From positions 7,068,001 through 7,132,000 of the forward strand of contig NZ_VIVR01000001.1 in NCBI RefSeq assembly GCF_007828955.1: a stretch of 64,000 nt of DNA, in the 5' to 3' direction. The notes below the pieces were generated by a model. That model did no database searches, was not told the origin of the DNA, and saw nothing but the letters and a program-made list of their open reading frames with translations. The number at the start of each line of letters is the position of its first letter. The stretch's first letter is position 1. The DNA comes from Kitasatospora atroaurantiaca (lineage in GTDB: Bacteria > Actinomycetota > Actinomycetes > Streptomycetales > Streptomycetaceae). A program made the translations under genes and the position numbers. Below are positions 1 through 64,000 of the stretch, one piece after another.

Positions 1-828
1 CTCGGCCTCTCCGAGCGACGGCTCGGTGACGCTCTCCAGGTGCGCCCGCGGGAGGAATACGTCATCTCCTCGAAGGTGGGCAGGCTGCTCGTCCCCAACG
101 AGCGGCCGTGCGGGGCCGACACCGAGGGCTTCGCCGTCCGCGAGGACCTGCGCCGCCAGTGGGACTTCAGCCGTGACGGAGTGCACCGCTCCATCGAGGA
201 GACGCTGGGGCGCACGGGCCTGGACCGCCTGGACGTCGTCTACCTGCACGACCCCGACGACCACTGGCAGCAGGCCGCCGAGGAGGCCATACCCGCGCTG
301 GCCGACCTGCGCGACCAGGGTGTCATCGGCGCCATCGGCGCCGGCATGAACCAGTCGGCCATGCTCACCCGCTTCCTGCGCGAGACCGCCGCCGACGTGG
401 TGATGACCGCCGGGCGCTACACCCTCCTCGACCAGTCCGCGTTGGACGATGTCCTTCCCGCGGCGCAGGAGCTGGGCAAGAGCGTCGTCGCGGTCGGCGT
501 GTTCAACTCCGGACTGCTCTCCCAGGACAGGCCCGCGTCCGGCATGAAGTACGACTACCAGGACGCCTCGACGGACCTGGTCCAGCAGGCGCAGGCCATC
601 GCCGACGTCTGTGAGCAGCACGGCACCACCCTGCCCGCCGCCGCCATCGCCTTCCCGTTCACCCACCCCGCCGTCGTCAACGTCACCCTGGGCATGCGGA
701 CCGCCGACCAGGTCGAACGCAACGCGGAGCTCCACCGCCGGCCCGTCCCCGCAGGCCTCTGGGACCATCTGCGCGCCGAAGGCCTGATCAGAGCGGACGT
801 GCCGGGTTCGGGCTCCGACGCCGACTGA
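1..828 (+). CDS. Aldo/keto reductase, L-fucose dehydrogenase-like (5' end cut by window)
   Basis: The reading frame is open from the first base, so the N-terminus lies outside the window; a GTG at 40 is internal. The visible part starts in the segment LGLSERRLG just after the catalytic Tyr of this family and keeps the Lys region (SSKVGRL) and YLHDPDDH. It is closely similar along its length to the aldo/keto reductase at 18246-19259 and less so to the one at 2574-3563. The family (D-threo-aldose or L-fucose dehydrogenases) oxidises C1 of L-fucose-type sugars to the lactone with NAD(P). It is followed 47 nt later by the FAH hydrolase, so it probably heads or continues the fucose operon. Sugar specificity is inferred from context. 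Confidence 0.85.
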   Translation, partial: LGLSERRLGDALQVRPREEYVISSKVGRLLVPNERPCGADTEGFAVREDLRRQWDFSRDGVHRSIEETLGRTGLDRLDVVYLHDPDDHWQQAAEEAIPALADLRDQGVIGAIGAGMNQSAMLTRFLRETAADVVMTAGRYTLLDQSALDDVLPAAQELGKSVVAVGVFNSGLLSQDRPASGMKYDYQDASTDLVQQAQAIADVCEQHGTTLPAAAIAFPFTHPAVVNVTLGMRTADQVERNAELHRRPVPAGLWDHLRAEGLIRADVPGSGSDAD

Positions 829-875
829 CAGCTCCCGGCCAGGGAATTCATCCGATGTGTTGATAGGAGTTCGAC

Positions 876-1727
876 ATGAAGTTGCTTCGGATCGGGGCAC
901 CGGGCGAGGAAGTCCCGGCAGTCCGCGGCGAGGACGGACGCGTGTTCGCCCTCTCGGGGCTGACCGGGGACGTCGACGGGGCTTTCCTCGCCTCGGACGG
1001 GGTCCAGCGGGCCCGGGCGGCGCTGGCTGCCGGTGAGCTGCCCGAGGTCGACGCCACCGGTCTGCGGGTCGGTGCGCCGGTGGCGCGGCCGGGCAAGGTG
1101 GTGTGCGTCGGTCTCAACTACCGTGACCACGCGGAGGAGACCGGGGCGGCCATCCCCGCCCGGCCGGTGGTCTTCATGAAGGACCCGGCGACCGTGGTCG
1201 GCCCGTACGACGAGGTGCTGATCCCGCGCGGCTCGGTGAAGACCGACTGGGAGGTGGAACTCGCCGTCGTGATCGGCCGTCAGGCCCGCTACCTCGCCGA
1301 CCCCACCGACGCGGTGGACTGCATCGCGGGCTACACGATCAGCAACGACGTCTCCGAGCGGGAGTTCCAGCTCGAGTACTCCGCGCAGTGGGACCTCGGC
1401 AAGTCCTGCGAGACCTTCAACCCGATGGGCCCCTGGCTGGTCACCGCGGACGAGGTGGGCGACCCGCAGGCGCTCGGCCTGCGCCTGGCCGTCAACGGCG
1501 AGCCTCGCCAGGACGGCAACACGAAGAACATGATCTTCGACATCGCCCACCTGGTCTGGTACCTGAGCCAGTACATGGTGCTCAACCCCGGCGACGTGAT
1601 CAACACCGGCACCCCCGCCGGCGTGGCCCTCGGTCTGCCCGGCACCCCCTACCTGCGTGAGGGCGACGCCGTCGAGCTGTCCATCGACGGCCTGGGCACC
1701 CAGCGCCAGACGTTCCGCAACGCGTGA
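876..1727 (+). CDS. FAH-family hydrolase, probable 2,4-diketo-3-deoxy-L-fuconate hydrolase
   Basis: 283 aa, ATG start with AGGAG 10 nt upstream. The fumarylacetoacetate hydrolase fold is clear: GLNYRDHAEE near residue 80, the metal-ligand cluster DWEVELA (Glu126, Glu128) with Asp158 in SNDVSERE, and a C-terminal GDVINTGTPAGV loop. Length is normal for the family. FAH relatives cleave a C-C bond in a 2,4-diketo acid; in the L-fucose pathway this gives pyruvate and L-lactate. Position between fucose dehydrogenases and LutABC supports that role. Ureidoglycolate lyase or acylpyruvase activity is the main alternative, disfavoured by context. Confidence 0.85.
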   Translation: MKLLRIGAPGEEVPAVRGEDGRVFALSGLTGDVDGAFLASDGVQRARAALAAGELPEVDATGLRVGAPVARPGKVVCVGLNYRDHAEETGAAIPARPVVFMKDPATVVGPYDEVLIPRGSVKTDWEVELAVVIGRQARYLADPTDAVDCIAGYTISNDVSEREFQLEYSAQWDLGKSCETFNPMGPWLVTADEVGDPQALGLRLAVNGEPRQDGNTKNMIFDIAHLVWYLSQYMVLNPGDVINTGTPAGVALGLPGTPYLREGDAVELSIDGLGTQRQTFRNA

Positions 1728-1803
1728 AAGGCACCCCGTTGTCCGCAACCACCGCGCTCCAGGCGCCAACCGACACCCGCCGGTACGACCGGAGGGCGGA
1801 CGC

Positions 1804-2571
1804 ATGACGGCCACCGATTTTGCGGGACTGACGGCGGTGGTTACCGGCGGCGCCTCCGGGATAGGCCTCGCCACCGCGTCCCTGCTCGCGGAGCGCGGCG
1901 CCCGGGTGGCCGTTCTGGATCTCGACCCCGCATCGTTGAAGGAGCCGCTGGTCGGCTTCACCGCCGATGTCAGCGACGACGCCTCGGTCCGTGCCGCGGT
2001 CGACGCGGCGGCCGACGCCTTCGGCGGAATCGACGTCGTGGTCAACTGCGCGGGCATCAGCGCGATCGGCACGGTGGAGGACAACCCGGACGAGCAGTGG
2101 GGCCGGGTCCTCGACGTCAACCTGGTCGGGGTCGTCCGGACCATCCGGGCCGCCCTGCCGTACCTGCGCCGGTCCGAGAACGCCTCGGTGGTCAACATCG
2201 GCTCCATCGTCGTCACCACCGGCCTGCCGCAGCGCGCGCTGTACGCGGCCGGCAAGGGCGCCGTGATGTCGCTGACGCTGTCGATGGCCGCCGACCACGT
2301 CCGCGAGGGCATCCGGTTCAACTGCGTCAACCCCGGCACCGTCGACACCCCGTGGGTCGGCCGGCTGCTCGACGCCGCCGCCGACCCGGCCGCCGAGCGC
2401 GCCGCGCTGAACGCCCGGCAGCCCACCGGCCGCATGGTCACCGCCGAGGAGGTGGCCGCCGCCATCGCCTACCTGGCCTCCCCCGCGGCCGCCTCGGTCA
2501 CCGGCACCGCCCTCGCGGTCGACGGCGGCATGGCGGGCCTGCGCCTGCGACCCGCCGAGACGAAGGCCTGA
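1804..2571 (+). CDS. SDR oxidoreductase, probable 2-keto-3-deoxy-L-fuconate dehydrogenase
   Basis: 255 aa. The ATG at 1804 is preceded by a GGAGGGCGG ribosome site; an in-frame extension upstream to 1657 has no family similarity and overlaps the FAH gene. Classical short-chain dehydrogenase: cofactor motif GGASGIG (residues 15-21), NCAG (81-84), catalytic Ser134, Tyr147 and Lys151, and a C-terminal VDGG. In the fucose route the SDR oxidises 2-keto-3-deoxy-L-fuconate to the 2,4-diketo acid that the neighbouring FAH enzyme cleaves. The stop is 2 nt from the next start, so it is translated as part of the operon. Confidence 0.87.
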   Translation: MTATDFAGLTAVVTGGASGIGLATASLLAERGARVAVLDLDPASLKEPLVGFTADVSDDASVRAAVDAAADAFGGIDVVVNCAGISAIGTVEDNPDEQWGRVLDVNLVGVVRTIRAALPYLRRSENASVVNIGSIVVTTGLPQRALYAAGKGAVMSLTLSMAADHVREGIRFNCVNPGTVDTPWVGRLLDAAADPAAERAALNARQPTGRMVTAEEVAAAIAYLASPAAASVTGTALAVDGGMAGLRLRPAETKA

Positions 2572-2573
2572 CA

Positions 2574-3563
2574 ATGCACCAGAACACCCTCGGGCGGGGG
2601 CCGGTGCGGGTCAGCGCACTCGCCTTCGGCGCGGCGGCCATCGGCAACCTGTTCACCCAGGTCACCGACACCGAGGCCGAGCAGGCCGTCACCGCCGCCT
2701 GGGAGGCCGGTGTCCGCTACTTCGACACCGCCCCGCACTACGGCCTCGGCCTGTCCGAACGCCGGCTCGGCACCGTGCTGCGCGGCCTGCCCCGCGAGGA
2801 GTACACGATCTCCACCAAGGTCGGCCGGCTGCTGGAGCCGTCCGACCTCGGCGGCGACGACCTCGCCAACGGCTTCGCCGTCCCAGCCACCCACCGCCGG
2901 CGCTGGGACTTCAGCGCCGAGGGCGTGCGCCGCTCCATCGAGGACAGCCTCGACCGGCTCGGCCTGGACCGGATCGACATCGCCTACCTGCACGACCCCG
3001 ACGACCATCTGGACCAGGCCATCGGCGAGGCCTACCCGGAGCTGGCGCGGATGCGCGCCGAGGGACTGGTCGGCGCGATCGGCGTCGGCATGAACCAGGC
3101 AGAGGCGCCCGCGCGCTTCGTCCGCGAGACCGACCTCGACGTGGTCCTGCTGGCCGGCCGCTACACGCTGCTCGACCAGCGTGGCCTCGTCGAGCTACTG
3201 CCGCTCGCCGAGCGGCACGGCGTGTCCGTGGTGGTCGGCGGGGCCTTCAACTCCGGCCTGCTGGCCGACCCGAAACCCGGCGCCACCTTCGACTACGCCG
3301 CAGCACCCGACGAACTGCTCAGCCGAGCACTGGAGTTGAAGGAGGTCTGCGAGCGCCACGGGGTGCCGCTGCGGGCCGCCGCGCTGCAGTTCCCGTTCGG
3401 CCACCCGGCCGTCGCGAGCGTGCTGGTCGGCACCCGGACCGCGGGCGAGGTGCGGGACGCCGCGGCGATGCTCCACCACCCCGTCCCCGACCTCCTGTGG
3501 GCGGAGCTCAAGGAGCGCGGGCTGCTGCCCGAGGACGTACCGACCCCCAGGGAGGCGGGCTGA
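2574..3563 (+). CDS. Aldo/keto reductase, L-fucose dehydrogenase-like
   Basis: 329 aa. The start at 2574 lies 2 nt after the SDR stop. The family N-terminus (VSALAFGAAAIGNL) begins near residue 13, which excludes a longer upstream start. Catalytic Asp51, Tyr56 (in DTAPHYGLGLSERR) and Lys82 are visible, followed by YLHDPDDH. It belongs to the same subfamily as the enzymes at 1-828 and 18246-19259 but is the most divergent of the three, so it may act on a different anomer or 6-deoxy sugar. The stop codon overlaps the lutA start (TGATG), which implies translational coupling. Confidence 0.88.
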   Translation: MHQNTLGRGPVRVSALAFGAAAIGNLFTQVTDTEAEQAVTAAWEAGVRYFDTAPHYGLGLSERRLGTVLRGLPREEYTISTKVGRLLEPSDLGGDDLANGFAVPATHRRRWDFSAEGVRRSIEDSLDRLGLDRIDIAYLHDPDDHLDQAIGEAYPELARMRAEGLVGAIGVGMNQAEAPARFVRETDLDVVLLAGRYTLLDQRGLVELLPLAERHGVSVVVGGAFNSGLLADPKPGATFDYAAAPDELLSRALELKEVCERHGVPLRAAALQFPFGHPAVASVLVGTRTAGEVRDAAAMLHHPVPDLLWAELKERGLLPEDVPTPREAG

Positions 3564-4303
3564 TGCGGATCGCCCTGTTCATCACCTGCTTCAACGACAC
3601 CATGTTCCCCGGCACCGGCCGGGCCGTGGTCGACGTCCTCGAACGGCTCGGCCACACGGTCGACTTCCCGCAGGAGCAGACCTGCTGCGGGCAGATGCAC
3701 TTCAACACCGGCTACCGGCCCGACGCCGTCCCGCTGGTGGACCGCTTCGCCCGGGTCTTCGGCGAGTACGACGCGGTGGTCACCCCGTCGGCGTCCTGCG
3801 CCGGCATGGTGCGCGAGAACCACCCGGTGCTGGCCGAGGAGCACAGCAGCGCCCGGCTCCAGGCCGATGTGGCGCAGCTGGTGCCCCGGGTCCACGAGTT
3901 CACCGAGTTCCTGGTCGACGTGCTGGGGGTGAGCGACGTCGGCGCCGCCTTCCCGCACCGGGTCGCCTACCACCCGACCTGCCACTCGCTGCGCGGCCTG
4001 CGGCTCGGCGACCGTCCGCAGCGGCTGCTGAAGGCAGTCAAGGACCTCGACCTGGTCGACATCCCGGCGGCAGACTCCTGCTGCGGCTTCGGCGGGACGT
4101 TCGCCGTCAAGAACGCCGACACCTCCACCGCGATGCTCGCCGACAAGATGCGCAGCGTGCTCGACAGCGGCGCCGACGTGCTCTGCGCCGCCGACAACTC
4201 CTGCCTGCTGCACATCGGCGGCGGCCTCTCCCGGCAGGGCAGCGCCGTCCGCACCATGCATCTGGCCGAGATCCTGGCCGCGACCGAGGGAGGACCGCGA
4301 TGA
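3563..4303 (+). CDS. lutA: LutA/LldE-type (Fe-S)-binding subunit of L-lactate oxidation
   Basis: 246 aa; the start overlaps the previous stop. Two CCG-type cysteine-rich modules are visible: QTCCGQMHFNTGY (Cys41-Cys42) and, near the C-terminus, DSCCGFGG, with HPTCHS between them. This is the LutA/LldE architecture. LutABC oxidises L-lactate to pyruvate. Here the substrate would be supplied internally, because the FAH enzyme three genes upstream should release L-lactate from fucose. The gene overlaps lutB by 4 nt (ATGA). Confidence 0.92.
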   Translation: MRIALFITCFNDTMFPGTGRAVVDVLERLGHTVDFPQEQTCCGQMHFNTGYRPDAVPLVDRFARVFGEYDAVVTPSASCAGMVRENHPVLAEEHSSARLQADVAQLVPRVHEFTEFLVDVLGVSDVGAAFPHRVAYHPTCHSLRGLRLGDRPQRLLKAVKDLDLVDIPAADSCCGFGGTFAVKNADTSTAMLADKMRSVLDSGADVLCAADNSCLLHIGGGLSRQGSAVRTMHLAEILAATEGGPR

Positions 4304-5748
4304 CCGGACAAGGTGTGGTCTGGCTCGGCTCCCCGCCGTTCCCGAAGGCCGCCCGCGAGGCGCTGAAGAACGACCAGCTGCGGGCCAACCTGAAGCGCGC
4401 CACAACCACCATCCGGGACAAGCGCCTCGCGGTCGCCTCGGAACTGGACGACTGGGAGGCGCTGCGCGAGTCCGCCGCCGCGATCAAGCGCCGCACCGCG
4501 CGCCACCTCGACCGGTACCTGCTCCAGTTGGAGGAGTCGGTCACCGTGGCCGGCGGCACCGTGCACTGGGCCGCCGACGCGGCCGAGGCCAACCGCATCG
4601 TCACCGAGCTGGTCCGCGCCACCGGCGAACGCGAGGTGGTCAAGATCAAGTCGATGGCCACCCAGGAGATCGGCCTCAACGAACACCTGGCCGAGGCCGG
4701 GATCACCGCTTACGAGACCGACCTCGCCGAGCTGATCGTCCAGCTCGGCGACGACCGGCCCTCGCACATCCTGGTCCCCGCCATCCACAAGAACCGCGGC
4801 GAGATCCGCGACCTGTTCACCGCCGAGATGGGCAGCTGGGGCCGCCCCGCCCCCGACGGGCTGACCGACGAGCCCGCCGCCCTGGCCGAAGCCGCCCGGC
4901 AGCACCTGCGGGAGAAGTTCCTGCGTGCCAAGGTCGCCGTCTCGGGCGCCAACTTCGCCTGCGCAGAGACGGGGACGGTCGTGGTGGTCGAATCGGAGGG
5001 GAACGGCCGGATGTGCCTGACCCTGCCGGAGACCCTGATCACCGTGATGGGCATCGAGAAGGTCGTCCCCACCTGGTCCGACCTGGAGGTGTTCCTGCAG
5101 CTGCTGCCGCGCTCCTCCACCGGTGAGCGGATGAACCCCTACACCTCCACCTGGACCGGCACCACGGAGGGTGACGGACCGTCGGCGTTCCACCTGGTGC
5201 TGCTGGACAACGGCCGCACCGACACCCTCGCCGACACCGTCGGCCGCCAGGCCCTCGCCTGCATCCGCTGCTCGGCGTGCCTCAACGTCTGCCCGGTGTA
5301 CGAGCGCACCGGCGGCCACGCCTACGGCTCGGTCTACCCCGGTCCGATCGGCGCCGTCCTCACCCCGCAACTGGTCGGCGTCGAGACGGCCGCCTCGCTG
5401 CCGTTCGCCTCCACGCTGTGCGGGGCCTGCTACGACGCCTGCCCAGTGAAGATCAACATCCCCGAGGTGCTCACCCACCTGCGGGCCGAGGTCGTCGAGG
5501 CCAAGGGCCGCTCCGCCGAGGCGCTGGCGATGAAGGCGGCCGGTGTCGTGCTCGACTCCCCGCGCCTGCTGGGCGCCGCGCAGAAGGCCGCCGCGCTCGG
5601 CGGGCGGGTGCTGTCCCGCGACGGGCGGATCGGCCGACTGCCCGGACCGCTGCACGGCTGGTCCGACAGCCGCGACACGCCTGCACCGGCGACCGAGTCC
5701 TTCCGTACCTGGTGGCGCAAGAACAAGGAGAACGGGGAGAGCCGATGA
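4300..5748 (+). CDS. lutB: LutB/LldF-type iron-sulfur protein of L-lactate oxidation
   Basis: 482 aa with a LUD domain in the N-terminal two thirds (for example VKIKSMATQEIGLNEHL and GANFACAETGT), then a ferredoxin-like segment with CIRCSACLNVCPVYE and a second cluster LCGACYDACPVKINIP. This is the usual LutB order. It probably carries electrons from the LutABC complex, a cytosolic lactate oxidase alternative to LldD. Start ATG overlaps the lutA stop and the stop overlaps the lutC start, as in a stoichiometric complex. Confidence 0.93.
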   Translation: MTGQGVVWLGSPPFPKAAREALKNDQLRANLKRATTTIRDKRLAVASELDDWEALRESAAAIKRRTARHLDRYLLQLEESVTVAGGTVHWAADAAEANRIVTELVRATGEREVVKIKSMATQEIGLNEHLAEAGITAYETDLAELIVQLGDDRPSHILVPAIHKNRGEIRDLFTAEMGSWGRPAPDGLTDEPAALAEAARQHLREKFLRAKVAVSGANFACAETGTVVVVESEGNGRMCLTLPETLITVMGIEKVVPTWSDLEVFLQLLPRSSTGERMNPYTSTWTGTTEGDGPSAFHLVLLDNGRTDTLADTVGRQALACIRCSACLNVCPVYERTGGHAYGSVYPGPIGAVLTPQLVGVETAASLPFASTLCGACYDACPVKINIPEVLTHLRAEVVEAKGRSAEALAMKAAGVVLDSPRLLGAAQKAAALGGRVLSRDGRIGRLPGPLHGWSDSRDTPAPATESFRTWWRKNKENGESR

Positions 5749-6401
5749 GCAGCCGCGAGACCGTCCTCGCCCGGATTCGGGCCGCCCTCGCCGACGTCCC
5801 CGCCGAGGAGGCACCGCAGGACGTCCCCGTGCCGCGCGACTACCGGCGCAGCCACGTCCGGCCCGGCGAGGACACCGTTACCCTGTTCGCCGAACGCGTC
5901 GCCGACTACCGCGCGAACGTCACCCGCACCGACCGGGCCGGCCTGACCGACGCCATCGCCGCCGCCCTCACCCGGCGCGAGGCCCGACACCTCGCGGTGC
6001 CCGCCGGCTTCCCGACCGAGCTGCTGCCGACCGGCGGCTGGGAGTGGCACCCGGAACCGCTGGACGTCCCCGCGCTGGACGGTCTGGACGGCGCGATCAC
6101 GCTGGCCGCCGCCGGCATCGCCGTCACCGGCACCATCGTGCTCGACACCGGCGCCGGTCAGGGCCGACGGGCCCTCACCCTGGTACCCGACTACCACCTG
6201 TGCATCGTGGACGCCGAGCAGATCGCCGACGACGTCCCGGACGCCCTCGCCCGCCTCGACCCCGCCCGGCCCCTCACCTTCGTCTCCGGCCCGTCCGCGA
6301 CCAGCGACATCGAACTCGACCGGGTGGAAGGAGTGCACGGCCCCCGTACCCTGGACGTCATCGTCGTCGAGTCCGGCCTCGATGCTGCAAGAACCGCATG
6401 A
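5745..6401 (+). CDS. lutC: LutC/LldG-type subunit (LUD domain)
   Basis: 218 aa; ATG at 5745 overlaps the lutB stop. It is a single LUD domain, with the conserved DGAITLAAAGIAVTGTIVLD segment and a C-terminal FVSGPSATSDIELDRVEGVHGP typical of LutC. No cofactor motif is present, as expected. It completes the three-gene lactate module. Its last codons lie just before the FadR-type regulator, which suggests that lut and fucose genes are controlled together. Confidence 0.92.
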   Translation: MSSRETVLARIRAALADVPAEEAPQDVPVPRDYRRSHVRPGEDTVTLFAERVADYRANVTRTDRAGLTDAIAAALTRREARHLAVPAGFPTELLPTGGWEWHPEPLDVPALDGLDGAITLAAAGIAVTGTIVLDTGAGQGRRALTLVPDYHLCIVDAEQIADDVPDALARLDPARPLTFVSGPSATSDIELDRVEGVHGPRTLDVIVVESGLDAARTA

Positions 6402-6415
6402 CCGGGAGGGAAGCC

Positions 6416-7123
6416 GTGCCAGTCACCGACGAAGCGATCGAGAAGATCAAGGCCATGATCGTGAGCGGCGAACTGCGGCCCGGTGAAAGGCTCCCGAAGG
6501 AGGCCGACCTCGCAGAGCGGCTCGGCCTCTCGCGCAACTCCCTGCGGGAGGCCGTCAAGGCGCTCTCGGTCATCCGGGTCCTCGACGTCCGCCAGGGTGA
6601 CGGCACCTACGTGACCAGCCTGGAACCCGACGTCCTGCTGGACACGCTGGGGTTCATCGTCGACTTCCACCGGGACGACAAGGTCCTGGAGTTCCTGGAG
6701 GTCCGCCGCGTCCTGGAGCCCGCCGCCACCGCGATGGCCGCCGGCCGGATGTCCGACGAGGAGGTCGCCGCCCTCGAGGAACTGCTCTCGGGTCTGAGCG
6801 GGGACGCGTCGCTCGAGCAACTGATCGACAACGACCTGGAGTTCCACCGCAGGATCGCGGCCGGGTCCGGCAACACCGTGCTGTCCTCGCTCATCGACGG
6901 CCTGTACGGCCCGACCCGGCGGGCCCGGGTCTGGCGCGGACTGACCGAGGAGGGTGCGGTGGAGCGCACCCGCCAGCAGCACCGCGCCATCCTCGACGCC
7001 ATCGCCGGCCGCCGCCCGGACCTGGCCCACGCCTGGGCCACCGTGCACATCGCCGGCGTCGAACAGTGGCTCCGCGGCACCCTCGGCGAGGCAGACTCGG
7101 CCCTCGGACTGTCCGGGCAGTGA
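6416..7123 (+). CDS. FadR-subfamily GntR regulator (LldR/LutR-like)
   Basis: 235 aa. A GTG at 6416 is chosen over the ATG at 6398: GGGAGGG lies 5 nt before the GTG, and the paralogue at 17548-18255 starts at the same homologous residue. An N-terminal winged helix (ERLPKEADLAERLGLSRNSL to GDGTYVTS, residues about 20-70) is followed by an all-helical FCD domain with the metal-binding pattern DLEFHRR and QQHRAI. Being the last gene of the fucose-lactate operon, it most likely senses L-lactate or a fucose intermediate and controls the operon. The ligand is inference. Confidence 0.88.
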   Translation: MPVTDEAIEKIKAMIVSGELRPGERLPKEADLAERLGLSRNSLREAVKALSVIRVLDVRQGDGTYVTSLEPDVLLDTLGFIVDFHRDDKVLEFLEVRRVLEPAATAMAAGRMSDEEVAALEELLSGLSGDASLEQLIDNDLEFHRRIAAGSGNTVLSSLIDGLYGPTRRARVWRGLTEEGAVERTRQQHRAILDAIAGRRPDLAHAWATVHIAGVEQWLRGTLGEADSALGLSGQ

Positions 7124-7247
7124 CGCGTCCGCTCCGGGTCGCCGACCGAACCGGCGGCCCCGGCACCCACCGCTTTCGGCGGACGGTCGCGCGGGGCCGC
7201 TGTGCGTTTCAGGACGCCCTGGAAGGGTCAGCTCGTGGGAACGGGCG

Positions 7248-8348
7248 TCATCCGGCGGTCAGGGCGGTCCAGCGCTGGTTGGAGCCGCCGTTGCAGTCCC
7301 ACAACTGGAGCTGCGTCCCGTCGGCCGTGGAGGCGCCCGGAACGTCCAGGCACCGGCCGGAGAGCGGGTTGCGGTAGCCGCCGTTGTAGGGCTGCCAGAC
7401 CTGGTTGGCACCGCCGGTGCAGGCCCAGAGCTGCACCTTGGTGCCGTTGGCCGTGCCCCAGCCCGCGGCGTCGAGGCACTTGCCCATCGAGCGAAGGGTG
7501 CCGTCGGTATAGGCGGACCACAGCTGGTTGGCGCTGCCGCCGCAGCCCCAGGTCTGGACGGCGGTCCCGTCGGCGGTGCCGGCGCCGTCGACGTCCATGC
7601 ACTTCCCGGCGAGGCCCGACCGCACGAGTGCGGCGGCAGGGGCCGGGTTCCTCAGCCACCCGGCGCTGTCCGCGGCCTGGATACCGCGATGGAAGACGTC
7701 GGCCATCTTCCGGTAGCCCGCGTCGTTGGGGTGCACGGAGTCCGCCAGGTCGGCCGAGGTGAGGCTGCTCATGTCGACGTACGCGACGTGCTTGCCGGCT
7801 GCCCGTGCATCGCTCACGATCTGGGGGATGGCCTGGTTGTACGCGGCCCGGTACTGCTCCTCCGTGCTGTTGGTGGACACCACCAGGGAGGCCACGACGA
7901 CGGTCGCGTCGGGGACGTCGGCGGTGATCTGGTCGACCAGTGACTTCAGCCGGTCGGCGGCGGTGGACGGCTGGTAGTTCCCGCTGAGGTCGTTGGTGCC
8001 GATCTCCAGCGTCACGACGTTGGGCCGGTAGCGGGTCAGCGAAGCGTCGGCGAGTGCGGCGATCTGATCGATGCGGTAGCCGGAGTGGCCCTCGTTGTCG
8101 GCGTCGGACATCGAACCGCCCCGCACCGAGCCGACGAAGTCCACCGGATGGCCGTCAGCCGCGAGCGCGTCCCACAGCGCGCCGCGGTAGCCGTTGCCCG
8201 CGCTGCTCCCCAAACCCCAGGTGATCGAGTCGCCCAGCGGCATGACCCGTAGGGGCGTATCGGTGGCAGCGGAGGCGGGGGTCACGCCGGTCGCCGTCAC
8301 CCCGAGAACGGCGGTGACGAGCGCGATCAGTACCCGTAACGTGCGCAT
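7248..8348 (-). CDS. Secreted SGNH esterase with ricin-type lectin domain
   Basis: 366 aa with a Sec signal ending near ASA (residue 27). Block I GDSITWG starts at residue 39, block III is GTNDLSG and block V is DSVHPNDAGY, giving the Ser and Asp-His of an SGNH hydrolase. Residues about 235-366 form a CBM13-like trefoil with repeated GKCMDV, GKCLDA and GRCLDV plus NQLW, NQVW and NQRW motifs. It resembles CE3-type acetyl-xylan esterases and would remove acetyl groups from hemicellulose outside the cell. A GAGGAAA ribosome site precedes the ATG. Confidence 0.88.
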   Translation of the reverse strand: MRTLRVLIALVTAVLGVTATGVTPASAATDTPLRVMPLGDSITWGLGSSAGNGYRGALWDALAADGHPVDFVGSVRGGSMSDADNEGHSGYRIDQIAALADASLTRYRPNVVTLEIGTNDLSGNYQPSTAADRLKSLVDQITADVPDATVVVASLVVSTNSTEEQYRAAYNQAIPQIVSDARAAGKHVAYVDMSSLTSADLADSVHPNDAGYRKMADVFHRGIQAADSAGWLRNPAPAAALVRSGLAGKCMDVDGAGTADGTAVQTWGCGGSANQLWSAYTDGTLRSMGKCLDAAGWGTANGTKVQLWACTGGANQVWQPYNGGYRNPLSGRCLDVPGASTADGTQLQLWDCNGGSNQRWTALTAG

Positions 8349-8385
8349 GCAGGTTTCCTCTTCTCCGTGTCGCAGCAGCTGAACG

Positions 8386-8418
8386 GTGAGGCCGGAAAGC
8401 AGCAGTTTCCGGCCTCAC
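8386..8418 (-). terminator. Hairpin after the first GH141-like gene
   Basis: Perfect 13-bp stem GTGAGGCCGGAAA / TTTCCGGCCTCAC with a 7-nt loop, between the stop of the GH141-like gene (8449) and the start of the esterase (8348). It suggests partial or full termination, so the esterase may have its own promoter. Confidence 0.65.
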
Positions 8419-8448
8419 GGTCTGCGGCTCAGGGGGTTGTCACCCTGG

Positions 8449-11139
8449 TTACTGGATGGTCCAGGCCTGGTGGGACTGGTTCAGGGGCATCCACTGGTCG
8501 ATGACGGCTGCGTTCGCGGTCGACGCGCCGCTCACCTCCAGGGCCTGCCGGCTCTCGTAGTTGCGGATGAGGTAGCCACCACTGGTCTGCTCGAAGTACC
8601 ACAGCTGGTTGTTGCCACCGTTGTAGCTGTACTGCAGGACCGCGGTCCCCCTCCAGTGGCTGGAGAAGTTCATGTCGAGGACCTTGCCGCTGTTCCGGCT
8701 CACGATCTTGAAGAGCTGGCCGCTGACCGGAACGATGTTCCACTGCTGGTTGGCGCCGCCGCTGCTCGGCCACTGGACGATGCTCGTGCCGTCCGCGGTC
8801 GACCCGCCGTAAACGTCCATCGCCTGCCCGCTGTTCACGTTCTTGATCGTGTAGTACGTCGACGGGTTGGTGTTCGGGGTGCCGGTCGAGGCCGCCTGCG
8901 CGCCGCCGGTCTGCTGGACGCTGAAGTCGGTGATGTAGAAGTACGCGCCGTCCGTCTTGGCGACCCGCACGTAGCGGAAGGCCTGACGGACGTCGATGTC
9001 GCCGGTGAGCGTCGAGGCGAGCGGCAGGGTGCTCGTCTGGCGTCCCAGGACGGTGTAGCTGCCGAAGTTCGGGTCGTTGGAGCCCCGGACCTCGAAGTTG
9101 CCGCGGGTCTCGGACTGGTCAAGGTCCTGACGGGTGGTCAGTGCAAACTGGCCGAGCTGGTAGGACTGGCCCAGGTCGACCTGCCACCAGGCCGAGGTGT
9201 CGCTGCCGGTCGGGGACCAGCCGGTCGCGCCGTTGTTGTCGACGGCCTTCGAGGGCTCCGTACCGGTGCCGTAGACCGACGATGAGGACGCCGGCTTGTT
9301 GTAGGCGAGGTTGGGCCGGGCGGTCATCCACTGGTACGCGGACTCGAGGCCGGAGGCCTTGATGACCGTGTCGCCGGACGTGGTGTTGTTGGTGAGCGTG
9401 ACGTTGGAGCCGTTGCGGTTCTGGTTGATGAATCCGTCGGTGTGCGACAGGACGTTGTTCGAGAGGGTCATGTTGTCCGACCCCTCGTCCGTGTAGAGGC
9501 CGGCCACGGCCGAGCCGCAGGCGGCCGGGCCTCGCACCACGTCGTGGATGTAGTTGCCGTTGAAGACCGTGCCCGGGTCGTTCGAGAGGTGGTAGATGGC
9601 GGCGGAGTCGCACAGCCGGTTCATCACGTTGCCGATCCGGTTGTAGCTGACGCTGTTGTTGCCTTCGGCGTTGGCCGCCGACTGCCAGCCCCAGCCGAGC
9701 GAGATGCCGGCCCACGGAGTGTCGGAGATGTCGTTGTGGTCGATGGCGGTGCCGTTGACGAAGCCCGCGTTGACGCCCGCCGTTCCGAGGTAGTCCTGAC
9801 CGGTCCGGGTGATCAGGTTGTTCTTGACGGCGACGTTCTTGACCACCTCGCGGGCGTCCTCACCGGCCGGCGTGGTGGGCGGGTTGTAGACGGTGTGGTA
9901 CTCCACGGTCGGGTCGGAGAACTTGCCGACCATGATGCCGTTGCCGGCGATGTCGTAGAGGTAGTTGCCGATGGCGCTGCTGTCGTGGACGCCGTGGGAC
10001 AGGTCGAGGGCGGTGGAGCCCATCTGCGTGAAGGTGTTGTTGGTGAAGGAGACACGATCGGCGTAGGCGGCCTGGACACCGGCCGGCGGACGACCGACGT
10101 ACTGATTGTTGTTGTTGTCGGCCGAGATGTTGTAGTTGCCGCCCTGGCCGTTGAGGTAGCCGTTGTTGGTCGGCTCCATCCAGGTGGTCCGGGCGAAGGT
10201 GATCCCGGAGAACCGCAAGTCGTGGGCGGGGCTGTTGAGGCTGATGCCCTTGACGTCGAAGAGCGTCTGGACGGTCGGCGCCTGCGCGGCGGCCGTGGAC
10301 ATGTCCTCGCCCGGGCGGGGCTTGTAGTAGACGGTCTGCGCGGCCGTGTCGACGTAGAACTCGCCCGGCTCGTTGAGGAACTCGTGGGCGTTCTCGAAGT
10401 GGAACGGCGAGCCGTCGGCGAGCTGCGGCCACGGGCGCTGGAAGAGGATGCCGGCCTCGTGGTCCTGGATCGAGATGTTGGCGGTGCTGCCGGAGGTGCT
10501 GATCGACTTCAGCCGAAGGTAGCTCTCGCCCCACTGGGTCTCCAGCATCATCTCGACCTGGTTCAGATTGCCCCAGTTCGAGGTCTGCGAGGCGAGCACC
10601 TTCAGCAGCTTGTTGGTCTTGTCGCTGCCCTGCAGGTTGAAGTCGGTGCCGGCGTCGGGGTAGCGGGCCCGGGTGGCGCGGACCCCGTTGACGTACAGCT
10701 GCCGGAAGTTGGTGGTGCCGATGGACGCCTTGTACTCGCCGTTGGCGGCCGCGGTCCAGCCGGTGATCGACTTGCCGCCGCTGATCACGGGCGTCTCACC
10801 GTTGTACGCCTGGTAGACGACCGTGTGGCCGTTGGTGCCCGAGTCGGTGGTACCGAAGGCGATCGGACCGGTGAGGGTGTAGGTGCCCCCGCGCAGGTTC
10901 ACGACGATGTCGTCGGCCATGTTCGCGTTGATCGCCCGGACCGCGTTCTGCGCGGCCTGGACGGTCCTGAACGCGGAGGCGGTGCTGGTACCGGAGTTGC
11001 TGTCGTTGCCGTTGACGGGGTCGACGTAGAAGTTCGTCGCGGCCGCGTAGGCGGGTTGGGCGGGCAGCGTGGCGGCGAGGGCGACGGCTGCCGCTGCCAT
11101 CGCCTTGACCGTCACCGCACCGATCCGTCGGGGTCTCAT
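8449..11139 (-). CDS. Secreted parallel beta-helix enzyme, GH141-like, with discoidin and ricin domains
   Basis: 896 aa. ATG at 11139 follows GGAGGAGGG; a longer frame to 11223 would bury the signal peptide. Order: Sec signal (about 1-33), beta-helix region (about 35-640) opening with NFYVDPVNGNDSNSG and LRGGTYTLTGPIAF, an F5/8-type discoidin domain (about 645-780, NLAYNKPASSSS and WWQVDLG), and a ricin-like trefoil (about 790-896, SGQAMDVYGGSTADGTS, QQW). The N-terminal pattern with a FRQLYVNGVRATRARYPD strip is that of GH141, known for alpha-L-fucosidase and xylanase members. A role in releasing fucose fits the locus. The family assignment is from memory of its motifs, not from a search. 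Confidence 0.78.
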   Translation of the reverse strand: MRPRRIGAVTVKAMAAAAVALAATLPAQPAYAAATNFYVDPVNGNDSNSGTSTASAFRTVQAAQNAVRAINANMADDIVVNLRGGTYTLTGPIAFGTTDSGTNGHTVVYQAYNGETPVISGGKSITGWTAAANGEYKASIGTTNFRQLYVNGVRATRARYPDAGTDFNLQGSDKTNKLLKVLASQTSNWGNLNQVEMMLETQWGESYLRLKSISTSGSTANISIQDHEAGILFQRPWPQLADGSPFHFENAHEFLNEPGEFYVDTAAQTVYYKPRPGEDMSTAAAQAPTVQTLFDVKGISLNSPAHDLRFSGITFARTTWMEPTNNGYLNGQGGNYNISADNNNNQYVGRPPAGVQAAYADRVSFTNNTFTQMGSTALDLSHGVHDSSAIGNYLYDIAGNGIMVGKFSDPTVEYHTVYNPPTTPAGEDAREVVKNVAVKNNLITRTGQDYLGTAGVNAGFVNGTAIDHNDISDTPWAGISLGWGWQSAANAEGNNSVSYNRIGNVMNRLCDSAAIYHLSNDPGTVFNGNYIHDVVRGPAACGSAVAGLYTDEGSDNMTLSNNVLSHTDGFINQNRNGSNVTLTNNTTSGDTVIKASGLESAYQWMTARPNLAYNKPASSSSVYGTGTEPSKAVDNNGATGWSPTGSDTSAWWQVDLGQSYQLGQFALTTRQDLDQSETRGNFEVRGSNDPNFGSYTVLGRQTSTLPLASTLTGDIDVRQAFRYVRVAKTDGAYFYITDFSVQQTGGAQAASTGTPNTNPSTYYTIKNVNSGQAMDVYGGSTADGTSIVQWPSSGGANQQWNIVPVSGQLFKIVSRNSGKVLDMNFSSHWRGTAVLQYSYNGGNNQLWYFEQTSGGYLIRNYESRQALEVSGASTANAAVIDQWMPLNQSHQAWTIQ

Positions 11140-11182
11140 CTGTGGTGTCCCTCCTCCAAGCCCCGGTGGCTTATGAGTTGCA

Positions 11183-11211
11183 TTTATCAAGCCCGATGAG
11201 TCCCATGTCAA
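11183..11211 (-). promoter_or_regulatory. Promoter of the GH141-like gene with overlapping half-operators
   Basis: On the minus strand TTGACA (11206-11211) and GATAAA (11183-11188) are 17 nt apart. Two imperfect copies of the ATGAGT-N3-ACTCAT palindrome overlap these boxes: ATGAGTTGCATTTAT (11173-11187, over the -10) and ATGAGTCCCATGTCA (11196-11210, over the -35). This is the arrangement expected for repression. Confidence 0.55.
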
Positions 11212-11344
11212 GACGATAGACATCCCTATTTTTCATCACCGAAACACCGTCGACATGAGGATCCGTCAGGTCGAGGCTGAGAAGTTGCAGGTAGAACGGC
11301 TATTGTGCGTGCCCTGTTGTAGTGGGATGCGCATGCCAATGCAG

Positions 11345-11359
11345 ATGAGTGCGACTCAT
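11345..11359. promoter_or_regulatory. Palindromic operator candidate ATGAGT-GCG-ACTCAT
   Basis: Perfect 6-bp arms with a 3-bp spacer, about 135 bp upstream of the GH141-like promoter. The core GT-N3-AC agrees with the known operator type of FadR-subfamily GntR proteins. The same arms recur at 31820-31834 before the second GH141-like gene. Confidence 0.5.
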
Positions 11360-11449
11360 GTCCCGTATCACCCGCCCTTGTCAATCCTCAACATCCCGGG
11401 GAGCATGTCCCCAGTGGCGCCCGACGGTGGCCGAAGGTGGCCAGGCCCT

Positions 11450-11830
11450 CGCCGAGGTCGCTGAACCGAAGCCGGTCCACTCTGACCTGTGGCCCGGCAA
11501 CACCCTCATTCGACCTGGTGGCACACGGCAGGCCTGGACCGCCGGACGGATCGACCACGAGCGGGTGTTCTGGGGCGGCCCCGCCGCCGAACCGGTCTTG
11601 ACGGCCTTCGGCGGCCACATCGGACCGGACAGTGACCCGGCGGCTGGTTACACTGCAGCAGAAGCGACTTCAGCCCCGGCCCTGCCGCGCCGAGCGGCGC
11701 TCCACCAGCCCTACCCGCCCCCCTGCTCCTGGTCGTGGAGTCCACCCCGCTCGGCTACGGACAGGGCCGCCTCGCGTTCTGCCGCCGGATGCTCGCCGAC
11801 TCCAACGCCCGGCTGCGGGTGGACGGGACG
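11450..11830 (+). pseudogene. Remnants of a phosphotransferase-type gene and an unknown gene
   Basis: Between the GH141-like gene and GH31 there is no intact gene. The + strand at about 11460-11640 reads VAEPKPVHSDLWPGNTLI followed by a short Asp-His segment, which resembles the catalytic loop (HGDLWPGN) of aminoglycoside-phosphotransferase or fructosamine-kinase proteins, with the first Gly changed to Ser. In another frame at about 11720-11830 a stretch with coding character (VESTPLGYGQGRLAFCRR) starts and ends abruptly. I do not recognise the second piece. Both look like leftovers of a rearrangement. Confidence 0.4.
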
Positions 11831-11892
11831 GACAGCTGTGGATCCGGGTCGGTGCTCCTGTTGCGGAAATCGAGAAGAACAGGGGAGTTGTC

Positions 11893-13875
11893 TTGTCCTA
11901 CGGCATCCGCGCGGGCGGTCTCGAGCGCCACACCGCCGAAGAGGTCCTCCGCATCGAGCCTTGGGGAGCGCATGCCGTGCGGGTCAGGGCCTCGTCCGGG
12001 ACCGTCGACCCCGCCGCCCCTGGCGCGCTGGCGACCCCCTCGCCCTCTCCCCGAGCCGAACTGTCCGTTTCGGACGACGGATGCGCCCGTCTGGTCAACG
12101 GCCGCATCGTGGTCGAGGCCTCTGCGGACGGCCGACTGAGGTTCTGCCGGGCCGGCTCGGGACGCGAACTCCTGTCCGAGAAGAGCCTGTACGCGCACCA
12201 GGCCGGCTCTCGGCTCCACGGGGCGGGCGGCCGGACGGAACAGTCCTTCGAGGCGTACGACGGTGAACGGCTGCACGGCCTCGGGCAGCACCCGCACGGG
12301 CGCCTGGACCAGAAGGGCTGTGCGGTCGACCTGGTCCAGGCCAACACCGTCGCGGCCATTCCCTTTCTGCACTCCTCACGCGGCTACGGGCTGCTGTGGA
12401 ACAACCCCGCCACCGGGCGGGTCGAACTGGGCGCCGACATCACCCGGTGGACCGCCGACGGCGGCGGGCGCATCGACTACTGGATCACCGCCGGCGACAC
12501 CCCGGCCCAGATCCTGGACGCCTACACCCTGGCCACCGGGCGGCCGCCGCTCCTCCCCGAGTGGGCGTCCGGCTTCTGGCAGTCGAAGCTGCGCTACCGC
12601 ACCCAGGACGAACTCCTGACCGTGGCACGGGAGTACAAGAAGCGTGGACTGCCGCTTTCCGTCATCGTCTGCGACTTCTTCCACTGGCCCCGGATGGGCG
12701 ACTGGCGCTTCGAGGAGAGCGAGTGGCCCGATCCGACCGCCATGGTGGAGGAGTTGGAGGGACTCGGGGTGAAGCTCGCCGTCTCGGTGTGGCCCACCGT
12801 CGAACCCGGCAGCGACACCTACGACGAGCTTCGCTCGGCCGGACACCTCGTCCAGGACGAGGCCGGCGGCCTGCTCACCTTCCCGTGGCCGTCCCGATAC
12901 AGCGGCGATGCGCTGATCCGCCCGATGGCGTATTACGACGCCACCAGCCCCGCGGCACGCGCCGCCCTGTGGCAGCGGCTGAACGACAACTACCGTGTCC
13001 ACGGTGTGGCCTGCTTCTGGCTGGACGCCTGTGAGCCCGACCTTCCCCCGGACCTCGCCGCGCGCGCCGTCTACGCCGCCGGGCCGGCCGCCGAGGCCGC
13101 GAACCTCTACCCGCTGGAGCACGCCCGCGCGGTGGCCGACGGCCTGCGCGCGGCGGGGGAGGACCGGCCGCTGTCGCTGATCCGCTCCGCGTGGGCGGGC
13201 AGCCAGGCTCACGGGGCCCTGCTGTGGTCCGGCGACATCCCGACCACCTTCGACTCCCTCGCGCGCCAGATCAGGGCCGGGCTGAACGTCGCGATGAGCG
13301 GCATCCCGTGGTGGAACACCGACATCGGCGGCTTCTTCGGCGGCCACCCCGACGACCCCGCGTACCGGGAACTGCTGATCCGCTGGTTCCAGTACGGCAC
13401 CTTCAGCCCCGTCATGCGGCTGCACGGCGACCGCGCGCCCAATCACCCGGCCTTCTCCACGGATATGACCGGCGGGCCGAACGAGGTCTGGTCCTACGGC
13501 GAGCAGGCGTACGGCATCCTCCAGGACCACCTGCTGCTGCGCGAGCGGCTGCGCCCCTATCTGCACGCGCTGTCCGAGGAGGCCCACCGCACCGGCGCCC
13601 CGCCCATGCGCCCGCTGTTCTTCGACTTCCCCGAGGACTGGCACGCCTGGGACATCGACGATCAGTTCCTGCTCGGCCCCGACATCCTGGTGGCACCCGT
13701 GTACCGGGCAGGCGCGCGCACCCGCCAGGTGTACCTGCCGACCGGTGCCCGCTGGCTCGACCCGGTGACCGGACAGGTGTCCGAAGGCGGTACGACGCTC
13801 GACGCCGACGCCCCGCTGGGGCGCATTCCCGTCTTCGTACGGGAGGGAGCCGCCGTCGCGCCCGTGCTGCGCTGA
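11893..13875 (+). CDS. GH31 glycoside hydrolase, probable cytoplasmic alpha-xylosidase
   Basis: 660 aa. The TTG at 11893 with AGGGGAG 5 nt upstream is the best start, since the reading frame farther upstream is remnant DNA. GH31 motifs: FWLDACEPDL with nucleophile Asp378, LLWSGDIPTTFDSL with acid/base Asp448, and GIPWWNTDIGGF and RWFQYGTFSPVMRLHGDR around the active site. No signal peptide is seen. The YicI-like motif set suggests alpha-xylosidase, which fits removal of xylose from imported xyloglucan oligosaccharides; alpha-glucosidase is possible. It converges on the GH54 pair. Confidence 0.85.
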   Translation: MSYGIRAGGLERHTAEEVLRIEPWGAHAVRVRASSGTVDPAAPGALATPSPSPRAELSVSDDGCARLVNGRIVVEASADGRLRFCRAGSGRELLSEKSLYAHQAGSRLHGAGGRTEQSFEAYDGERLHGLGQHPHGRLDQKGCAVDLVQANTVAAIPFLHSSRGYGLLWNNPATGRVELGADITRWTADGGGRIDYWITAGDTPAQILDAYTLATGRPPLLPEWASGFWQSKLRYRTQDELLTVAREYKKRGLPLSVIVCDFFHWPRMGDWRFEESEWPDPTAMVEELEGLGVKLAVSVWPTVEPGSDTYDELRSAGHLVQDEAGGLLTFPWPSRYSGDALIRPMAYYDATSPAARAALWQRLNDNYRVHGVACFWLDACEPDLPPDLAARAVYAAGPAAEAANLYPLEHARAVADGLRAAGEDRPLSLIRSAWAGSQAHGALLWSGDIPTTFDSLARQIRAGLNVAMSGIPWWNTDIGGFFGGHPDDPAYRELLIRWFQYGTFSPVMRLHGDRAPNHPAFSTDMTGGPNEVWSYGEQAYGILQDHLLLRERLRPYLHALSEEAHRTGAPPMRPLFFDFPEDWHAWDIDDQFLLGPDILVAPVYRAGARTRQVYLPTGARWLDPVTGQVSEGGTTLDADAPLGRIPVFVREGAAVAPVLR

Positions 13876-13888
13876 CGTCCCCGGCGCG

Positions 13889-13921
13889 GGCGCGCCACCG
13901 CTGGAGCAGCGGTGGCGCGCC
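13889..13921. terminator. Bidirectional terminator between GH31 and GH54
   Basis: A perfect 15-bp GC-rich stem (arms 13889-13903 and 13907-13921) with a 3-nt GAG loop, midway between the convergent stops at 13875 and 13950. Confidence 0.8.
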
Positions 13922-13949
13922 TGGGTGAAGGGAATGGTGGGCCGGTGGC

Positions 13950-15503
13950 TCAGCCCCAGGGCTGGTCGACCAGCCAGCTGGTGTCGGCGGCCCAACTGGT
14001 GGTGCTGTCCCAGCTGTTGGAGCCGCCGTTACTGGCGATGTAGGCCGTGTAGTTGTAGTGGCGGAGGTACTTCGTCGGGAAGTTGACGGACCGGAAGGAG
14101 GTGCCGGTCCCGCTGTTGCCCGCGGTGGGGCAGAAGGTGGCGTCCTGGGCGAACGCGCCGCCGCCGTTGTCGGTGTTCAAGTAGAGCTGGTAGTTGTAGT
14201 GGCGCAGGAACTGGCCGGGGCTGTTGGCGGACTCGAAGGACACACAGGAGCTGTGGGCCAGGCCGGCCCGGACGATCCAGGTGGCGTCGGCCTTGTCGGT
14301 GGCCGAGCTGGAGGAGTTGGTGGCGGAGATGACGACCTTGGTGTCGGCGTCGTCGTGGCGGAGGTAGTGCGAGGTGCAGCAGGGCGCGGTGGTGGCCCGG
14401 AGGGAGATGCGGGAGCCGGGGGTCAGCGTGCCGGTGCTGGTCGAGCCGCTGTTGTAGCCGGCGGCGGTGATGTTGGCCTGGACGGCGTTCTCGGTGGCGT
14501 CCGTGGGGTAGCCCGAGGTCATGACTCCTTCGTAGAAGGTGCCTTGGGCCCACTTGCTGTTGTCGCCGCCGATGCCGAGGATGATCGCGCCTTCCTTGTG
14601 CATCGGGTTGTAACCCGTGGCATTGGGGCGCACGCCGTTGTAGAAGGTGGACAGGCCGCCCGACCGGGTGTCGCCGCCGCGGAGGGCCCACTGGTTCGGG
14701 CCGCCCTTGAGCATGGCGGTCAGGAACCGGCTGTTGACGCTGGGGTCGCCCGCGTTGAACCCGCGGTTGACCCCGGAGAACAGGCCGTTCTCCAGGTCGG
14801 CCATCACCCAGGGGCCGTTGCCGCTGCCCGAACCCCAGGCCTTGTTGTTGCCGAAGTAGAGGGCCTCCATGTGGCCGTTGCCGGTGTCCAGGCTGTTGGT
14901 CTCGGCGTTGCCGTAGTCGAAGCAGCAGCCGTCGTTGAAGTGCGTGCCGTCGAAGATGGCGTACATGCCCTCGGGCTGGTCGCCGGTGGCGATGCCGTTG
15001 GTGTTGTTGTTCCGGTAGCCGGTGCCCGGGGCCACGTAGACGCCGTACGCCTTGTGGCCGGCCACGGTGACCGGCGCCTCGAAGGCGTTGGCGAGGTTGT
15101 CCGGCCCGCCGGCCGCGCCGCCGGCGGGCGCCTGGGTGAGGTGGTTGCCCTTGCCGGACTGGTCGTAGATGACGGTGATGACGCAGCTGGTGCCGGCACA
15201 GAAGTCGTCCTGCGCGGCGGCGTTGGCGTATCCGCCGGCGCTCAGCAGGCCGATGTCCCTCGTCGCGCCGTCGGAGGCGCGCTTGACCTGGTAGAGCGAG
15301 CCGTTGTACGTCCCGTACAGGGCCCGGGTGGTGCTGTGCGCGGCGACGCAGGGGGTGGCGCCGGCGGCGTAGATGTCGCAGGGCCCCTGGGTGGCCGCCT
15401 GCGAGGTCGCGGCCGTGGCGGTGAGCAGGCCGACGGCGAGTGCGGCGGTCGCGCCCGTTGCGAGGAGAGCTCGCCCGAGCCTACGGATCGACGGTTTGAC
15501 CAT
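13950..15503 (-). CDS. GH54 alpha-L-arabinofuranosidase with CBM42
   Basis: 517 aa, ATG after GAAGGAG. Sec signal to about residue 36. The catalytic domain (about 38-350) is strikingly like fungal AbfB: GPCDIYAAGATPCVAAHSTT, the vicinal disulfide CCFDYG (Cys193-Cys194), nucleophile Glu238 in MADLENGLFSG and acid/base Asp314 in GIGGDNS. The spacing of 76 residues equals Glu221-Asp297 of the Aspergillus enzyme. The C-terminal beta-trefoil CBM42 (about 355-517) has LRHYNY repeats and binds arabinofuranose side chains. It releases arabinose from arabinan or arabinoxylan outside the cell. Confidence 0.94.
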   Translation of the reverse strand: MVKPSIRRLGRALLATGATAALAVGLLTATAATSQAATQGPCDIYAAGATPCVAAHSTTRALYGTYNGSLYQVKRASDGATRDIGLLSAGGYANAAAQDDFCAGTSCVITVIYDQSGKGNHLTQAPAGGAAGGPDNLANAFEAPVTVAGHKAYGVYVAPGTGYRNNNTNGIATGDQPEGMYAIFDGTHFNDGCCFDYGNAETNSLDTGNGHMEALYFGNNKAWGSGSGNGPWVMADLENGLFSGVNRGFNAGDPSVNSRFLTAMLKGGPNQWALRGGDTRSGGLSTFYNGVRPNATGYNPMHKEGAIILGIGGDNSKWAQGTFYEGVMTSGYPTDATENAVQANITAAGYNSGSTSTGTLTPGSRISLRATTAPCCTSHYLRHDDADTKVVISATNSSSSATDKADATWIVRAGLAHSSCVSFESANSPGQFLRHYNYQLYLNTDNGGGAFAQDATFCPTAGNSGTGTSFRSVNFPTKYLRHYNYTAYIASNGGSNSWDSTTSWAADTSWLVDQPWG

Positions 15504-15649
15504 GAAGGACTCCTTCACAGGGTGGGGGTGGGGTGGGCGTCCGCGGACCTCCCGGCGTCCTGCTGTGCGGACGGTGCGGGCTCCGCCGACGCGTCCGAGT
15601 GCGGTTCGGCTTCGGCCGAATTCGGCACCGACTCGGCACGGACTGTTCG

Positions 15650-17206
15650 TCAGCTCCAGGGGGCGGCGGCGAGCCAGCTGGTGTCCTGGGCCCACGACGA
15701 CGGGTTGTCCCAGGCGTTGGTGCCGCCGTTGCCGGCGATGTAGCCGACGAGGCGGTAGTGGCGGATGTACTTGGCCGGGAAGTTGAAGGACTGCAGGGAG
15801 TAGCCCGTGCCGCTGTTTCCCGGCTTCGCACAGAAGGTGGCGTCGGCGGCGAACTGGCCTGTGCCGGCATCGGCCTGGAGGTGGAGCTGGAAGGCGTAGT
15901 GCCTGAGGTAGCGGCCGGGCGTGTCGGCGGACTCGAAGGAGACACAGCTGCTGTCGGCCAGGCCGGCGCGGACGATCCAGGTGGCGTTGCCCTTGTCGAC
16001 GGCGGAACTGCCGGAGGTCACCGGCGCGATCACGACCCTGTCGTCGCCCGTGTCGTGCCGCAGGTAGTCGCCGGTGCAGCAGGAGGTGGTGGCCTGCAGC
16101 GACACCTTCGCGCCCGGGACGAAGGGGTTCGTGGTGTCGGTGCTGTAGCCGGCTGCGGCAATGTTGGCCTGGACTGCGGCGTCGGTGGCGTCGGAAGGGT
16201 AGCCCTTGACCATCGCGCCCTCGTAGAAGGTGCCGGCGCTCGCGTTGCGGTTGGTCTGGCAGCAGTCGCCGCCGCTGCCGAGGATGACGGCACCCTGCTT
16301 GTGCATCGGGCTCCACCCGCCGGGCAGCGTGCCACTGTAGAGCTGGGTCAGGCCACCGGAGCGGGCGTCGGCGCCCTTGAGCGCCATCCGGGCGGTGCCG
16401 TCGTTCTTGAGCATCGCGGTGACGAAGCGGCTGGTCTGCGAGACCTGGGCGGTGTTCCACGTCTTGCTGCCGCCGGAGAACAGGCCGTTCTCCAGATCCG
16501 CCTGCACCCACGGCCCGGTCCCGCTGCAACCGCCGAACCAGCACTCCGTGCCGAAGTTGATCGCGTCCATGGCGCCGTTGCCGTCGGCCTTGTGGTCGAT
16601 CTCCGTGTTGCCGTAGTCGAAGCAGCAGCCGCCGTTGACGTGGGTGCCGCTGGTGACCATGTACTCGCCCTCGGGCGAGCTGCCCGTGGGCACGCCCCCG
16701 GCGGGGTTGTAGGCGAAGTAGCTGTTGCCGGGGTTGATGTAGAGCGCGTACGCCTTCCGGCCGCCCACGCTCAGCGCCTCCGTGTTCGCAACGGCCGCCG
16801 AGTCGGCGCCGCCGGTCCCGCCGGGTCCTTGGTAGACCAAGGTGTTGCCGCCGCCTGTCTGGTCGTAGACCCGGGTGATGGTGCAGGCGGTACCCGCACA
16901 GAAGGAGTCCTGCGCCCCGGCGTCGGCGACGCCTCCGGCGGCGAGCATCCCGATGTCCTGCAACCTGCCGTCCGAGGTCCGCTGCACCTGGTACAGCGGC
17001 CCGCTGTAGGAGGCGAACAGCGCACGGGTGGTGCTGTGCGCCGCGACGCACGGCGTTCCGCCTGCGGCGTAGATGTCGCACGGGCCCTGGGTGGCGGCCT
17101 GGGAGGCGGTGGCCCCGCCGACGAGTAGGCCGGCGACCAGCACGGCTGTCGTCCCCGCAGCCGGCAGCGCCCGCCGGATGCGGCGCAGCCACGATCGCAT
17201 GGACAT
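15650..17206 (-). CDS. GH54 alpha-L-arabinofuranosidase with CBM42, tandem paralogue
   Basis: 518 aa. ATG at 17206 with AAGGAG 8 nt upstream; an in-frame extension toward 17440 lacks a leader and crosses the operator. Same order as its neighbour: signal, GH54 domain with CCFDYG (Cys194-Cys195), Glu239 in QADLENGLFSG, Asp314 followed by an extra Cys pair (GGDCCQ), then CBM42 with FLRHY-like repeats. The two differ enough to suggest an old duplication and split specificity. A LacI-type operator lies 48 bp upstream, and the downstream copy (146 nt away) may be co-transcribed. Confidence 0.94.
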   Translation of the reverse strand: MSMRSWLRRIRRALPAAGTTAVLVAGLLVGGATASQAATQGPCDIYAAGGTPCVAAHSTTRALFASYSGPLYQVQRTSDGRLQDIGMLAAGGVADAGAQDSFCAGTACTITRVYDQTGGGNTLVYQGPGGTGGADSAAVANTEALSVGGRKAYALYINPGNSYFAYNPAGGVPTGSSPEGEYMVTSGTHVNGGCCFDYGNTEIDHKADGNGAMDAINFGTECWFGGCSGTGPWVQADLENGLFSGGSKTWNTAQVSQTSRFVTAMLKNDGTARMALKGADARSGGLTQLYSGTLPGGWSPMHKQGAVILGSGGDCCQTNRNASAGTFYEGAMVKGYPSDATDAAVQANIAAAGYSTDTTNPFVPGAKVSLQATTSCCTGDYLRHDTGDDRVVIAPVTSGSSAVDKGNATWIVRAGLADSSCVSFESADTPGRYLRHYAFQLHLQADAGTGQFAADATFCAKPGNSGTGYSLQSFNFPAKYIRHYRLVGYIAGNGGTNAWDNPSSWAQDTSWLAAAPWS

Positions 17207-17253
17207 GGGTGGAACTCCTTCGCAGGGTGGGGAAGGAAGATCGCGGCCAATAA

Positions 17254-17267
17254 TGTTAACGCTAACA
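17254..17267. promoter_or_regulatory. LacI-type operator TGTTAACGCTAACA before GH54
   Basis: Near-palindromic 14-mer (minus strand TGTTAGCGTTAACA) 48 bp before the GH54 start. Close variants precede three other arabinofuranosidase-type genes at 29492, 35926 and 61219. The central CG is typical of LacI-family sites. Confidence 0.65.
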
Positions 17268-17333
17268 ATTTTGGCCTCGGAAGGGTGCGCGCAGGGTTGA
17301 AATGGACACCGCCATCGCGCTGCAACGCCCATC

Positions 17334-17362
17334 AATATGGCCAGAGTTCGAGACGACGTCAA
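17334..17362 (-). promoter_or_regulatory. Candidate promoter of the GH54 pair
   Basis: Minus-strand TTGACG (17357-17362) and CATATT (17334-17339) with a 17-nt spacer. The operator at 17254-17267 would lie in the transcribed leader, as in roadblock repression. The gap 17207-17547 holds nothing else except a perfect 12-bp palindrome, CGAAGCGCTTCG, at 17512-17523 just past the regulator stop. Confidence 0.4.
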
Positions 17363-17547
17363 GATGTCGCGCACGACGGAGAGTTGGCTTCGAGATGTTG
17401 AGTCACGAAGCACAAGAGAACGCACCTGCCAAGCCCGCATCGCCGAGGTGGCATGACGTGCGATGGGTCAGCCCTACCGCGACCACCTGCGCCGACGGCG
17501 GCCGAGAACCCCGAAGCGCTTCGCTCGACTGCTCCGTGCCCGGGCTT

Positions 17548-18255
17548 TCACGCCCACGGGAGGGCTTCTCCCGAATGCAAGTGCTCGCTCAGCCACAGCG
17601 CGGTGTTGCTGACGTGCATCAACGCGGCGGCCTGGCTGAGGGAGGCGTCGCGGATCGACAGCGCTCGGAAGATCGCCTCGTGCTCGGCGATGGTCCGGTC
17701 CGAGGCCTGGGCGTCGACCAGACCGCGCCAGGTGCGGGCGCGCAGCGTGCGCCCGGAGATGCCCTCCAGGAGGGTGAGCAGGGTCTCGTTGCCCGTGGCC
17801 GCGATGACGGCACGGTGGAACGCGGCGTCGTGGGCGTTGAGCAGTTCCACGTCGTCATGCGCTTCGCGCATGGCCTCCAGGTGCCGCTCTACCTCGGCCA
17901 GCTGCTCGTCGGAGATCCGGGTTGCGGCCAGAGACGTGGCGACCGGTTCCAGGAGTCGCCGTACCTCGATGAGATCCTGCACCGCGGCGGAATCGCCCTG
18001 CAGCAGCTCCACCGCGCCGCCGAGCCCCTCGAGGAGCAGGCTCGGCTGGAGGCTGGTCACGTAGGTGCCGTCGCCCCGTCGGACCTCCAGGATCCGGGCG
18101 ACGGCCAACGCCTTCACGGCCTCCCGGGCGAGATTGCGGGAGAGGCCGAGCTGGGCGGCCAGCTCCGGCTCCGGGGGGAGCTTCGAGCCCGGTGGCAGCG
18201 CTCCGCTGCGGATCAGCTCCCGGATCTGCGTGATCGCCTTGTCCGTCAGAGACAC
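17548..18255 (-). CDS. FadR-subfamily GntR regulator, paralogue of the lut-linked regulator
   Basis: 235 aa, GTG start with GGAAGGAG 6 nt upstream. Winged helix SKLPPEPELAAQLGLSRNLA to GDGTYVTSLQP, then an FCD ligand domain with DAAFHRA and EHEAIFRA. It matches the regulator at 6416-7123 in length and in most of the DNA-binding region, so both may read related operators. Its start overlaps the aldo/keto reductase stop by 10 nt, placing it at the end of the second fucose operon. The ligand is unknown; a fucose-derived acid is the simplest guess. Confidence 0.88.
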   Translation of the reverse strand: MSLTDKAITQIRELIRSGALPPGSKLPPEPELAAQLGLSRNLAREAVKALAVARILEVRRGDGTYVTSLQPSLLLEGLGGAVELLQGDSAAVQDLIEVRRLLEPVATSLAATRISDEQLAEVERHLEAMREAHDDVELLNAHDAAFHRAVIAATGNETLLTLLEGISGRTLRARTWRGLVDAQASDRTIAEHEAIFRALSIRDASLSQAAALMHVSNTALWLSEHLHSGEALPWA

Positions 18256-19259
18256 CGCGCACTCCTTCCGGTCCTGTTCGTGACGGGCACGTCCGACCTG
18301 ATGAGTTCCCGGGCGCGGAGATCCTCCCAGAGAGCCTCGGGGATGTGCTGACGGTGGAGATCCACGTTCCGTCCGACCTGTTCCGCCGTCCGCATGCCGA
18401 GGGTGACGTTGATGATACTGGGATGGCTGTACGGGAACGCGACCGCTGCAGCGGGCAACGTCGTTCCGTGCGCCGCGCAGACCTCGGCGATCGCCAGGGC
18501 GCGGGCGACGACGGCCGGGGGAGCTTCCCGGTAGTCGTACGTCATGCCCTGCGCCGGCCGGTCGCGGGAGAGCAGTCCCGAGTTGAACACACCGACGGCC
18601 ACCACGCTCTTGCCGAGTGCCCGCGCGGCGGGCAGGACGTCGTCGAGGGCGGACTGGTCGAGGAGGGTGTAGCGACCCGCGAGCATCACCACGTCGGCCG
18701 GGGTCTCGCGCAGGAAGCGGGCGAGCATGGCCGACTGGTTCATTCCTGCGCCGATCGCGCCGACCACTCCCTGATCACGCAGCTCCGCCAGGGCCGGCAT
18801 GGCCTCGTCGGCGGCCTGCCTCCAGTGGTCGTCGGGGTCGTGCAGGTAGACGACGTCCAGGCGGTCCAGGCCAGTGCGTTCCAAGGTCGCCTCGATGGAG
18901 CGGAGCACTCCGTCACGGCTGAAGTCCCACTGCCTGCGAAGGTCGTCCGGCACCACGAAACCTTCGCTGTCGAGCCCGTGCGGCCGCTCGTTGGGGACGA
19001 GCAGGCGGCCGACCTTGGAGGAGACGACGTACGCGTCGCGCGGACGGTCCCGCAGGACGGCTCCCAGACGTCGCTCGGACAGGCCGAGCCCGTAGTGCGG
19101 CGCCGTGTCGAAGTACCGGATGCCGGACTCCCAGGCCGCCTCGATCGCGGCCTGTGCGTCGTGAGGAGGGGTGACGCGGTAGAGGTTGCCTATCACGGAG
19201 GCCCCGAAGCCCAGTTCGGTGAGCTCGACGGAAGTGTTCATGATCTTCCGGCGGGCCAT
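18246..19259 (-). CDS. Aldo/keto reductase, L-fucose dehydrogenase-like
   Basis: 337 aa from the ATG at 19259. A TTG at 19274, with a perfect AGGAGG 7 nt before it, and a later ATG at 19241 are alternatives. I keep 19259 because the family N-terminus (TELGFGASVIGNL) then has the usual spacing. Catalytic Asp and Tyr (DTAPHYGLGLSERR) and Lys (SSKVGRLL) are present. It is nearly the twin of the truncated enzyme at 1-828, so the pathway has at least two similar first-step dehydrogenases, each in an operon with a FadR-type regulator. Confidence 0.87.
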   Translation of the reverse strand: MARRKIMNTSVELTELGFGASVIGNLYRVTPPHDAQAAIEAAWESGIRYFDTAPHYGLGLSERRLGAVLRDRPRDAYVVSSKVGRLLVPNERPHGLDSEGFVVPDDLRRQWDFSRDGVLRSIEATLERTGLDRLDVVYLHDPDDHWRQAADEAMPALAELRDQGVVGAIGAGMNQSAMLARFLRETPADVVMLAGRYTLLDQSALDDVLPAARALGKSVVAVGVFNSGLLSRDRPAQGMTYDYREAPPAVVARALAIAEVCAAHGTTLPAAAVAFPYSHPSIINVTLGMRTAEQVGRNVDLHRQHIPEALWEDLRARELIRSDVPVTNRTGRSARCL

Positions 19260-19382
19260 GGTCCGTTGTGTCAACTGCGTTCCTCCTGGTGTGCGGTTCG
19301 GTGCGACGGCCGAGGGACCCGGCGCGGGGCATGCGTCAGCTCGGTGGCGGAGGCGACGCGGCACCGACGGCCGGATCGGTGG

Positions 19383-20145
19383 TCATCGGCCGAGCCAGCC
19401 GCCGTCGACGGGTAGGACGGTGCCGTGGATGTAGGCGGCGGCGTCGGAGGCGAGGAAGACGGTGGCGCCGGCGAGGTCGTCGGCGCGGCCCCAGCGTCCG
19501 GCCGGGATCCGTTCCGGGATCGCCTTGCTGCGCGCCGGATCGGCCTGCAGCGCCTGGGTGTTGTCGGTGGCGATGTAGCCGGGCGCGATGGCGTTGACGT
19601 TGACGCCGTGCCCGGCCCACTCGTTGGCCAGGGCCTTGGTCAGCCCGGCGACGCCGTGCTTGGCCGCGGTGTAGCCGGGCACCGTGATGCCGCCCTGGAA
19701 GCTGAGCAGCGACGCGGTGAAGATGATCTTGCCGTGGCCGCGGGCCAGCATGGCCGCGCCGACCGCGCGGGACAGTGCGAAACTGGGCGCTCAGGTTGAC
19801 CTGGAGTACCTGGTCCCAGTCGTCGTCGGGGTGTTGGGCGGCGGGTGCGCGGCGGATGGTGCCGGCGTTGTTGACCAGGATGTCCACCGGCCGTTCGCGG
19901 CCGGCGAGGTCCGTGCCCAGGGCGCGGACGGCGTGCGGGTCGGCGAAGTCGGTGCGGATCGCCTCGAAGGTGCGGCCCGCGGCGAGCACGTCCTGCTCGA
20001 CGTCGCTGCCGGTCTCCTCCAGGTTGGCGCTGACGCCGATCACGTCCGCGCCGGCCTCGGCCAGGGCGCGGGCCATGGCCCGGCCGATGCCGCGCCGGGC
20101 TCCGGTGACGACGGCGAGCCGGCCGGTCAGGTCGAAGGCGTTCAC
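19383..20145 (-). pseudogene. KduD-like SDR with a one-base frameshift
   Basis: The GTG start at 20145 overlaps the stop of the dehydrogenase upstream (GTGA). The first part (residues 1 to about 120) has VVTGARRGIGRA and ILVNNAGT; the second part (19383-19751) has [10 protein letters not shown], Tyr and Lys in [20 protein letters not shown], and VDGGWLGR. They are in different frames. Removing one base in the AAA run at 19780-19782 joins VNLSAQF to [16 protein letters not shown] and gives an intact protein of 253 aa. The family includes 2-keto-3-deoxy-acid 5-dehydrogenases (KduD). It is either a real pseudogene or a sequencing error. Confidence 0.85.
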
Positions 20146-21185
20146 GCGCTCGCTCCCTCGGTGTCGCTGGTGCAGTCCACGAGGATCTTCATCACGTCGC
20201 CGCCGCCCTCCAGGGCCTCGAACGCCGCCTGGGCCTCGGTGAGCGGCACCACCTTGCTGATCAGCCGCTCGGCCGGGATGGTGCCGTCGGCGACCAGCTC
20301 CACCGCCCGCTCGAAGTCCGTCCGGTCGTACAGGCGGGCGCCGACCAGGGTGAGTTCGCGCCAGAAGAAGCGGTGCAGGTTGATCTCGCGGGGCCTCGGG
20401 TGGATCGCCACCAGGCACAGCCGGCCGCGCACGCCCAGCACCTCGACGGCGGTGTCGACGCCGGCCGCCGCGCCGGAGACCTCGAACGCGACGTCCGCGC
20501 CCGCGCCGCCGGTCCACTCCCACGCCGCCTCGACGACGTCCTCGGCCGCCGGGTCCCAGGTGACAAGGCCCGACTCCTCGGCGAGCTTGCGCCGGTGGGC
20601 GCTCAGCTCGACCACCCTCACCTCGGCCCCGGCCGCCCGGGCGACCAGCGCGATCAGGATGCCGACCGGTCCGCCGCCCACCACGACGACCCGCTCGCCC
20701 GCCCGCACCCCGGCGCGTGCGACGTCGTGCACGGCCACCGCGGTGGGCTCCACCAGCGCGGCCTTGTCCAGCGCCAGCGAGTCCGGCAGGCGGATCAGCG
20801 TGTCGGCGGGGACGGTCCAGCGCTGCTGCATCGCGCCCGGCGAGTCGATGCCGATGAAGTTCAGGTTCTGGCAGATGTGCGAGTTGCCGGCCCGGCAGGC
20901 CGGGCAGGTGCCGTCCCAGGCCAGCGGCATCACCGTCACCGCGTCCCCGGGCCGCCAACCCTCCACCCCGGCACCGACCTTCACCACCCGCCCGGCCATC
21001 TCATGGCCCAGCACCGCCGGCGCGGCCACCCGGGCATCCATGTCGCCGTGGAAGATGTGCAGATCGGTGCCGCAGATCCCCACATACGCGGGAGCCAGCA
21101 GCACCTCGCCCGGACCGGGCTCGGACGGCTCCACCGGAGCCGTGTCCAACGTCCGGGCAGCCGTGTAACGGACAGCAAGCGTCAT
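20142..21185 (-). CDS. Zinc-dependent medium-chain dehydrogenase (polyol or sugar-acid type)
   Basis: 347 aa; ATG overlaps the fucose mutarotase stop. Catalytic zinc region GICGTDLHIFHG, GHEMAG, and the cofactor loop VVVGGGPVGIL. The structural-zinc segment reads DGTCPACRAGNSHIC, so Asp occupies the place of the first Cys of the usual four. It resembles threonine or sorbitol dehydrogenase-like enzymes. No step of the standard fucose pathway needs it, so it may oxidise another sugar or sugar acid that enters by the same importer. The exact substrate is not evident. Confidence 0.82.
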   Translation of the reverse strand: MTLAVRYTAARTLDTAPVEPSEPGPGEVLLAPAYVGICGTDLHIFHGDMDARVAAPAVLGHEMAGRVVKVGAGVEGWRPGDAVTVMPLAWDGTCPACRAGNSHICQNLNFIGIDSPGAMQQRWTVPADTLIRLPDSLALDKAALVEPTAVAVHDVARAGVRAGERVVVVGGGPVGILIALVARAAGAEVRVVELSAHRRKLAEESGLVTWDPAAEDVVEAAWEWTGGAGADVAFEVSGAAAGVDTAVEVLGVRGRLCLVAIHPRPREINLHRFFWRELTLVGARLYDRTDFERAVELVADGTIPAERLISKVVPLTEAQAAFEALEGGGDVMKILVDCTSDTEGASA

Positions 21186-21619
21186 CGTGATTCCAGAGTC
21201 TCTTCAGCGCGGACGCCGATGGTCAGCAGCAGGTTGGCGTAGGTGCGGATGTCGGCCGTGACGACGGCGAGGGCCAGGTCGGGTGACCGGGCGGCGTCGT
21301 AGAACTCGTAACGGCCGAGCGTCCCGACGGGGACGGGCGCCAGCATCGAGCGGTACTCGGCGATGGCCGGCGGCTCCGGCTCGCCCTCGGGCGGCACCAT
21401 CACGTGCGCCGCCTCGACGGGCAGAGCCCGCAGCAGGACGTCGAGCACGGTGGTGACATCCAGCAGACCCGGCGCCAGGTTGAGATGGACGGTCCTGGTT
21501 CGCGGGCCGGTGGCCGTGCTCGCCGGATAGTGGCCGTCGGCGAGCAGGACCCGGGCTCCGTGCCCGGCGCCCGCCAGGGCTTCGAGGATGCCCGGGTGCA
21601 GCAGTTCGGTCAGCAGCAC
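21182..21619 (-). CDS. fucU: L-fucose mutarotase (FucU/RbsD family)
   Basis: 145 aa, GTG start with GAGGAAGG 6 nt upstream. The N-terminus HPGILEALAGAGHGARVLLADGH carries His20 and Asp28 at the catalytic positions of the RbsD/FucU family, and a C-terminal Tyr-Asn pair (TYANLLL) closes the sugar site. It interconverts fucose anomers, supplying the form used by the fucose dehydrogenases. It sits between the dehydratase gene and the zinc dehydrogenase, overlapping the latter by 4 nt. Confidence 0.9.
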   Translation of the reverse strand: MLLTELLHPGILEALAGAGHGARVLLADGHYPASTATGPRTRTVHLNLAPGLLDVTTVLDVLLRALPVEAAHVMVPPEGEPEPPAIAEYRSMLAPVPVGTLGRYEFYDAARSPDLALAVVTADIRTYANLLLTIGVRAEETLESR

Positions 21620-21646
21620 GAGGTGCCTTCCTCGAGGATCCGGGCG

Positions 21647-22966
21647 TCAGACACGGGCGGTCCAGACCGGGCCGTCGGGGTAGGTGTACTCCTTGAGCGA
21701 GGCCGGGTGCATCTGTGCGCTCAGCCCGGGCAGGGTCGGTGCCAGGTAGTGGCCGTCGGCGATGCGGACGGGGTCGACGAAGTGCTCGTGCAGGTGGTCG
21801 ACGTACTCGATGACCCGGTCCTCGGTGGTGCCGGAGACGGCGACGTAGTCGAACATCGACAGGTGCTGGACCATCTCGCACAGCCCCACACCGCCGGCGT
21901 GCGGGCACACGGGGACGCCGAACTTCGCGGCGAGCAGCAGGATCGCGAGGTTCTCGTTGACACCGCCGACCCGTGCGGAGTCGATCTGCACGATGTCCAC
22001 CGCGCCGGCCTGCAGCAGCTGCTTGAAGACGACCCGGTTTGCGATGTGCTCGCCGGTGGCGACCTTGATGGGGCCGAGCGCCTTGCGGACGGCGGCGTGG
22101 CCGAGGATGTCGTCGGGGGAGGTGGGCTCCTCGATCCAGTACGGGTCGTAGGGGGCGAGGGTACGCATCCAGTCGATCGCGGGTGCGACGTCCCACCTCT
22201 GGTTGGCGTCGACGGCGATGCGGACGTCCGGGCCGACCGCCTCGCGGGCGACCCGCATGCGCCGTACGTCGTCCTCCAGGTCCGCGCCGACCTTCAGCTT
22301 GATCTGGGTGAAGCCGTCGGCGACGGCCTCGCGGGCCAGGCGGGCCAGCTTCTCGTCGGAGTAGCCGAGCCAGCCGGGCGTGGTGGTGTAGGCGGGGTAG
22401 CCGCGCTCCAGAAGACGGGCGATGCGTTCCTGGCGGCCCGGTTCGGCACGGCGCAGGATGTCCAGCGCCTCCTCGGGGGTGAGCGCGTCGCTGAGCCAGC
22501 GGAAGTCGACCTGGGCGACCAGCTCCTCGGGGGACATCTCGCCGAGGAACTGCCAGACGGGCCGGCCCGCGCGCTTGGCGGCGAGGTCCCAGGCGGCGTT
22601 GACGACGGCTCCGGTGGCCATGTGGATGGCACCCTTCTCCGGGCCCAGCCAGCGCAGTTGCGGATCGTGCACGAGCGAGCGGGAGAAGGACCCCAGGTCG
22701 CCGCAGACGTCCTCGACGGACCGGCCGACCACGTACGGGGCGAGGGCCGCGATGGCCGCGGCCTGCACGTCGTTGCCGCGTCCGGTGGTGAAGGCGAGCG
22801 CGTGGCCCTCCAGTCCGTCGCCGGCGTCGGTGCGCAGCACCACGTAGGCGGCGGAGTAGTCGGGCTCGGGGTTCATGGCGTCCGAGCCGTCGAGGTGTTC
22901 GGAGGTGGGGAACCGCACGTCCAGGACGTCCAGGGCGGTGATGCGGGCGGATGCGGGCGAGGACAT
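21647..22966 (-). CDS. fucD: L-fuconate dehydratase (enolase superfamily)
   Basis: 439 aa; ATG at 22966 after AGGAG. All active-site elements of FucD are seen: IKLKV with Lys223 and Lys225, Asp253 in VDANQRWD, Glu279 or Glu280 in WIEEP, Glu306 in ATGEH, and Asp329 and His356 (CPHAGGVGL). The spacing is the same as in characterised FucD. It removes water from L-fuconate to give 2-keto-3-deoxy-L-fuconate, the substrate of the SDR at 1804-2571. Its presence is the strongest evidence that these operons act on L-fucose. Confidence 0.94.
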
Positions 22967-23058
22967 GCGGCAACTCCTGTGAGGAACACGGGGGGCGATC
23001 CCCTCGTGGCGTGACGTGAACGCGGCGGAGGACGGGCGGCGGTCGGCAGCCGCCCGGG

Positions 23059-24099
23059 TCACTCCTGGACCTTGCCCCCGGTGATGCGGGAGATGGCGAG
23101 CGCGATCAGGATGATCAGGCCGTTGAGAGCACCGATCCACTGGGCGGGGACGCCCGCCAGCGTGAGCACGTTCTGGATCATGAAGAGCAGGAGGATGCCG
23201 CAGAACGCGCCGAACATGGTCCCCCTGCCGCCGTTCAGGCTGATCCCGCCGATGACGGCGGCGGCGAAGACGGTGAAGATGTAGCCGTTGCCCTGCGCGG
23301 AGGCGACCGAGGCCAGGCGCCCGGACAGCATCAGGCCGGCGAGGGCGGCGAGCACGCTGCCCGTCACGATGACGATCCACAGCACCCGGTCGGTACGGAT
23401 GCCGCCCGCCTTCGCCGCGTCCACGTTGCCACCGATGGCGTACAGCGAGCGGCCGAAGCTGGTCCAGCCGAGCACCATGATGGCGATGGCGAACAGGGCC
23501 AGGCAGATCCAGATGGAGGCCGGCATGCCGAACCACTGGGCGGTGCCGAGGTAGAGCATCGAGTCCGGCAGTTGGAAGAAGGTCTGGCCGCCGGAGATGC
23601 CGGTGAGGATGCCGCGCAGCACGATCAGCATGCCGAGGGTGACGATGAAGCCGTTGAGGCCGAAGCGGATGATCAGCAGTGAGTTGATCACGCCGACGAG
23701 CGCGCCCACGGCCAGGGTGACAGGGATTGCCCAGGCGCCGGAGAGCAGACCGAGTCCGTGTCCGGCGCCGACCGGGACGACCAGCCAGGCCGCGACACCG
23801 GGCGCCAGGCCCATCGTGGACTCCAGCGACAGGTCCATCTTCTTGACGATCAGGATCATCGTCTGGGCGAGGACCAGCAGGGCCATCTCGGACATGGTCT
23901 GCAGGACGTTGATGAGGTTGTCGGCCTGCAGGAAGACGGGGTTGACGATCTGGCCGACGATCGCGATGACGACGATCGCGGGGACGAGGGCGAGGTCGCG
24001 CAGCCGGGCCAGGGGGATCCGGCCGCCGAGCAGCGCGGTGCGCGGGGGCCTGGGTTCACCGGCCCGGGCGGCTGTGTCCGCGAGGACGGTTTCAGGCAT
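23059..24099 (-). CDS. RbsC-type sugar ABC transporter permease
   Basis: 346 aa, about ten hydrophobic segments, with the family signatures [14 protein letters not shown] and [15 protein letters not shown]. It belongs to the ribose/xylose-type monosaccharide permeases. It overlaps the ATPase gene by 8 nt and precedes the fuconate dehydratase by about 90 nt. The likely substrate is L-fucose, judged from the operon. Confidence 0.93.
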
Positions 24100-25657
24100 T
24101 GAGGTCCACTCCTTCCATCGCGGCCACGAGTTCGTGGTCGTGCCAGCCGCGGGCTGTCTCCGAGGTCACCCGGCCCTGGAACATCACCAGGACCCGGTCG
24201 CACATGCGCAGGTCGTCGAGTTCGTCGGAGGCGATGAGCACTCCGGTGCCGGACTCCGCGGTCTCCTCGACCTTGCCGAGGAGGAACTCCTTGGAGCGCA
24301 CGTCCACACCGGCGGTCGGGTTGATCAGCACCAGCAGACGCGGACCGTCCGCCAGAGCGCGGGCCATGACGACCTTCTGCTGGTTGCCGCCCGAGAGCGC
24401 GGAGACGGGCAGCTCGGGTCCCGGCGTCTTGATCGCCAGCTTGTCGATCATGTTGTCGGCGAGCCGGTCCCGTCGGTCACGGCTGAGGAAGCCGTTCTTG
24501 CCGAGCCGGTGAGGAACGGACAGCGTGGCGTTGTCCGCGATCGACATGTCGGGCACGAAACCCTGATGGTGCCGGTCCTGCGGGACGAACCCGGCGCCCG
24601 CGGCGAGCGCGGCGGGCACGCTGCCCGGCCGGGGCCGCCGCCCGGCGATCTCCACCTCGCCCGCCTGGGCCGCCCGCAGCCCCACGACGGTCTCGGCGAC
24701 CTCGGTGCGACCGCTGCCGGCGGCGCCCGCGAGTCCGACGATCTCCCCGGAGCCCACCTGGAAGGAGACGTCATGGTAAGAGCCGTCACTGCCCAGCGCC
24801 TGCACGGACAGCGCAGGCGGTGCGGTGCGGTCGAGGCTGCTCGACCGCACCTGCAGCCGGTCGACCGCAGCCTCACCGGTCATCGCGGCGACCAGCTTGG
24901 CGCGGGGGAGCTCCGCGACCGGCGCGGTCACGATGTGCGCCGCGTCGCGGAACACCGTCACCATGTCGCAGATGTCGTAGACCTCCTGGAGATGGTGGCT
25001 GATGAACAGGAAGGTCACGCCCTGGCGCTGCAGCTCGCGGATGCGCTCGAAGAGCCGGCTGATGGCCGCACCGTCGAGCTGGGCGGTCGGCTCGTCCAGG
25101 ATGATGAACCGCGCCCCGAAGGACAGCGCCCGGGCGATCTCCACGAACTGCCGCTGCTCCACGCTCAGTTCGCCGGCCGCTGTCTGCGGGTCGACGTCCA
25201 CCGACCACGTCGACAGGAGCTCCTGCGCCCGCCGGCGCACACCCTGCCAGCTGATGAGCCGGCTGCGGCCGTGGTCGTGCCGGTTGAGGAAGAGGTTCTC
25301 GGCGACGGTCAGGGTGGGGATGATCGTCGACTTCTGGTAGACGCAGGCCACGCGCTGTCGCCAGGCGTCGCGGTCCGCGAGGCGCGGTGCGGGGCCGCCG
25401 CCGAAAGTGACTGTTCCCTCGTCGGGGGCCTGCAGGCCGGTGAGGACCGACACCAGGGTCGACTTGCCCGCTCCGTTGCGGCCGACGAGCGCGTGGGTCT
25501 CGCCGGGCCTGATGGTGATCCGGGCGCCGTTGAGGGCCACCGTCGGACCGAATCGTTTGACTATGCCCGTCGCCTCGACGACGGGCGGGGCTGCGGGGAC
25601 CTGCCCGTCGTCCGCCGGGGCGGGCGCGGGGGTGACTGCTCGCTCCCCGTCGCTCAT
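24092..25657 (-). CDS. RbsA-type sugar ABC transporter ATPase, two cassettes
   Basis: 521 aa from the ATG at 25657 (AAGGTGG 5 nt before it); a longer frame to 25723 overlaps the binding-protein gene. The first cassette has Walker A GRNGAGKST and LSVEQRQFVEIARAL; the second has the degenerate GAAGSGRTE loop and an intact LSGGNQQKVVMARAL. This tandem structure is typical of RbsA/MglA/XylG. It energises the permease encoded next to it. Confidence 0.94.
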   Translation of the reverse strand: MSDGERAVTPAPAPADDGQVPAAPPVVEATGIVKRFGPTVALNGARITIRPGETHALVGRNGAGKSTLVSVLTGLQAPDEGTVTFGGGPAPRLADRDAWRQRVACVYQKSTIIPTLTVAENLFLNRHDHGRSRLISWQGVRRRAQELLSTWSVDVDPQTAAGELSVEQRQFVEIARALSFGARFIILDEPTAQLDGAAISRLFERIRELQRQGVTFLFISHHLQEVYDICDMVTVFRDAAHIVTAPVAELPRAKLVAAMTGEAAVDRLQVRSSSLDRTAPPALSVQALGSDGSYHDVSFQVGSGEIVGLAGAAGSGRTEVAETVVGLRAAQAGEVEIAGRRPRPGSVPAALAAGAGFVPQDRHHQGFVPDMSIADNATLSVPHRLGKNGFLSRDRRDRLADNMIDKLAIKTPGPELPVSALSGGNQQKVVMARALADGPRLLVLINPTAGVDVRSKEFLLGKVEETAESGTGVLIASDELDDLRMCDRVLVMFQGRVTSETARGWHDHELVAAMEGVDLNA

Positions 25658-25701
25658 CTCAACCACCTTGTGCTCGTGAGCCGTTGGTTCCGTAGGAAGA
25701 A

Positions 25702-26763
25702 TCAGCCGAGGTTGTTGCCCCACAGCGACTTGTCGTCGCTCTTGACGCTGGCCACGCCGCCGTAGGTGCCGCCGTCGGCGGTGACCAGGGGAGCGGAGAG
25801 CTGGTCCTCCAGCAGACCCTCGCGGACCTGGATGATCGTGCTGTCGTGGTCGGTCCTGCCGGGCTTGAACGTCTTCCCGTCGATCGCCGCCTTCAGGTAG
25901 TCCAGGGCGTACTTGGCGTACAGGTCGGCAGGCTGGGAGACGGTGGCGTCGATCTTGCCCTCGCCGATGGACTTCAGCTCCTCCGGGATGCCGTCGTTGG
26001 ACACGACGAACACGTGCTTGGGGTCCTTCGGGTCGACCAGCAGACCCTTCTGCTTGAGGACCTGGAGCGTGCCGGACAGGGCGAAGCTGGACTCCATGTA
26101 GACGCCCTTGATGTCCGGGTTGGCAGTCAGGTCGGTCTGCAGCTTCTGCGCGGCGACCGCGCCGTCCCAGTTGGTGGCCTCGCCGAACACCTTGATGCCG
26201 GGGTAGTTCTTCTTCATGCAGTCGTTGAACGCCTCGGTGCGGTCACGGCCGTTGATGGAGTCCAGGCCGCCCTCCAGCATGACGACCTTGCCCTGGCCGC
26301 TCAGCTTCGTGCCGAGGAACTGACAGGCCTTCTCGCCGTAGGCGCGGTTGTCGGCGCGCACGACCATGAACACCTTGCCGGTGTCCGGGCGGGTGTCGAC
26401 GGTGACGACCGGGATCTTCTTCGCCTCCAACTGCGCCAGCGTCGGCGCGATGGCGGCGGTGTCCTGCGGAGCCATCGCGAGGCCCTTGACGCCCTGGCTG
26501 ATGAACGTCTGCGCGTTGGCGGTCAGCTTGGCGACGTCGTTCTGCGAGTTGGTGGTCTTCAGGTCCAGCCCCAGCTCCTTGGCGTACTGGGGCGTGTACT
26601 TGATGTACGAGTTCCAGAAGTCGGTGTCGGAACGCGGGTAGTCCACGCCGACCAGCGGCGCGCCACCTGACGTCGCGGTGCCGGAGCCGCCGCTGCAGGC
26701 GCTGAGCAGTGCCAGGGCGGACATGGCCGAGGTGATGGAGCAGAGTGCGGTCCTGAGTCTCAT
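25702..26763 (-). CDS. Sugar-binding lipoprotein of the RbsABC-type importer
   Basis: 353 aa, ATG after GAGGAAG. Lipoprotein signal with lipobox LLSAC (Cys23). The peripla_BP_4 fold is indicated by VGVDYPRSDTDFWNSYIKY and GVKGLAMAPQDTAAIAP. It is the first gene of the minus-strand fucose operon and is most likely the extracytoplasmic L-fucose receptor. Confidence 0.92.
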   Translation of the reverse strand: MRLRTALCSITSAMSALALLSACSGGSGTATSGGAPLVGVDYPRSDTDFWNSYIKYTPQYAKELGLDLKTTNSQNDVAKLTANAQTFISQGVKGLAMAPQDTAAIAPTLAQLEAKKIPVVTVDTRPDTGKVFMVVRADNRAYGEKACQFLGTKLSGQGKVVMLEGGLDSINGRDRTEAFNDCMKKNYPGIKVFGEATNWDGAVAAQKLQTDLTANPDIKGVYMESSFALSGTLQVLKQKGLLVDPKDPKHVFVVSNDGIPEELKSIGEGKIDATVSQPADLYAKYALDYLKAAIDGKTFKPGRTDHDSTIIQVREGLLEDQLSAPLVTADGGTYGGVASVKSDDKSLWGNNLG

Positions 26764-26854
26764 CGGTACTTCCTCGCGCTGGTCCCTTGAGCGGGAGAGA
26801 GCTTGTGCCGGGCGACGGCTGTCGTGCGCCGCCGCATCGGAGAGATGGGATGTA

Positions 26855-26884
26855 TGTATAGGCGGAAGCCGGGGAGTGTGTCCA
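26855..26884 (-). promoter_or_regulatory. Promoter of the fucose import and catabolism operon
   Basis: Minus-strand TGGACA (26879-26884) and TATACA (26855-26860), 18 nt apart, about 90 nt before the binding-protein gene. For the divergent GH29 gene a TTGACA lies at 26978-26983 with only a weak -10. The 336-bp gap holds no gene. Confidence 0.6.
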
Positions 26885-27100
26885 GCGGTCGATCAAAACA
26901 ACGGGAAAGTCGGCCTGTTGAGTGCGGTCGGGCGACTTGCCGAGCCAAATCAATCCCATCAATATCCTGCACGACCGTTGACATCAGGGCGTCACATGAA
27001 CGAGCTTCGTGCGTAACCTCCGGAGCTCCCAGGGCGTGCGCGTCGCACGTCTCCTCGGTCGAGCCCGTCTCCGCTGTCCCCCACCCCAGGGATGTGTCTC

Positions 27101-29332
27101 ATGGCGAGTTCTCTGAATCGACGTCAGTTCCTGTCCGCGGCCGCAGGTGTGGCCGCGGCAGCCATCGCCGGCGGCAGCCTCGCGGCCGGCGTCGCGCACG
27201 CGGCACCGAGCACCTACACTCCCGACTGGACCTCGGTCGACCAGCACCCGCCGGCCCCGGAGTGGTTCCAGGACGCCAAGTTCGGGATCTACTTCCACTG
27301 GGGGGTCTTCAGCGTTCCCGCGTACGACAACGAGTGGTACCCGCGGAACATGTACAAGTCCGGCAGCAGGGCCAACCAGCACCACATCGCGACCTACGGT
27401 CAGCCGTCGGCCTGGCCGTACCACAACTTCATCAACGGAGCGCAGGACCTCGCGGGCAACACCGTGCAGTTCGCGCCGAAGCTGAAGTCGGCCGGCGGGA
27501 ACTTCGACCCCGACGAGTGGGCGCAGCTGTTCGTCGACGCCGGCGCCAAGTACGCCGGACCGGTCGCCGAGCACCACGACGGCTTCTCCATGTGGGACAG
27601 CCAGGTCAACGAGTGGAACTCGGTCGCCAAGGGCCCGAAGCTGAACCTGCTGCAGCTGTTCGCCACGGCGATCCGTGCCAAGAACCTCAAGCTGCTGGTG
27701 GCCATGCACCACGCGTTCAACTTCAACGGCTTCTACGAGAGCGCCCCCGCCCAGACGGACCCGAGCCTGAAGAAGCTCTACGGGCAGCTGGGTTCGGCCG
27801 CGGAGAACCAGCTCTGGTACGACAAGCTGAAGGAGGTCGTCGACCGCGCCCAGCCGGACATCCTCTGGCAGGACTTCGACCTGAACAAGGTCGACGAGAC
27901 ACAGCGTCTGAACTTCCTGTCGTACTACTACAACCAGGCCAATTCCTGGGGCCGCGAGGTCGTCGCCACCTTCAAGGACGGCCTCGACAACAAGGGCGAG
28001 GTCTTCGACTACGAGCGCGGCGGCCCGGCGGACCTCACCAGCCCGTACTGGCTGACCGACGACAGCATCTCCAGTAGCAGCTGGTGCTACACGCAGGGCA
28101 TCGGCTACTACAGCATCCAGCAGATGCTGCACTCGTTGATCGACCGGGTCAGCAAGAACGGCAACGTCCTGCTGAACATCGCGCCGATGGCCGACGGCAC
28201 CATCCCCCAGGGGCAGAAGGACGTCCTGCTCGGCATCGGCGACCACCTGAAGCGCTTCGGCGAGTCGATCTACTCGACCCGCGCCTGGACGGTGTACGGC
28301 GAGGGCCCGACGAAGATGGGCGGCGGCTCCTTCACCAACCCGACGGCAGGCACGCCGCAGGACATCCGCTTCACCCGCAACAAGGCCGGGAACGTCCTGT
28401 ACGCCACCGTCCTTGGCTGGCCCGGTAGTTCAGTCACGATCAGGACCCTCAGCTCGGACCGGATCAACCTCTCGTCGCTGACCTCGGTGAAGCTGCTCGG
28501 CTCCACCGCCGGAACCACCATCGACCTGGCCGCACCGGTGCAGAGCGCCTCCGGCCTCACGGTCGCGCTGCCCTCCTCCGCGCCGTACAGCGCCAACGCG
28601 TACGTCCTGAAGCTCTCCTTCTCGGGCACCATCCCGGACCTGCTGCCGCCGCCCGGCGCCGTCGCCTTCAAGGACGTCAACTACACCGGCGCCTCCGCCG
28701 CACTCGCCGTGGGCGAGTACACCGCGGCCGACCTCGCCACGGCCGGCGTGGGCGCGGCCGCCATCTCCTCCATCCGTACCTCCCCCGGCTTCCAGGTCAT
28801 CGGCTACTCGGCGGACAACTTCACCGGCACCGCCTGGACCTTCACCGCCGACAACCCCGACCTCAGGGCCACCGGCAACAACGACCAGATCACCTCGCTG
28901 AAGGTCCAGTTCAACCCGGCGACGTACTTCCGGATCATCAACGTCACCGACGGCCTCGCCCTGGACAGCGGCGGCAACGTCGCCTCCGGGTCCAACCTCA
29001 AGCAGTGGACCTGGAACGGCAGCACCAACCTGCAGTGGCAGGCGGTCGACGTGGGCGGCGGCTACTACAAGCTGGTCAACCGCACCAACGGCATGGTCGC
29101 CGACGGCTGGGGCGCCACCACGGCCGGCTCCGCGGCCCGGCAGGCCGCGTGGAACGGCAGCACCAACCAGCAGTGGAAGATCACCCTCCGGACCGGCTAC
29201 GGCTACTCGATCGCCAACCGCGCCACCGGTCTGGTCCTCGACGGCGGCGGCAGCGTGGCGTCGGGCTCCGTGACCAAGCAGTGGGGGTACAACACCAGCT
29301 CCAACCTGCTGTGGACCATCACGGCGGTGTAG
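27101..29332 (+). CDS. Secreted GH29 alpha-L-fucosidase with crystallin-like and ricin domains
   Basis: 743 aa from the ATG at 27101; an ATG 9 nt earlier lacks spacing for a ribosome site. Tat leader LNRRQFLSAAAG. The catalytic barrel (about 40-400) has KFGIYFHWGVFSVPAY, EHHDGFSMWDS and nucleophile Asp258 in PDILWQDFD. A beta-sandwich follows, then a beta/gamma-crystallin-like module (about 525-600, DVNYTG, ISSIR, NFTG) and a ricin-like trefoil (about 610-743, LDSGGNVASGS, QWQ). It releases terminal L-fucose outside the cell, right beside the divergent fucose operon. A homologue is at 62999-64000. Confidence 0.94.
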   Translation: MASSLNRRQFLSAAAGVAAAAIAGGSLAAGVAHAAPSTYTPDWTSVDQHPPAPEWFQDAKFGIYFHWGVFSVPAYDNEWYPRNMYKSGSRANQHHIATYGQPSAWPYHNFINGAQDLAGNTVQFAPKLKSAGGNFDPDEWAQLFVDAGAKYAGPVAEHHDGFSMWDSQVNEWNSVAKGPKLNLLQLFATAIRAKNLKLLVAMHHAFNFNGFYESAPAQTDPSLKKLYGQLGSAAENQLWYDKLKEVVDRAQPDILWQDFDLNKVDETQRLNFLSYYYNQANSWGREVVATFKDGLDNKGEVFDYERGGPADLTSPYWLTDDSISSSSWCYTQGIGYYSIQQMLHSLIDRVSKNGNVLLNIAPMADGTIPQGQKDVLLGIGDHLKRFGESIYSTRAWTVYGEGPTKMGGGSFTNPTAGTPQDIRFTRNKAGNVLYATVLGWPGSSVTIRTLSSDRINLSSLTSVKLLGSTAGTTIDLAAPVQSASGLTVALPSSAPYSANAYVLKLSFSGTIPDLLPPPGAVAFKDVNYTGASAALAVGEYTAADLATAGVGAAAISSIRTSPGFQVIGYSADNFTGTAWTFTADNPDLRATGNNDQITSLKVQFNPATYFRIINVTDGLALDSGGNVASGSNLKQWTWNGSTNLQWQAVDVGGGYYKLVNRTNGMVADGWGATTAGSAARQAAWNGSTNQQWKITLRTGYGYSIANRATGLVLDGGGSVASGSVTKQWGYNTSSNLLWTITAV

Positions 29333-29352
29333 TCACCGGCCACCACCGGTAC

Positions 29353-29382
29353 GGGGCCGCAGGCGCAACGGCCTGCGGCCCC
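29353..29382 (+). terminator. Terminator after GH29
   Basis: 12-bp perfect stem GGGGCCGCAGGC / GCCTGCGGCCCC with a 6-nt loop, 20 nt past the GH29 stop. Confidence 0.75.
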
Positions 29383-29491
29383 GGCCGCTCCGACCCCTGT
29401 TCGTGCGTGATGTCTTGACGCGGGCCCGGAGTTCGTCAAAAGTGAGGGCCTGACCCGGCCGACCCCATGGCGGTCGCCCCGGTGCCCGAAT

Positions 29492-29505
29492 TGTGAGCGT
29501 TAACA
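29492..29505. promoter_or_regulatory. LacI-type operator TGTGAGCGTTAACA before GH43
   Basis: The 14-mer is identical to the one at 61219-61232 before GH62 and differs by one base from the minus-strand reading of the GH54 site. It lies about 190 bp before the GH43 start. The rest of 29333-29694 contains the GH29 terminator, a possible -35 (TTGACG, 29415-29420) and no gene. Confidence 0.65.
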
Positions 29506-29694
29506 GCTGTGTGCGGTCCGGGGACCCGGTAGGGGGTCATCGTCGTCGGTCCCGGGTTCGGAGGGCCGTTCCCCTCCAGCGGTTCCAACAGGCCTCTGCC
29601 CGACCGCCCGGGCCGCCGTGTCATGTTTCGTTCGAAGAGACCGCCATTTCCTCGGGATGCCCGGCGGGCTCTCCCTTGACCAAGGACGGGATTC

Positions 29695-31746
29695 GTGGAC
29701 ATCACCAGACGTCAGCTCGGCCGGCTCGCGGCGGTCGGCGCGGGGGCGCTCCTGCTGCCGGGGCTGCTGCCACCGGGCCGGGCGGCGGCAGCCGTGCCTC
29801 CGGCCGGGACGTGGGGCGACCAGGGCGACGGCACCTACGTCAACCCGGTCCTCCCGGGCGACTTCAGCGACTGGGACTGCATCCGGGTCGGCGCCGACTA
29901 CTACGGCATCACCAGCACGTTCGGGTACTCGCCCGGCGTGGCCGTGCTGCATTCGACGGACCTGGTCAACTGGCGGACGCTCGGCGGCGTGGTCGACGAC
30001 GTCACCGCCATCGGTCCGCTGCTGAACTGGGACCGGATGGGACGCTTCGGCCGCGGCGTGTGGGCCGGGTCCATCCGCTACCACGCGGGGCGGTACTGGG
30101 TGTACTTCAACACCCCCGACGAGGGCTTCTTCATGTCTTCGGCCCCCTCGCCGGCCGGGCCGTGGGATCCGCTGACAGCGGTGTGGCGGACCTCCGGCTG
30201 GGACGACCCGTGCCCCTTCTGGGACGACGACGGGCAGGGCTACCTGGTCACCACGCACTACTCGGACGGCTACAAGATCCACCTGTTCAAGCTGTCGGAG
30301 GACGGCAAGTCGCTGGTCGGCCCGTCCACGGTGATCCACCAGTCGCCGGGCAGCGAGGCCAACAAGCTCTACAAGATCAACGGGCGCTACTACCACCTGT
30401 ACAGCGAGGTGAAGCCCGAGGGCCGGGTCCTCATGATGAACCGCGGCTCCAGTCTCTACGGCCCGTTCGAGACCCGGCAGCTGGAGCACGTCAACGCCGC
30501 GGTGGACCGCGAGCCCAACCAGGGCGGGCTGGTCCAGGCCCCGGACGGCACCTGGTACTTCGTGACGCACCACGGCCACGGCGACTGGGAGGGGCGGCCG
30601 CTGTCCCTGCTGCCGGTGACCTGGGTGGACGGCTGGCCGATCCTGGGCCAGGTGGGTGCGGACGGCATCGGCAGCATGGTGTGGACGGGCCAGGTGCCCG
30701 CCGGCGGCACGCCCGGTCTACCGGTCGACGCGCTGCCCCCCGTGGTCACCGGCGACCTGTTCACCGACACCCGGCTCAAACCGCAGTGGGAGTGGTACTA
30801 CCAGCCGCGCGCCGACCACTGGTCGTTGACCGAACGCCCCGGCTACCTGCGGCTGAAGGCGTTCGCACCGCTGGCGGCCAACAACCTGACCAAGGTGGGC
30901 AACACCCTCACACAACGCGTGCTGCGCACGGCCGGCGGCGCGACGGTGACCGTCCGCATCGAACTGGCCGGCCTCGCCGACGGGCAGTTCGCCGGGCTGT
31001 GCCACTACGCGTCCACCTACGCCGGGTTGGGGGTGCGGTGCGCCGGGACCACCACCACGATCTCGCAGAACGTCAACGGCACCCTCACCGACGGTCCGGT
31101 GCTCACACAGAACGCCGTGTGGCTGCGCACCTCGTGGGACGTGAGCGGAGTCAGCCGGTTCTCCTACAGCCTCGACGGCAACACCTTCACCTCGTTCGGC
31201 GGCACCTACCAGCTCACCTGGGGCGGTTACCGGGGCGACCGGGTCGGCCTCTACACCTACAACCCGAACGGCACCGGCTATGTCGACTTCGACTCGGTGC
31301 AGTACACCCTCGGGGACGCCAAGGCGTACAAGATCGTCAGTGTACGCAGCGGCAAGGTCGCCGACGTGGGCGGCGCATCGAAGGCGGACGGCGCGGGCCT
31401 GGTCCAGTGGACCGACAAGGGCGTGCCGAACCAGCAGTGGACCTTCCAGTCCACGGCGGACGGCTACCACACCATCATGTGCGTCAACAGCGGCAAGGTC
31501 CTCGACGTGGCGGCCTCCTCGACGGCGGACGGCGCACGGGTCGTGCAGGCCACCGCCGACGGCCGGGCGAGCCAGCAGTGGCAGCTGCGCCCGCAGGCCG
31601 GCGGCCAGTTCGCCCTGGTCAACCGCAACAGCGGCAAGGTGCTCGATGTCAGCGGGGGCGGTACGGCCGACGGCGCCGTGCTGATCCAGTACTCCGACCG
31701 GGGCAGCACCAACCAGCGGTGGACCTTCCAGCGCGTCACCGGCTAG
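29695..31746 (+). CDS. Secreted GH43 enzyme with a beta-sandwich and ricin domain
   Basis: 683 aa, GTG start with AAGGA 8 nt upstream. Tat leader ITRRQLGRLAAVGAG. The five-bladed GH43 domain (about 40-350) has the expected acids: Asp in DFSDWDCIRV, Asp in GWDDPCPFWDDDG and Glu in YHLYSEVKPEG. A C-terminal GH43 beta-sandwich (about 355-535) and a ricin-type trefoil (about 540-683, SGKVADVGGASKADG, SGKVLDV repeats) follow. Arabinofuranosidase or xylosidase activity is likely; the arabinose-type operator upstream favours arabinose release. Confidence 0.88.
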   Translation: MDITRRQLGRLAAVGAGALLLPGLLPPGRAAAAVPPAGTWGDQGDGTYVNPVLPGDFSDWDCIRVGADYYGITSTFGYSPGVAVLHSTDLVNWRTLGGVVDDVTAIGPLLNWDRMGRFGRGVWAGSIRYHAGRYWVYFNTPDEGFFMSSAPSPAGPWDPLTAVWRTSGWDDPCPFWDDDGQGYLVTTHYSDGYKIHLFKLSEDGKSLVGPSTVIHQSPGSEANKLYKINGRYYHLYSEVKPEGRVLMMNRGSSLYGPFETRQLEHVNAAVDREPNQGGLVQAPDGTWYFVTHHGHGDWEGRPLSLLPVTWVDGWPILGQVGADGIGSMVWTGQVPAGGTPGLPVDALPPVVTGDLFTDTRLKPQWEWYYQPRADHWSLTERPGYLRLKAFAPLAANNLTKVGNTLTQRVLRTAGGATVTVRIELAGLADGQFAGLCHYASTYAGLGVRCAGTTTTISQNVNGTLTDGPVLTQNAVWLRTSWDVSGVSRFSYSLDGNTFTSFGGTYQLTWGGYRGDRVGLYTYNPNGTGYVDFDSVQYTLGDAKAYKIVSVRSGKVADVGGASKADGAGLVQWTDKGVPNQQWTFQSTADGYHTIMCVNSGKVLDVAASSTADGARVVQATADGRASQQWQLRPQAGGQFALVNRNSGKVLDVSGGGTADGAVLIQYSDRGSTNQRWTFQRVTG

Positions 31747-31768
31747 GCGGTGGTTCGACGTTCCCGCA

Positions 31769-31801
31769 CCGGCCCCGCTGCCCGATGGGCAGCGGGGCCG
31801 G
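31769..31801 (+). terminator. Terminator after GH43
   Basis: Perfect 15-bp stem (31769-31783 with 31787-31801) and a GAT loop, 22 nt past the stop. Confidence 0.8.
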
Positions 31802-31817
31802 CTCGTTCGCACTCCAG

Positions 31818-31836
31818 AAATGAGTAGTACTCATTT
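31818..31836. promoter_or_regulatory. Palindromic operator AAATGAGTAGTACTCATTT
   Basis: A perfect 19-nt palindrome with 9-bp arms upstream of the second GH141-like gene. It contains ATGAGT-N3-ACTCAT, found perfectly at 11345-11359 and imperfectly over the first GH141-like promoter. The GT-AGT-AC core agrees with FadR-subfamily consensus sites. Confidence 0.6.
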
Positions 31837-31959
31837 GCCGGTGAGATTGCGTGTCAACGACACCGAGGAGAGAAGGGGCCTATAGGGAGATACCGGACAT
31901 AATCCCACCCTGGAGAGTATCGATGCACTGTGTTATCGAAATGAAGCGTGCGTAAACCC

Positions 31960-31988
31960 TTGACGTAGCTGACGATAGGGCGGCTAAT
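31960..31988 (+). promoter_or_regulatory. Candidate promoter of the second GH141-like gene
   Basis: TTGACG (31960-31965) and GCTAAT (31983-31988) with a 17-nt spacer, about 70 nt before the ATG. The region 31747-32056 is otherwise filled by the GH43 terminator and the palindrome. Confidence 0.45.
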
Positions 31989-32056
31989 TTCACCCAGAAC
32001 TCGCCGAGCCGCGATGAGCGTCCGCTCGACCGTCCGACCCACCAGGATGGATCAGG

Positions 32057-35000
32057 ATGAAACCCCTCACCTCCGTCGTCCGCAAGGCGCCAGTGGCGCT
32101 TGCGGCGGCCGTCTCCGCCACGTTGCTGGCCTCCCTCGCCGCGCCGCCCCCGGCCGCGGCCGCGACCCAGGCGACGTACTACGTCGCCCCCGGCGGTGAC
32201 GACGCCAACCCCGGCAGCATCACGGCGCCGTTCAAGACCCTCCAGCACGCGCGGGACGTCGTGCGCACGGTCGACAGCAACATGACCGGGGACATCAACG
32301 TCTTTCTCCGGGGCGGCACCTACCCGGTGAGCAGCACCGTCGACTTCACCTCGGCCGACTCCGGCACGAACGGGCACCGTGTCGTCTACGCCGCCTTCCC
32401 GGGCGAGAAGCCGGTCCTGGACGGAGGCGTTCAGGTGACCGGCTGGACGCAGCACGGCGGGAACATCTGGAAGGCCACCCTCAACCGGGACGACAAGCTC
32501 CGCGCGCTCTACGTCAACGACAAGCGCGCTCAGATAGCGTCGAAGACGATCAACTCGGCCGGATGCTACGGGACCTACAGCGTCACGGCAGGCCAGGCTC
32601 CCTGGGCCTGGGAGTCGGGTTCGCAGTGCGACGGAGCCAAGTACAGCCTCTCCGATCTGCCCGCCATCGCCTCCAACCAGGACGACGTCGAGATCAAGTC
32701 GATGAGCACCTGGAACACGGCCATCGTCGGAGTCCGCCAGATCACCACGAGCTCGGACGGCGCCAATCGGGTGGCTCTGTTCCAGCAACCTGGCGCGGCC
32801 ATGGCCCAGGGATCGGCGTACGCTGCCTTCGTCGCCGGCAGCGGCAGCCACACGATCATGAACGCGTTCGAGTTCCTGGACCAGCCGGGCGAGTTCTACT
32901 TCGACAAGAGCACGCACACGGTCTACTACTACAAGTCCGGCTCCGATGACATGACGACGGCGCAGGTCTTCGCGCCGAACAACCTCTCCACCCTCATCCA
33001 CGTCACCGGCACGTCCACGACCGACCACGCGCGGAACATCACGTTCTCCGGGCTCACGATCGAGCACTCCGACTGGAACCTGGTCAACGTCGCGGGCTCC
33101 GTCTTCCGGCAGGGCCAGCAGGGCAACGCCAGCACCAACGTGTACGCCAGGAAGAACTTCCACGCGTACACCTACCGCAACGTCGACCTGCCGCCCGCGG
33201 CCGTCCAGATCGAGAACGCCGACGGGATCGTCCTGCAGGGCAACACGGTGCAGCACACCGGCGCCGACGGGATCACCCTGGCCAACGATGTGACGGACTC
33301 GCAGTTGACCGGCAACGTCACGAACGACATCGCCGGGTCCGCCATCACCGTGGGACACCCCCAGCACGTGTACATCGGTGACTACACCTCGACCAACCAC
33401 GAGAAGTACCCGGTGAACGCCGAGGGACTCTGCAAGAACATCTCGATCACGGACAACTACCTCTACGACAGCGCGGTGCTGTTCCAGGGCTCCAGCCCCG
33501 TGTCGGCGTACTTCGTCGATTCCCTGTCCGTGCAGCACAACCGGATCGAGAAGTCCCCGTGGGCGGGCATCACGCTCGGCTGGGGGTGGTGGAACTTCGA
33601 CGGCTCGACGAACTCCGTCAATCCCGGGAACCCGACCACCACGGCCAAGAACAACACCATCAAGTACAACGAGATCTTCGACACGATGTTGGTGCTCGGC
33701 GACTCCGGTCCCATCTACACGCTGGGCAGCCAGCCGGGAACGGATATCAGCGGCAACTACATCAAGGGCGTCCCTGCCGGCCACAAGTACGGCCTGCACC
33801 CCGATGAAGGCTCCGCCTTCATCAACGAGCACGACAACGTGCTCGACGTCGACCCGGGCGTGTACTTCGCCATCAACTCCGGTACCTGGGGCCGGCAGCA
33901 CGACCTGAGCCTCACCAACAACTACGGCACCGTCAACAAGATCGCCGGCAGGAACGTCCCGAACAGCACGATCACGGACGTGCGGGGCTACGGGGACAAC
34001 GTGTGGCCGTCGCAGGCGTACAGCATCGCCCTGAACGCGGGTCTGGAGGAGGCCTACAAGAACCTCCTGCCCGCCGCGGTCACGGCTGCGCAGGACTACG
34101 CGCTGCCCGCGAGCACGTTCGCCGGCACGGGCGTGATGACCATCCCGGTGCGCAGCCCCAAGGACGCGACGAAGACGCTGTGGCTGGCTCCGGCCGGTAC
34201 GACGACGTTCGCCGCCGGTCCCACCATGACCAGCGCGAGCGGCACCGCGACGAGCATCCGTGTCCCGCAGACGGCGGGTGACTACCGGCTCTACGTCGTG
34301 GACGCCCAGGGCAACGCGTCTCCCGCGTCGAAGGCCCTCGTGCGGCAGCGCTGGAGCCACGTCGACGACAAGGCCGCGGGCGTGACGTACTCCGGGACCT
34401 GGTCGAACTGGAACGACTCGAAGGACGTGAACGGGTCCGAGAAGGTCACGAGCACCGCGGGCAACTACGCCGAGTTCTCGTTCACCGGCACGGGCGTGCG
34501 GTACCTCAGCATGACGCAGCCGAACATGGGCAAGGTGGACGTCTACATCGACGGCACCCTGACCCAGGCGGGCATCGACGCCTACGCCCCGACGGTGACG
34601 AAGCAGGTGCCGCTGTTCGAGAAGACAAATCTGGCCGCGGGCCCGCACAAGATCAGGGTGGTGTGCACCGGGACGAAGAACACCGCCGCCTCCTCCGCCG
34701 TCTGCGCGGTGGACGCCTTCGCCTCCATCCAGTTCCCCGCGACGAACGCCAACTACAAGCTGGTCAACAAGGGCAGCAACAAGGCGGTCGACGTGTCAGG
34801 CGGATCGCTGTCCGCCGGAGCCAACGTCATCCAGTGGACCGACTCCGGTGCCGGGAACCAGAACTGGCGCTTCGTCCCGGTGGGTGACGGCAGTTACAAG
34901 GTCGTCAGCCGGAACAGTGCCCTGGTCATGGACGTCAGTGGTGCCTCCACCGCGGACGGCGCGTCCGTCATCCAGTCGTCCGACACCAACGCCGCGGACC

Positions 35001-35158
35001 AGCACTGGACACTGGTCGCCACCGGAAACGGCTACTACAAGATCAAGAACGTCAACAGCGGCAAGGTGCTCGACGTGTCCTCGGGAGGCACTCAGCTCGC
35101 CCAGGCGACGGACACGAACGGCGACAGCCAGGTGTGGAAGGTGGTCAACGTGGACTGA
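32057..35158 (+). CDS. Secreted parallel beta-helix enzyme, GH141-like, second copy
   Basis: 1033 aa. Sec signal to about residue 35. The beta-helix region (about 36-690) shares YYVAPGGDDANPGS, FLRGGTYPV, GEKPVLDGG and LRALYVNDKRAQ with the protein at 8449-11139, and WAGITLGWGWW in the helix core. After it comes a beta-sandwich (about 765-895, YAEFSFTGTGVRYLS, VDVYIDG) unlike the discoidin domain of the first copy, then a ricin-type trefoil with SNKAVDVSGGS and SGKVLDVSSGG repeats. Likely an exo- or endo-acting enzyme on fucosylated or xylan-type polymers. Confidence 0.78.
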   Translation: MKPLTSVVRKAPVALAAAVSATLLASLAAPPPAAAATQATYYVAPGGDDANPGSITAPFKTLQHARDVVRTVDSNMTGDINVFLRGGTYPVSSTVDFTSADSGTNGHRVVYAAFPGEKPVLDGGVQVTGWTQHGGNIWKATLNRDDKLRALYVNDKRAQIASKTINSAGCYGTYSVTAGQAPWAWESGSQCDGAKYSLSDLPAIASNQDDVEIKSMSTWNTAIVGVRQITTSSDGANRVALFQQPGAAMAQGSAYAAFVAGSGSHTIMNAFEFLDQPGEFYFDKSTHTVYYYKSGSDDMTTAQVFAPNNLSTLIHVTGTSTTDHARNITFSGLTIEHSDWNLVNVAGSVFRQGQQGNASTNVYARKNFHAYTYRNVDLPPAAVQIENADGIVLQGNTVQHTGADGITLANDVTDSQLTGNVTNDIAGSAITVGHPQHVYIGDYTSTNHEKYPVNAEGLCKNISITDNYLYDSAVLFQGSSPVSAYFVDSLSVQHNRIEKSPWAGITLGWGWWNFDGSTNSVNPGNPTTTAKNNTIKYNEIFDTMLVLGDSGPIYTLGSQPGTDISGNYIKGVPAGHKYGLHPDEGSAFINEHDNVLDVDPGVYFAINSGTWGRQHDLSLTNNYGTVNKIAGRNVPNSTITDVRGYGDNVWPSQAYSIALNAGLEEAYKNLLPAAVTAAQDYALPASTFAGTGVMTIPVRSPKDATKTLWLAPAGTTTFAAGPTMTSASGTATSIRVPQTAGDYRLYVVDAQGNASPASKALVRQRWSHVDDKAAGVTYSGTWSNWNDSKDVNGSEKVTSTAGNYAEFSFTGTGVRYLSMTQPNMGKVDVYIDGTLTQAGIDAYAPTVTKQVPLFEKTNLAAGPHKIRVVCTGTKNTAASSAVCAVDAFASIQFPATNANYKLVNKGSNKAVDVSGGSLSAGANVIQWTDSGAGNQNWRFVPVGDGSYKVVSRNSALVMDVSGASTADGASVIQSSDTNAADQHWTLVATGNGYYKIKNVNSGKVLDVSSGGTQLAQATDTNGDSQVWKVVNVD

Positions 35159-35594
35159 CCCGGTCCGCGAAGGAAGCAGCCCCGGCGCAGCTCCGGCGGG
35201 CCGCCTCCACCCGGGCCGACCGCAGGGCTCCTCGCTTCCTCGGCGAAGCGGGGAACCCCGCGGCGCGCGGGGGATCACGAGGCCTGCGCGGCCGGGGGTC
35301 GTGCCGGGCGGGGGAGGCCGGCCGCTGCGCCCAGGCGGGCCAGGCCTGCGCGGATACGAAGAACTCATGTCGGCCACGGCGGCGTTCGCGGCCGAGAACG
35401 GCTACAGCAAGCCGTGGCTGCGCCAGCCCCGGCAGATGATCCGGCCAATCTTCGCGGTCTGCGACGCCGAAGGCTGCGACCTGGCACTGCAGGAGGCGCC
35501 CGCTCGTCCGGAGGTACGAGGCGTGCGTACGGCTGTGCCGCAGGGCGGGCGAGGATCGGTGCTGCGGCGCCGGGCGCAGGGCCGGCCGCACGGG

Positions 35595-35681
35595 TCACAG
35601 GTTCTCGACGGTCTTCACCACCTCCTCCATCTCGTGTTCCAACTGCTTGTTCCTCTCCATCACCTTGTCATGCTTACCCAT
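35595..35681 (-). pseudogene. Coiled-coil gene remnant in a 1-kb gap
   Basis: The minus strand reads MGKHDKVMERNKQLEHEM and ends about ten residues later at a stop at 35595. The frame stays open upstream to about 35880 with charged residues (HLERKVRRLEQDRGDR) but no start codon, so this is probably the 3' end of a lost gene. Apart from it and the operator at 35924, the region 35159-36200 shows no gene I can support. Confidence 0.35.
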
Positions 35682-35923
35682 CCGGTCGCCCCGGTCCTGT
35701 TCGAGCCGGCGGACCTTCCGTTCGAGGTGTTCCCCATCAGGCTGCTCGCCTCGGGGAATTTCGCAGGAGGTGATCGGTTCGGCGGCCGCCGACCACGAAG
35801 ATCCTGACCGTGCGGACGGCGGTTGAGGCGTCCTGCCCTCAACAGCGCCTGCTGCGGCGGCGGTTGAGCAGGGCCCCGCAGATCAAGATTGGGTAACAGC
35901 GAGTGCTTCCTCTTGTCGCGCCA

Positions 35924-35941
35924 ATTGTTAGCGCTAACAAT
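35924..35941. promoter_or_regulatory. LacI-type operator ATTGTTAGCGCTAACAAT
   Basis: A perfect 18-nt palindrome with central GCGC, about 260 bp before the GH43-CBM42 gene. It is the most symmetric member of the TGTKAGCGYTAACA family in the window. Confidence 0.68.
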
Positions 35942-36200
35942 CTCATTCGAGCGAAACAGCGGCGTCACCTCCGGTTCACACGAGTGACCTGGGAGCGGCG
36001 CCGCCCGACCACTCGCGAAACCGGGCTGCGCACCCCCGCCGTCAGGTGCCGCACTCGGAAAGAGACAGTCAGTCGGGCGGCCTTGTTCCCGCTGCGTCGT
36101 GCGGCACTGACCGTGTCCCGCCCCACTGAGACCGAGCCCGCCCGCCACCCCAGTTCCTCCCTTCGCCCTGGTGCATGTACAGAACGATCAGGAGATGTCC

Positions 36201-37628
36201 ATGTCCGCGCTTCGCGCCCGGCTGTCGGTGATGCTGCTCGCCGTCTGCCTCCTCTTCACAGGCCAAGCCCTGTCCGCAGCCCAGCGGGCGGCTGCCGCCG
36301 ATCCCGGCTACCTGATGGTCCACTTCACCGGCGATTCCGCGACCGGTCAGATGCTGTACCTCGCGCACAGCGCGGACGGCCTGCACTGGAACGACCTCAA
36401 TGGCGGGGAACCGGTCCTGAACTCCATGATCGGCACGAAGGGGGTGCGCGACCCCGCACTGGTGCGCTCTCCCGACGGCAGCCGGTACTGGATCATCGCG
36501 ACCGACCTGTGCATCCGCTGCGGCTCGACCTACCAGAACGGCAGCCCCAGCTTCGTGGTGTGGGAGTCGACCGACCTGGTGACCTGGTCGAATCCGTGGC
36601 TGCTCGGCGCCGCCGGACTGATCCCCGGCGGAAAGAACGCGTGGGCACCGGAGGCGATCTGGAACCCCGAGACCAACGACTACGTCCTGTACTGGGCGAC
36701 GAACGCCACCGTGAACGGCATCCTCAAGTACCGCATCTACTCCGCCCGCACCACGGACTTCCGCACCATCACCACCCCGCAGATCTGGATCGACCCGCCC
36801 GGTACCACGCCGGTCGTCGACACCCAGATGACCGAGGTGCCCGCCGGCACCGGCCCCTACCGTTACCTGAGGGTCTCCGGCGACGGCCAGAACAACGTCG
36901 AGGGCAGCAACTCGATCCTGGGGACGTGGACCAACCTCGGCAACCTCTCCAGCATCGGCCTCACCGGCAACGTGGTCGAAGGCCCGGTCTGGATGAAGTT
37001 CAGGGATCGCGACGAGTGGGCCCTCTACATCGACTACAACAACCCGCAGGGCGTACGCGAGTACAGGCCGATCCTGACGACCAACCCGTTCGACGTCAGC
37101 ACCTACCGGCTCCAGGATGCGGCCAGCTACGACATGGGCGGCACCCCGAAGCGCCACGGCGCGATCATGACCCTCACCGCCGCCGAGGAGAGCCGCGTGC
37201 TCTCCCGCTGGCCCAACACCCCCGCCCAGCGGCTCCAGTCCTTCAACTTCCAGGACCGGTACGTCCGTCAGAGCAACTTCGACGTGCGGATCGACGCGAA
37301 TGTCAGCCCGCTGGACGACTCCCGGTTCCGGCTGCGGCCGGGTCTTGCGGGCACCGGAACGGTCTCCTTCGAGTCGGTGAACTTCCCCGGCTACTTCCTG
37401 CGCCACGCGAACTTCGACTTCCAGCTTGTCCGCAACGACGGCACCAGCCGGTTCGCCGAGGACGCGACGTTCCGTCAGGTCGCCGGCCTCGCCGACCCGA
37501 CCTGGTCGTCGTTCCAGTCGTACAACTTCCCTGACCGCTACATCCGCCACTACGCCTACGAGTTGAAGCTCGACCCGATCACCACCGCGACCGGCCGCAG
37601 CGACGCCACCTTCCGCGTGACGAGCTGA
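36201..37628 (+). CDS. Secreted GH43 enzyme with CBM42
   Basis: 475 aa from the ATG at 36201, which has AGGAG with a 6-nt gap; earlier in-frame ATGs lack this. Sec signal to about residue 30. The GH43 domain (about 35-325) has Asp in GVRDPALVRSPDGS, Asp in VVDTQM and Glu in NVVEGPVWMKF. The C-terminal CBM42 trefoil (about 330-475) has LQSFNFQDRYVRQ, FLRHANFDF and YIRHYAYELKLD. The arabinofuranose-binding module and the operator upstream point to arabinan or arabinoxylan side chains. Confidence 0.88.
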   Translation: MSALRARLSVMLLAVCLLFTGQALSAAQRAAAADPGYLMVHFTGDSATGQMLYLAHSADGLHWNDLNGGEPVLNSMIGTKGVRDPALVRSPDGSRYWIIATDLCIRCGSTYQNGSPSFVVWESTDLVTWSNPWLLGAAGLIPGGKNAWAPEAIWNPETNDYVLYWATNATVNGILKYRIYSARTTDFRTITTPQIWIDPPGTTPVVDTQMTEVPAGTGPYRYLRVSGDGQNNVEGSNSILGTWTNLGNLSSIGLTGNVVEGPVWMKFRDRDEWALYIDYNNPQGVREYRPILTTNPFDVSTYRLQDAASYDMGGTPKRHGAIMTLTAAEESRVLSRWPNTPAQRLQSFNFQDRYVRQSNFDVRIDANVSPLDDSRFRLRPGLAGTGTVSFESVNFPGYFLRHANFDFQLVRNDGTSRFAEDATFRQVAGLADPTWSSFQSYNFPDRYIRHYAYELKLDPITTATGRSDATFRVTS

Positions 37629-37647
37629 ACCGGCCCGGCAGCCAGAA

Positions 37648-37676
37648 GTGCCGGCGCCTCCAGGCGGCGCCGGCAC
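37648..37676 (+). terminator. Terminator between the two GH43-CBM42 genes
   Basis: Perfect 11-bp stem GTGCCGGCGCC / GGCGCCGGCAC with a 7-nt loop, 20 nt after the stop. Confidence 0.7.
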
Positions 37677-37869
37677 GGATGCGTCACCCCAACTCCCCGG
37701 GTCCGCACGGCCCTCATGACGGCACCAAGGACTGGGACAACACCAGCGCGCGGGCCCGGGACACCAGCCGGCTCACCGCGGCTCCCTGCATCCGACGTGG
37801 GCGGCTCGGGGTCCGTGCCGCCCACGGGTCTGGATCCGCCCGCACCTTCCTACGCCCCGGAGGCACCAG

Positions 37870-39246
37870 ATGAGCGCAACACCCCTCCCGTCGCGCCGGC
37901 TCTTCCTCGGCATGGCCGCGGCCGTGCCGCTGTCCACCACCGGCGTGCTGACCCTCGGCAGCCGGTCCGCGAGCGCCGCGACGACCTCCCCGTTCGTCAT
38001 GGCCTACTTCACCCAGTCACCGAGAAACCTCGGCACGGACTACGGCCTGCACCTCGCGGTCAGCACCGACGCGCTGCAGTGGATGCCGCTGAACCAGAAC
38101 AACCCCGTCGTCACCCCGACCGCGGGCGACGGCGGTCTGCGCGACCCCGTCATCCTGCCCAAGCAGGACGGCACCTACGTCGTCATGGCGACCAACCTGA
38201 AGGGCACCGACTGGACCAGGAAGAGCCCGTACATCCACGTCTGGGACTCCGCCGACCTGCGCTCCTTCGACAACTACCGCCTCCTGAAACTGCACGACAT
38301 GGCCACCCACACCTGGGCGCCCGACGCCTTCTGGGACCCCTCCCGCGGCCAGTACGCCATCATCTACTCGGCCGTCAACAGCAGCGGCCACAACGTGATC
38401 ATGGTCAACTACACCACGGACTTCCAGACCGTGACGTCGCCGCAGGTCTTCTTCGACCCCGGCTACGACATCATCGACGGCACCCTGGCGAAGGACGTGA
38501 ACGGCGTCAACTACCTGTACTACAAAGGCCACAACAGCCTCACGGGTGCGAAGTCCACCTCCCTCGCCCCCGGCAGCTTCACCCAGTTCACCTCGGGCCT
38601 GGCACCCCAGGGAGGCATCGAGGGCCCGATCCTCGCCCAAGCCGCCGGCACCTGGTACCTGTGGGGCGACGCCAACGCGCTCTTCTACACCTGGCAGACC
38701 AGCGACCTCTCCACCGGCACCTGGACCGCCACCGACCGGCGCGTCTACACCCAGCCGCTGAACTCCAAGCACGCCGACATCAAGCCGATCCCCCAGACGG
38801 TGTACGACAACATGGTCGCCAAGTGGGGAAAGCCGGCCTGGAACCGGCTGAAGTCCTACAACTTCCCGGACAGATACTGGCGGCAGGTCGATTCCCTCGG
38901 CCGCATCGACCCGTACCCGTTCGACCCCTACACCGACTCGCAGTGGAAGCTGGTGCCGGGCCTGGCCGACTCCTCCGGCGTCTCCTTCCAGTCCGTCACC
39001 GACCCGACCCGCTACCTGCGGCACGCCTACTACCAACTGCGGCTGGACGCCAACGACGGCACCACGAGGTTCGCCCAGGACGCCACATTCCACAGGACCG
39101 CCGGGCTCGCCGACCCGTCCTGGTCGTCGTTCCAGTCATACAACTTCCCTGACCGCTACATCCGCCACTTCAACTACGGGCTGCGCATCGACCCGATCTC
39201 CACCGCCACCGGCAGAGCCGACGCCACGTTCTCCGTCTGGTACTGA
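37870..39246 (+). CDS. Secreted GH43 enzyme with CBM42, tandem paralogue
   Basis: 458 aa, ATG after GGAGG. Tat-like leader SRRLFLGMAAAVP. GH43 acids: Asp in GLRDPVILPKQDG, Asp in DIIDGTLAKD and Glu in GGIEGPILAQAAG. The C-terminal CBM42 has LKSYNFPDRYWRQ and YLRHAYYQLRLD, and a last repeat almost identical at DNA level to that of the gene before it. The catalytic domains are clearly more divergent, so the two enzymes may attack different linkages. No operator is seen in the 241-bp gap upstream. Confidence 0.88.
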   Translation: MSATPLPSRRLFLGMAAAVPLSTTGVLTLGSRSASAATTSPFVMAYFTQSPRNLGTDYGLHLAVSTDALQWMPLNQNNPVVTPTAGDGGLRDPVILPKQDGTYVVMATNLKGTDWTRKSPYIHVWDSADLRSFDNYRLLKLHDMATHTWAPDAFWDPSRGQYAIIYSAVNSSGHNVIMVNYTTDFQTVTSPQVFFDPGYDIIDGTLAKDVNGVNYLYYKGHNSLTGAKSTSLAPGSFTQFTSGLAPQGGIEGPILAQAAGTWYLWGDANALFYTWQTSDLSTGTWTATDRRVYTQPLNSKHADIKPIPQTVYDNMVAKWGKPAWNRLKSYNFPDRYWRQVDSLGRIDPYPFDPYTDSQWKLVPGLADSSGVSFQSVTDPTRYLRHAYYQLRLDANDGTTRFAQDATFHRTAGLADPSWSSFQSYNFPDRYIRHFNYGLRIDPISTATGRADATFSVWY

Positions 39247-39326
39247 GGCCACGCGCCCGCTCCGACTCCAGCGGGGGCACAACCGCAGCAACATGCTGAT
39301 GACGGCAGCCGGGGCGGCAATCTCGT

Positions 39327-39566
39327 ATGGAAGTACGCCACTACGCCGGGGAGGCCGTCGTCCACACCGATGAGGCTACGTACGAGTGCCGGTCCGTCCT
39401 GCGCTCGCTGGCCGAGCTGGTAGCCCCCAAGGTGTCCGAGCAGGCAAGGGCGCCGCTGGACCTGGACCGGTGGAGCGGGACTCTTCCGACTCGGTACGCG
39501 ATAGCCAGGGATCTCCGAGGGGTGCGATGGGCCCTGGCGGTCCTGCGAGACTGCCGGCATGACTGA
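39327..39566 (+). CDS. Small hypothetical protein
   Basis: 79 aa, unrecognised. The third codon positions are strongly GC-rich, as in neighbouring genes, which favours real coding. It overlaps the GrpB-family gene start by 8 nt, so the two may be translationally coupled. No motif is visible; the composition suggests a soluble, mixed alpha/beta protein. Confidence 0.45.
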   Translation: MEVRHYAGEAVVHTDEATYECRSVLRSLAELVAPKVSEQARAPLDLDRWSGTLPTRYAIARDLRGVRWALAVLRDCRHD

Positions 39567-40089
39567 CATGATCGTGGTCAACTACGACCCCCGATGGCCC
39601 GAGCGGTTCGAGGATCTGCGGCAGCGACTGGCACCCCACGTCGCGGATCTGGCTGTGTCTATCGAGCACGTCGGCAGTACGGCCGTGCCCGGGTGTGCCG
39701 CCAAGCCGATCATCGACCTCGACATCGTGGTGTCCGAAGAGGCCGTCATGCCCGAGTTGATCTCCCGGCTCGCCGGGCGGGGCTACCGGCACGAAGGCGA
39801 TCTGGGGATCGGGGGGCGGGAGGCATTCCAGGGCCCTCCTGCCGTTCCCGGTCATCATCTGTACGCCGTGGTCGCGGGCTCGAAGCCCCACCTTGATCAC
39901 GTCCTACTCCGTGATTACTTGCGTCAGCGGCCCGATGAAGTCCAGCGCTACAGCGCCTTGAAGGTGGCCCTGGCGCAGCGGTTCCCTGCCGACAGCGAGG
40001 GCAGGGCGGCCTACTCGGCGGCGAAGAGCGCCCAGGTGGAGGAGCTGGTCGCGAAGTCCTACGCCGCTCGGGCCGCCGGCGCATTGTGA
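39559..40089 (+). CDS. GrpB-family (UPF0157) nucleotidyltransferase-like protein
   Basis: 176 aa. The family core is clear: VNYDPRWPERFEDLRQRL, EHVGSTAVPGCAAKPIIDLDIVV, and HLDHVLLRDYLR near the middle. GrpB-like proteins have a nucleotidyltransferase fold of uncertain function. It has no evident link to sugar metabolism and sits beside a transposase remnant, so it is probably accessory cargo. Confidence 0.85.
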   Translation: MTDMIVVNYDPRWPERFEDLRQRLAPHVADLAVSIEHVGSTAVPGCAAKPIIDLDIVVSEEAVMPELISRLAGRGYRHEGDLGIGGREAFQGPPAVPGHHLYAVVAGSKPHLDHVLLRDYLRQRPDEVQRYSALKVALAQRFPADSEGRAAYSAAKSAQVEELVAKSYAARAAGAL

Positions 40090-40090
40090 C

Positions 40091-40510
40091 GTGAGGCGGA
40101 CCGCACGAGTTGGTGATGTTGTGACGCATTACCGAGCCCGTGCGGCCTTGTCCCATCCTGCCTTCTGCGGCCTTGATCGTGCACATCTCGGCGATTTGAT
40201 CGAGGAGTTGGCAGACCCGTGGATGGCCCGGTGCGAGTCCGCACTGCGCGAGCGCAGAGGCGGAGAACGCAAGCAGGCGGCTGGCGCGGGGCCGGACCAG
40301 GAACTGGTCTTCACCGACCAGTTCCTGGTCACCGTGGTCTATCTGCGCCTGCAACTGCCGCACGCGGCACTCGCCGAGCTGTACGGCGTGACCCGCCCCA
40401 CCGTCACCCGCGCCATCCACGAGATCCGCCCGCTGCTCGCCGCCCGCGGCTTCGCCGTCCCCGGCCGACCTGGCGTCCGCCTGCGCACCCTGGCCCCTGC
40501 GGCGCGATCA
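40091..40510 (+). pseudogene. IS5-type transposase, 5' remnant
   Basis: From a GTG at 40091 the protein begins like actinobacterial IS5-family transposases with an N-terminal helix-turn-helix: ALSHPAFCGL, FTDQFLVTVVYLRLQLPHA and GVTRPTVTRAIHEIRPLLAA. After RPGVRLRTLA the similarity stops and the frame runs into low-complexity sequence. The DDE catalytic part is missing. The following 40511-41042 contains no gene I can support, only short frames that look like decayed or shadow sequence. Confidence 0.7.
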
Positions 40511-41042
40511 CCTCCGACAGCCGCCGCGCGACCCGCCGCCGCTGCTCCTTGCCGCGGCAACGACCCGAACACATCACCTACGAACTCCGCCAACTCACCA
40601 CGGAGCCGCTTCACATCCCCCAACTTCACACCCAGAAGATGCCCCCCCAAGAGGAAAAATCGCCCAAAGTGACGAAGTGCTACCAGGGTGGCGGAGTAGT
40701 ACTCGCGCAGCAGCGAGCGGACCGGGCCTGGTCGGAGCGGGCGGGCCGCAGCCGGTCTCGATCGTCTCCAGATCCTCCGCCTCATCCAGAGCGTTGCGTA
40801 CGAGCGCCTGTGGGACTCCTCCAGGATTCCGCGAACCCGCCGACCAGCGCCGTGCCGGGCTGCCACAGGTTCCACAGCCGGGCGAGCACGTCCTGGTCAC
40901 GTCCTCAGGTCGGGCGAGCGCTTCTTCTTCGGAGGGCGAGCAACTCATTGTGGCAGGCGGCCGAGGACCTGCAGAGTGACAGGTATGGGGGAGAGTGACG
41001 TGTCCCCCGGCACCACGCGCTCTCCCGTTGCATTCGGGGATG

Positions 41043-42542
41043 TCAGTGGAGTGCGACTGCGGTCCAGGACACCGGCGGCAGTTCGATGGTGAGCACGCCG
41101 TCGGTCATGGTGGCGTTCGGGTTGGTGTGGGGGACCACGCGGTTGGGTTCGGCGAGGGTGTTCTTCGCGTACACGTCCTGATCGGCGAGCGTGAGCGCCT
41201 CGAGGATGCGTGAGGAGCCCAGGCTGCGGACGTCGACGGTGACCTGGGCGGGTTGCGAGAGGCCGCGGTTGACGAGGAAGAGCGCGGACCGGTCCTCCTC
41301 GACGGTGGCGACGGCGTCGATGACGGAGGCCTCGCCGTAGCGTGCCGTGGTGTACGTCGGCGACTCGATCGCGGGGCGGATCACCTCGCCGGCGGCGAGC
41401 CGGCTGGTGATCGAGAACGGGTAGAAGGAGGTCTGCCGCCAGGCCGGGCCGCCGGGCTCGGTCATGATCGGCGCGATGACGTTGACGAGTTGCGCGAGCG
41501 ACGCCGAGGTGACGCGGTCGCTGCGCTTGAGGAGGGTCATCAGCAGGTTGCCCACGACCACGGCGTCGGCCGCGCTGTAGACGTCCTCGAGCTGCCGGGG
41601 GGCGTGGCGCCACTCGTCGTTGACCTCGTCGGACTCCTGGTGTTCCTTCTGGTACCAGACGTTCCACTCGTCGAAGGAGATGCCGATCTTCTTGGACGAG
41701 TGTTTCTTGGCGGCCACGTGGTCGACGGTCGCGGCGACGCCGTCGATGAAGAAGTCCATGTCGAGGGCCGAGGCGAGGAAGGAGCCCAGGTCGCCGTCGT
41801 GCTCCTGGTAGTACGCGTGGCAGGAGATGTAGTCGACGTGCTCGAAGCTGTGCTCCAGGACGGTGCGTTCCCAGTCGCCGAAGGTCGGCATGCCGGCCGA
41901 GGAGGAGCCGCAGACGACCAGTTCGAGGTCCTTGTCGGCCATCTTCATGGCGGAGGCGGTGCGGGCGGCGAGCTTGCCGTAGTCCTCGGCGTTCAGGAAG
42001 CCGGTCTGCCAGGGCCCGTCCATCTCGTTGCCGAGGCACCACATGCGGATGTTGTGCGGCTCCGGCGTGCCGTTGGCGATGCGCAGGTCCGAGAGCGCGG
42101 TGCCGGACGGGTGGTTGGCGTACTCCAGCAGGTCGAGGGCGCTCAGGATGCCACGGGTACCGAGGTTGACCGCCAGCATCAGCTCCGAGCCGGTGAGCTT
42201 GAGCCAGGCCGCGAACTCGTCCAGGCCGATCTGGTTCGACTCCAGGGAGTGCCAGGCCAGGTCGCGGCGGACCGGGCGCTTGTCGCGCGGGCCGATCGAG
42301 TCCTCCCAGCGGAAGCCGGAGACGAAGTTGCCGCCGGGGTAGCGGATCGTGGTGCTGCCGAGCTCCCGGACGAGGTCGACGACGTCCATCCGGAAGCCGT
42401 CCTTGTTCGCGCTCGGGTGCTCCGGTTCGTAGATCCCGGTGTAGACGCAGCGGCCGAGGTGCTCGACGAAGGAGCCGAAGGTGCGGCGCCGGACCGGGGC
42501 GATGACGGCCTGCCGGTCCAGAACGATGTGAGCGCGGTGCAA
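41043..42542 (-). CDS. abfA: GH51 alpha-L-arabinofuranosidase, cytoplasmic
   Basis: 499 aa; the start is a TTG at 42542 with AAAGGA 8 nt upstream. No signal peptide. Acid/base Glu173 in WCLGNEMDGPWQ and nucleophile Glu292 in GISFDEWNVWY are spaced as in the Geobacillus enzyme. It hydrolyses arabinofuranosyl bonds in imported oligosaccharides. It is the last gene of the minus-strand operon led by the LacI regulator and follows the permease gene by 46 nt. Confidence 0.95.
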   Translation of the reverse strand: MHRAHIVLDRQAVIAPVRRRTFGSFVEHLGRCVYTGIYEPEHPSANKDGFRMDVVDLVRELGSTTIRYPGGNFVSGFRWEDSIGPRDKRPVRRDLAWHSLESNQIGLDEFAAWLKLTGSELMLAVNLGTRGILSALDLLEYANHPSGTALSDLRIANGTPEPHNIRMWCLGNEMDGPWQTGFLNAEDYGKLAARTASAMKMADKDLELVVCGSSSAGMPTFGDWERTVLEHSFEHVDYISCHAYYQEHDGDLGSFLASALDMDFFIDGVAATVDHVAAKKHSSKKIGISFDEWNVWYQKEHQESDEVNDEWRHAPRQLEDVYSAADAVVVGNLLMTLLKRSDRVTSASLAQLVNVIAPIMTEPGGPAWRQTSFYPFSITSRLAAGEVIRPAIESPTYTTARYGEASVIDAVATVEEDRSALFLVNRGLSQPAQVTVDVRSLGSSRILEALTLADQDVYAKNTLAEPNRVVPHTNPNATMTDGVLTIELPPVSWTAVALH

Positions 42543-42588
42543 TGCGGTGGTCCTTTGCTGTGAGGTGCGGAGTCGGGTGGTGGACGGA

Positions 42589-43467
42589 CTACTTGACTGC
42601 GCCGGCGGTCAGGCCGTTGCGCCAGAACCGCTGGAGGCTGACGAAGGCGACGAGCAGGGGGAGCAGCGACAGGGCCGCACCGGTGATCGGCACCAGCGGC
42701 GGCACGCCGTTGGCGAACTCCGAGCGCCACTGCACCAGTCCCACCGTGACGGGCTGGAGTGAGGAGGAGTTGAGCATGAGCGAGGGCAGCAGGTAGTTGT
42801 TCCAGATGCCGACGAACTGGAACAGGAAGACGGTCACCAGTGCCGGGGCCATCAGCGGCAGGGCGACCTGGAAGAAGGTGCGCCCTTCGCCTGCTCCGTC
42901 GAGCCGTGCGGCCTCCAGCAGTTCGTCCGGGACGGACGCCGCGGCGAAGATCCGGCACAGGTAGACGCCGAACGGGCTGACACAGCTGGGCAGCAGCACC
43001 GACCAGTAGGAGTTGGTGAGGTCGAGCTTGGCCATGAGCAGGAACAACGGCAGGGCGAACATCGGCGCCGGAATGAGAACCGAGGCGAGGATGACGTTGA
43101 AGACGCTCTCCCGGCCGCGGAAGCTGAACTTGGACAGCGCGTAGCCGGCCATCGCGGACAGCAGGGTGCTGACGGTCGCGCCGACGAGGCTGTACAGCGC
43201 GCTGTTGGCGAGCCAGGTGGAGAATATGCCGCCCTCGAAGCTGAACACGGTCCTGACGTTGGCGACCAGGTCGAAATGGGAGAACCACAGCGGCGCACCG
43301 GTGTAGAGGTAGCCCGACTTCTTGGTCGCGGAGACGAACAGCCACCACAGCGGGATCAGCGTGTACAGGGCCATCAGGCCCAGCACCCCGTTGACGGCGA
43401 CCTTGCTCGCGATCTCGGTGCCGCGGGGGGCCCGTCGGGTCGGCCGGCCGGCGTAGATCACGCTCAT
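42589..43467 (-). CDS. ABC sugar permease, MalG/AraQ type
   Basis: 292 aa, ATG at 43467 with GGGAG upstream and a 4-nt overlap with the other permease. Six hydrophobic segments and the EAA loop DELLEAARLDGAGEGRTFFQ. It is the second membrane subunit of the oligosaccharide importer. Confidence 0.93.
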   Translation of the reverse strand: MSVIYAGRPTRRAPRGTEIASKVAVNGVLGLMALYTLIPLWWLFVSATKKSGYLYTGAPLWFSHFDLVANVRTVFSFEGGIFSTWLANSALYSLVGATVSTLLSAMAGYALSKFSFRGRESVFNVILASVLIPAPMFALPLFLLMAKLDLTNSYWSVLLPSCVSPFGVYLCRIFAAASVPDELLEAARLDGAGEGRTFFQVALPLMAPALVTVFLFQFVGIWNNYLLPSLMLNSSSLQPVTVGLVQWRSEFANGVPPLVPITGAALSLLPLLVAFVSLQRFWRNGLTAGAVK

Positions 43468-44444
43468 GCCATCGCTCCCTTGCGCTGGGTGTACTTGAGG
43501 AACCCGAACGAGAGCACGAGGGTGAGCAGTGCGAGCACGACGGACTCGGCGGCGGCCAGGTTCTGGCCGCCCAGGTCCATGCCCAGGGTCGTGTTCATGA
43601 TCGGGGAGAACTTCGGCGAGACGCCTGGGACGCGCGCGCCGACCAGCACCGCCGGCTCGGTGTACATCTGCGCCGTCCCGATGATGGAGAAGACCGTGGT
43701 CAGCACCAGCGCGGGACGCACCAGCGGGATCTTCACCGCCCACGCCAGGCGCCATCCGGTGCAGCCGTCGAGCGCGGCGGCCTCCAGCACCTCGGCGGGG
43801 ATCGTCTGCAGCGCGGAGTAGATGATCAGCATGTTGTAGCCGGTCCAGCCCCACGTGATCATGTTCCCGATCGAGACCGGGACCCACGACGGCGACAGGA
43901 AGTCGACGTCGATCCCGATGTGCGACAGCGGTCCGGTGAACGGCGACAGGCTCTTCGCCAGGAGGAAGGACCACATCACCGCGGCGATCGCACCCGGCAG
44001 CGCGTAGGGCACGAAGAACGCGAGCCGGAAGCTCTTCCGCAGCCGGGCCGATCGGGAGTCCAGCAGGAGCGCGAGCAGGAGGGCTAGGCCGAGCATGACC
44101 GGGACCTGGACGCAGCCCAGCAGCACGACCCGGACGATCGACGCGATGAAGTCGTGGTCACCGAAGGCGGCGGCGTAGTTGGACAGTCCCGCGAACTCCG
44201 TGGACTGCGTACCGCCGAACAGCCCGGCGCGGTGGACGGTGAAGAAGCTCTGGTAGATCGCGTAACAGATCGGCGCGACCATCATGGTCAGGAAGAGCAC
44301 CGCGAACGGCGCCAGGAAACCCGACGCGGTCAACGCGGTACGGCGGCCGGCGCGCCGAGGCCGTCCGGCAGGGGAGACACGGGGGGTGACCGCGGGCACC
44401 GACCGCGGCGGCGACGCGGTCCGGGCGCTGCTGGGACTGCTCAT
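43464..44444 (-). CDS. ABC sugar permease, MalF/AraP type
   Basis: 326 aa with a charged N-terminus, six membrane segments and the EAA loop AEVLEAAALDGCTGWRLAW. It pairs with the MalG-type permease. No ATPase gene is present in this operon, so a shared ATPase such as MsiK is presumably used. Confidence 0.93.
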   Translation of the reverse strand: MSSPSSARTASPPRSVPAVTPRVSPAGRPRRAGRRTALTASGFLAPFAVLFLTMMVAPICYAIYQSFFTVHRAGLFGGTQSTEFAGLSNYAAAFGDHDFIASIVRVVLLGCVQVPVMLGLALLLALLLDSRSARLRKSFRLAFFVPYALPGAIAAVMWSFLLAKSLSPFTGPLSHIGIDVDFLSPSWVPVSIGNMITWGWTGYNMLIIYSALQTIPAEVLEAAALDGCTGWRLAWAVKIPLVRPALVLTTVFSIIGTAQMYTEPAVLVGARVPGVSPKFSPIMNTTLGMDLGGQNLAAAESVVLALLTLVLSFGFLKYTQRKGAMA

Positions 44445-44544
44445 GGAAACCTCGCTGGGCGGTTCGTCGTCAGGGAGCGGGCCCCCGCGGCGCCGGGTAC
44501 GGGCGGCCGCGGGAACCCTTCGGGGCGGCTCGAGTCCCGCCGCC

Positions 44545-45858
44545 TCAGCCGTTGGTCACCGACAGTCCGAGCTGCTTGATCGCGGCGACCGTCGAGGCCT
44601 GGACCTTGGCGACCGCGTCCGGGTAGGTGCCGGAGCCGATGGCAGTGGTGAAGTCCGTCTCGACCTGCTGATAGGTCGGGCCGTTGGTCCAGGTGGTGGG
44701 GACCTGCGCGGCGGAGACCTTGTACAGGTCGCCGACCTTCTGGCCGCCGAAGAACGGGTCACCCTCCGCGAGCAACGGGTCGTCCTGTCCGGCCTTCGAC
44801 GCCGGGTACAGCCCGGCGTCGATGCCCGTCTTCACGGCCTGCGGGTCGCTGGACAGGAACGCGGCGAACTGCGCCGCTTCGCGGGGCGTCTTGCACCCGG
44901 TCATCACCGAGGTGGCCGAGCCGCCGTTGAAGGAGCTTTTGCCGTCCCCGGCCTCCCAGGTCGGCATCGGGGCGACCGCCCACTTGCCGGCCTGGTCCTT
45001 CAGGTCCGACTTCAGGCCGCCGGAGGACCAGGACGCGCCGACGAACGTCAGCACCTTGTCCTCTTCGGAGGCCTTGTCGAACTGCGGGTCCCAGGCGTTG
45101 CCGGTCTTCGTCACCAGCTCCTTGTCCTTCATCTCCTGCCAGTAGGCGGCGACCTTCCGGGTGCCGGGGTTGTCGATGCTGACGGTCCAGCTGTTCCCCT
45201 GGGTCGAGTACCAGGACTGGCCGGTCTGCAGGCTCAAGGCCGCCATATCGTTGCCGTCGCCGGGCCCGCTGGTGCCGAACTTCACGCTCGGATCGGCGGC
45301 GGTGACCTTCTCTGCGTCGGCCTTGTACTCCGCCCAGGTGGCCGGCGGCGTGGTGATGCCGTACTTGGCGAACAGGTCGCTGCGGTAGAAGAGGACCGTC
45401 GGGCCGACGTCCACCGGGACGCCGTAGATCTTGCCGCCGATGCTGGTGGCCGAGACGGCGGACGGGAGGTACTTGGCCATGTCGGCGCTCGCGTACTTCG
45501 TGATGTCCATGACCGTGTTCTTCACGAGCATCGACGGGATGGTCTGGTACTCGATCTGGGCCAGGCACGGGCCCTTGCCGGCGGTGATCGCGTTGCTGAT
45601 CTGGGTGTAGCCGCCCTTGCCGCCCGACGGGATCTTCTTGAAGGTGACCTTGCTGTCCGGGTGGGCCGCGTTCCACTGGTCGACGATCTTCTCGTAGGGA
45701 GCCCAGCCCCAGAACTCCATGGTCACCGGCCCGGCCTGGGTCTTCTCCGCGGTGTCGGAGGTGCTCGTGGTGCTGCTGCACGCGCTGACTCCGGCCGCGA
45801 GGACCGCCACGGTGGCGAACGCCAGGAATCTGCGGGTGGGTACGATGGTGCGGTCCAT
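44545..45858 (-). CDS. Solute-binding lipoprotein of the MalFG-type importer
   Basis: 437 aa with lipoprotein signal GVSACSS (Cys27). SBP_bac_1 family features: VTMEFWGWAPYEKIVDQWNA near the N-terminus and SFNGGSATSVMTGCKTP. Its place between GH2 beta-galactosidase and GH51 suggests binding of galactose- or arabinose-containing oligosaccharides, such as arabinogalactan fragments. Confidence 0.92.
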   Translation of the reverse strand: MDRTIVPTRRFLAFATVAVLAAGVSACSSTTSTSDTAEKTQAGPVTMEFWGWAPYEKIVDQWNAAHPDSKVTFKKIPSGGKGGYTQISNAITAGKGPCLAQIEYQTIPSMLVKNTVMDITKYASADMAKYLPSAVSATSIGGKIYGVPVDVGPTVLFYRSDLFAKYGITTPPATWAEYKADAEKVTAADPSVKFGTSGPGDGNDMAALSLQTGQSWYSTQGNSWTVSIDNPGTRKVAAYWQEMKDKELVTKTGNAWDPQFDKASEEDKVLTFVGASWSSGGLKSDLKDQAGKWAVAPMPTWEAGDGKSSFNGGSATSVMTGCKTPREAAQFAAFLSSDPQAVKTGIDAGLYPASKAGQDDPLLAEGDPFFGGQKVGDLYKVSAAQVPTTWTNGPTYQQVETDFTTAIGSGTYPDAVAKVQASTVAAIKQLGLSVTNG

Positions 45859-45923
45859 AGGAGGAACCCTTCGTAGGTGGGGGAAGCTGCTGGACGGCCG
45901 GTGGGCGGGCGGGCGAGGCCCGG

Positions 45924-50007
<4,084 letters not shown>

Positions 50008-50026
50008 GAGCCACTCCCGAAAAAAA

Positions 50027-50038
50027 TTGATCGATCCA
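50027..50038. promoter_or_regulatory. Operator candidate TTGATCGATCCA before lacI
   Basis: Near-perfect palindrome with central CG (minus strand TGGATCGATCAA), 20 nt before the LacI start. A sibling, TGGATCGGTCAA, lies at 50225-50236. Confidence 0.5.
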
Positions 50039-50175
50039 CGCAAGTGGCGTCAGCGTAGGTCCGTGCGCCGGGCCAGGGCAAGGCGTTACCGGAGGGCCGT
50101 GATCCAGCCGTTATGGAAACGGGGCGAGAACTCGGCACGTCGGGGCAGTTTCTGCGCCCGGAATCGCGCGAACCG

Positions 50176-50236
50176 TTGACGGCACTGGAAACGCCTCGTT
50201 AACATCCCGGCCACGCCGGTCTCGTGGATCGGTCAA
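50176..50236 (+). promoter_or_regulatory. Promoter and second operator before the beta-helix hydrolase
   Basis: TTGACG (50176-50181) and TAACAT (50200-50205) are 18 nt apart; TGGATCGGTCAA follows at 50225-50236. The operator matches the lacI-proximal one in 11 of 12 bases (13 of 14 with the flanking CG). No gene lies in 50008-50444. Confidence 0.5.
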
Positions 50237-50444
50237 CGCAGCGAGGCTGCCCCTCGCCTGCCGCACGACACCGTCACCCGTCATCGCACAGAGCTCTCGC
50301 GCCCGATGCACCGTGTGGTCCGCTCCAACGCGCAACCCTGACCGGACGTCCTCCGGCTGCGGCACCGCGCACACTCCTCGCCGCCTCCAGCAGACGGCAG
50401 GTGCCTGCACAGACCAGAAGGTCTCGTCCTGAGGAGGGACAGGC

Positions 50445-53255
50445 ATGATCCGACCGGCCGGCGGAAACGCCGATTCGAACCCCGCCCCCGCAGGAGGCGC
50501 CTCGCGTCTCAAGCGCCTCAGCGCCACCATGGCCGCCGCCACCTTGGCGGCGGCCGGCCTCGCGGTCACCGTTCCCGTCTCCGCATCCGCCGCGACCGTC
50601 ACGGTCCACGGCTACGCGCCCTCGGGCGTCGGGGCCGGCACGACGACATCCCCGGACGTGGCGTCCACCAAGTACCAGGTACAGGTCGCCGGCACACCCG
50701 TCGACGCCGTCCAGTACACCCAGAACGGCCACAACTTCGACATCGCGCGTTTCGCGTCGAGCTCGCGCACGCCGGCGATCACGATCACCTTGCCGAGCAC
50801 CACGATCACCACGGTGAACGTCTACCCGGCGCGCTACTACCCGTCCGCCAGCGTCTCGGTGAGCAGCGACAAGCACACGCTCACGTTCCAGATGTCCGCC
50901 GCCGCAGGGCTGAACGAAGCGATCGTGATGGTCAACGGGGACTCGACCAACGCCGCGGGCCAGCCCTACCTGGCGGTTGTCAACGACCCGCTCGAGGACG
51001 CCTCCCAGCACCCGGACATCACGCCCGCCCCCGACGGTTCGGGCGTCAACCTGCAGACCGGCGTCCTCGATTTCCAGCAGTTCGCCACCGCCTACCTCGC
51101 GGCGCACCCCAACAGCGCGGCCCAGACGCCCCCGGCCGCGGCGACCAGTTCGATGGCGGGCCGGACCGTCGGCGGCACCACCGTCCCCGCGGGCCAGCAG
51201 ACCTCGGCCGGCAGCCTGGTGAGCGCGAGCAGCGTCAACGTGCGCTACCCGAAGGTGCGGGTGATGGCCGCCGACGACGTCACGTACGCCCTGCAGGCCG
51301 CCATCGACACCATCAAAGCCAACCCCACGGCGCTCAACACGCTCTACTTCCCGAACGGCACGTACGTCTGGTCCGGTCTCCTGGTCAACGGTCTGGACGG
51401 CAGCAGGCTCAAGGGCGGCAAGCTGAAGATCTACACCGACGAAGGGGCCCTGCTGAAGAACCGCGTCCAGGCGTACATGGAGGCGTTCGAGCCGGCGATC
51501 GGGATCATCAACTCGAACAACATCGAAATCGACGGCCGCGGCGTCTTCGACGGCAACGGCGTGGCGAACTACAACGCCTTCAGCAGCGGTGACTCGCACG
51601 ACGCCTACCGCAGCCAGCACCAGGGCGGCGTCATGGTCATGCACTCGTCGGACATCACGTTCAACGACACCTACGAGCGCAACGCGAAGCAGTGGAACTA
51701 TGAGACCCACAGCGCCAACAGGGTGACGTTCAACAACATCAAGGCCCTCACCCCGTACCGCCAGCCGTGGATCGACGGGACGGACTTCGCGAGCGGCCAG
51801 GACATCACCGCCAACGGCGTCTTCACCCTCGGCAACGACGACGCGTTCGCCTCCGGCCACTACAACCCCAGCGACGGATTCACCCCGCTGGCCTCCGGCG
51901 TGTGGAACAACTTCCAGCTCGGCACCTCCAGCGCCGACGTCCAGGGCTATGCCAACGCGGTAGGCGCCCACGACACCGTCGCCGACGAGCTCGGGTTCGA
52001 CAACTACCACTGGGACAACGAGGACTCGAAGAACATCTCGGTCAGCAACACGCTGAACTGGTCCGTCGGTGCCGGCAACTCGATCCGCATCGGATGGAAT
52101 TCCTACGGATACCGGCTCAACAACTACACGTTCGACAACTTCAACTCCGTGGCGGCGCCGGCCGGCGGCATCTTCACGCAGAACAGCCCCAAACCGTACC
52201 CGCGCATCTCGAGCATCGTGGTGAAGAACAGCTCGTTCGACACCTCCCGGTACACGTCGGGACCGATCAGGCTCAACGGCGGCAACGGATCCACCCAGAC
52301 CATCACCGCCGACGACCAGGCGACCTACGGGCTTGCCCCCAACCCCGACGGGTCGGGCGCCACGTACACGTATCCCAAGACCCCGATCAGCACCCTCAGC
52401 CTCGACAACGTGTGGTTCTCGCAGCAGAAGACGAACAGCAGCACGCTGAACGGCGCCACGAACGTAACGCTGAACAACCTCCAGGTCGCAGGCCAGCCCG
52501 TCGAATACAGCAGCCAGTTCCCGCTGGCGCCGAGCGGGATCGGCACGCTGACCACCACCTACACGGACGCGAACGGCCAGACCCAGAACGTCAAGCCCGG
52601 CGCCCTCACCAACGGCGACACCTGGGTGGGCGCGTGGACCGGCGACCAGACCAAGAACAACTCCTCGGACCTGACCCTCATCACCCGCAACACCGGGGTC
52701 GGCCTGATGGGCGAGCAGTACACCACAGGATCCGGAGACGGAAAGCTCTCCTATATCCAGTTCCCCCTCAGCAGCCTCACCAGGGCACCCAGCCAGGCGA
52801 CGCTCCATCTCACCTACGTCGGCCACCGCTATTCGTCGGTGCCGTCGACCGACACCGACCAGCTGCTCGTCCAGCCCGTCAGCGACACCGCCTGCACCGG
52901 CGGCGGCACGTCCTGCCCGGTCTCCACGACGACCTGGCAGAACCGGCCGAGCTTCACCGCCACGACCTCCTCCGTCGCCAGGTCGGCCACCTTCACCCTG
53001 GGTTCGACCCTCATCCCCGAGGGCGGCGGGACCCACCAGGGCAACGTCATCGACGGCCGCGACATCACCGTCGACATCACCTCCTTCGTCCAGAACGCCT
53101 ACGCGGCCAAGCAGTCCACGCTCCTGCTCGCCGTCTGCAACGCGGGGGGCACCAACCACGAGCTGCGCTTCGTCAGCTCCGAAGGTGCCACCGGCTCCGG
53201 AAAGCTCACCAATGGGACCGCCGAGATGGCGCCCGGGGTGACCGTGACCCCGTAG
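50445..53255 (+). CDS. Secreted beta-helix hydrolase with DNRLRE/CBM96-like tail
   Basis: 936 aa, ATG after GAGGAGGG. Signal region 21-50. A beta-sandwich-like N-terminal part (about 50-250) precedes a beta-helix (about 265-735) with TLYFPNGTYVWSG, IEIDGRGVFDGNG, PWIDGTDFASG and LGNDDAFASGHYN, that is Asp residues spaced as in GH28/GH49 enzymes. The C-terminal 200 residues (TWVGAWTGDQTKNNSSDL to VDITSFVQNAY) resemble DNRLRE/CBM96 modules. The family is not certain; GH49-like or GH110-like activity are both possible. Confidence 0.72.
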   Translation: MIRPAGGNADSNPAPAGGASRLKRLSATMAAATLAAAGLAVTVPVSASAATVTVHGYAPSGVGAGTTTSPDVASTKYQVQVAGTPVDAVQYTQNGHNFDIARFASSSRTPAITITLPSTTITTVNVYPARYYPSASVSVSSDKHTLTFQMSAAAGLNEAIVMVNGDSTNAAGQPYLAVVNDPLEDASQHPDITPAPDGSGVNLQTGVLDFQQFATAYLAAHPNSAAQTPPAAATSSMAGRTVGGTTVPAGQQTSAGSLVSASSVNVRYPKVRVMAADDVTYALQAAIDTIKANPTALNTLYFPNGTYVWSGLLVNGLDGSRLKGGKLKIYTDEGALLKNRVQAYMEAFEPAIGIINSNNIEIDGRGVFDGNGVANYNAFSSGDSHDAYRSQHQGGVMVMHSSDITFNDTYERNAKQWNYETHSANRVTFNNIKALTPYRQPWIDGTDFASGQDITANGVFTLGNDDAFASGHYNPSDGFTPLASGVWNNFQLGTSSADVQGYANAVGAHDTVADELGFDNYHWDNEDSKNISVSNTLNWSVGAGNSIRIGWNSYGYRLNNYTFDNFNSVAAPAGGIFTQNSPKPYPRISSIVVKNSSFDTSRYTSGPIRLNGGNGSTQTITADDQATYGLAPNPDGSGATYTYPKTPISTLSLDNVWFSQQKTNSSTLNGATNVTLNNLQVAGQPVEYSSQFPLAPSGIGTLTTTYTDANGQTQNVKPGALTNGDTWVGAWTGDQTKNNSSDLTLITRNTGVGLMGEQYTTGSGDGKLSYIQFPLSSLTRAPSQATLHLTYVGHRYSSVPSTDTDQLLVQPVSDTACTGGGTSCPVSTTTWQNRPSFTATTSSVARSATFTLGSTLIPEGGGTHQGNVIDGRDITVDITSFVQNAYAAKQSTLLLAVCNAGGTNHELRFVSSEGATGSGKLTNGTAEMAPGVTVTP

Positions 53256-53321
53256 ACGCTCGAGGCCGGTCCGTCCCCACGGTGCCCAGTTGTGCTCACC
53301 GTCCGACAACGGAGTCCACCC

Positions 53322-56219
53322 ATGCCACTGCCCGACCTTCCGCTCAACCGTCGGCGTTTCCTCACCACGGCCGCCCTCGCCGCCGCCGCCGCGACCCTGC
53401 CCGGCTTCGTCTTCGCCGCCCGGGCCTCCGCGGCCGTACCGCCCCAGGTCACGCTCCCGGACCGCGGTATCTGGGACAACGCCACCGCCTCCGCCTGGAC
53501 CGACGGGTTCCTGAGCGGCAACGGCGAGTACGGGGCCGTCTACTACGGGGCGCCCACGCTCGAGAAGATGATCTTCAATCATCACCGGTTCGTGCTGCCC
53601 AACGGCAGCCGGAGCGTCATGCCCCCCGTGATCTCGCCGTATCTCGAGACCGCCCGGGACCAGGCGCTGGCCGGCGACTACTCCGGTGCCTCCTCCACGT
53701 TCGCCCACGGCTGGGGCCTGCGCTGGACCCAGACCTTCCACCCCGGCTACGAACTCCAGCTCAGCACCCCGGGCATGACCACCGTCAACGACTTCGCCCG
53801 CATCACCGACTTCCGCACCGGCGAGATCACCCACACCTGGACCGACCAGTACGGCACCTGGCAGCGCCACGTCTTCGTCTCCCGCGCCGACCAGGTCATC
53901 GTCCACGAGCTGCTGCCCGCCACCGGCCGCACCGTGGACACCACCATCAGCGTCAACACCGCTCTTACGGGCGTGCCGACCAAAGTGTCCTTCTCCACCA
54001 CTGCCACCGTCACCAGCGGCGACGGTTACCTGAACCTGCGCGGCACGTACCCCTCCGGCGGTGCCTACGGCTACGAGGGCGTCACCCGCGTCGTGGTCTC
54101 CGGCAGCGGCTCCTCCGTCACCGCCGACGGGCAGACCCTGGTGGTCGCCAAGGCCACCAAGGTGCTGCTGCTGACCAAACTCGGCCGGTACGAGACCTCC
54201 ACCGGCTGGAACAGCCAGCCCCTGCAGACCGCCCTCGCCGCGCTGACGGCCGACTACGCCACCCTCCTGGGCCGACATGCCCCGAAGCACCAGGCCATGT
54301 ACGACCGCTCCAGCATCGACCTGAACGTCTCCGCCGCCGACCGCCGGCTGGCCACCAGCGACCTCATAGCCCGCCAGAACAGCAACGCGTCCGCCATCGA
54401 CGTCGCACTGCTGGAGCGGATGTACGACTCCGGCCGCTATCTCTTCATCAGTTCCAGTGGTGTTCTGCCACCACGCCTGACCGGCATCTGGACGGGCACC
54501 TGGAACGGCTCCTGGGCCGACGACTTCACCACCGACGCCAACATCAACCTGCAGGTCGCCGGCGGCAACATCCTCGACCTCACCGATGCCATGCAGGGCT
54601 ACTTCGACCTCATCCTCGGCCAGCTCGCCCACTGGCGCGACAACGCCACCAACCTCTACGGCGCCCGCGGCTTCCTCGCCCCGACCCGGACCGACTGCGA
54701 GTACGGGCACATGCTGCACTTCAACAACACCAGCTTCCCCGGCGAGGCCTGGACCGGCGGCGCCGACTGGCTGCTCTACCCGCTTCTGGAGTACTACCAG
54801 GTCACCGGCGACAGCGCCTTCCTGAAGAACAAGCTCGGCCCGGCCCTGATGGAACTGGCCCTGTTCTACGAGGACTTCCTCACCCGCACCGACTCCAGCG
54901 GCAAGGCCGTCTTCGTCCCCTCCTACTCCATGGAGAACAGCCCGGCCAACACCCGCCAGGCGTTCTCCATCAACGCCACCGGCGACATCATGGCCGGCCG
55001 GCACGCGCTCCAGGCCGCGATCGACGCGGCCAACACCCTCGGCCTGGAGCAGGGCAGCGGCCAGGGCGTGCAACGCTGGACCGCCCTGCTCGCCAAGCTG
55101 CCCGACTACACCGTCAACAGCGACGGGGCGCTCGCCGAGTGGTCCTGGCCCGGCCTGACCGACAACTACAACCACCGGCACGTCCAGCACATGTACGGCG
55201 CCTGGCCGCTGCACGAGATCAACCCCGAGGAGAAGCCCGAGCTGGTCAAGTACGCGGCCAAGGCGCTGGACAAGCGAGTCGACCCGAATTATGCCGCCCA
55301 TGGCAGCCTCCACCGGGCGCTGGCCCGCGCCCGCCTGAAGGACGGCCCCGGCGTCTACGGCAACCTGCTGAAGATCTACGGCAAGAACATGGTGTGGCGG
55401 TCCCTGATGACCTCCCACAACCCGGACCTGACCACCTACAACTGCGACGCCGCCAACACCATCCCCGCCGTCCTCGGCGAAGCACTCGTCTACACCCGCC
55501 CAGGCGTCCTGGAGATCCTCCCCGCCCTCCCCGACCAGCTCACGAAGGGCGCCATCAACGGCGTCCGCGGCCGCAACCGCATCGCCATCCAGTCGCTGTC
55601 CTGGGACACGGCGGCCCGCACGGCCACCGTCACGCTCACCTCCGACATCGACCAGAAGATCACCTTCATCTGCCGGCGCGGCATCGCATCCATCACCACC
55701 GGCGCGACGGTCACCACGTCGTCGCTGGGCAACCACGCCCGCACCGTGTCGCTGACCGCAGGAACGAGCACCACGATCACGATCGGCCTGCTGACCGGCC
55801 CCTTCAAGCTGGTCAACCGCAAGAGCGGCAAGGTCCTGGACGTCTCCGGCTCCTCCACCTCCGACGGCGGGCCCGTCATCCAGAACACGTGGTCCGGCGG
55901 CGCCAACCAGCAGTGGAAGCTGCTCCCCGACTACGACGGGTCCTACCGCCTGTCCAACGTCAACAGCGGCAAGGTGCTCGACGTCCCGGGCGGCTCCACC
56001 AGCAACGGCACAGCCCTGGACCAGGGGTCGGACACCAACGGCACCAACCAGTGGTGGAAGCTCGTTCCGGCGGCCACCAGCGGCTACTACCGCCTCGTCA
56101 ACATCAAGAGCGGACTGTGCGCAGACGTGCAGAGCGGATCCACCGCCGACGGCGCCAAGGTCATCCAGTGGCCCGCCAACGGCGGCTCCAACCAGGAATG
56201 GCAGCCAGTGGGGCTGTGA
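53322..56219 (+). CDS. Secreted GH95 alpha-L-fucosidase with ricin-type domain
   Basis: 965 aa from the ATG at 53322 (CGGAG 7 nt before). Tat leader LNRRRFLTTAALAA. GH95 features: the N-terminal sandwich (SGNGEYGAVYYGAPTLEKM), the helical barrel with LTGIWTGTWNGSWADDFTTD and INLQVAGGN, and EWSWPGLTDNYNHRHVQHMY with GSLHRALARARLKDG. A ricin-type trefoil with SGKVLDVSGSS and SGKVLDVPGGS repeats ends the protein. GH95 inverting enzymes remove alpha-1,2-fucose (or L-galactose), for instance from xyloglucan side chains. Confidence 0.92.
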   Translation: MPLPDLPLNRRRFLTTAALAAAAATLPGFVFAARASAAVPPQVTLPDRGIWDNATASAWTDGFLSGNGEYGAVYYGAPTLEKMIFNHHRFVLPNGSRSVMPPVISPYLETARDQALAGDYSGASSTFAHGWGLRWTQTFHPGYELQLSTPGMTTVNDFARITDFRTGEITHTWTDQYGTWQRHVFVSRADQVIVHELLPATGRTVDTTISVNTALTGVPTKVSFSTTATVTSGDGYLNLRGTYPSGGAYGYEGVTRVVVSGSGSSVTADGQTLVVAKATKVLLLTKLGRYETSTGWNSQPLQTALAALTADYATLLGRHAPKHQAMYDRSSIDLNVSAADRRLATSDLIARQNSNASAIDVALLERMYDSGRYLFISSSGVLPPRLTGIWTGTWNGSWADDFTTDANINLQVAGGNILDLTDAMQGYFDLILGQLAHWRDNATNLYGARGFLAPTRTDCEYGHMLHFNNTSFPGEAWTGGADWLLYPLLEYYQVTGDSAFLKNKLGPALMELALFYEDFLTRTDSSGKAVFVPSYSMENSPANTRQAFSINATGDIMAGRHALQAAIDAANTLGLEQGSGQGVQRWTALLAKLPDYTVNSDGALAEWSWPGLTDNYNHRHVQHMYGAWPLHEINPEEKPELVKYAAKALDKRVDPNYAAHGSLHRALARARLKDGPGVYGNLLKIYGKNMVWRSLMTSHNPDLTTYNCDAANTIPAVLGEALVYTRPGVLEILPALPDQLTKGAINGVRGRNRIAIQSLSWDTAARTATVTLTSDIDQKITFICRRGIASITTGATVTTSSLGNHARTVSLTAGTSTTITIGLLTGPFKLVNRKSGKVLDVSGSSTSDGGPVIQNTWSGGANQQWKLLPDYDGSYRLSNVNSGKVLDVPGGSTSNGTALDQGSDTNGTNQWWKLVPAATSGYYRLVNIKSGLCADVQSGSTADGAKVIQWPANGGSNQEWQPVGL

Positions 56220-56234
56220 CGGCCCTGGACGCTC

Positions 56235-56342
56235 GGGTTCGACCCTCATCCCCGGGGGCGGCGGGACCCACCAGGGCAGCGCCATCGACGGCCGCGACAT
56301 CACCGCCGACACGGCGCCCGCGCTGACCGTGACCCCGTAGAC
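56235..56342 (+). repeat. Shortened duplicate of the beta-helix gene 3' end
   Basis: About 75 bp matching 53000-53075 (GGTTCGACCCTCATCCCC onward) is joined to about 33 bp matching 53225-53257 (GCGCCC to the stop GTGACCCCGTAGAC), with roughly 150 bp missing between. It encodes an in-frame tail ending DGRDITADTAPALTVTP. It is a dead copy lying just after GH95. Confidence 0.85.
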
Positions 56343-56386
56343 CACCGCAGCCCCACCGAAAACACGACGACCGCGGCACGCGGCGA

Positions 56387-56423
56387 GGCCGGTTCACCCG
56401 GATGCCCTCCGGGGGAACCGGCC
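56387..56423 (+). terminator. Hairpin between GH95 and GH35
   Basis: Two stacked stems: GGCCGGTTC / GAACCGGCC (56387-56395 with 56415-56423) and CCCGGA / TCCGGG inside, loop TGCCC. It could end GH95 transcription; it lies only 36 nt before the GH35 start. Confidence 0.55.
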
Positions 56424-56458
56424 CCTCGCTGCGGCCACCCTCCCTCAGGAGCACCACC

Positions 56459-58210
56459 ATGTCCGTCCTGCAGATCGAGGGCGACGACTTCACCCTCGAC
56501 GGCGAGCCGTTCCGGATCATCTCCGGCGGCCTGCACTACTTCCGCGTCCACCCGCAGCAGTGGGCCGACCGCCTGCGCAAGGCCCGACAGATGGGCCTGA
56601 ACACCGTCGAGACGTACGTCCCCTGGAACCTCCACCAGCCCCGACCGGACGTCTTCCGGCTCGATGCCGGGCTGGACCTCCCGGCCTTCCTCGACCTGGC
56701 CGCCGCCGAGAACCTCCACGTCCTGCTGCGCCCCGGCCCGTACATTTGCGCCGAGTGGGAGGGCGGCGGCCTGCCGTCCTGGCTCCTCGCCGAACCCGAC
56801 ATCCGGCTGCGCAGCCAGGACCCGGTGTACCTCGCCGCCGTGGAAACCTACTTCCAGCAGTTGCTCCCGCCGCTGCTGGACCGGCTGGCCACTCGCGGCG
56901 GGCCGGTCCTCGCGGTGCAGGTGGAGAACGAGTTCGGCGCCTACAGTGACGACACCGCCCACCTCGCCCACCTCGCCGAACTGCTGCGCAGCCTTGGCGT
57001 CGACGTTCCGCTGTTCACCTGCGACCAGCCCGCCGACCTCGCCCGCGGCAGCCTGCCCGGTGTCCTGGCCACCGCCAACTTCGGCAGCCGCGCCCGCCAG
57101 GGCCTGGCCGCGCTGCGCGCCCACCAGCCCAGCGGCCCGCTCATGTGCACCGAATTCTGGATCGGCTGGTTCGACCGCTGGGGCGGCCACCACGTCGTCC
57201 GCGAACCGGACGCCGCCGCCCGGGAGTTGGACGAGCTGCTGGCCACCGGCGCCTCCGTCAACCTCTACATGTTCCACGGCGGCACCAGCTTCGGCTTCAC
57301 CAACGGCGCCAACGACAAACACACTTTCCGCCCCACCGTCGGCTCGTACGACTACGACTCCCCGCTCGACGAGGCCGGCGACCCGACCCCGAAGTACCAC
57401 GCCCTCCGCGACGTCATCGGCAAGTACGCCCCGGTCCCGGCCGAGCCGGTACCGGCCCCCGCGCCGAAGCTCCCCGCGGCCAGGGTGACGCTCACCGACA
57501 CCGCACCGCTGTTCACCGGCCTGCCTGCACTCGGCAGCGCAGTGAAGTCCGAACACCCGCTCACCATGGAGCAGTTGCGGCAGGACTTCGGCTACGTCCT
57601 CTACGAGGCGACCCTGCCGACCGCCGGCCCCGCGCTTCTGGAACTGGACGACGTCCGCGACCGGGCTCAGGTCTTCGTCGACGAACAGCCCATCGGCGTG
57701 CTCGAACGGGAGAACCACGAGCGGGCCATCGTGTTCACCGCCCCCGCGGCCGGCAGCGTGCTGCGCGTCCTGGTGGAGAACCAGGGCCGCGTGAACTACG
57801 GCCAAGGAATGCACGACCGCAAGGGCCTGCTCGGCCCCGTCCGGCTCAACGGCGCCGAACTGACGGGCTGGGCCAACCGCCCGCTGCCCCTGACCGACCT
57901 CAGCGGCCTCGCCTTCGCACCCGCCGAGGGGCCCGCCGTCGGGCCGGTCTTCCACCGGGGCACCTTCGACATCGAGGAACCGGCCGACACCTTCGTCCAC
58001 CTGCCCGGTTGGACCAAGGGCAACGTCTGGATCAACGGCTTCCACCTCGGCCGCCACTGGTCCCGTGGCCCCCAGCGCTCCCTGTACGTACCCGGCCCCG
58101 TCCTGCGCCCGGGGCCGAACGAGATCACCGTGCTCGAACTGCATACCACGAGCCTCGACCGCACAGTAGAGCTGCGCAAGCAGCCCGACCTCGGCCCCAC
58201 CGAGGAATGA
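56459..58210 (+). CDS. GH35 beta-galactosidase, cytoplasmic
   Basis: 583 aa, ATG after AGGAG. GH35 core: ISGGLHYFRVHPQQW, YVPWNLHQP, RPGPYICAEWEGGGLPSW, acid/base Glu158 in QVENEFGAY and nucleophile Glu232 in LMCTEFWIGWFDRWGG. C-terminal jelly-roll domains complete the normal length. No signal peptide, so it acts on imported beta-galactosides, for example xyloglucan or arabinogalactan oligosaccharides after fucose removal. Confidence 0.93.
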   Translation: MSVLQIEGDDFTLDGEPFRIISGGLHYFRVHPQQWADRLRKARQMGLNTVETYVPWNLHQPRPDVFRLDAGLDLPAFLDLAAAENLHVLLRPGPYICAEWEGGGLPSWLLAEPDIRLRSQDPVYLAAVETYFQQLLPPLLDRLATRGGPVLAVQVENEFGAYSDDTAHLAHLAELLRSLGVDVPLFTCDQPADLARGSLPGVLATANFGSRARQGLAALRAHQPSGPLMCTEFWIGWFDRWGGHHVVREPDAAARELDELLATGASVNLYMFHGGTSFGFTNGANDKHTFRPTVGSYDYDSPLDEAGDPTPKYHALRDVIGKYAPVPAEPVPAPAPKLPAARVTLTDTAPLFTGLPALGSAVKSEHPLTMEQLRQDFGYVLYEATLPTAGPALLELDDVRDRAQVFVDEQPIGVLERENHERAIVFTAPAAGSVLRVLVENQGRVNYGQGMHDRKGLLGPVRLNGAELTGWANRPLPLTDLSGLAFAPAEGPAVGPVFHRGTFDIEEPADTFVHLPGWTKGNVWINGFHLGRHWSRGPQRSLYVPGPVLRPGPNEITVLELHTTSLDRTVELRKQPDLGPTEE

Positions 58211-58228
58211 CCGACCATCCGTGAACAG

Positions 58229-58261
58229 CCGGGCGGCGGGGACATCGTCCCCGCCGCCCGG
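58229..58261 (+). terminator. Terminator after GH35
   Basis: Perfect 15-bp stem (58229-58243 with 58247-58261) and an ATC loop, 18 nt past the GH35 stop. Confidence 0.8.
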
Positions 58262-58390
58262 CTCGCCTCCACCCCGGCCGACCTGGCCGCCGAGCTCGGT
58301 CGCGCCCTCACCGTCGACAACCCGGCGCTGCGCGCAGGGGGACAACGCCTTGCGGCTCAGCACAGCTGGGCTGGTGTCACTGTCGGGTGG
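58262..58390 (+). pseudogene. Possible glycosyltransferase C-terminal remnant
   Basis: The + strand reads LASTPADLAAELGRALTVD then NPALRAGGQRLAAQHSWAGV, which resembles the last helix of GT4 or GT1 glycosyltransferases, without start or body. The rest of the gap to 58567 shows nothing. Confidence 0.3.
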
Positions 58391-58567
58391 ACACGGAAGA
58401 GGCGGCGGCCGATGGCCTGGTTGGATTTTGGCGATGACTGCCGGGTCCATGGCGGTCCCGCCGGCCGCGACGCGTTCCAGCGCGGAGAAGAACTGGTCGG
58501 AGTCGAGGGGTGTGAGGGGCAGGGGCAGGGGCAGGGGCAGGCACGGGTGCGGGGCGCCCTGCGGGGT

Positions 58568-60715
58568 TCACGACGTTCGAGCGGCCGGGGGTTGCGCCTG
58601 GGCTTCGACCACCAGCGCGTGGCCGGGGCGGTTGGCCGTGTCCGGTGCGGCCAGGCCGACCTGGGCCAGGTACCGGCCGGTCACGGTGAGGGCGGTCGCC
58701 CGCTTCGCCCAGGCGGGCCAGGTGTGCTCGGGGGAGGAGAGCTCGGGGCGCACCCGCAGGGAGTAGCGGGTGTCGGGCTCCAGACCCGGGAGGCGTACGG
58801 GCGCGCCGTTCTCGGCGACGGAGGTGTCCAGCTGGACGTAGGCGAAGACGGCGTGGGCCCGGTCCCGGGAGACGACGCCGTGGACCCAGGCGGCCGGGTC
58901 GGGGTGGTCGGTGCGGACGACGTCGCCGCCGTGGAGCAGCGGCCGCAGTTGCTTGTAGGCGCCGACCCACGAGGTGAGCGCGTTCAGGTCGTCCTTCGAC
59001 CAGGTCGAGATGTCCGATTCGATACCGGCGTGCCCGAACAGGGCGGTGGCGCAGCGGAAGGCGAGTGCGGTGTCGCGGTGGCTGATGTGGGCGGGGGCGG
59101 AGCCGACGTGGGAGCCGATCAGCTCGAGCGGCAGGAGCAGGCCGGTCCAGCGCTGGATGGCCTGGCGTTCGATCGGGTCGATGTTGTCCGATCCCCAGAT
59201 CCGGTCGGTGCGCTCGAGGATGCCGAGGTCGGCGCGGGCGCCGCCGGAGGAGCAGGACTCGATCTCCAGACCGGGATGGCGGGCGCGCAGTTCGTCCAGG
59301 AGCCGGTAGACCGCCGTCGTCTGCGCGTGCACGCCGGGCCGGCCGTCGTGGACGGCGTCGGCGAGGTCGCGGTTGTGGTCCCACTTGATGTAGTCGATGC
59401 CCACGTCCCCGACCAGGGTGCTGATCCGCTCCAGCAGGTAGGCGTAGGCGTCGGGGTGCGCGACGTCCAGGACGTGCTGGCTGCGCTGCTCGAACGGGAG
59501 GCGTTCGGGGTCGGCGAGGAACCAGCCCGGGTGGGCGCGGGCCAGGTCGGAGTCGGGGTTGACCATCTCGGGCTCGAACCAGAGGCCGAACTGCATGCCC
59601 AGCCCGTGGACGTGGTCGGCGAACGGGCGGAGTCCGTCGGGCCACACCGTCTCGTCGGCGTACCAGTCACCCAGGCCGGCCCGGTCGTGGCGGCGGTGCC
59701 GGAACCAGCCGTCGTCCACGACGAACCGTTCCACGCCGACCTCCGCCGCGGTCCGGGCGAAGGCGCTCAACCGCTCGGGGTCGTGGTCGAAGTAGACCGC
59801 CTCCCAGATGTTCAGGGTGACCGGCCGGGCCGTGGTCGGGTGCTGCGGCCGGGCCCGGAGCATGTCGTGGAATCCTCGGCTGATCCCGTCCAGACCCGTG
59901 CAGGATGCCGCGAAGTACACCCACGGGGTTCGGTAGGACTCGCCCTCCTTCAGCCGGATCTCACCCGCGTCCAGCAGTTCGCCGCCGCCGAGGACCGTCG
60001 TCCCGTCGGCCAGCCGCTCCGCGTACTGGACGTGATTGCCGCTCCAGGCGGGATGGACGGCCCAGACCTCGCCGTGCCGGAAGCCGAAGCCTTCGGTGCC
60101 CGCGAGCAGCAGCCCGGCGTCGAAGCCGGTCCGGCCGCGGCGGCTCTCCCTCGACCGGATGCCCTGCCGCAGCGGCGAGCGCTGCGGGGAGCGTTCACGG
60201 GCCCAGCGGCCGGCGAAGTCCAGTAGTTCCGCGGCGTGGGCGGGGACCGGCAGCATGCACGTCAGCACGTCCAGGGTGTAGGTGTCGGTCGCCGTGTTGG
60301 TCAGGGTGTGGCGCAGCCGTACCACGCTCTGCTCCGTCATCTCCAACTCGGTGTCCAGCGCGAGCCCCGCACCAGGGTCCGACGCCCGCACGCGGACGGT
60401 GCCGCCCCGGCCGTCCTCGGCGTCTACGGCGACCGGTTCGGCGAGCTCGAAGCGCGGGGGGCGGACCCGGCCTTCGCGGTGCCCGGCCAGAGCCGGGCGT
60501 CCGAACCAGCCCCAGCCCCGCCCCTGGGAGGGCATCAGGCTCCCGGCCTGGTGGCGCGAGGTTCGGCCCATGGCGTCGAGCACCTGTGCGGCGTCGCCGG
60601 CGCGGAAGCCGGGATCGACGCCCCAGTGCAGCACCCGGGGCAGTTCGGGTCCGGTGGTGTCGAGCGCGAGGGCCGCGTCACCGGCCGACAGCACGACGAG
60701 GTTCGCCTCAGTCAT
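58568..60715 (-). CDS. GH36 alpha-galactosidase, cytoplasmic
   Basis: 715 aa; ATG at 60715 with GAGG 5 nt upstream. N-terminal beta-sandwich, then the barrel with FVVDDGWF, GLWFEPEMVNPDS, nucleophile Asp446 in YIKWDHNRD, ESCSSGGARADLG and acid/base Asp510 in IWGSDNIDP. No leader. It removes alpha-galactosyl groups from imported oligosaccharides. Confidence 0.94.
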   Translation of the reverse strand: MTEANLVVLSAGDAALALDTTGPELPRVLHWGVDPGFRAGDAAQVLDAMGRTSRHQAGSLMPSQGRGWGWFGRPALAGHREGRVRPPRFELAEPVAVDAEDGRGGTVRVRASDPGAGLALDTELEMTEQSVVRLRHTLTNTATDTYTLDVLTCMLPVPAHAAELLDFAGRWARERSPQRSPLRQGIRSRESRRGRTGFDAGLLLAGTEGFGFRHGEVWAVHPAWSGNHVQYAERLADGTTVLGGGELLDAGEIRLKEGESYRTPWVYFAASCTGLDGISRGFHDMLRARPQHPTTARPVTLNIWEAVYFDHDPERLSAFARTAAEVGVERFVVDDGWFRHRRHDRAGLGDWYADETVWPDGLRPFADHVHGLGMQFGLWFEPEMVNPDSDLARAHPGWFLADPERLPFEQRSQHVLDVAHPDAYAYLLERISTLVGDVGIDYIKWDHNRDLADAVHDGRPGVHAQTTAVYRLLDELRARHPGLEIESCSSGGARADLGILERTDRIWGSDNIDPIERQAIQRWTGLLLPLELIGSHVGSAPAHISHRDTALAFRCATALFGHAGIESDISTWSKDDLNALTSWVGAYKQLRPLLHGGDVVRTDHPDPAAWVHGVVSRDRAHAVFAYVQLDTSVAENGAPVRLPGLEPDTRYSLRVRPELSSPEHTWPAWAKRATALTVTGRYLAQVGLAAPDTANRPGHALVVEAQAQPPAARTS

Positions 60716-62890
<2,175 letters not shown>

Positions 62891-62930
62891 CCCGGCCGGT
62901 CGCACGGTGATCGCACTCCTGGAGGCATGA

Positions 62931-62974
62931 GCGCGGGCCCGGTTCTCACGAGGTCGTGAGAGCCGGGCCCGCGC
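62931..62974. terminator. Bidirectional terminator between GH62 and GH29
   Basis: Long GC-rich stem with a small bulge (GCGCGGGCCCGG...TCTCACGA pairing TCGTGAGA...CCGGGCCCGCGC), between the convergent stops at 62890 and 62999. Confidence 0.75.
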
Positions 62975-62998
62975 GTCATGAACCGCCCGGCCGGCGGC

Positions 62999-64000
62999 CT
63001 ATTGTGCGATGAAGGACCACTGCAGGTTGGCACTGCCGTTCCAGCCCCACTGCTTGGTGACGGAGCCGGAGGCGACCTGGCCGCCGCCGTCCAGGACCAG
63101 ACCCGTGGTGCGGTTGGCGATGCTGTACAGGCCGTTGCCACGGTTGGTGATCTGCCACTGCTGGTTGTTGCCGCCGTTCCAGGGAGCTTGCTGCGCGGGT
63201 GCCCCGTTGGAGGTGGAGCCCCAGCCGTCGGCGACCATGCCGTTGGTGCGGTTGACCAGCTTGTAGTATCCGTTGCCGAGGTCGACGGCCTGCCACTGGA
63301 GGTTGGGGCTGCCGTCCCAGGTCCACTGCTTGAGGTTGCTGCCCGAGGCGACGTTGCCGCCGCTGTCCAGGGCCAGGCCGTCGGTGACGTTGCTGATCCG
63401 GAAGTAGGTGGCCGGATTGAAGATCACCTTCAGCGACGTGATGGCGTCGTTGTTGCCCGTGCTGCGCAGGTCGGAGTTGTCCGCGCTGAAGGTCCACGCC
63501 GTCCCGGTGAAGTTGTCGCCGGAGTAGCCGATCAGCTGGTAGCCCGCCGGCACCCGCACGGAGGAGATGGTCCGCGCCGCCAGACCCGCGCTCTGCAACT
63601 GGCCGGCCGTGTAGCCGCCCAGCACCAGGCCGGCCGCCGTGCCCGCGTAGGAGACGTCGCTGTACGCGGTGACCACGCCGGTGCCCCCGGGCTGGAGGAC
63701 GGGGATCTGACCGGAGAAGGTGAACTTCAGCACGTAGGCGAGGGCACTGAACGGGGCCGAGGACGACGGCAGGGTGATGTGCAGGCCGTCGCTCGCCTGG
63801 GTCGGGGTGGGCAGGCTGGTGTACGTGCCCGCGGTCGGATTCAGCAACTGGACCGACGTCAGGGAGCGGAGGTCGATGCGGCCGCTCGCCAGGGTGCTGA
63901 TGGTCGTGGAACTCCCGGGCCAGCCCAGGACCGTGGCGTACAGGACGGTGCTGTCCTTGCTGCGGGTGAACCGGAAGTCCGTGTTCGTGCCCGCTACGGG
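62999..64000 (-). CDS. Second GH29 alpha-L-fucosidase, C-terminal part (cut by window)
   Basis: The frame is open to the window end. The visible 333 residues align throughout with the GH29 at 27101-29332: a beta-sandwich end (FRFTR, VLYATVLGWPGSS), a beta/gamma-crystallin-like module (SDVSYAG, ISSVRVPAGYQLIGYS, NFTG) and a ricin trefoil (LDSGGNVASGS, RTNGMVADGWG). The catalytic domain lies outside, so activity is inferred from homology. Confidence 0.87.
   Translation of the reverse strand, partial: PVAGTNTDFRFTRSKDSTVLYATVLGWPGSSTTISTLASGRIDLRSLTSVQLLNPTAGTYTSLPTPTQASDGLHITLPSSSAPFSALAYVLKFTFSGQIPVLQPGGTGVVTAYSDVSYAGTAAGLVLGGYTAGQLQSAGLAARTISSVRVPAGYQLIGYSGDNFTGTAWTFSADNSDLRSTGNNDAITSLKVIFNPATYFRISNVTDGLALDSGGNVASGSNLKQWTWDGSPNLQWQAVDLGNGYYKLVNRTNGMVADGWGSTSNGAPAQQAPWNGGNNQQWQITNRGNGLYSIANRTTGLVLDGGGQVASGSVTKQWGWNGSANLQWSFIAQ

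Follow-up and report, generated by a model that had tools for sequence, protein, structure and literature searches.

The window analysed here, a stretch of 64,000 nucleotides of the Kitasatospora atroaurantiaca genome, probably holds a module for the use of a 6-deoxy-L-hexose, most likely L-fucose, in which an SDR and an FAH-family hydrolase are followed in the pathway by LutABC; the genome has the module in two copies, that of the window apparently trimmed. L-fucose, presumably released from plant cell walls, would be degraded by sugar genes and LutABC acting in series. The SDR would oxidise L-2-keto-3-deoxyfuconate at C4, the FAH enzyme would hydrolyse the resulting diketo acid to pyruvate and L-lactate, and LutABC would oxidise the L-lactate to a second pyruvate, with the electrons passed on, probably to the respiratory chain. 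All enzyme activities and substrates named below are predictions from sequence.

Gene order and predicted substrate

Eight genes form a tight run on one strand in the first 7,123 nt of the window, in the order AKR1-FAH-SDR-AKR2-LutA-LutB-LutC-FadR/GntR (Table 1). AKR1 starts 171 nt left of window base 1 (genome position 7067830). It is followed by a gap of 47 nt before FAH, 76 nt before SDR and 2 nt before AKR2; AKR2 and LutA overlap by 1 nt, LutA and LutB by 4 nt, LutB and LutC by 4 nt, and 14 nt separate LutC from the FadR-type gene. This order and spacing agree with the preliminary description, but the "dehydrogenases" that it placed on either side of FAH-SDR are both aldo-keto reductases by Pfam, AKR1 being a candidate L-fucose/L-galactose 1-dehydrogenase. 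The run of eight genes also stands as described, but it continues a longer cluster whose start lies about 10 kb further left. This cluster also includes a KduD/kinase/KDPG-aldolase arm, which would fit a non-deoxy sugar acid; the KduD-like protein scores 330.8, below the NCBIfam cut-off of 338.85. A 666-aa protein upstream had no match in Pfam, NCBIfam or PDB sequence searches. LutA, LutB and LutC are adjacent, in the order and with the domains of a LutABC lactate-utilisation operon. LutB exceeds the NCBIfam cut-off of TIGR00273 (456.5 against 444.8 bits), and the NCBIfam search with LutC gave no match.

Table 1. Features of the window discussed in the text
Feature	Position	Strand	Basis
AKR1, aldo-keto reductase, 3' part	1..828	+	Pfam Aldo_ket_red, 104.9 bits
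Operator-like palindrome CATCCGATG	849..857	.	motif found in 30/38 intergenic regions
FAH-family hydrolase, candidate L-2,4-diketo-3-deoxyfuconate hydrolase	876..1727	+	Pfam FAA_hydrolase, NCBIfam, solved relatives
Remnant of deleted L-fuconate dehydratase gene, 22-codon frame	1739..1807	+	sequence match to paralogous module
SDR, candidate L-2-keto-3-deoxyfuconate 4-dehydrogenase	1804..2571	+	Pfam short-chain dehydrogenase, NCBIfam, solved relatives
Stretch identical to paralogous module, SDR-AKR2, 1,689 nt	1811..3499	+	sequence comparison
AKR2, aldo-keto reductase	2574..3563	+	Pfam Aldo_ket_red; solved relatives
LutA	3563..4303	+	Pfam CCG, two stretches
LutB	4300..5748	+	Pfam LUD + Fer4 + LutB_C; TIGR00273 above cut-off
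LutC	5745..6401	+	Pfam LUD
FadR-type GntR regulator, GTG start	6416..7123	+	Pfam GntR + FCD
Separate cluster: GntR, AKR, SDR, Zn-ADH, FucU, dehydratase, permease, ATPase, binding protein	17548..26763	-	
Fuconate-dehydratase paralogue in the separate cluster	21647..22966	-	
Alpha-L-fucosidase with ricin-type lectin domain	27149..29332	+	Pfam Alpha_L_fucos

The route to pyruvate and L-lactate proposed earlier finds support in the hydrolase, whose best solved relative is 8gsr, an L-2,4-diketo-3-deoxyrhamnonate hydrolase (250 bits), and in the SDR, among whose first seven solved relatives are L-KDF 4-dehydrogenase entries (8y4j and 8y11, which with 8xwk hold ranks 5-7, at about 138 bits). The hydrolase nevertheless scores 319, below the cut-off of 500 of its best NCBIfam model, 2,4-didehydro-3-deoxy-L-rhamnonate hydrolase. 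For the SDR, ranks 1-4 go to other solved SDRs, the first of them, 4dqx (172 bits), being an unnamed oxidoreductase. In the published work, 8y4j and 8y11 (= 8y46/8y4b) are the L-KDF 4-dehydrogenase entries, nonphosphorylating L-fucose route 3 (FucM, FucA, FucB, FucC, FucF, FucG) ends in pyruvate and L-lactate, and the L-fucose and L-rhamnose routes arrive at a single shared diketo acid (PMC11199699).

Because the routes meet there, FAH, SDR and Lut would not discriminate between the two sugars, and the window copy might serve L-rhamnose instead. The names of 8gsr and of the top NCBIfam model of the hydrolase point to the rhamnose route, as does a RhaM-type mutarotase upstream, Pfam rhaM matching both mutarotases. 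RhaM-type mutarotases can, however, serve L-fucose too. The intact paralogue of the dehydratase remnant is of L-fuconate dehydratase type (684 bits to 1yey, its nearest solved relative), and the nearest solved structures to AKR2 are L-galactose dehydrogenases. The upstream lactonase (gene at 7063434) has as its best solved relative 4dlf, which we take to be an L-fucono-1,5-lactonase, and its best NCBIfam model is also L-fucono-1,5-lactonase, although below the cut-off (195 against 400). An alpha-L-fucosidase gene, a possible source of L-fucose, lies in the vicinity. Paralogous dehydratase, AKR2, lactonase and fucosidase together favour L-fucose, and a role in L-rhamnose use seems improbable. 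Also improbable is a reading in which the fucose-linked LutABC represents a dedicated branch, specialised to its sugar module, that oxidises any 2-hydroxy acid released by FAH, namely L-lactate from L-fucose and L-glycerate where this SDR and FAH process the acid derived from L-galactose. The window operon, in which an L-galactose-like arm is joined to the FAH-Lut arm, would then serve two sugars with a shared acid oxidase.

A paralogous module and the probably trimmed window copy

No dehydratase gene is present in the run. Therefore the window transcript alone could not carry out the pathway. That the 76-nt gap before SDR is an ordinary spacer was considered and rejected, since its sequence corresponds to the start and the end of the dehydratase gene and a longer remnant survives in two relatives. 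The remnant frame overlaps the SDR start in the same way as the intact gene does in a paralogous module, which is complete, retains its dehydratase and lies on the opposite strand, 40 kb further left. The two modules share an identical stretch of 1,689 nt, probably the product of recent gene conversion. A dehydratase could also be supplied in trans by the paralogue at 21647..22966; neither FAH nor Lut was found in the separate cluster around it (17548..26763). Duplication apparently brought the module into another sugar-acid cluster, and the window copy would have lost its dehydratase and mutarotase as well as a promoter-like stretch before FAH that two relatives have. It would then probably be read from upstream and rely on dehydratase made elsewhere.

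These losses also raise the question of whether the window copy is decaying, perhaps poorly expressed, with the left-hand module doing the work. The dehydratase remnant, the missing stretch before FAH and the lost mutarotase would agree with decay, and a simple promoter and terminator scan of positions 700-7400 found neither, although such a scan is weak for these organisms and says little for actinomycetes. However, each of the eight genes has an open frame and is tightly coupled to its neighbours, and the paralogous module (copy 2) has SDR-AKR2 of the window type. The remnant is also common to two other genomes, L116 and L117; in L116 all other module genes were matched in one piece, and in L117 AKR1 was matched in two. 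The loss of the dehydratase is therefore old and tolerated, and a dehydratase gene was found elsewhere in all six genomes checked. We consider decay rather unlikely.

The 47-nt gap before FAH, which is longer in two relatives, carries the palindrome CATCCGATG, whose end lies 18 nt from the FAH start codon and which occurs four times across an 80-kb stretch. The motif CATC[CG]GATG stands no more than 150 nt from 32 of 60 FAH genes; among other genes it does so for 8 of 988. It is about equally frequent before FAH genes with Lut (15/27) and without (17/33), and so is tied to the fucose module and not to the lactate link. The FadR-type regulator at the end of the run probably controls the module, perhaps through these sites; the pairing of regulator and site, like transcription and the order of events, is something we infer.

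LutB and fucose genes among relatives

The arrangement was considered as a private oddity of one genome, and this was rejected: fucose genes lie beside LutB in at least 22 of the 121 family genomes sampled. At 77% identity or more, 27 of 28 LutB loci (26 fetched and 2 of the own genome) adjoin fucose genes. Of the 26 fetched loci, 25 show one or more fucose genes next to LutB, and the full one-strand set of FAH, SDR, AKR2, LutA, LutB and LutC was found in 18, from 16 genomes; a partial LutB of G114 (84% over 213 residues) lies outside the fetched loci, and a genome can be represented by two records with different names, as in the pairs L099/L046 and L133/L035, whose LutB are identical. In linked loci LutA stands right behind AKR2, or behind SDR where AKR2 is absent. 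Stand-alone LutB proteins (66-76% identity) had adjacent fucose genes in 0 of 20 sampled loci. Outside the family, the linkage was found in Actinoplanes (L031) and Catenulispora (L069). The own genome has exactly two LutB genes, each in a fucose-type module. A branch of the LutB tree with support 100/99 divides the rows largely by linkage, 34 of the 35 linked ones lying on one side and 19 of the 21 unlinked ones on the other. The linked proteins do not form one clean clade, the label requiring four changes: L114 is linked yet placed among stand-alone LutB, L127 has a fucose-type LutB and no adjacent fucose genes, and L157 is a long branch. Its recurrence in several relatives makes the arrangement look like a genuine metabolic module, and the claim that LutABC oxidises the co-product lactate draws support from its conserved placement directly after the sugar genes, while the activity itself is predicted.

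Viewed from the dehydratase, most relatives lack a linked Lut. Among the best 80 of 592 named dehydratase-relative loci, 7 carry LutB. FAH stands beside the dehydratase in 27 of these 80, counted among the matches listed, and the 7 with LutB are among them; in the remaining 20, L018 and L025 end within 6 kb, and L019 has LutA/LutC matches, no LutB match and 233 N.

Lut could instead be a general lactate oxidiser lying there by chance, the fucose link being non-functional. A search at E 1e-100, evaluated by eye, showed no LutB besides the linked one in 11 of the 22 genomes, so that this copy may be needed for general lactate oxidation there. Yet the other 11 keep a further LutB (that of G090, L114, itself adjoins fucose genes), a general oxidiser would not need the constant placement behind AKR2 seen in 24/26 of the fetched loci's families of arrangement, and the tree places the linked LutB on a branch largely of their own. 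Chance placement is accordingly improbable compared with a function in the sugar pathway. For L-lactate dehydrogenase the single near-full-length FMN_dh match of the own genome scored 273 against 376, and for LldD 245 against 550; this protein may still act on lactate.

Precedents and significance

The design had been presented as possibly undescribed in actinomycetes. As a principle this is too strong, because lldD or lldEFG (= lutABC) were reported in L-rhamnose regulons of certain Actinomycetales and Rhodobacterales (Rodionova et al. 2013, PMC3870299). Those regulons share lactate oxidation within a 6-deoxyhexose regulon whose pathway ends in pyruvate. Their route is phosphorylating, with RhaEW and RhaR, whereas here a diketo-acid hydrolase would make the lactate and the regulator is of FadR type; neither rhamnulokinase nor RhaEW was found in the eight window genes and seven upstream genes scanned. 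In the verrucomicrobium SH-KS-3, lutABC shares an operon with a rhamnulokinase gene, which likewise joins it to 6-deoxyhexose genes, but the route is phosphorylating, there is a metabolosome and the phylum is another (PMC11596606). Route 3 uses a mutarotase, lactonase, dehydratase, SDR and FAH hydrolase, for each of which the modules or the cluster here encode a candidate; here, in contrast, LutABC lies inside the module, AKRs are the probable sugar dehydrogenases and the window copy has no dehydratase (PMC11199699). LutABC/LldEFG operons of the LUD family have the same three genes and domains (PMC3924224), while LutB here belongs to a largely separate branch and is embedded in a sugar module. 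A FadR-type gene lies next to lutABC in Endozoicomonas, where lut and rhamnose genes are described as separate clusters (PMC6955870). The available excerpts of a Campylobacter fucose paper contain no lut-fucose link. In a literature search that covered few subscription journals, we found neither fuconate dehydratase or fuconate joined with lutABC nor reports on fucose and lactate utilization in Kitasatospora.

The linkage of fucose genes with lutABC is thus real and conserved, a variant of that known for rhamnose, with functions predicted for its genes. The wider principle being known from L-rhamnose use, the surprise is limited. It nevertheless provides a sequence-level case of a pathway by-product that would be consumed by enzymes of the same module, kept in several actinomycete genera. 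The role of LutABC could be tested here on lactate from a defined source inside the cell. The two related copies on one chromosome, one of them with a remnant of the missing gene and a homogenised stretch, may illustrate how catabolic modules are duplicated, cut down and attached to others. In annotation, lutABC genes of clusters like these should be assigned to sugar degradation.

Gene content of the module

The preliminary description had placed two dehydrogenases, FAH, SDR, LutA, LutB, LutC and a FadR regulator in one run of eight genes, and both coordinates and spacing were confirmed in the sequence. The two dehydrogenases are aldo-keto reductases (AKR1 and AKR2); AKR1 starts 171 nt left of the window's first base. 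Pfam matches were Aldo_ket_red for both AKR genes, FAA_hydrolase for FAH, short-chain dehydrogenase for SDR, CCG for LutA, LUD, Fer4 and LutB_C for LutB, LUD for LutC and GntR plus FCD for the last gene. LutB is above the TIGR00273 cut-off (456.5 vs 444.8 bits). The top NCBIfam model for FAH, 2,4-didehydro-3-deoxy-L-rhamnonate hydrolase, is under its cut-off (319 vs 500), and the NCBIfam search gave no match for LutC. The run is a real, conserved module. The function proposed for it, oxidation of fucose and lactate, is most likely, judging from the sequence, once corrected for a dehydratase remnant, a second module and a larger cluster.

Features of the modules and their surroundings in the window (G000:C1:7068001-7132000) and on the single 7.87-Mb contig of Kitasatospora atroaurantiaca
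Feature	Window	Genome
Window module (+)	1-7123	
CATCNGATG, one of four copies in an 80-kb stretch	849-857	
Dehydratase remnant	1739-1807	
Longest exact run common to both modules (1,689 nt)	1811-3499	
Secreted-looking protein with GH141 insertion and lectin domains, adjoining the module	8449-11139	
Third cluster: dehydratase, FucU, zinc ADH, SDR, AKR	17548-26763	
Zinc ADH and SDR stretch	19368-21205	7087368-7089205
Its 95% identical, inverted counterpart		7064313-7066149
Second module (other strand)		7024379-7032265
Fucosidase frame, 215 aa		7042403
666-aa protein, window-type cluster (L011:3049-5049)		7061049-7063049
Two more fuconate-dehydratase homologues, outside the window		7202228; 7399762

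The second module and the dehydratase remnant

The intact module lies 40 kb left of the window and contains FAH, dehydratase, SDR, AKR2, LutA, LutB, LutC, mutarotase and GntR genes, with a sugar-type ABC transporter divergent from it. Its dehydratase matches L-fuconate dehydratase 1yey with 684 bits over residues 6-438 of 444. Aligned to this module, the 76-nt gap between FAH and SDR in the window retains, in frame, the beginning of the dehydratase gene together with fragments of its end, and the ATGA overlap with the SDR start is common to both. Among eight other loci with FAH directly neighbouring SDR, L116 and L117 carry a longer remnant, and none was seen by eye between the two genes in L082, L104, L107, L114, L121 and L130. 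A dehydratase is present elsewhere in all six genomes checked (G000, G045, G102, G027, G099 and G030), with four homologues (E 1e-60 or better) in K. atroaurantiaca (G000).

Past window position 3790 the two modules are 76-94% identical in 200-nt steps, leaving out the step in which the second module has its extra mutarotase gene, and their FAH genes are 88% identical. SDR and AKR2 of the window-type relatives L116 and L117 are 86-92% identical to either G000 copy, vs 77-82% for eight loci of the other type. For the remaining genes of the second module the gap between these groups is far smaller (e.g. LutB, 86-89% to L116/L117 vs 80-91% to the other type; LutA, 83-84% vs 79-84%). This pattern suggests that the left-hand module received window-type sequence by copying. 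In L117 (G045), AKR1 is matched as two pieces that overlap, which may reflect a frameshift or an error in the assembly.

Genomic setting and the region before FAH

Genes left of the window share the direction of the module. They include a binding protein and two permeases (assigned by the look of the sequence), a RhaM-type mutarotase, a zinc alcohol dehydrogenase, a KDPG-aldolase-type protein, a PfkB-type kinase, an amidohydrolase whose best solved relative is 4dlf and a KduD-like SDR (330.8, cut-off 338.85). From known chemistry, we infer an arm from an L-galactonate-like acid to KDG and onward to KDPG. The 666-aa protein, matched also in L104, L116, L117, L121 and L130, gave no Pfam, NCBIfam or PDB-sequence match at the thresholds used. 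Plant cell-wall breakdown genes surround the clusters (GH31, GH9, GH10 with GH62, two AbfB-type arabinofuranosidases and one protein with a GH141 insertion domain), and an alpha-L-fucosidase lies in the window. GH141 includes fucosidase members.

Neither FAH nor Lut was found in the third cluster, where the SDR call is limited to a 122-aa frame. In related Streptomyces loci (L075, L076, L080, L087, L088 and L093), KDPG aldolase and KDG kinase are present as well, a combination that would suit the use of L-galactose. Other Streptomyces loci, such as L021-L024 and L026-L030, contain all or part of dehydratase-SDR-AKR2-mutarotase-lactonase, and FAH or Lut was matched nearby in none.

The motif CATCNGATG is present in 30 of 38 regions (249-1081 nt, certain genomes represented twice) that separate FAH or dehydratase from a divergent binding-protein gene; the background is 1.1% of 2,000 random 300-mers. 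CATC[CG]GATG occurs within 150 nt before 32 of 60 FAH genes (15 of 27 with Lut and 17 of 33 without it) vs 8 of 988 other genes, and follows TATGGT before 12 of the 60. Between matched frames, the AKR1-FAH stretch measures 199 nt in L116, 136 nt in L117, 56 nt in L121 and 50 nt in the window, where the gap itself is 47 nt. By eye, the longer stretches of L116 and L117 contain a promoter-like part, with a second CATCGGATG in L116 and an altered form in L117, and the window gap looks as if it had been closed up at a repeated ATTCATC; the aligner put its gap in a slightly different place. The window module may have lost its own promoter and thereby been joined to the upstream genes.

Distribution of the lactate genes and lactate oxidation

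LutB (E 1e-100 or better) and FAH (E 1e-80 or better) were found in 111 and 109 of 121 sampled family genomes. At 77% identity or more, 29 LutB were listed: two from K. atroaurantiaca, 26 fetched and one partial (G114), not fetched. In 25 of the 26 fetched loci (21 genomes), LutB is linked on the same strand, within 6.5 kb, to one or more of FAH, dehydratase, SDR and AKR2, L127 having none of these genes; FAH, SDR, AKR2, LutA, LutB and LutC are all present in 18 (16 genomes). Including K. atroaurantiaca, 27 of 28 LutB loci and at least 22 of 121 genomes show linkage; the count is a minimum, since the weaker LutB matches were represented by a sample. Fucose genes lay beside LutB in none of 20 stand-alone comparison loci (66-76%). 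In a LutB tree of 56 rows, 54 of them different, a 100/99 branch separates 34 of the 35 linked rows from 19 of the 21 unlinked ones; the label requires four changes, and L114, L127 and the long-branched L157 depart from the pattern. LutB of the window clusters with those of L116 and L117 and not with the second copy, so that the duplication probably predates the divergence of these species. In the best 80 named dehydratase loci, FAH and dehydratase are neighbours in 27, and LutB occurs in seven, all among these 27 (Streptomycetaceae L016, L017, L035, L046 and L063, Actinoplanes L031 and Catenulispora L069). The lactate genes are therefore an optional, clade-wise component of a wider-spread fucose module.

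A nonphosphorylating L-fucose pathway has been described whose route 3 and the L-rhamnose route converge on one diketo acid, from which pyruvate and L-lactate are formed (PMC11199699). RhaR regulons of certain Actinomycetales and Rhodobacterales include lldD and lldEFG, through which L-rhamnose use probably ends in pyruvate (PMC3870299), and in a verrucomicrobium LutABC and a rhamnulokinase are reported to be encoded in one operon (PMC11596606). The design, suggested earlier to be undescribed in actinomycetes, was therefore already known in principle, and the module is a variant of it, differing from the L-rhamnose precedents in its fuconate dehydratase, FAH hydrolase and FadR-type gene. No description of this version was found in the literature searched, mostly at title level.

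K. atroaurantiaca has five FMN_dh matches, one near full family length. That protein is under the NCBIfam cut-offs for L-lactate dehydrogenase (273/376), LldD (245/550) and L-lactate oxidase (208/645), and even so may act on lactate. The genome has two LutB in all, both inside the two modules, and half of the genomes in which LutB is linked (11 of 22) show no other LutB (E 1e-100, by eye). The linked Lut set may therefore also handle external lactate.
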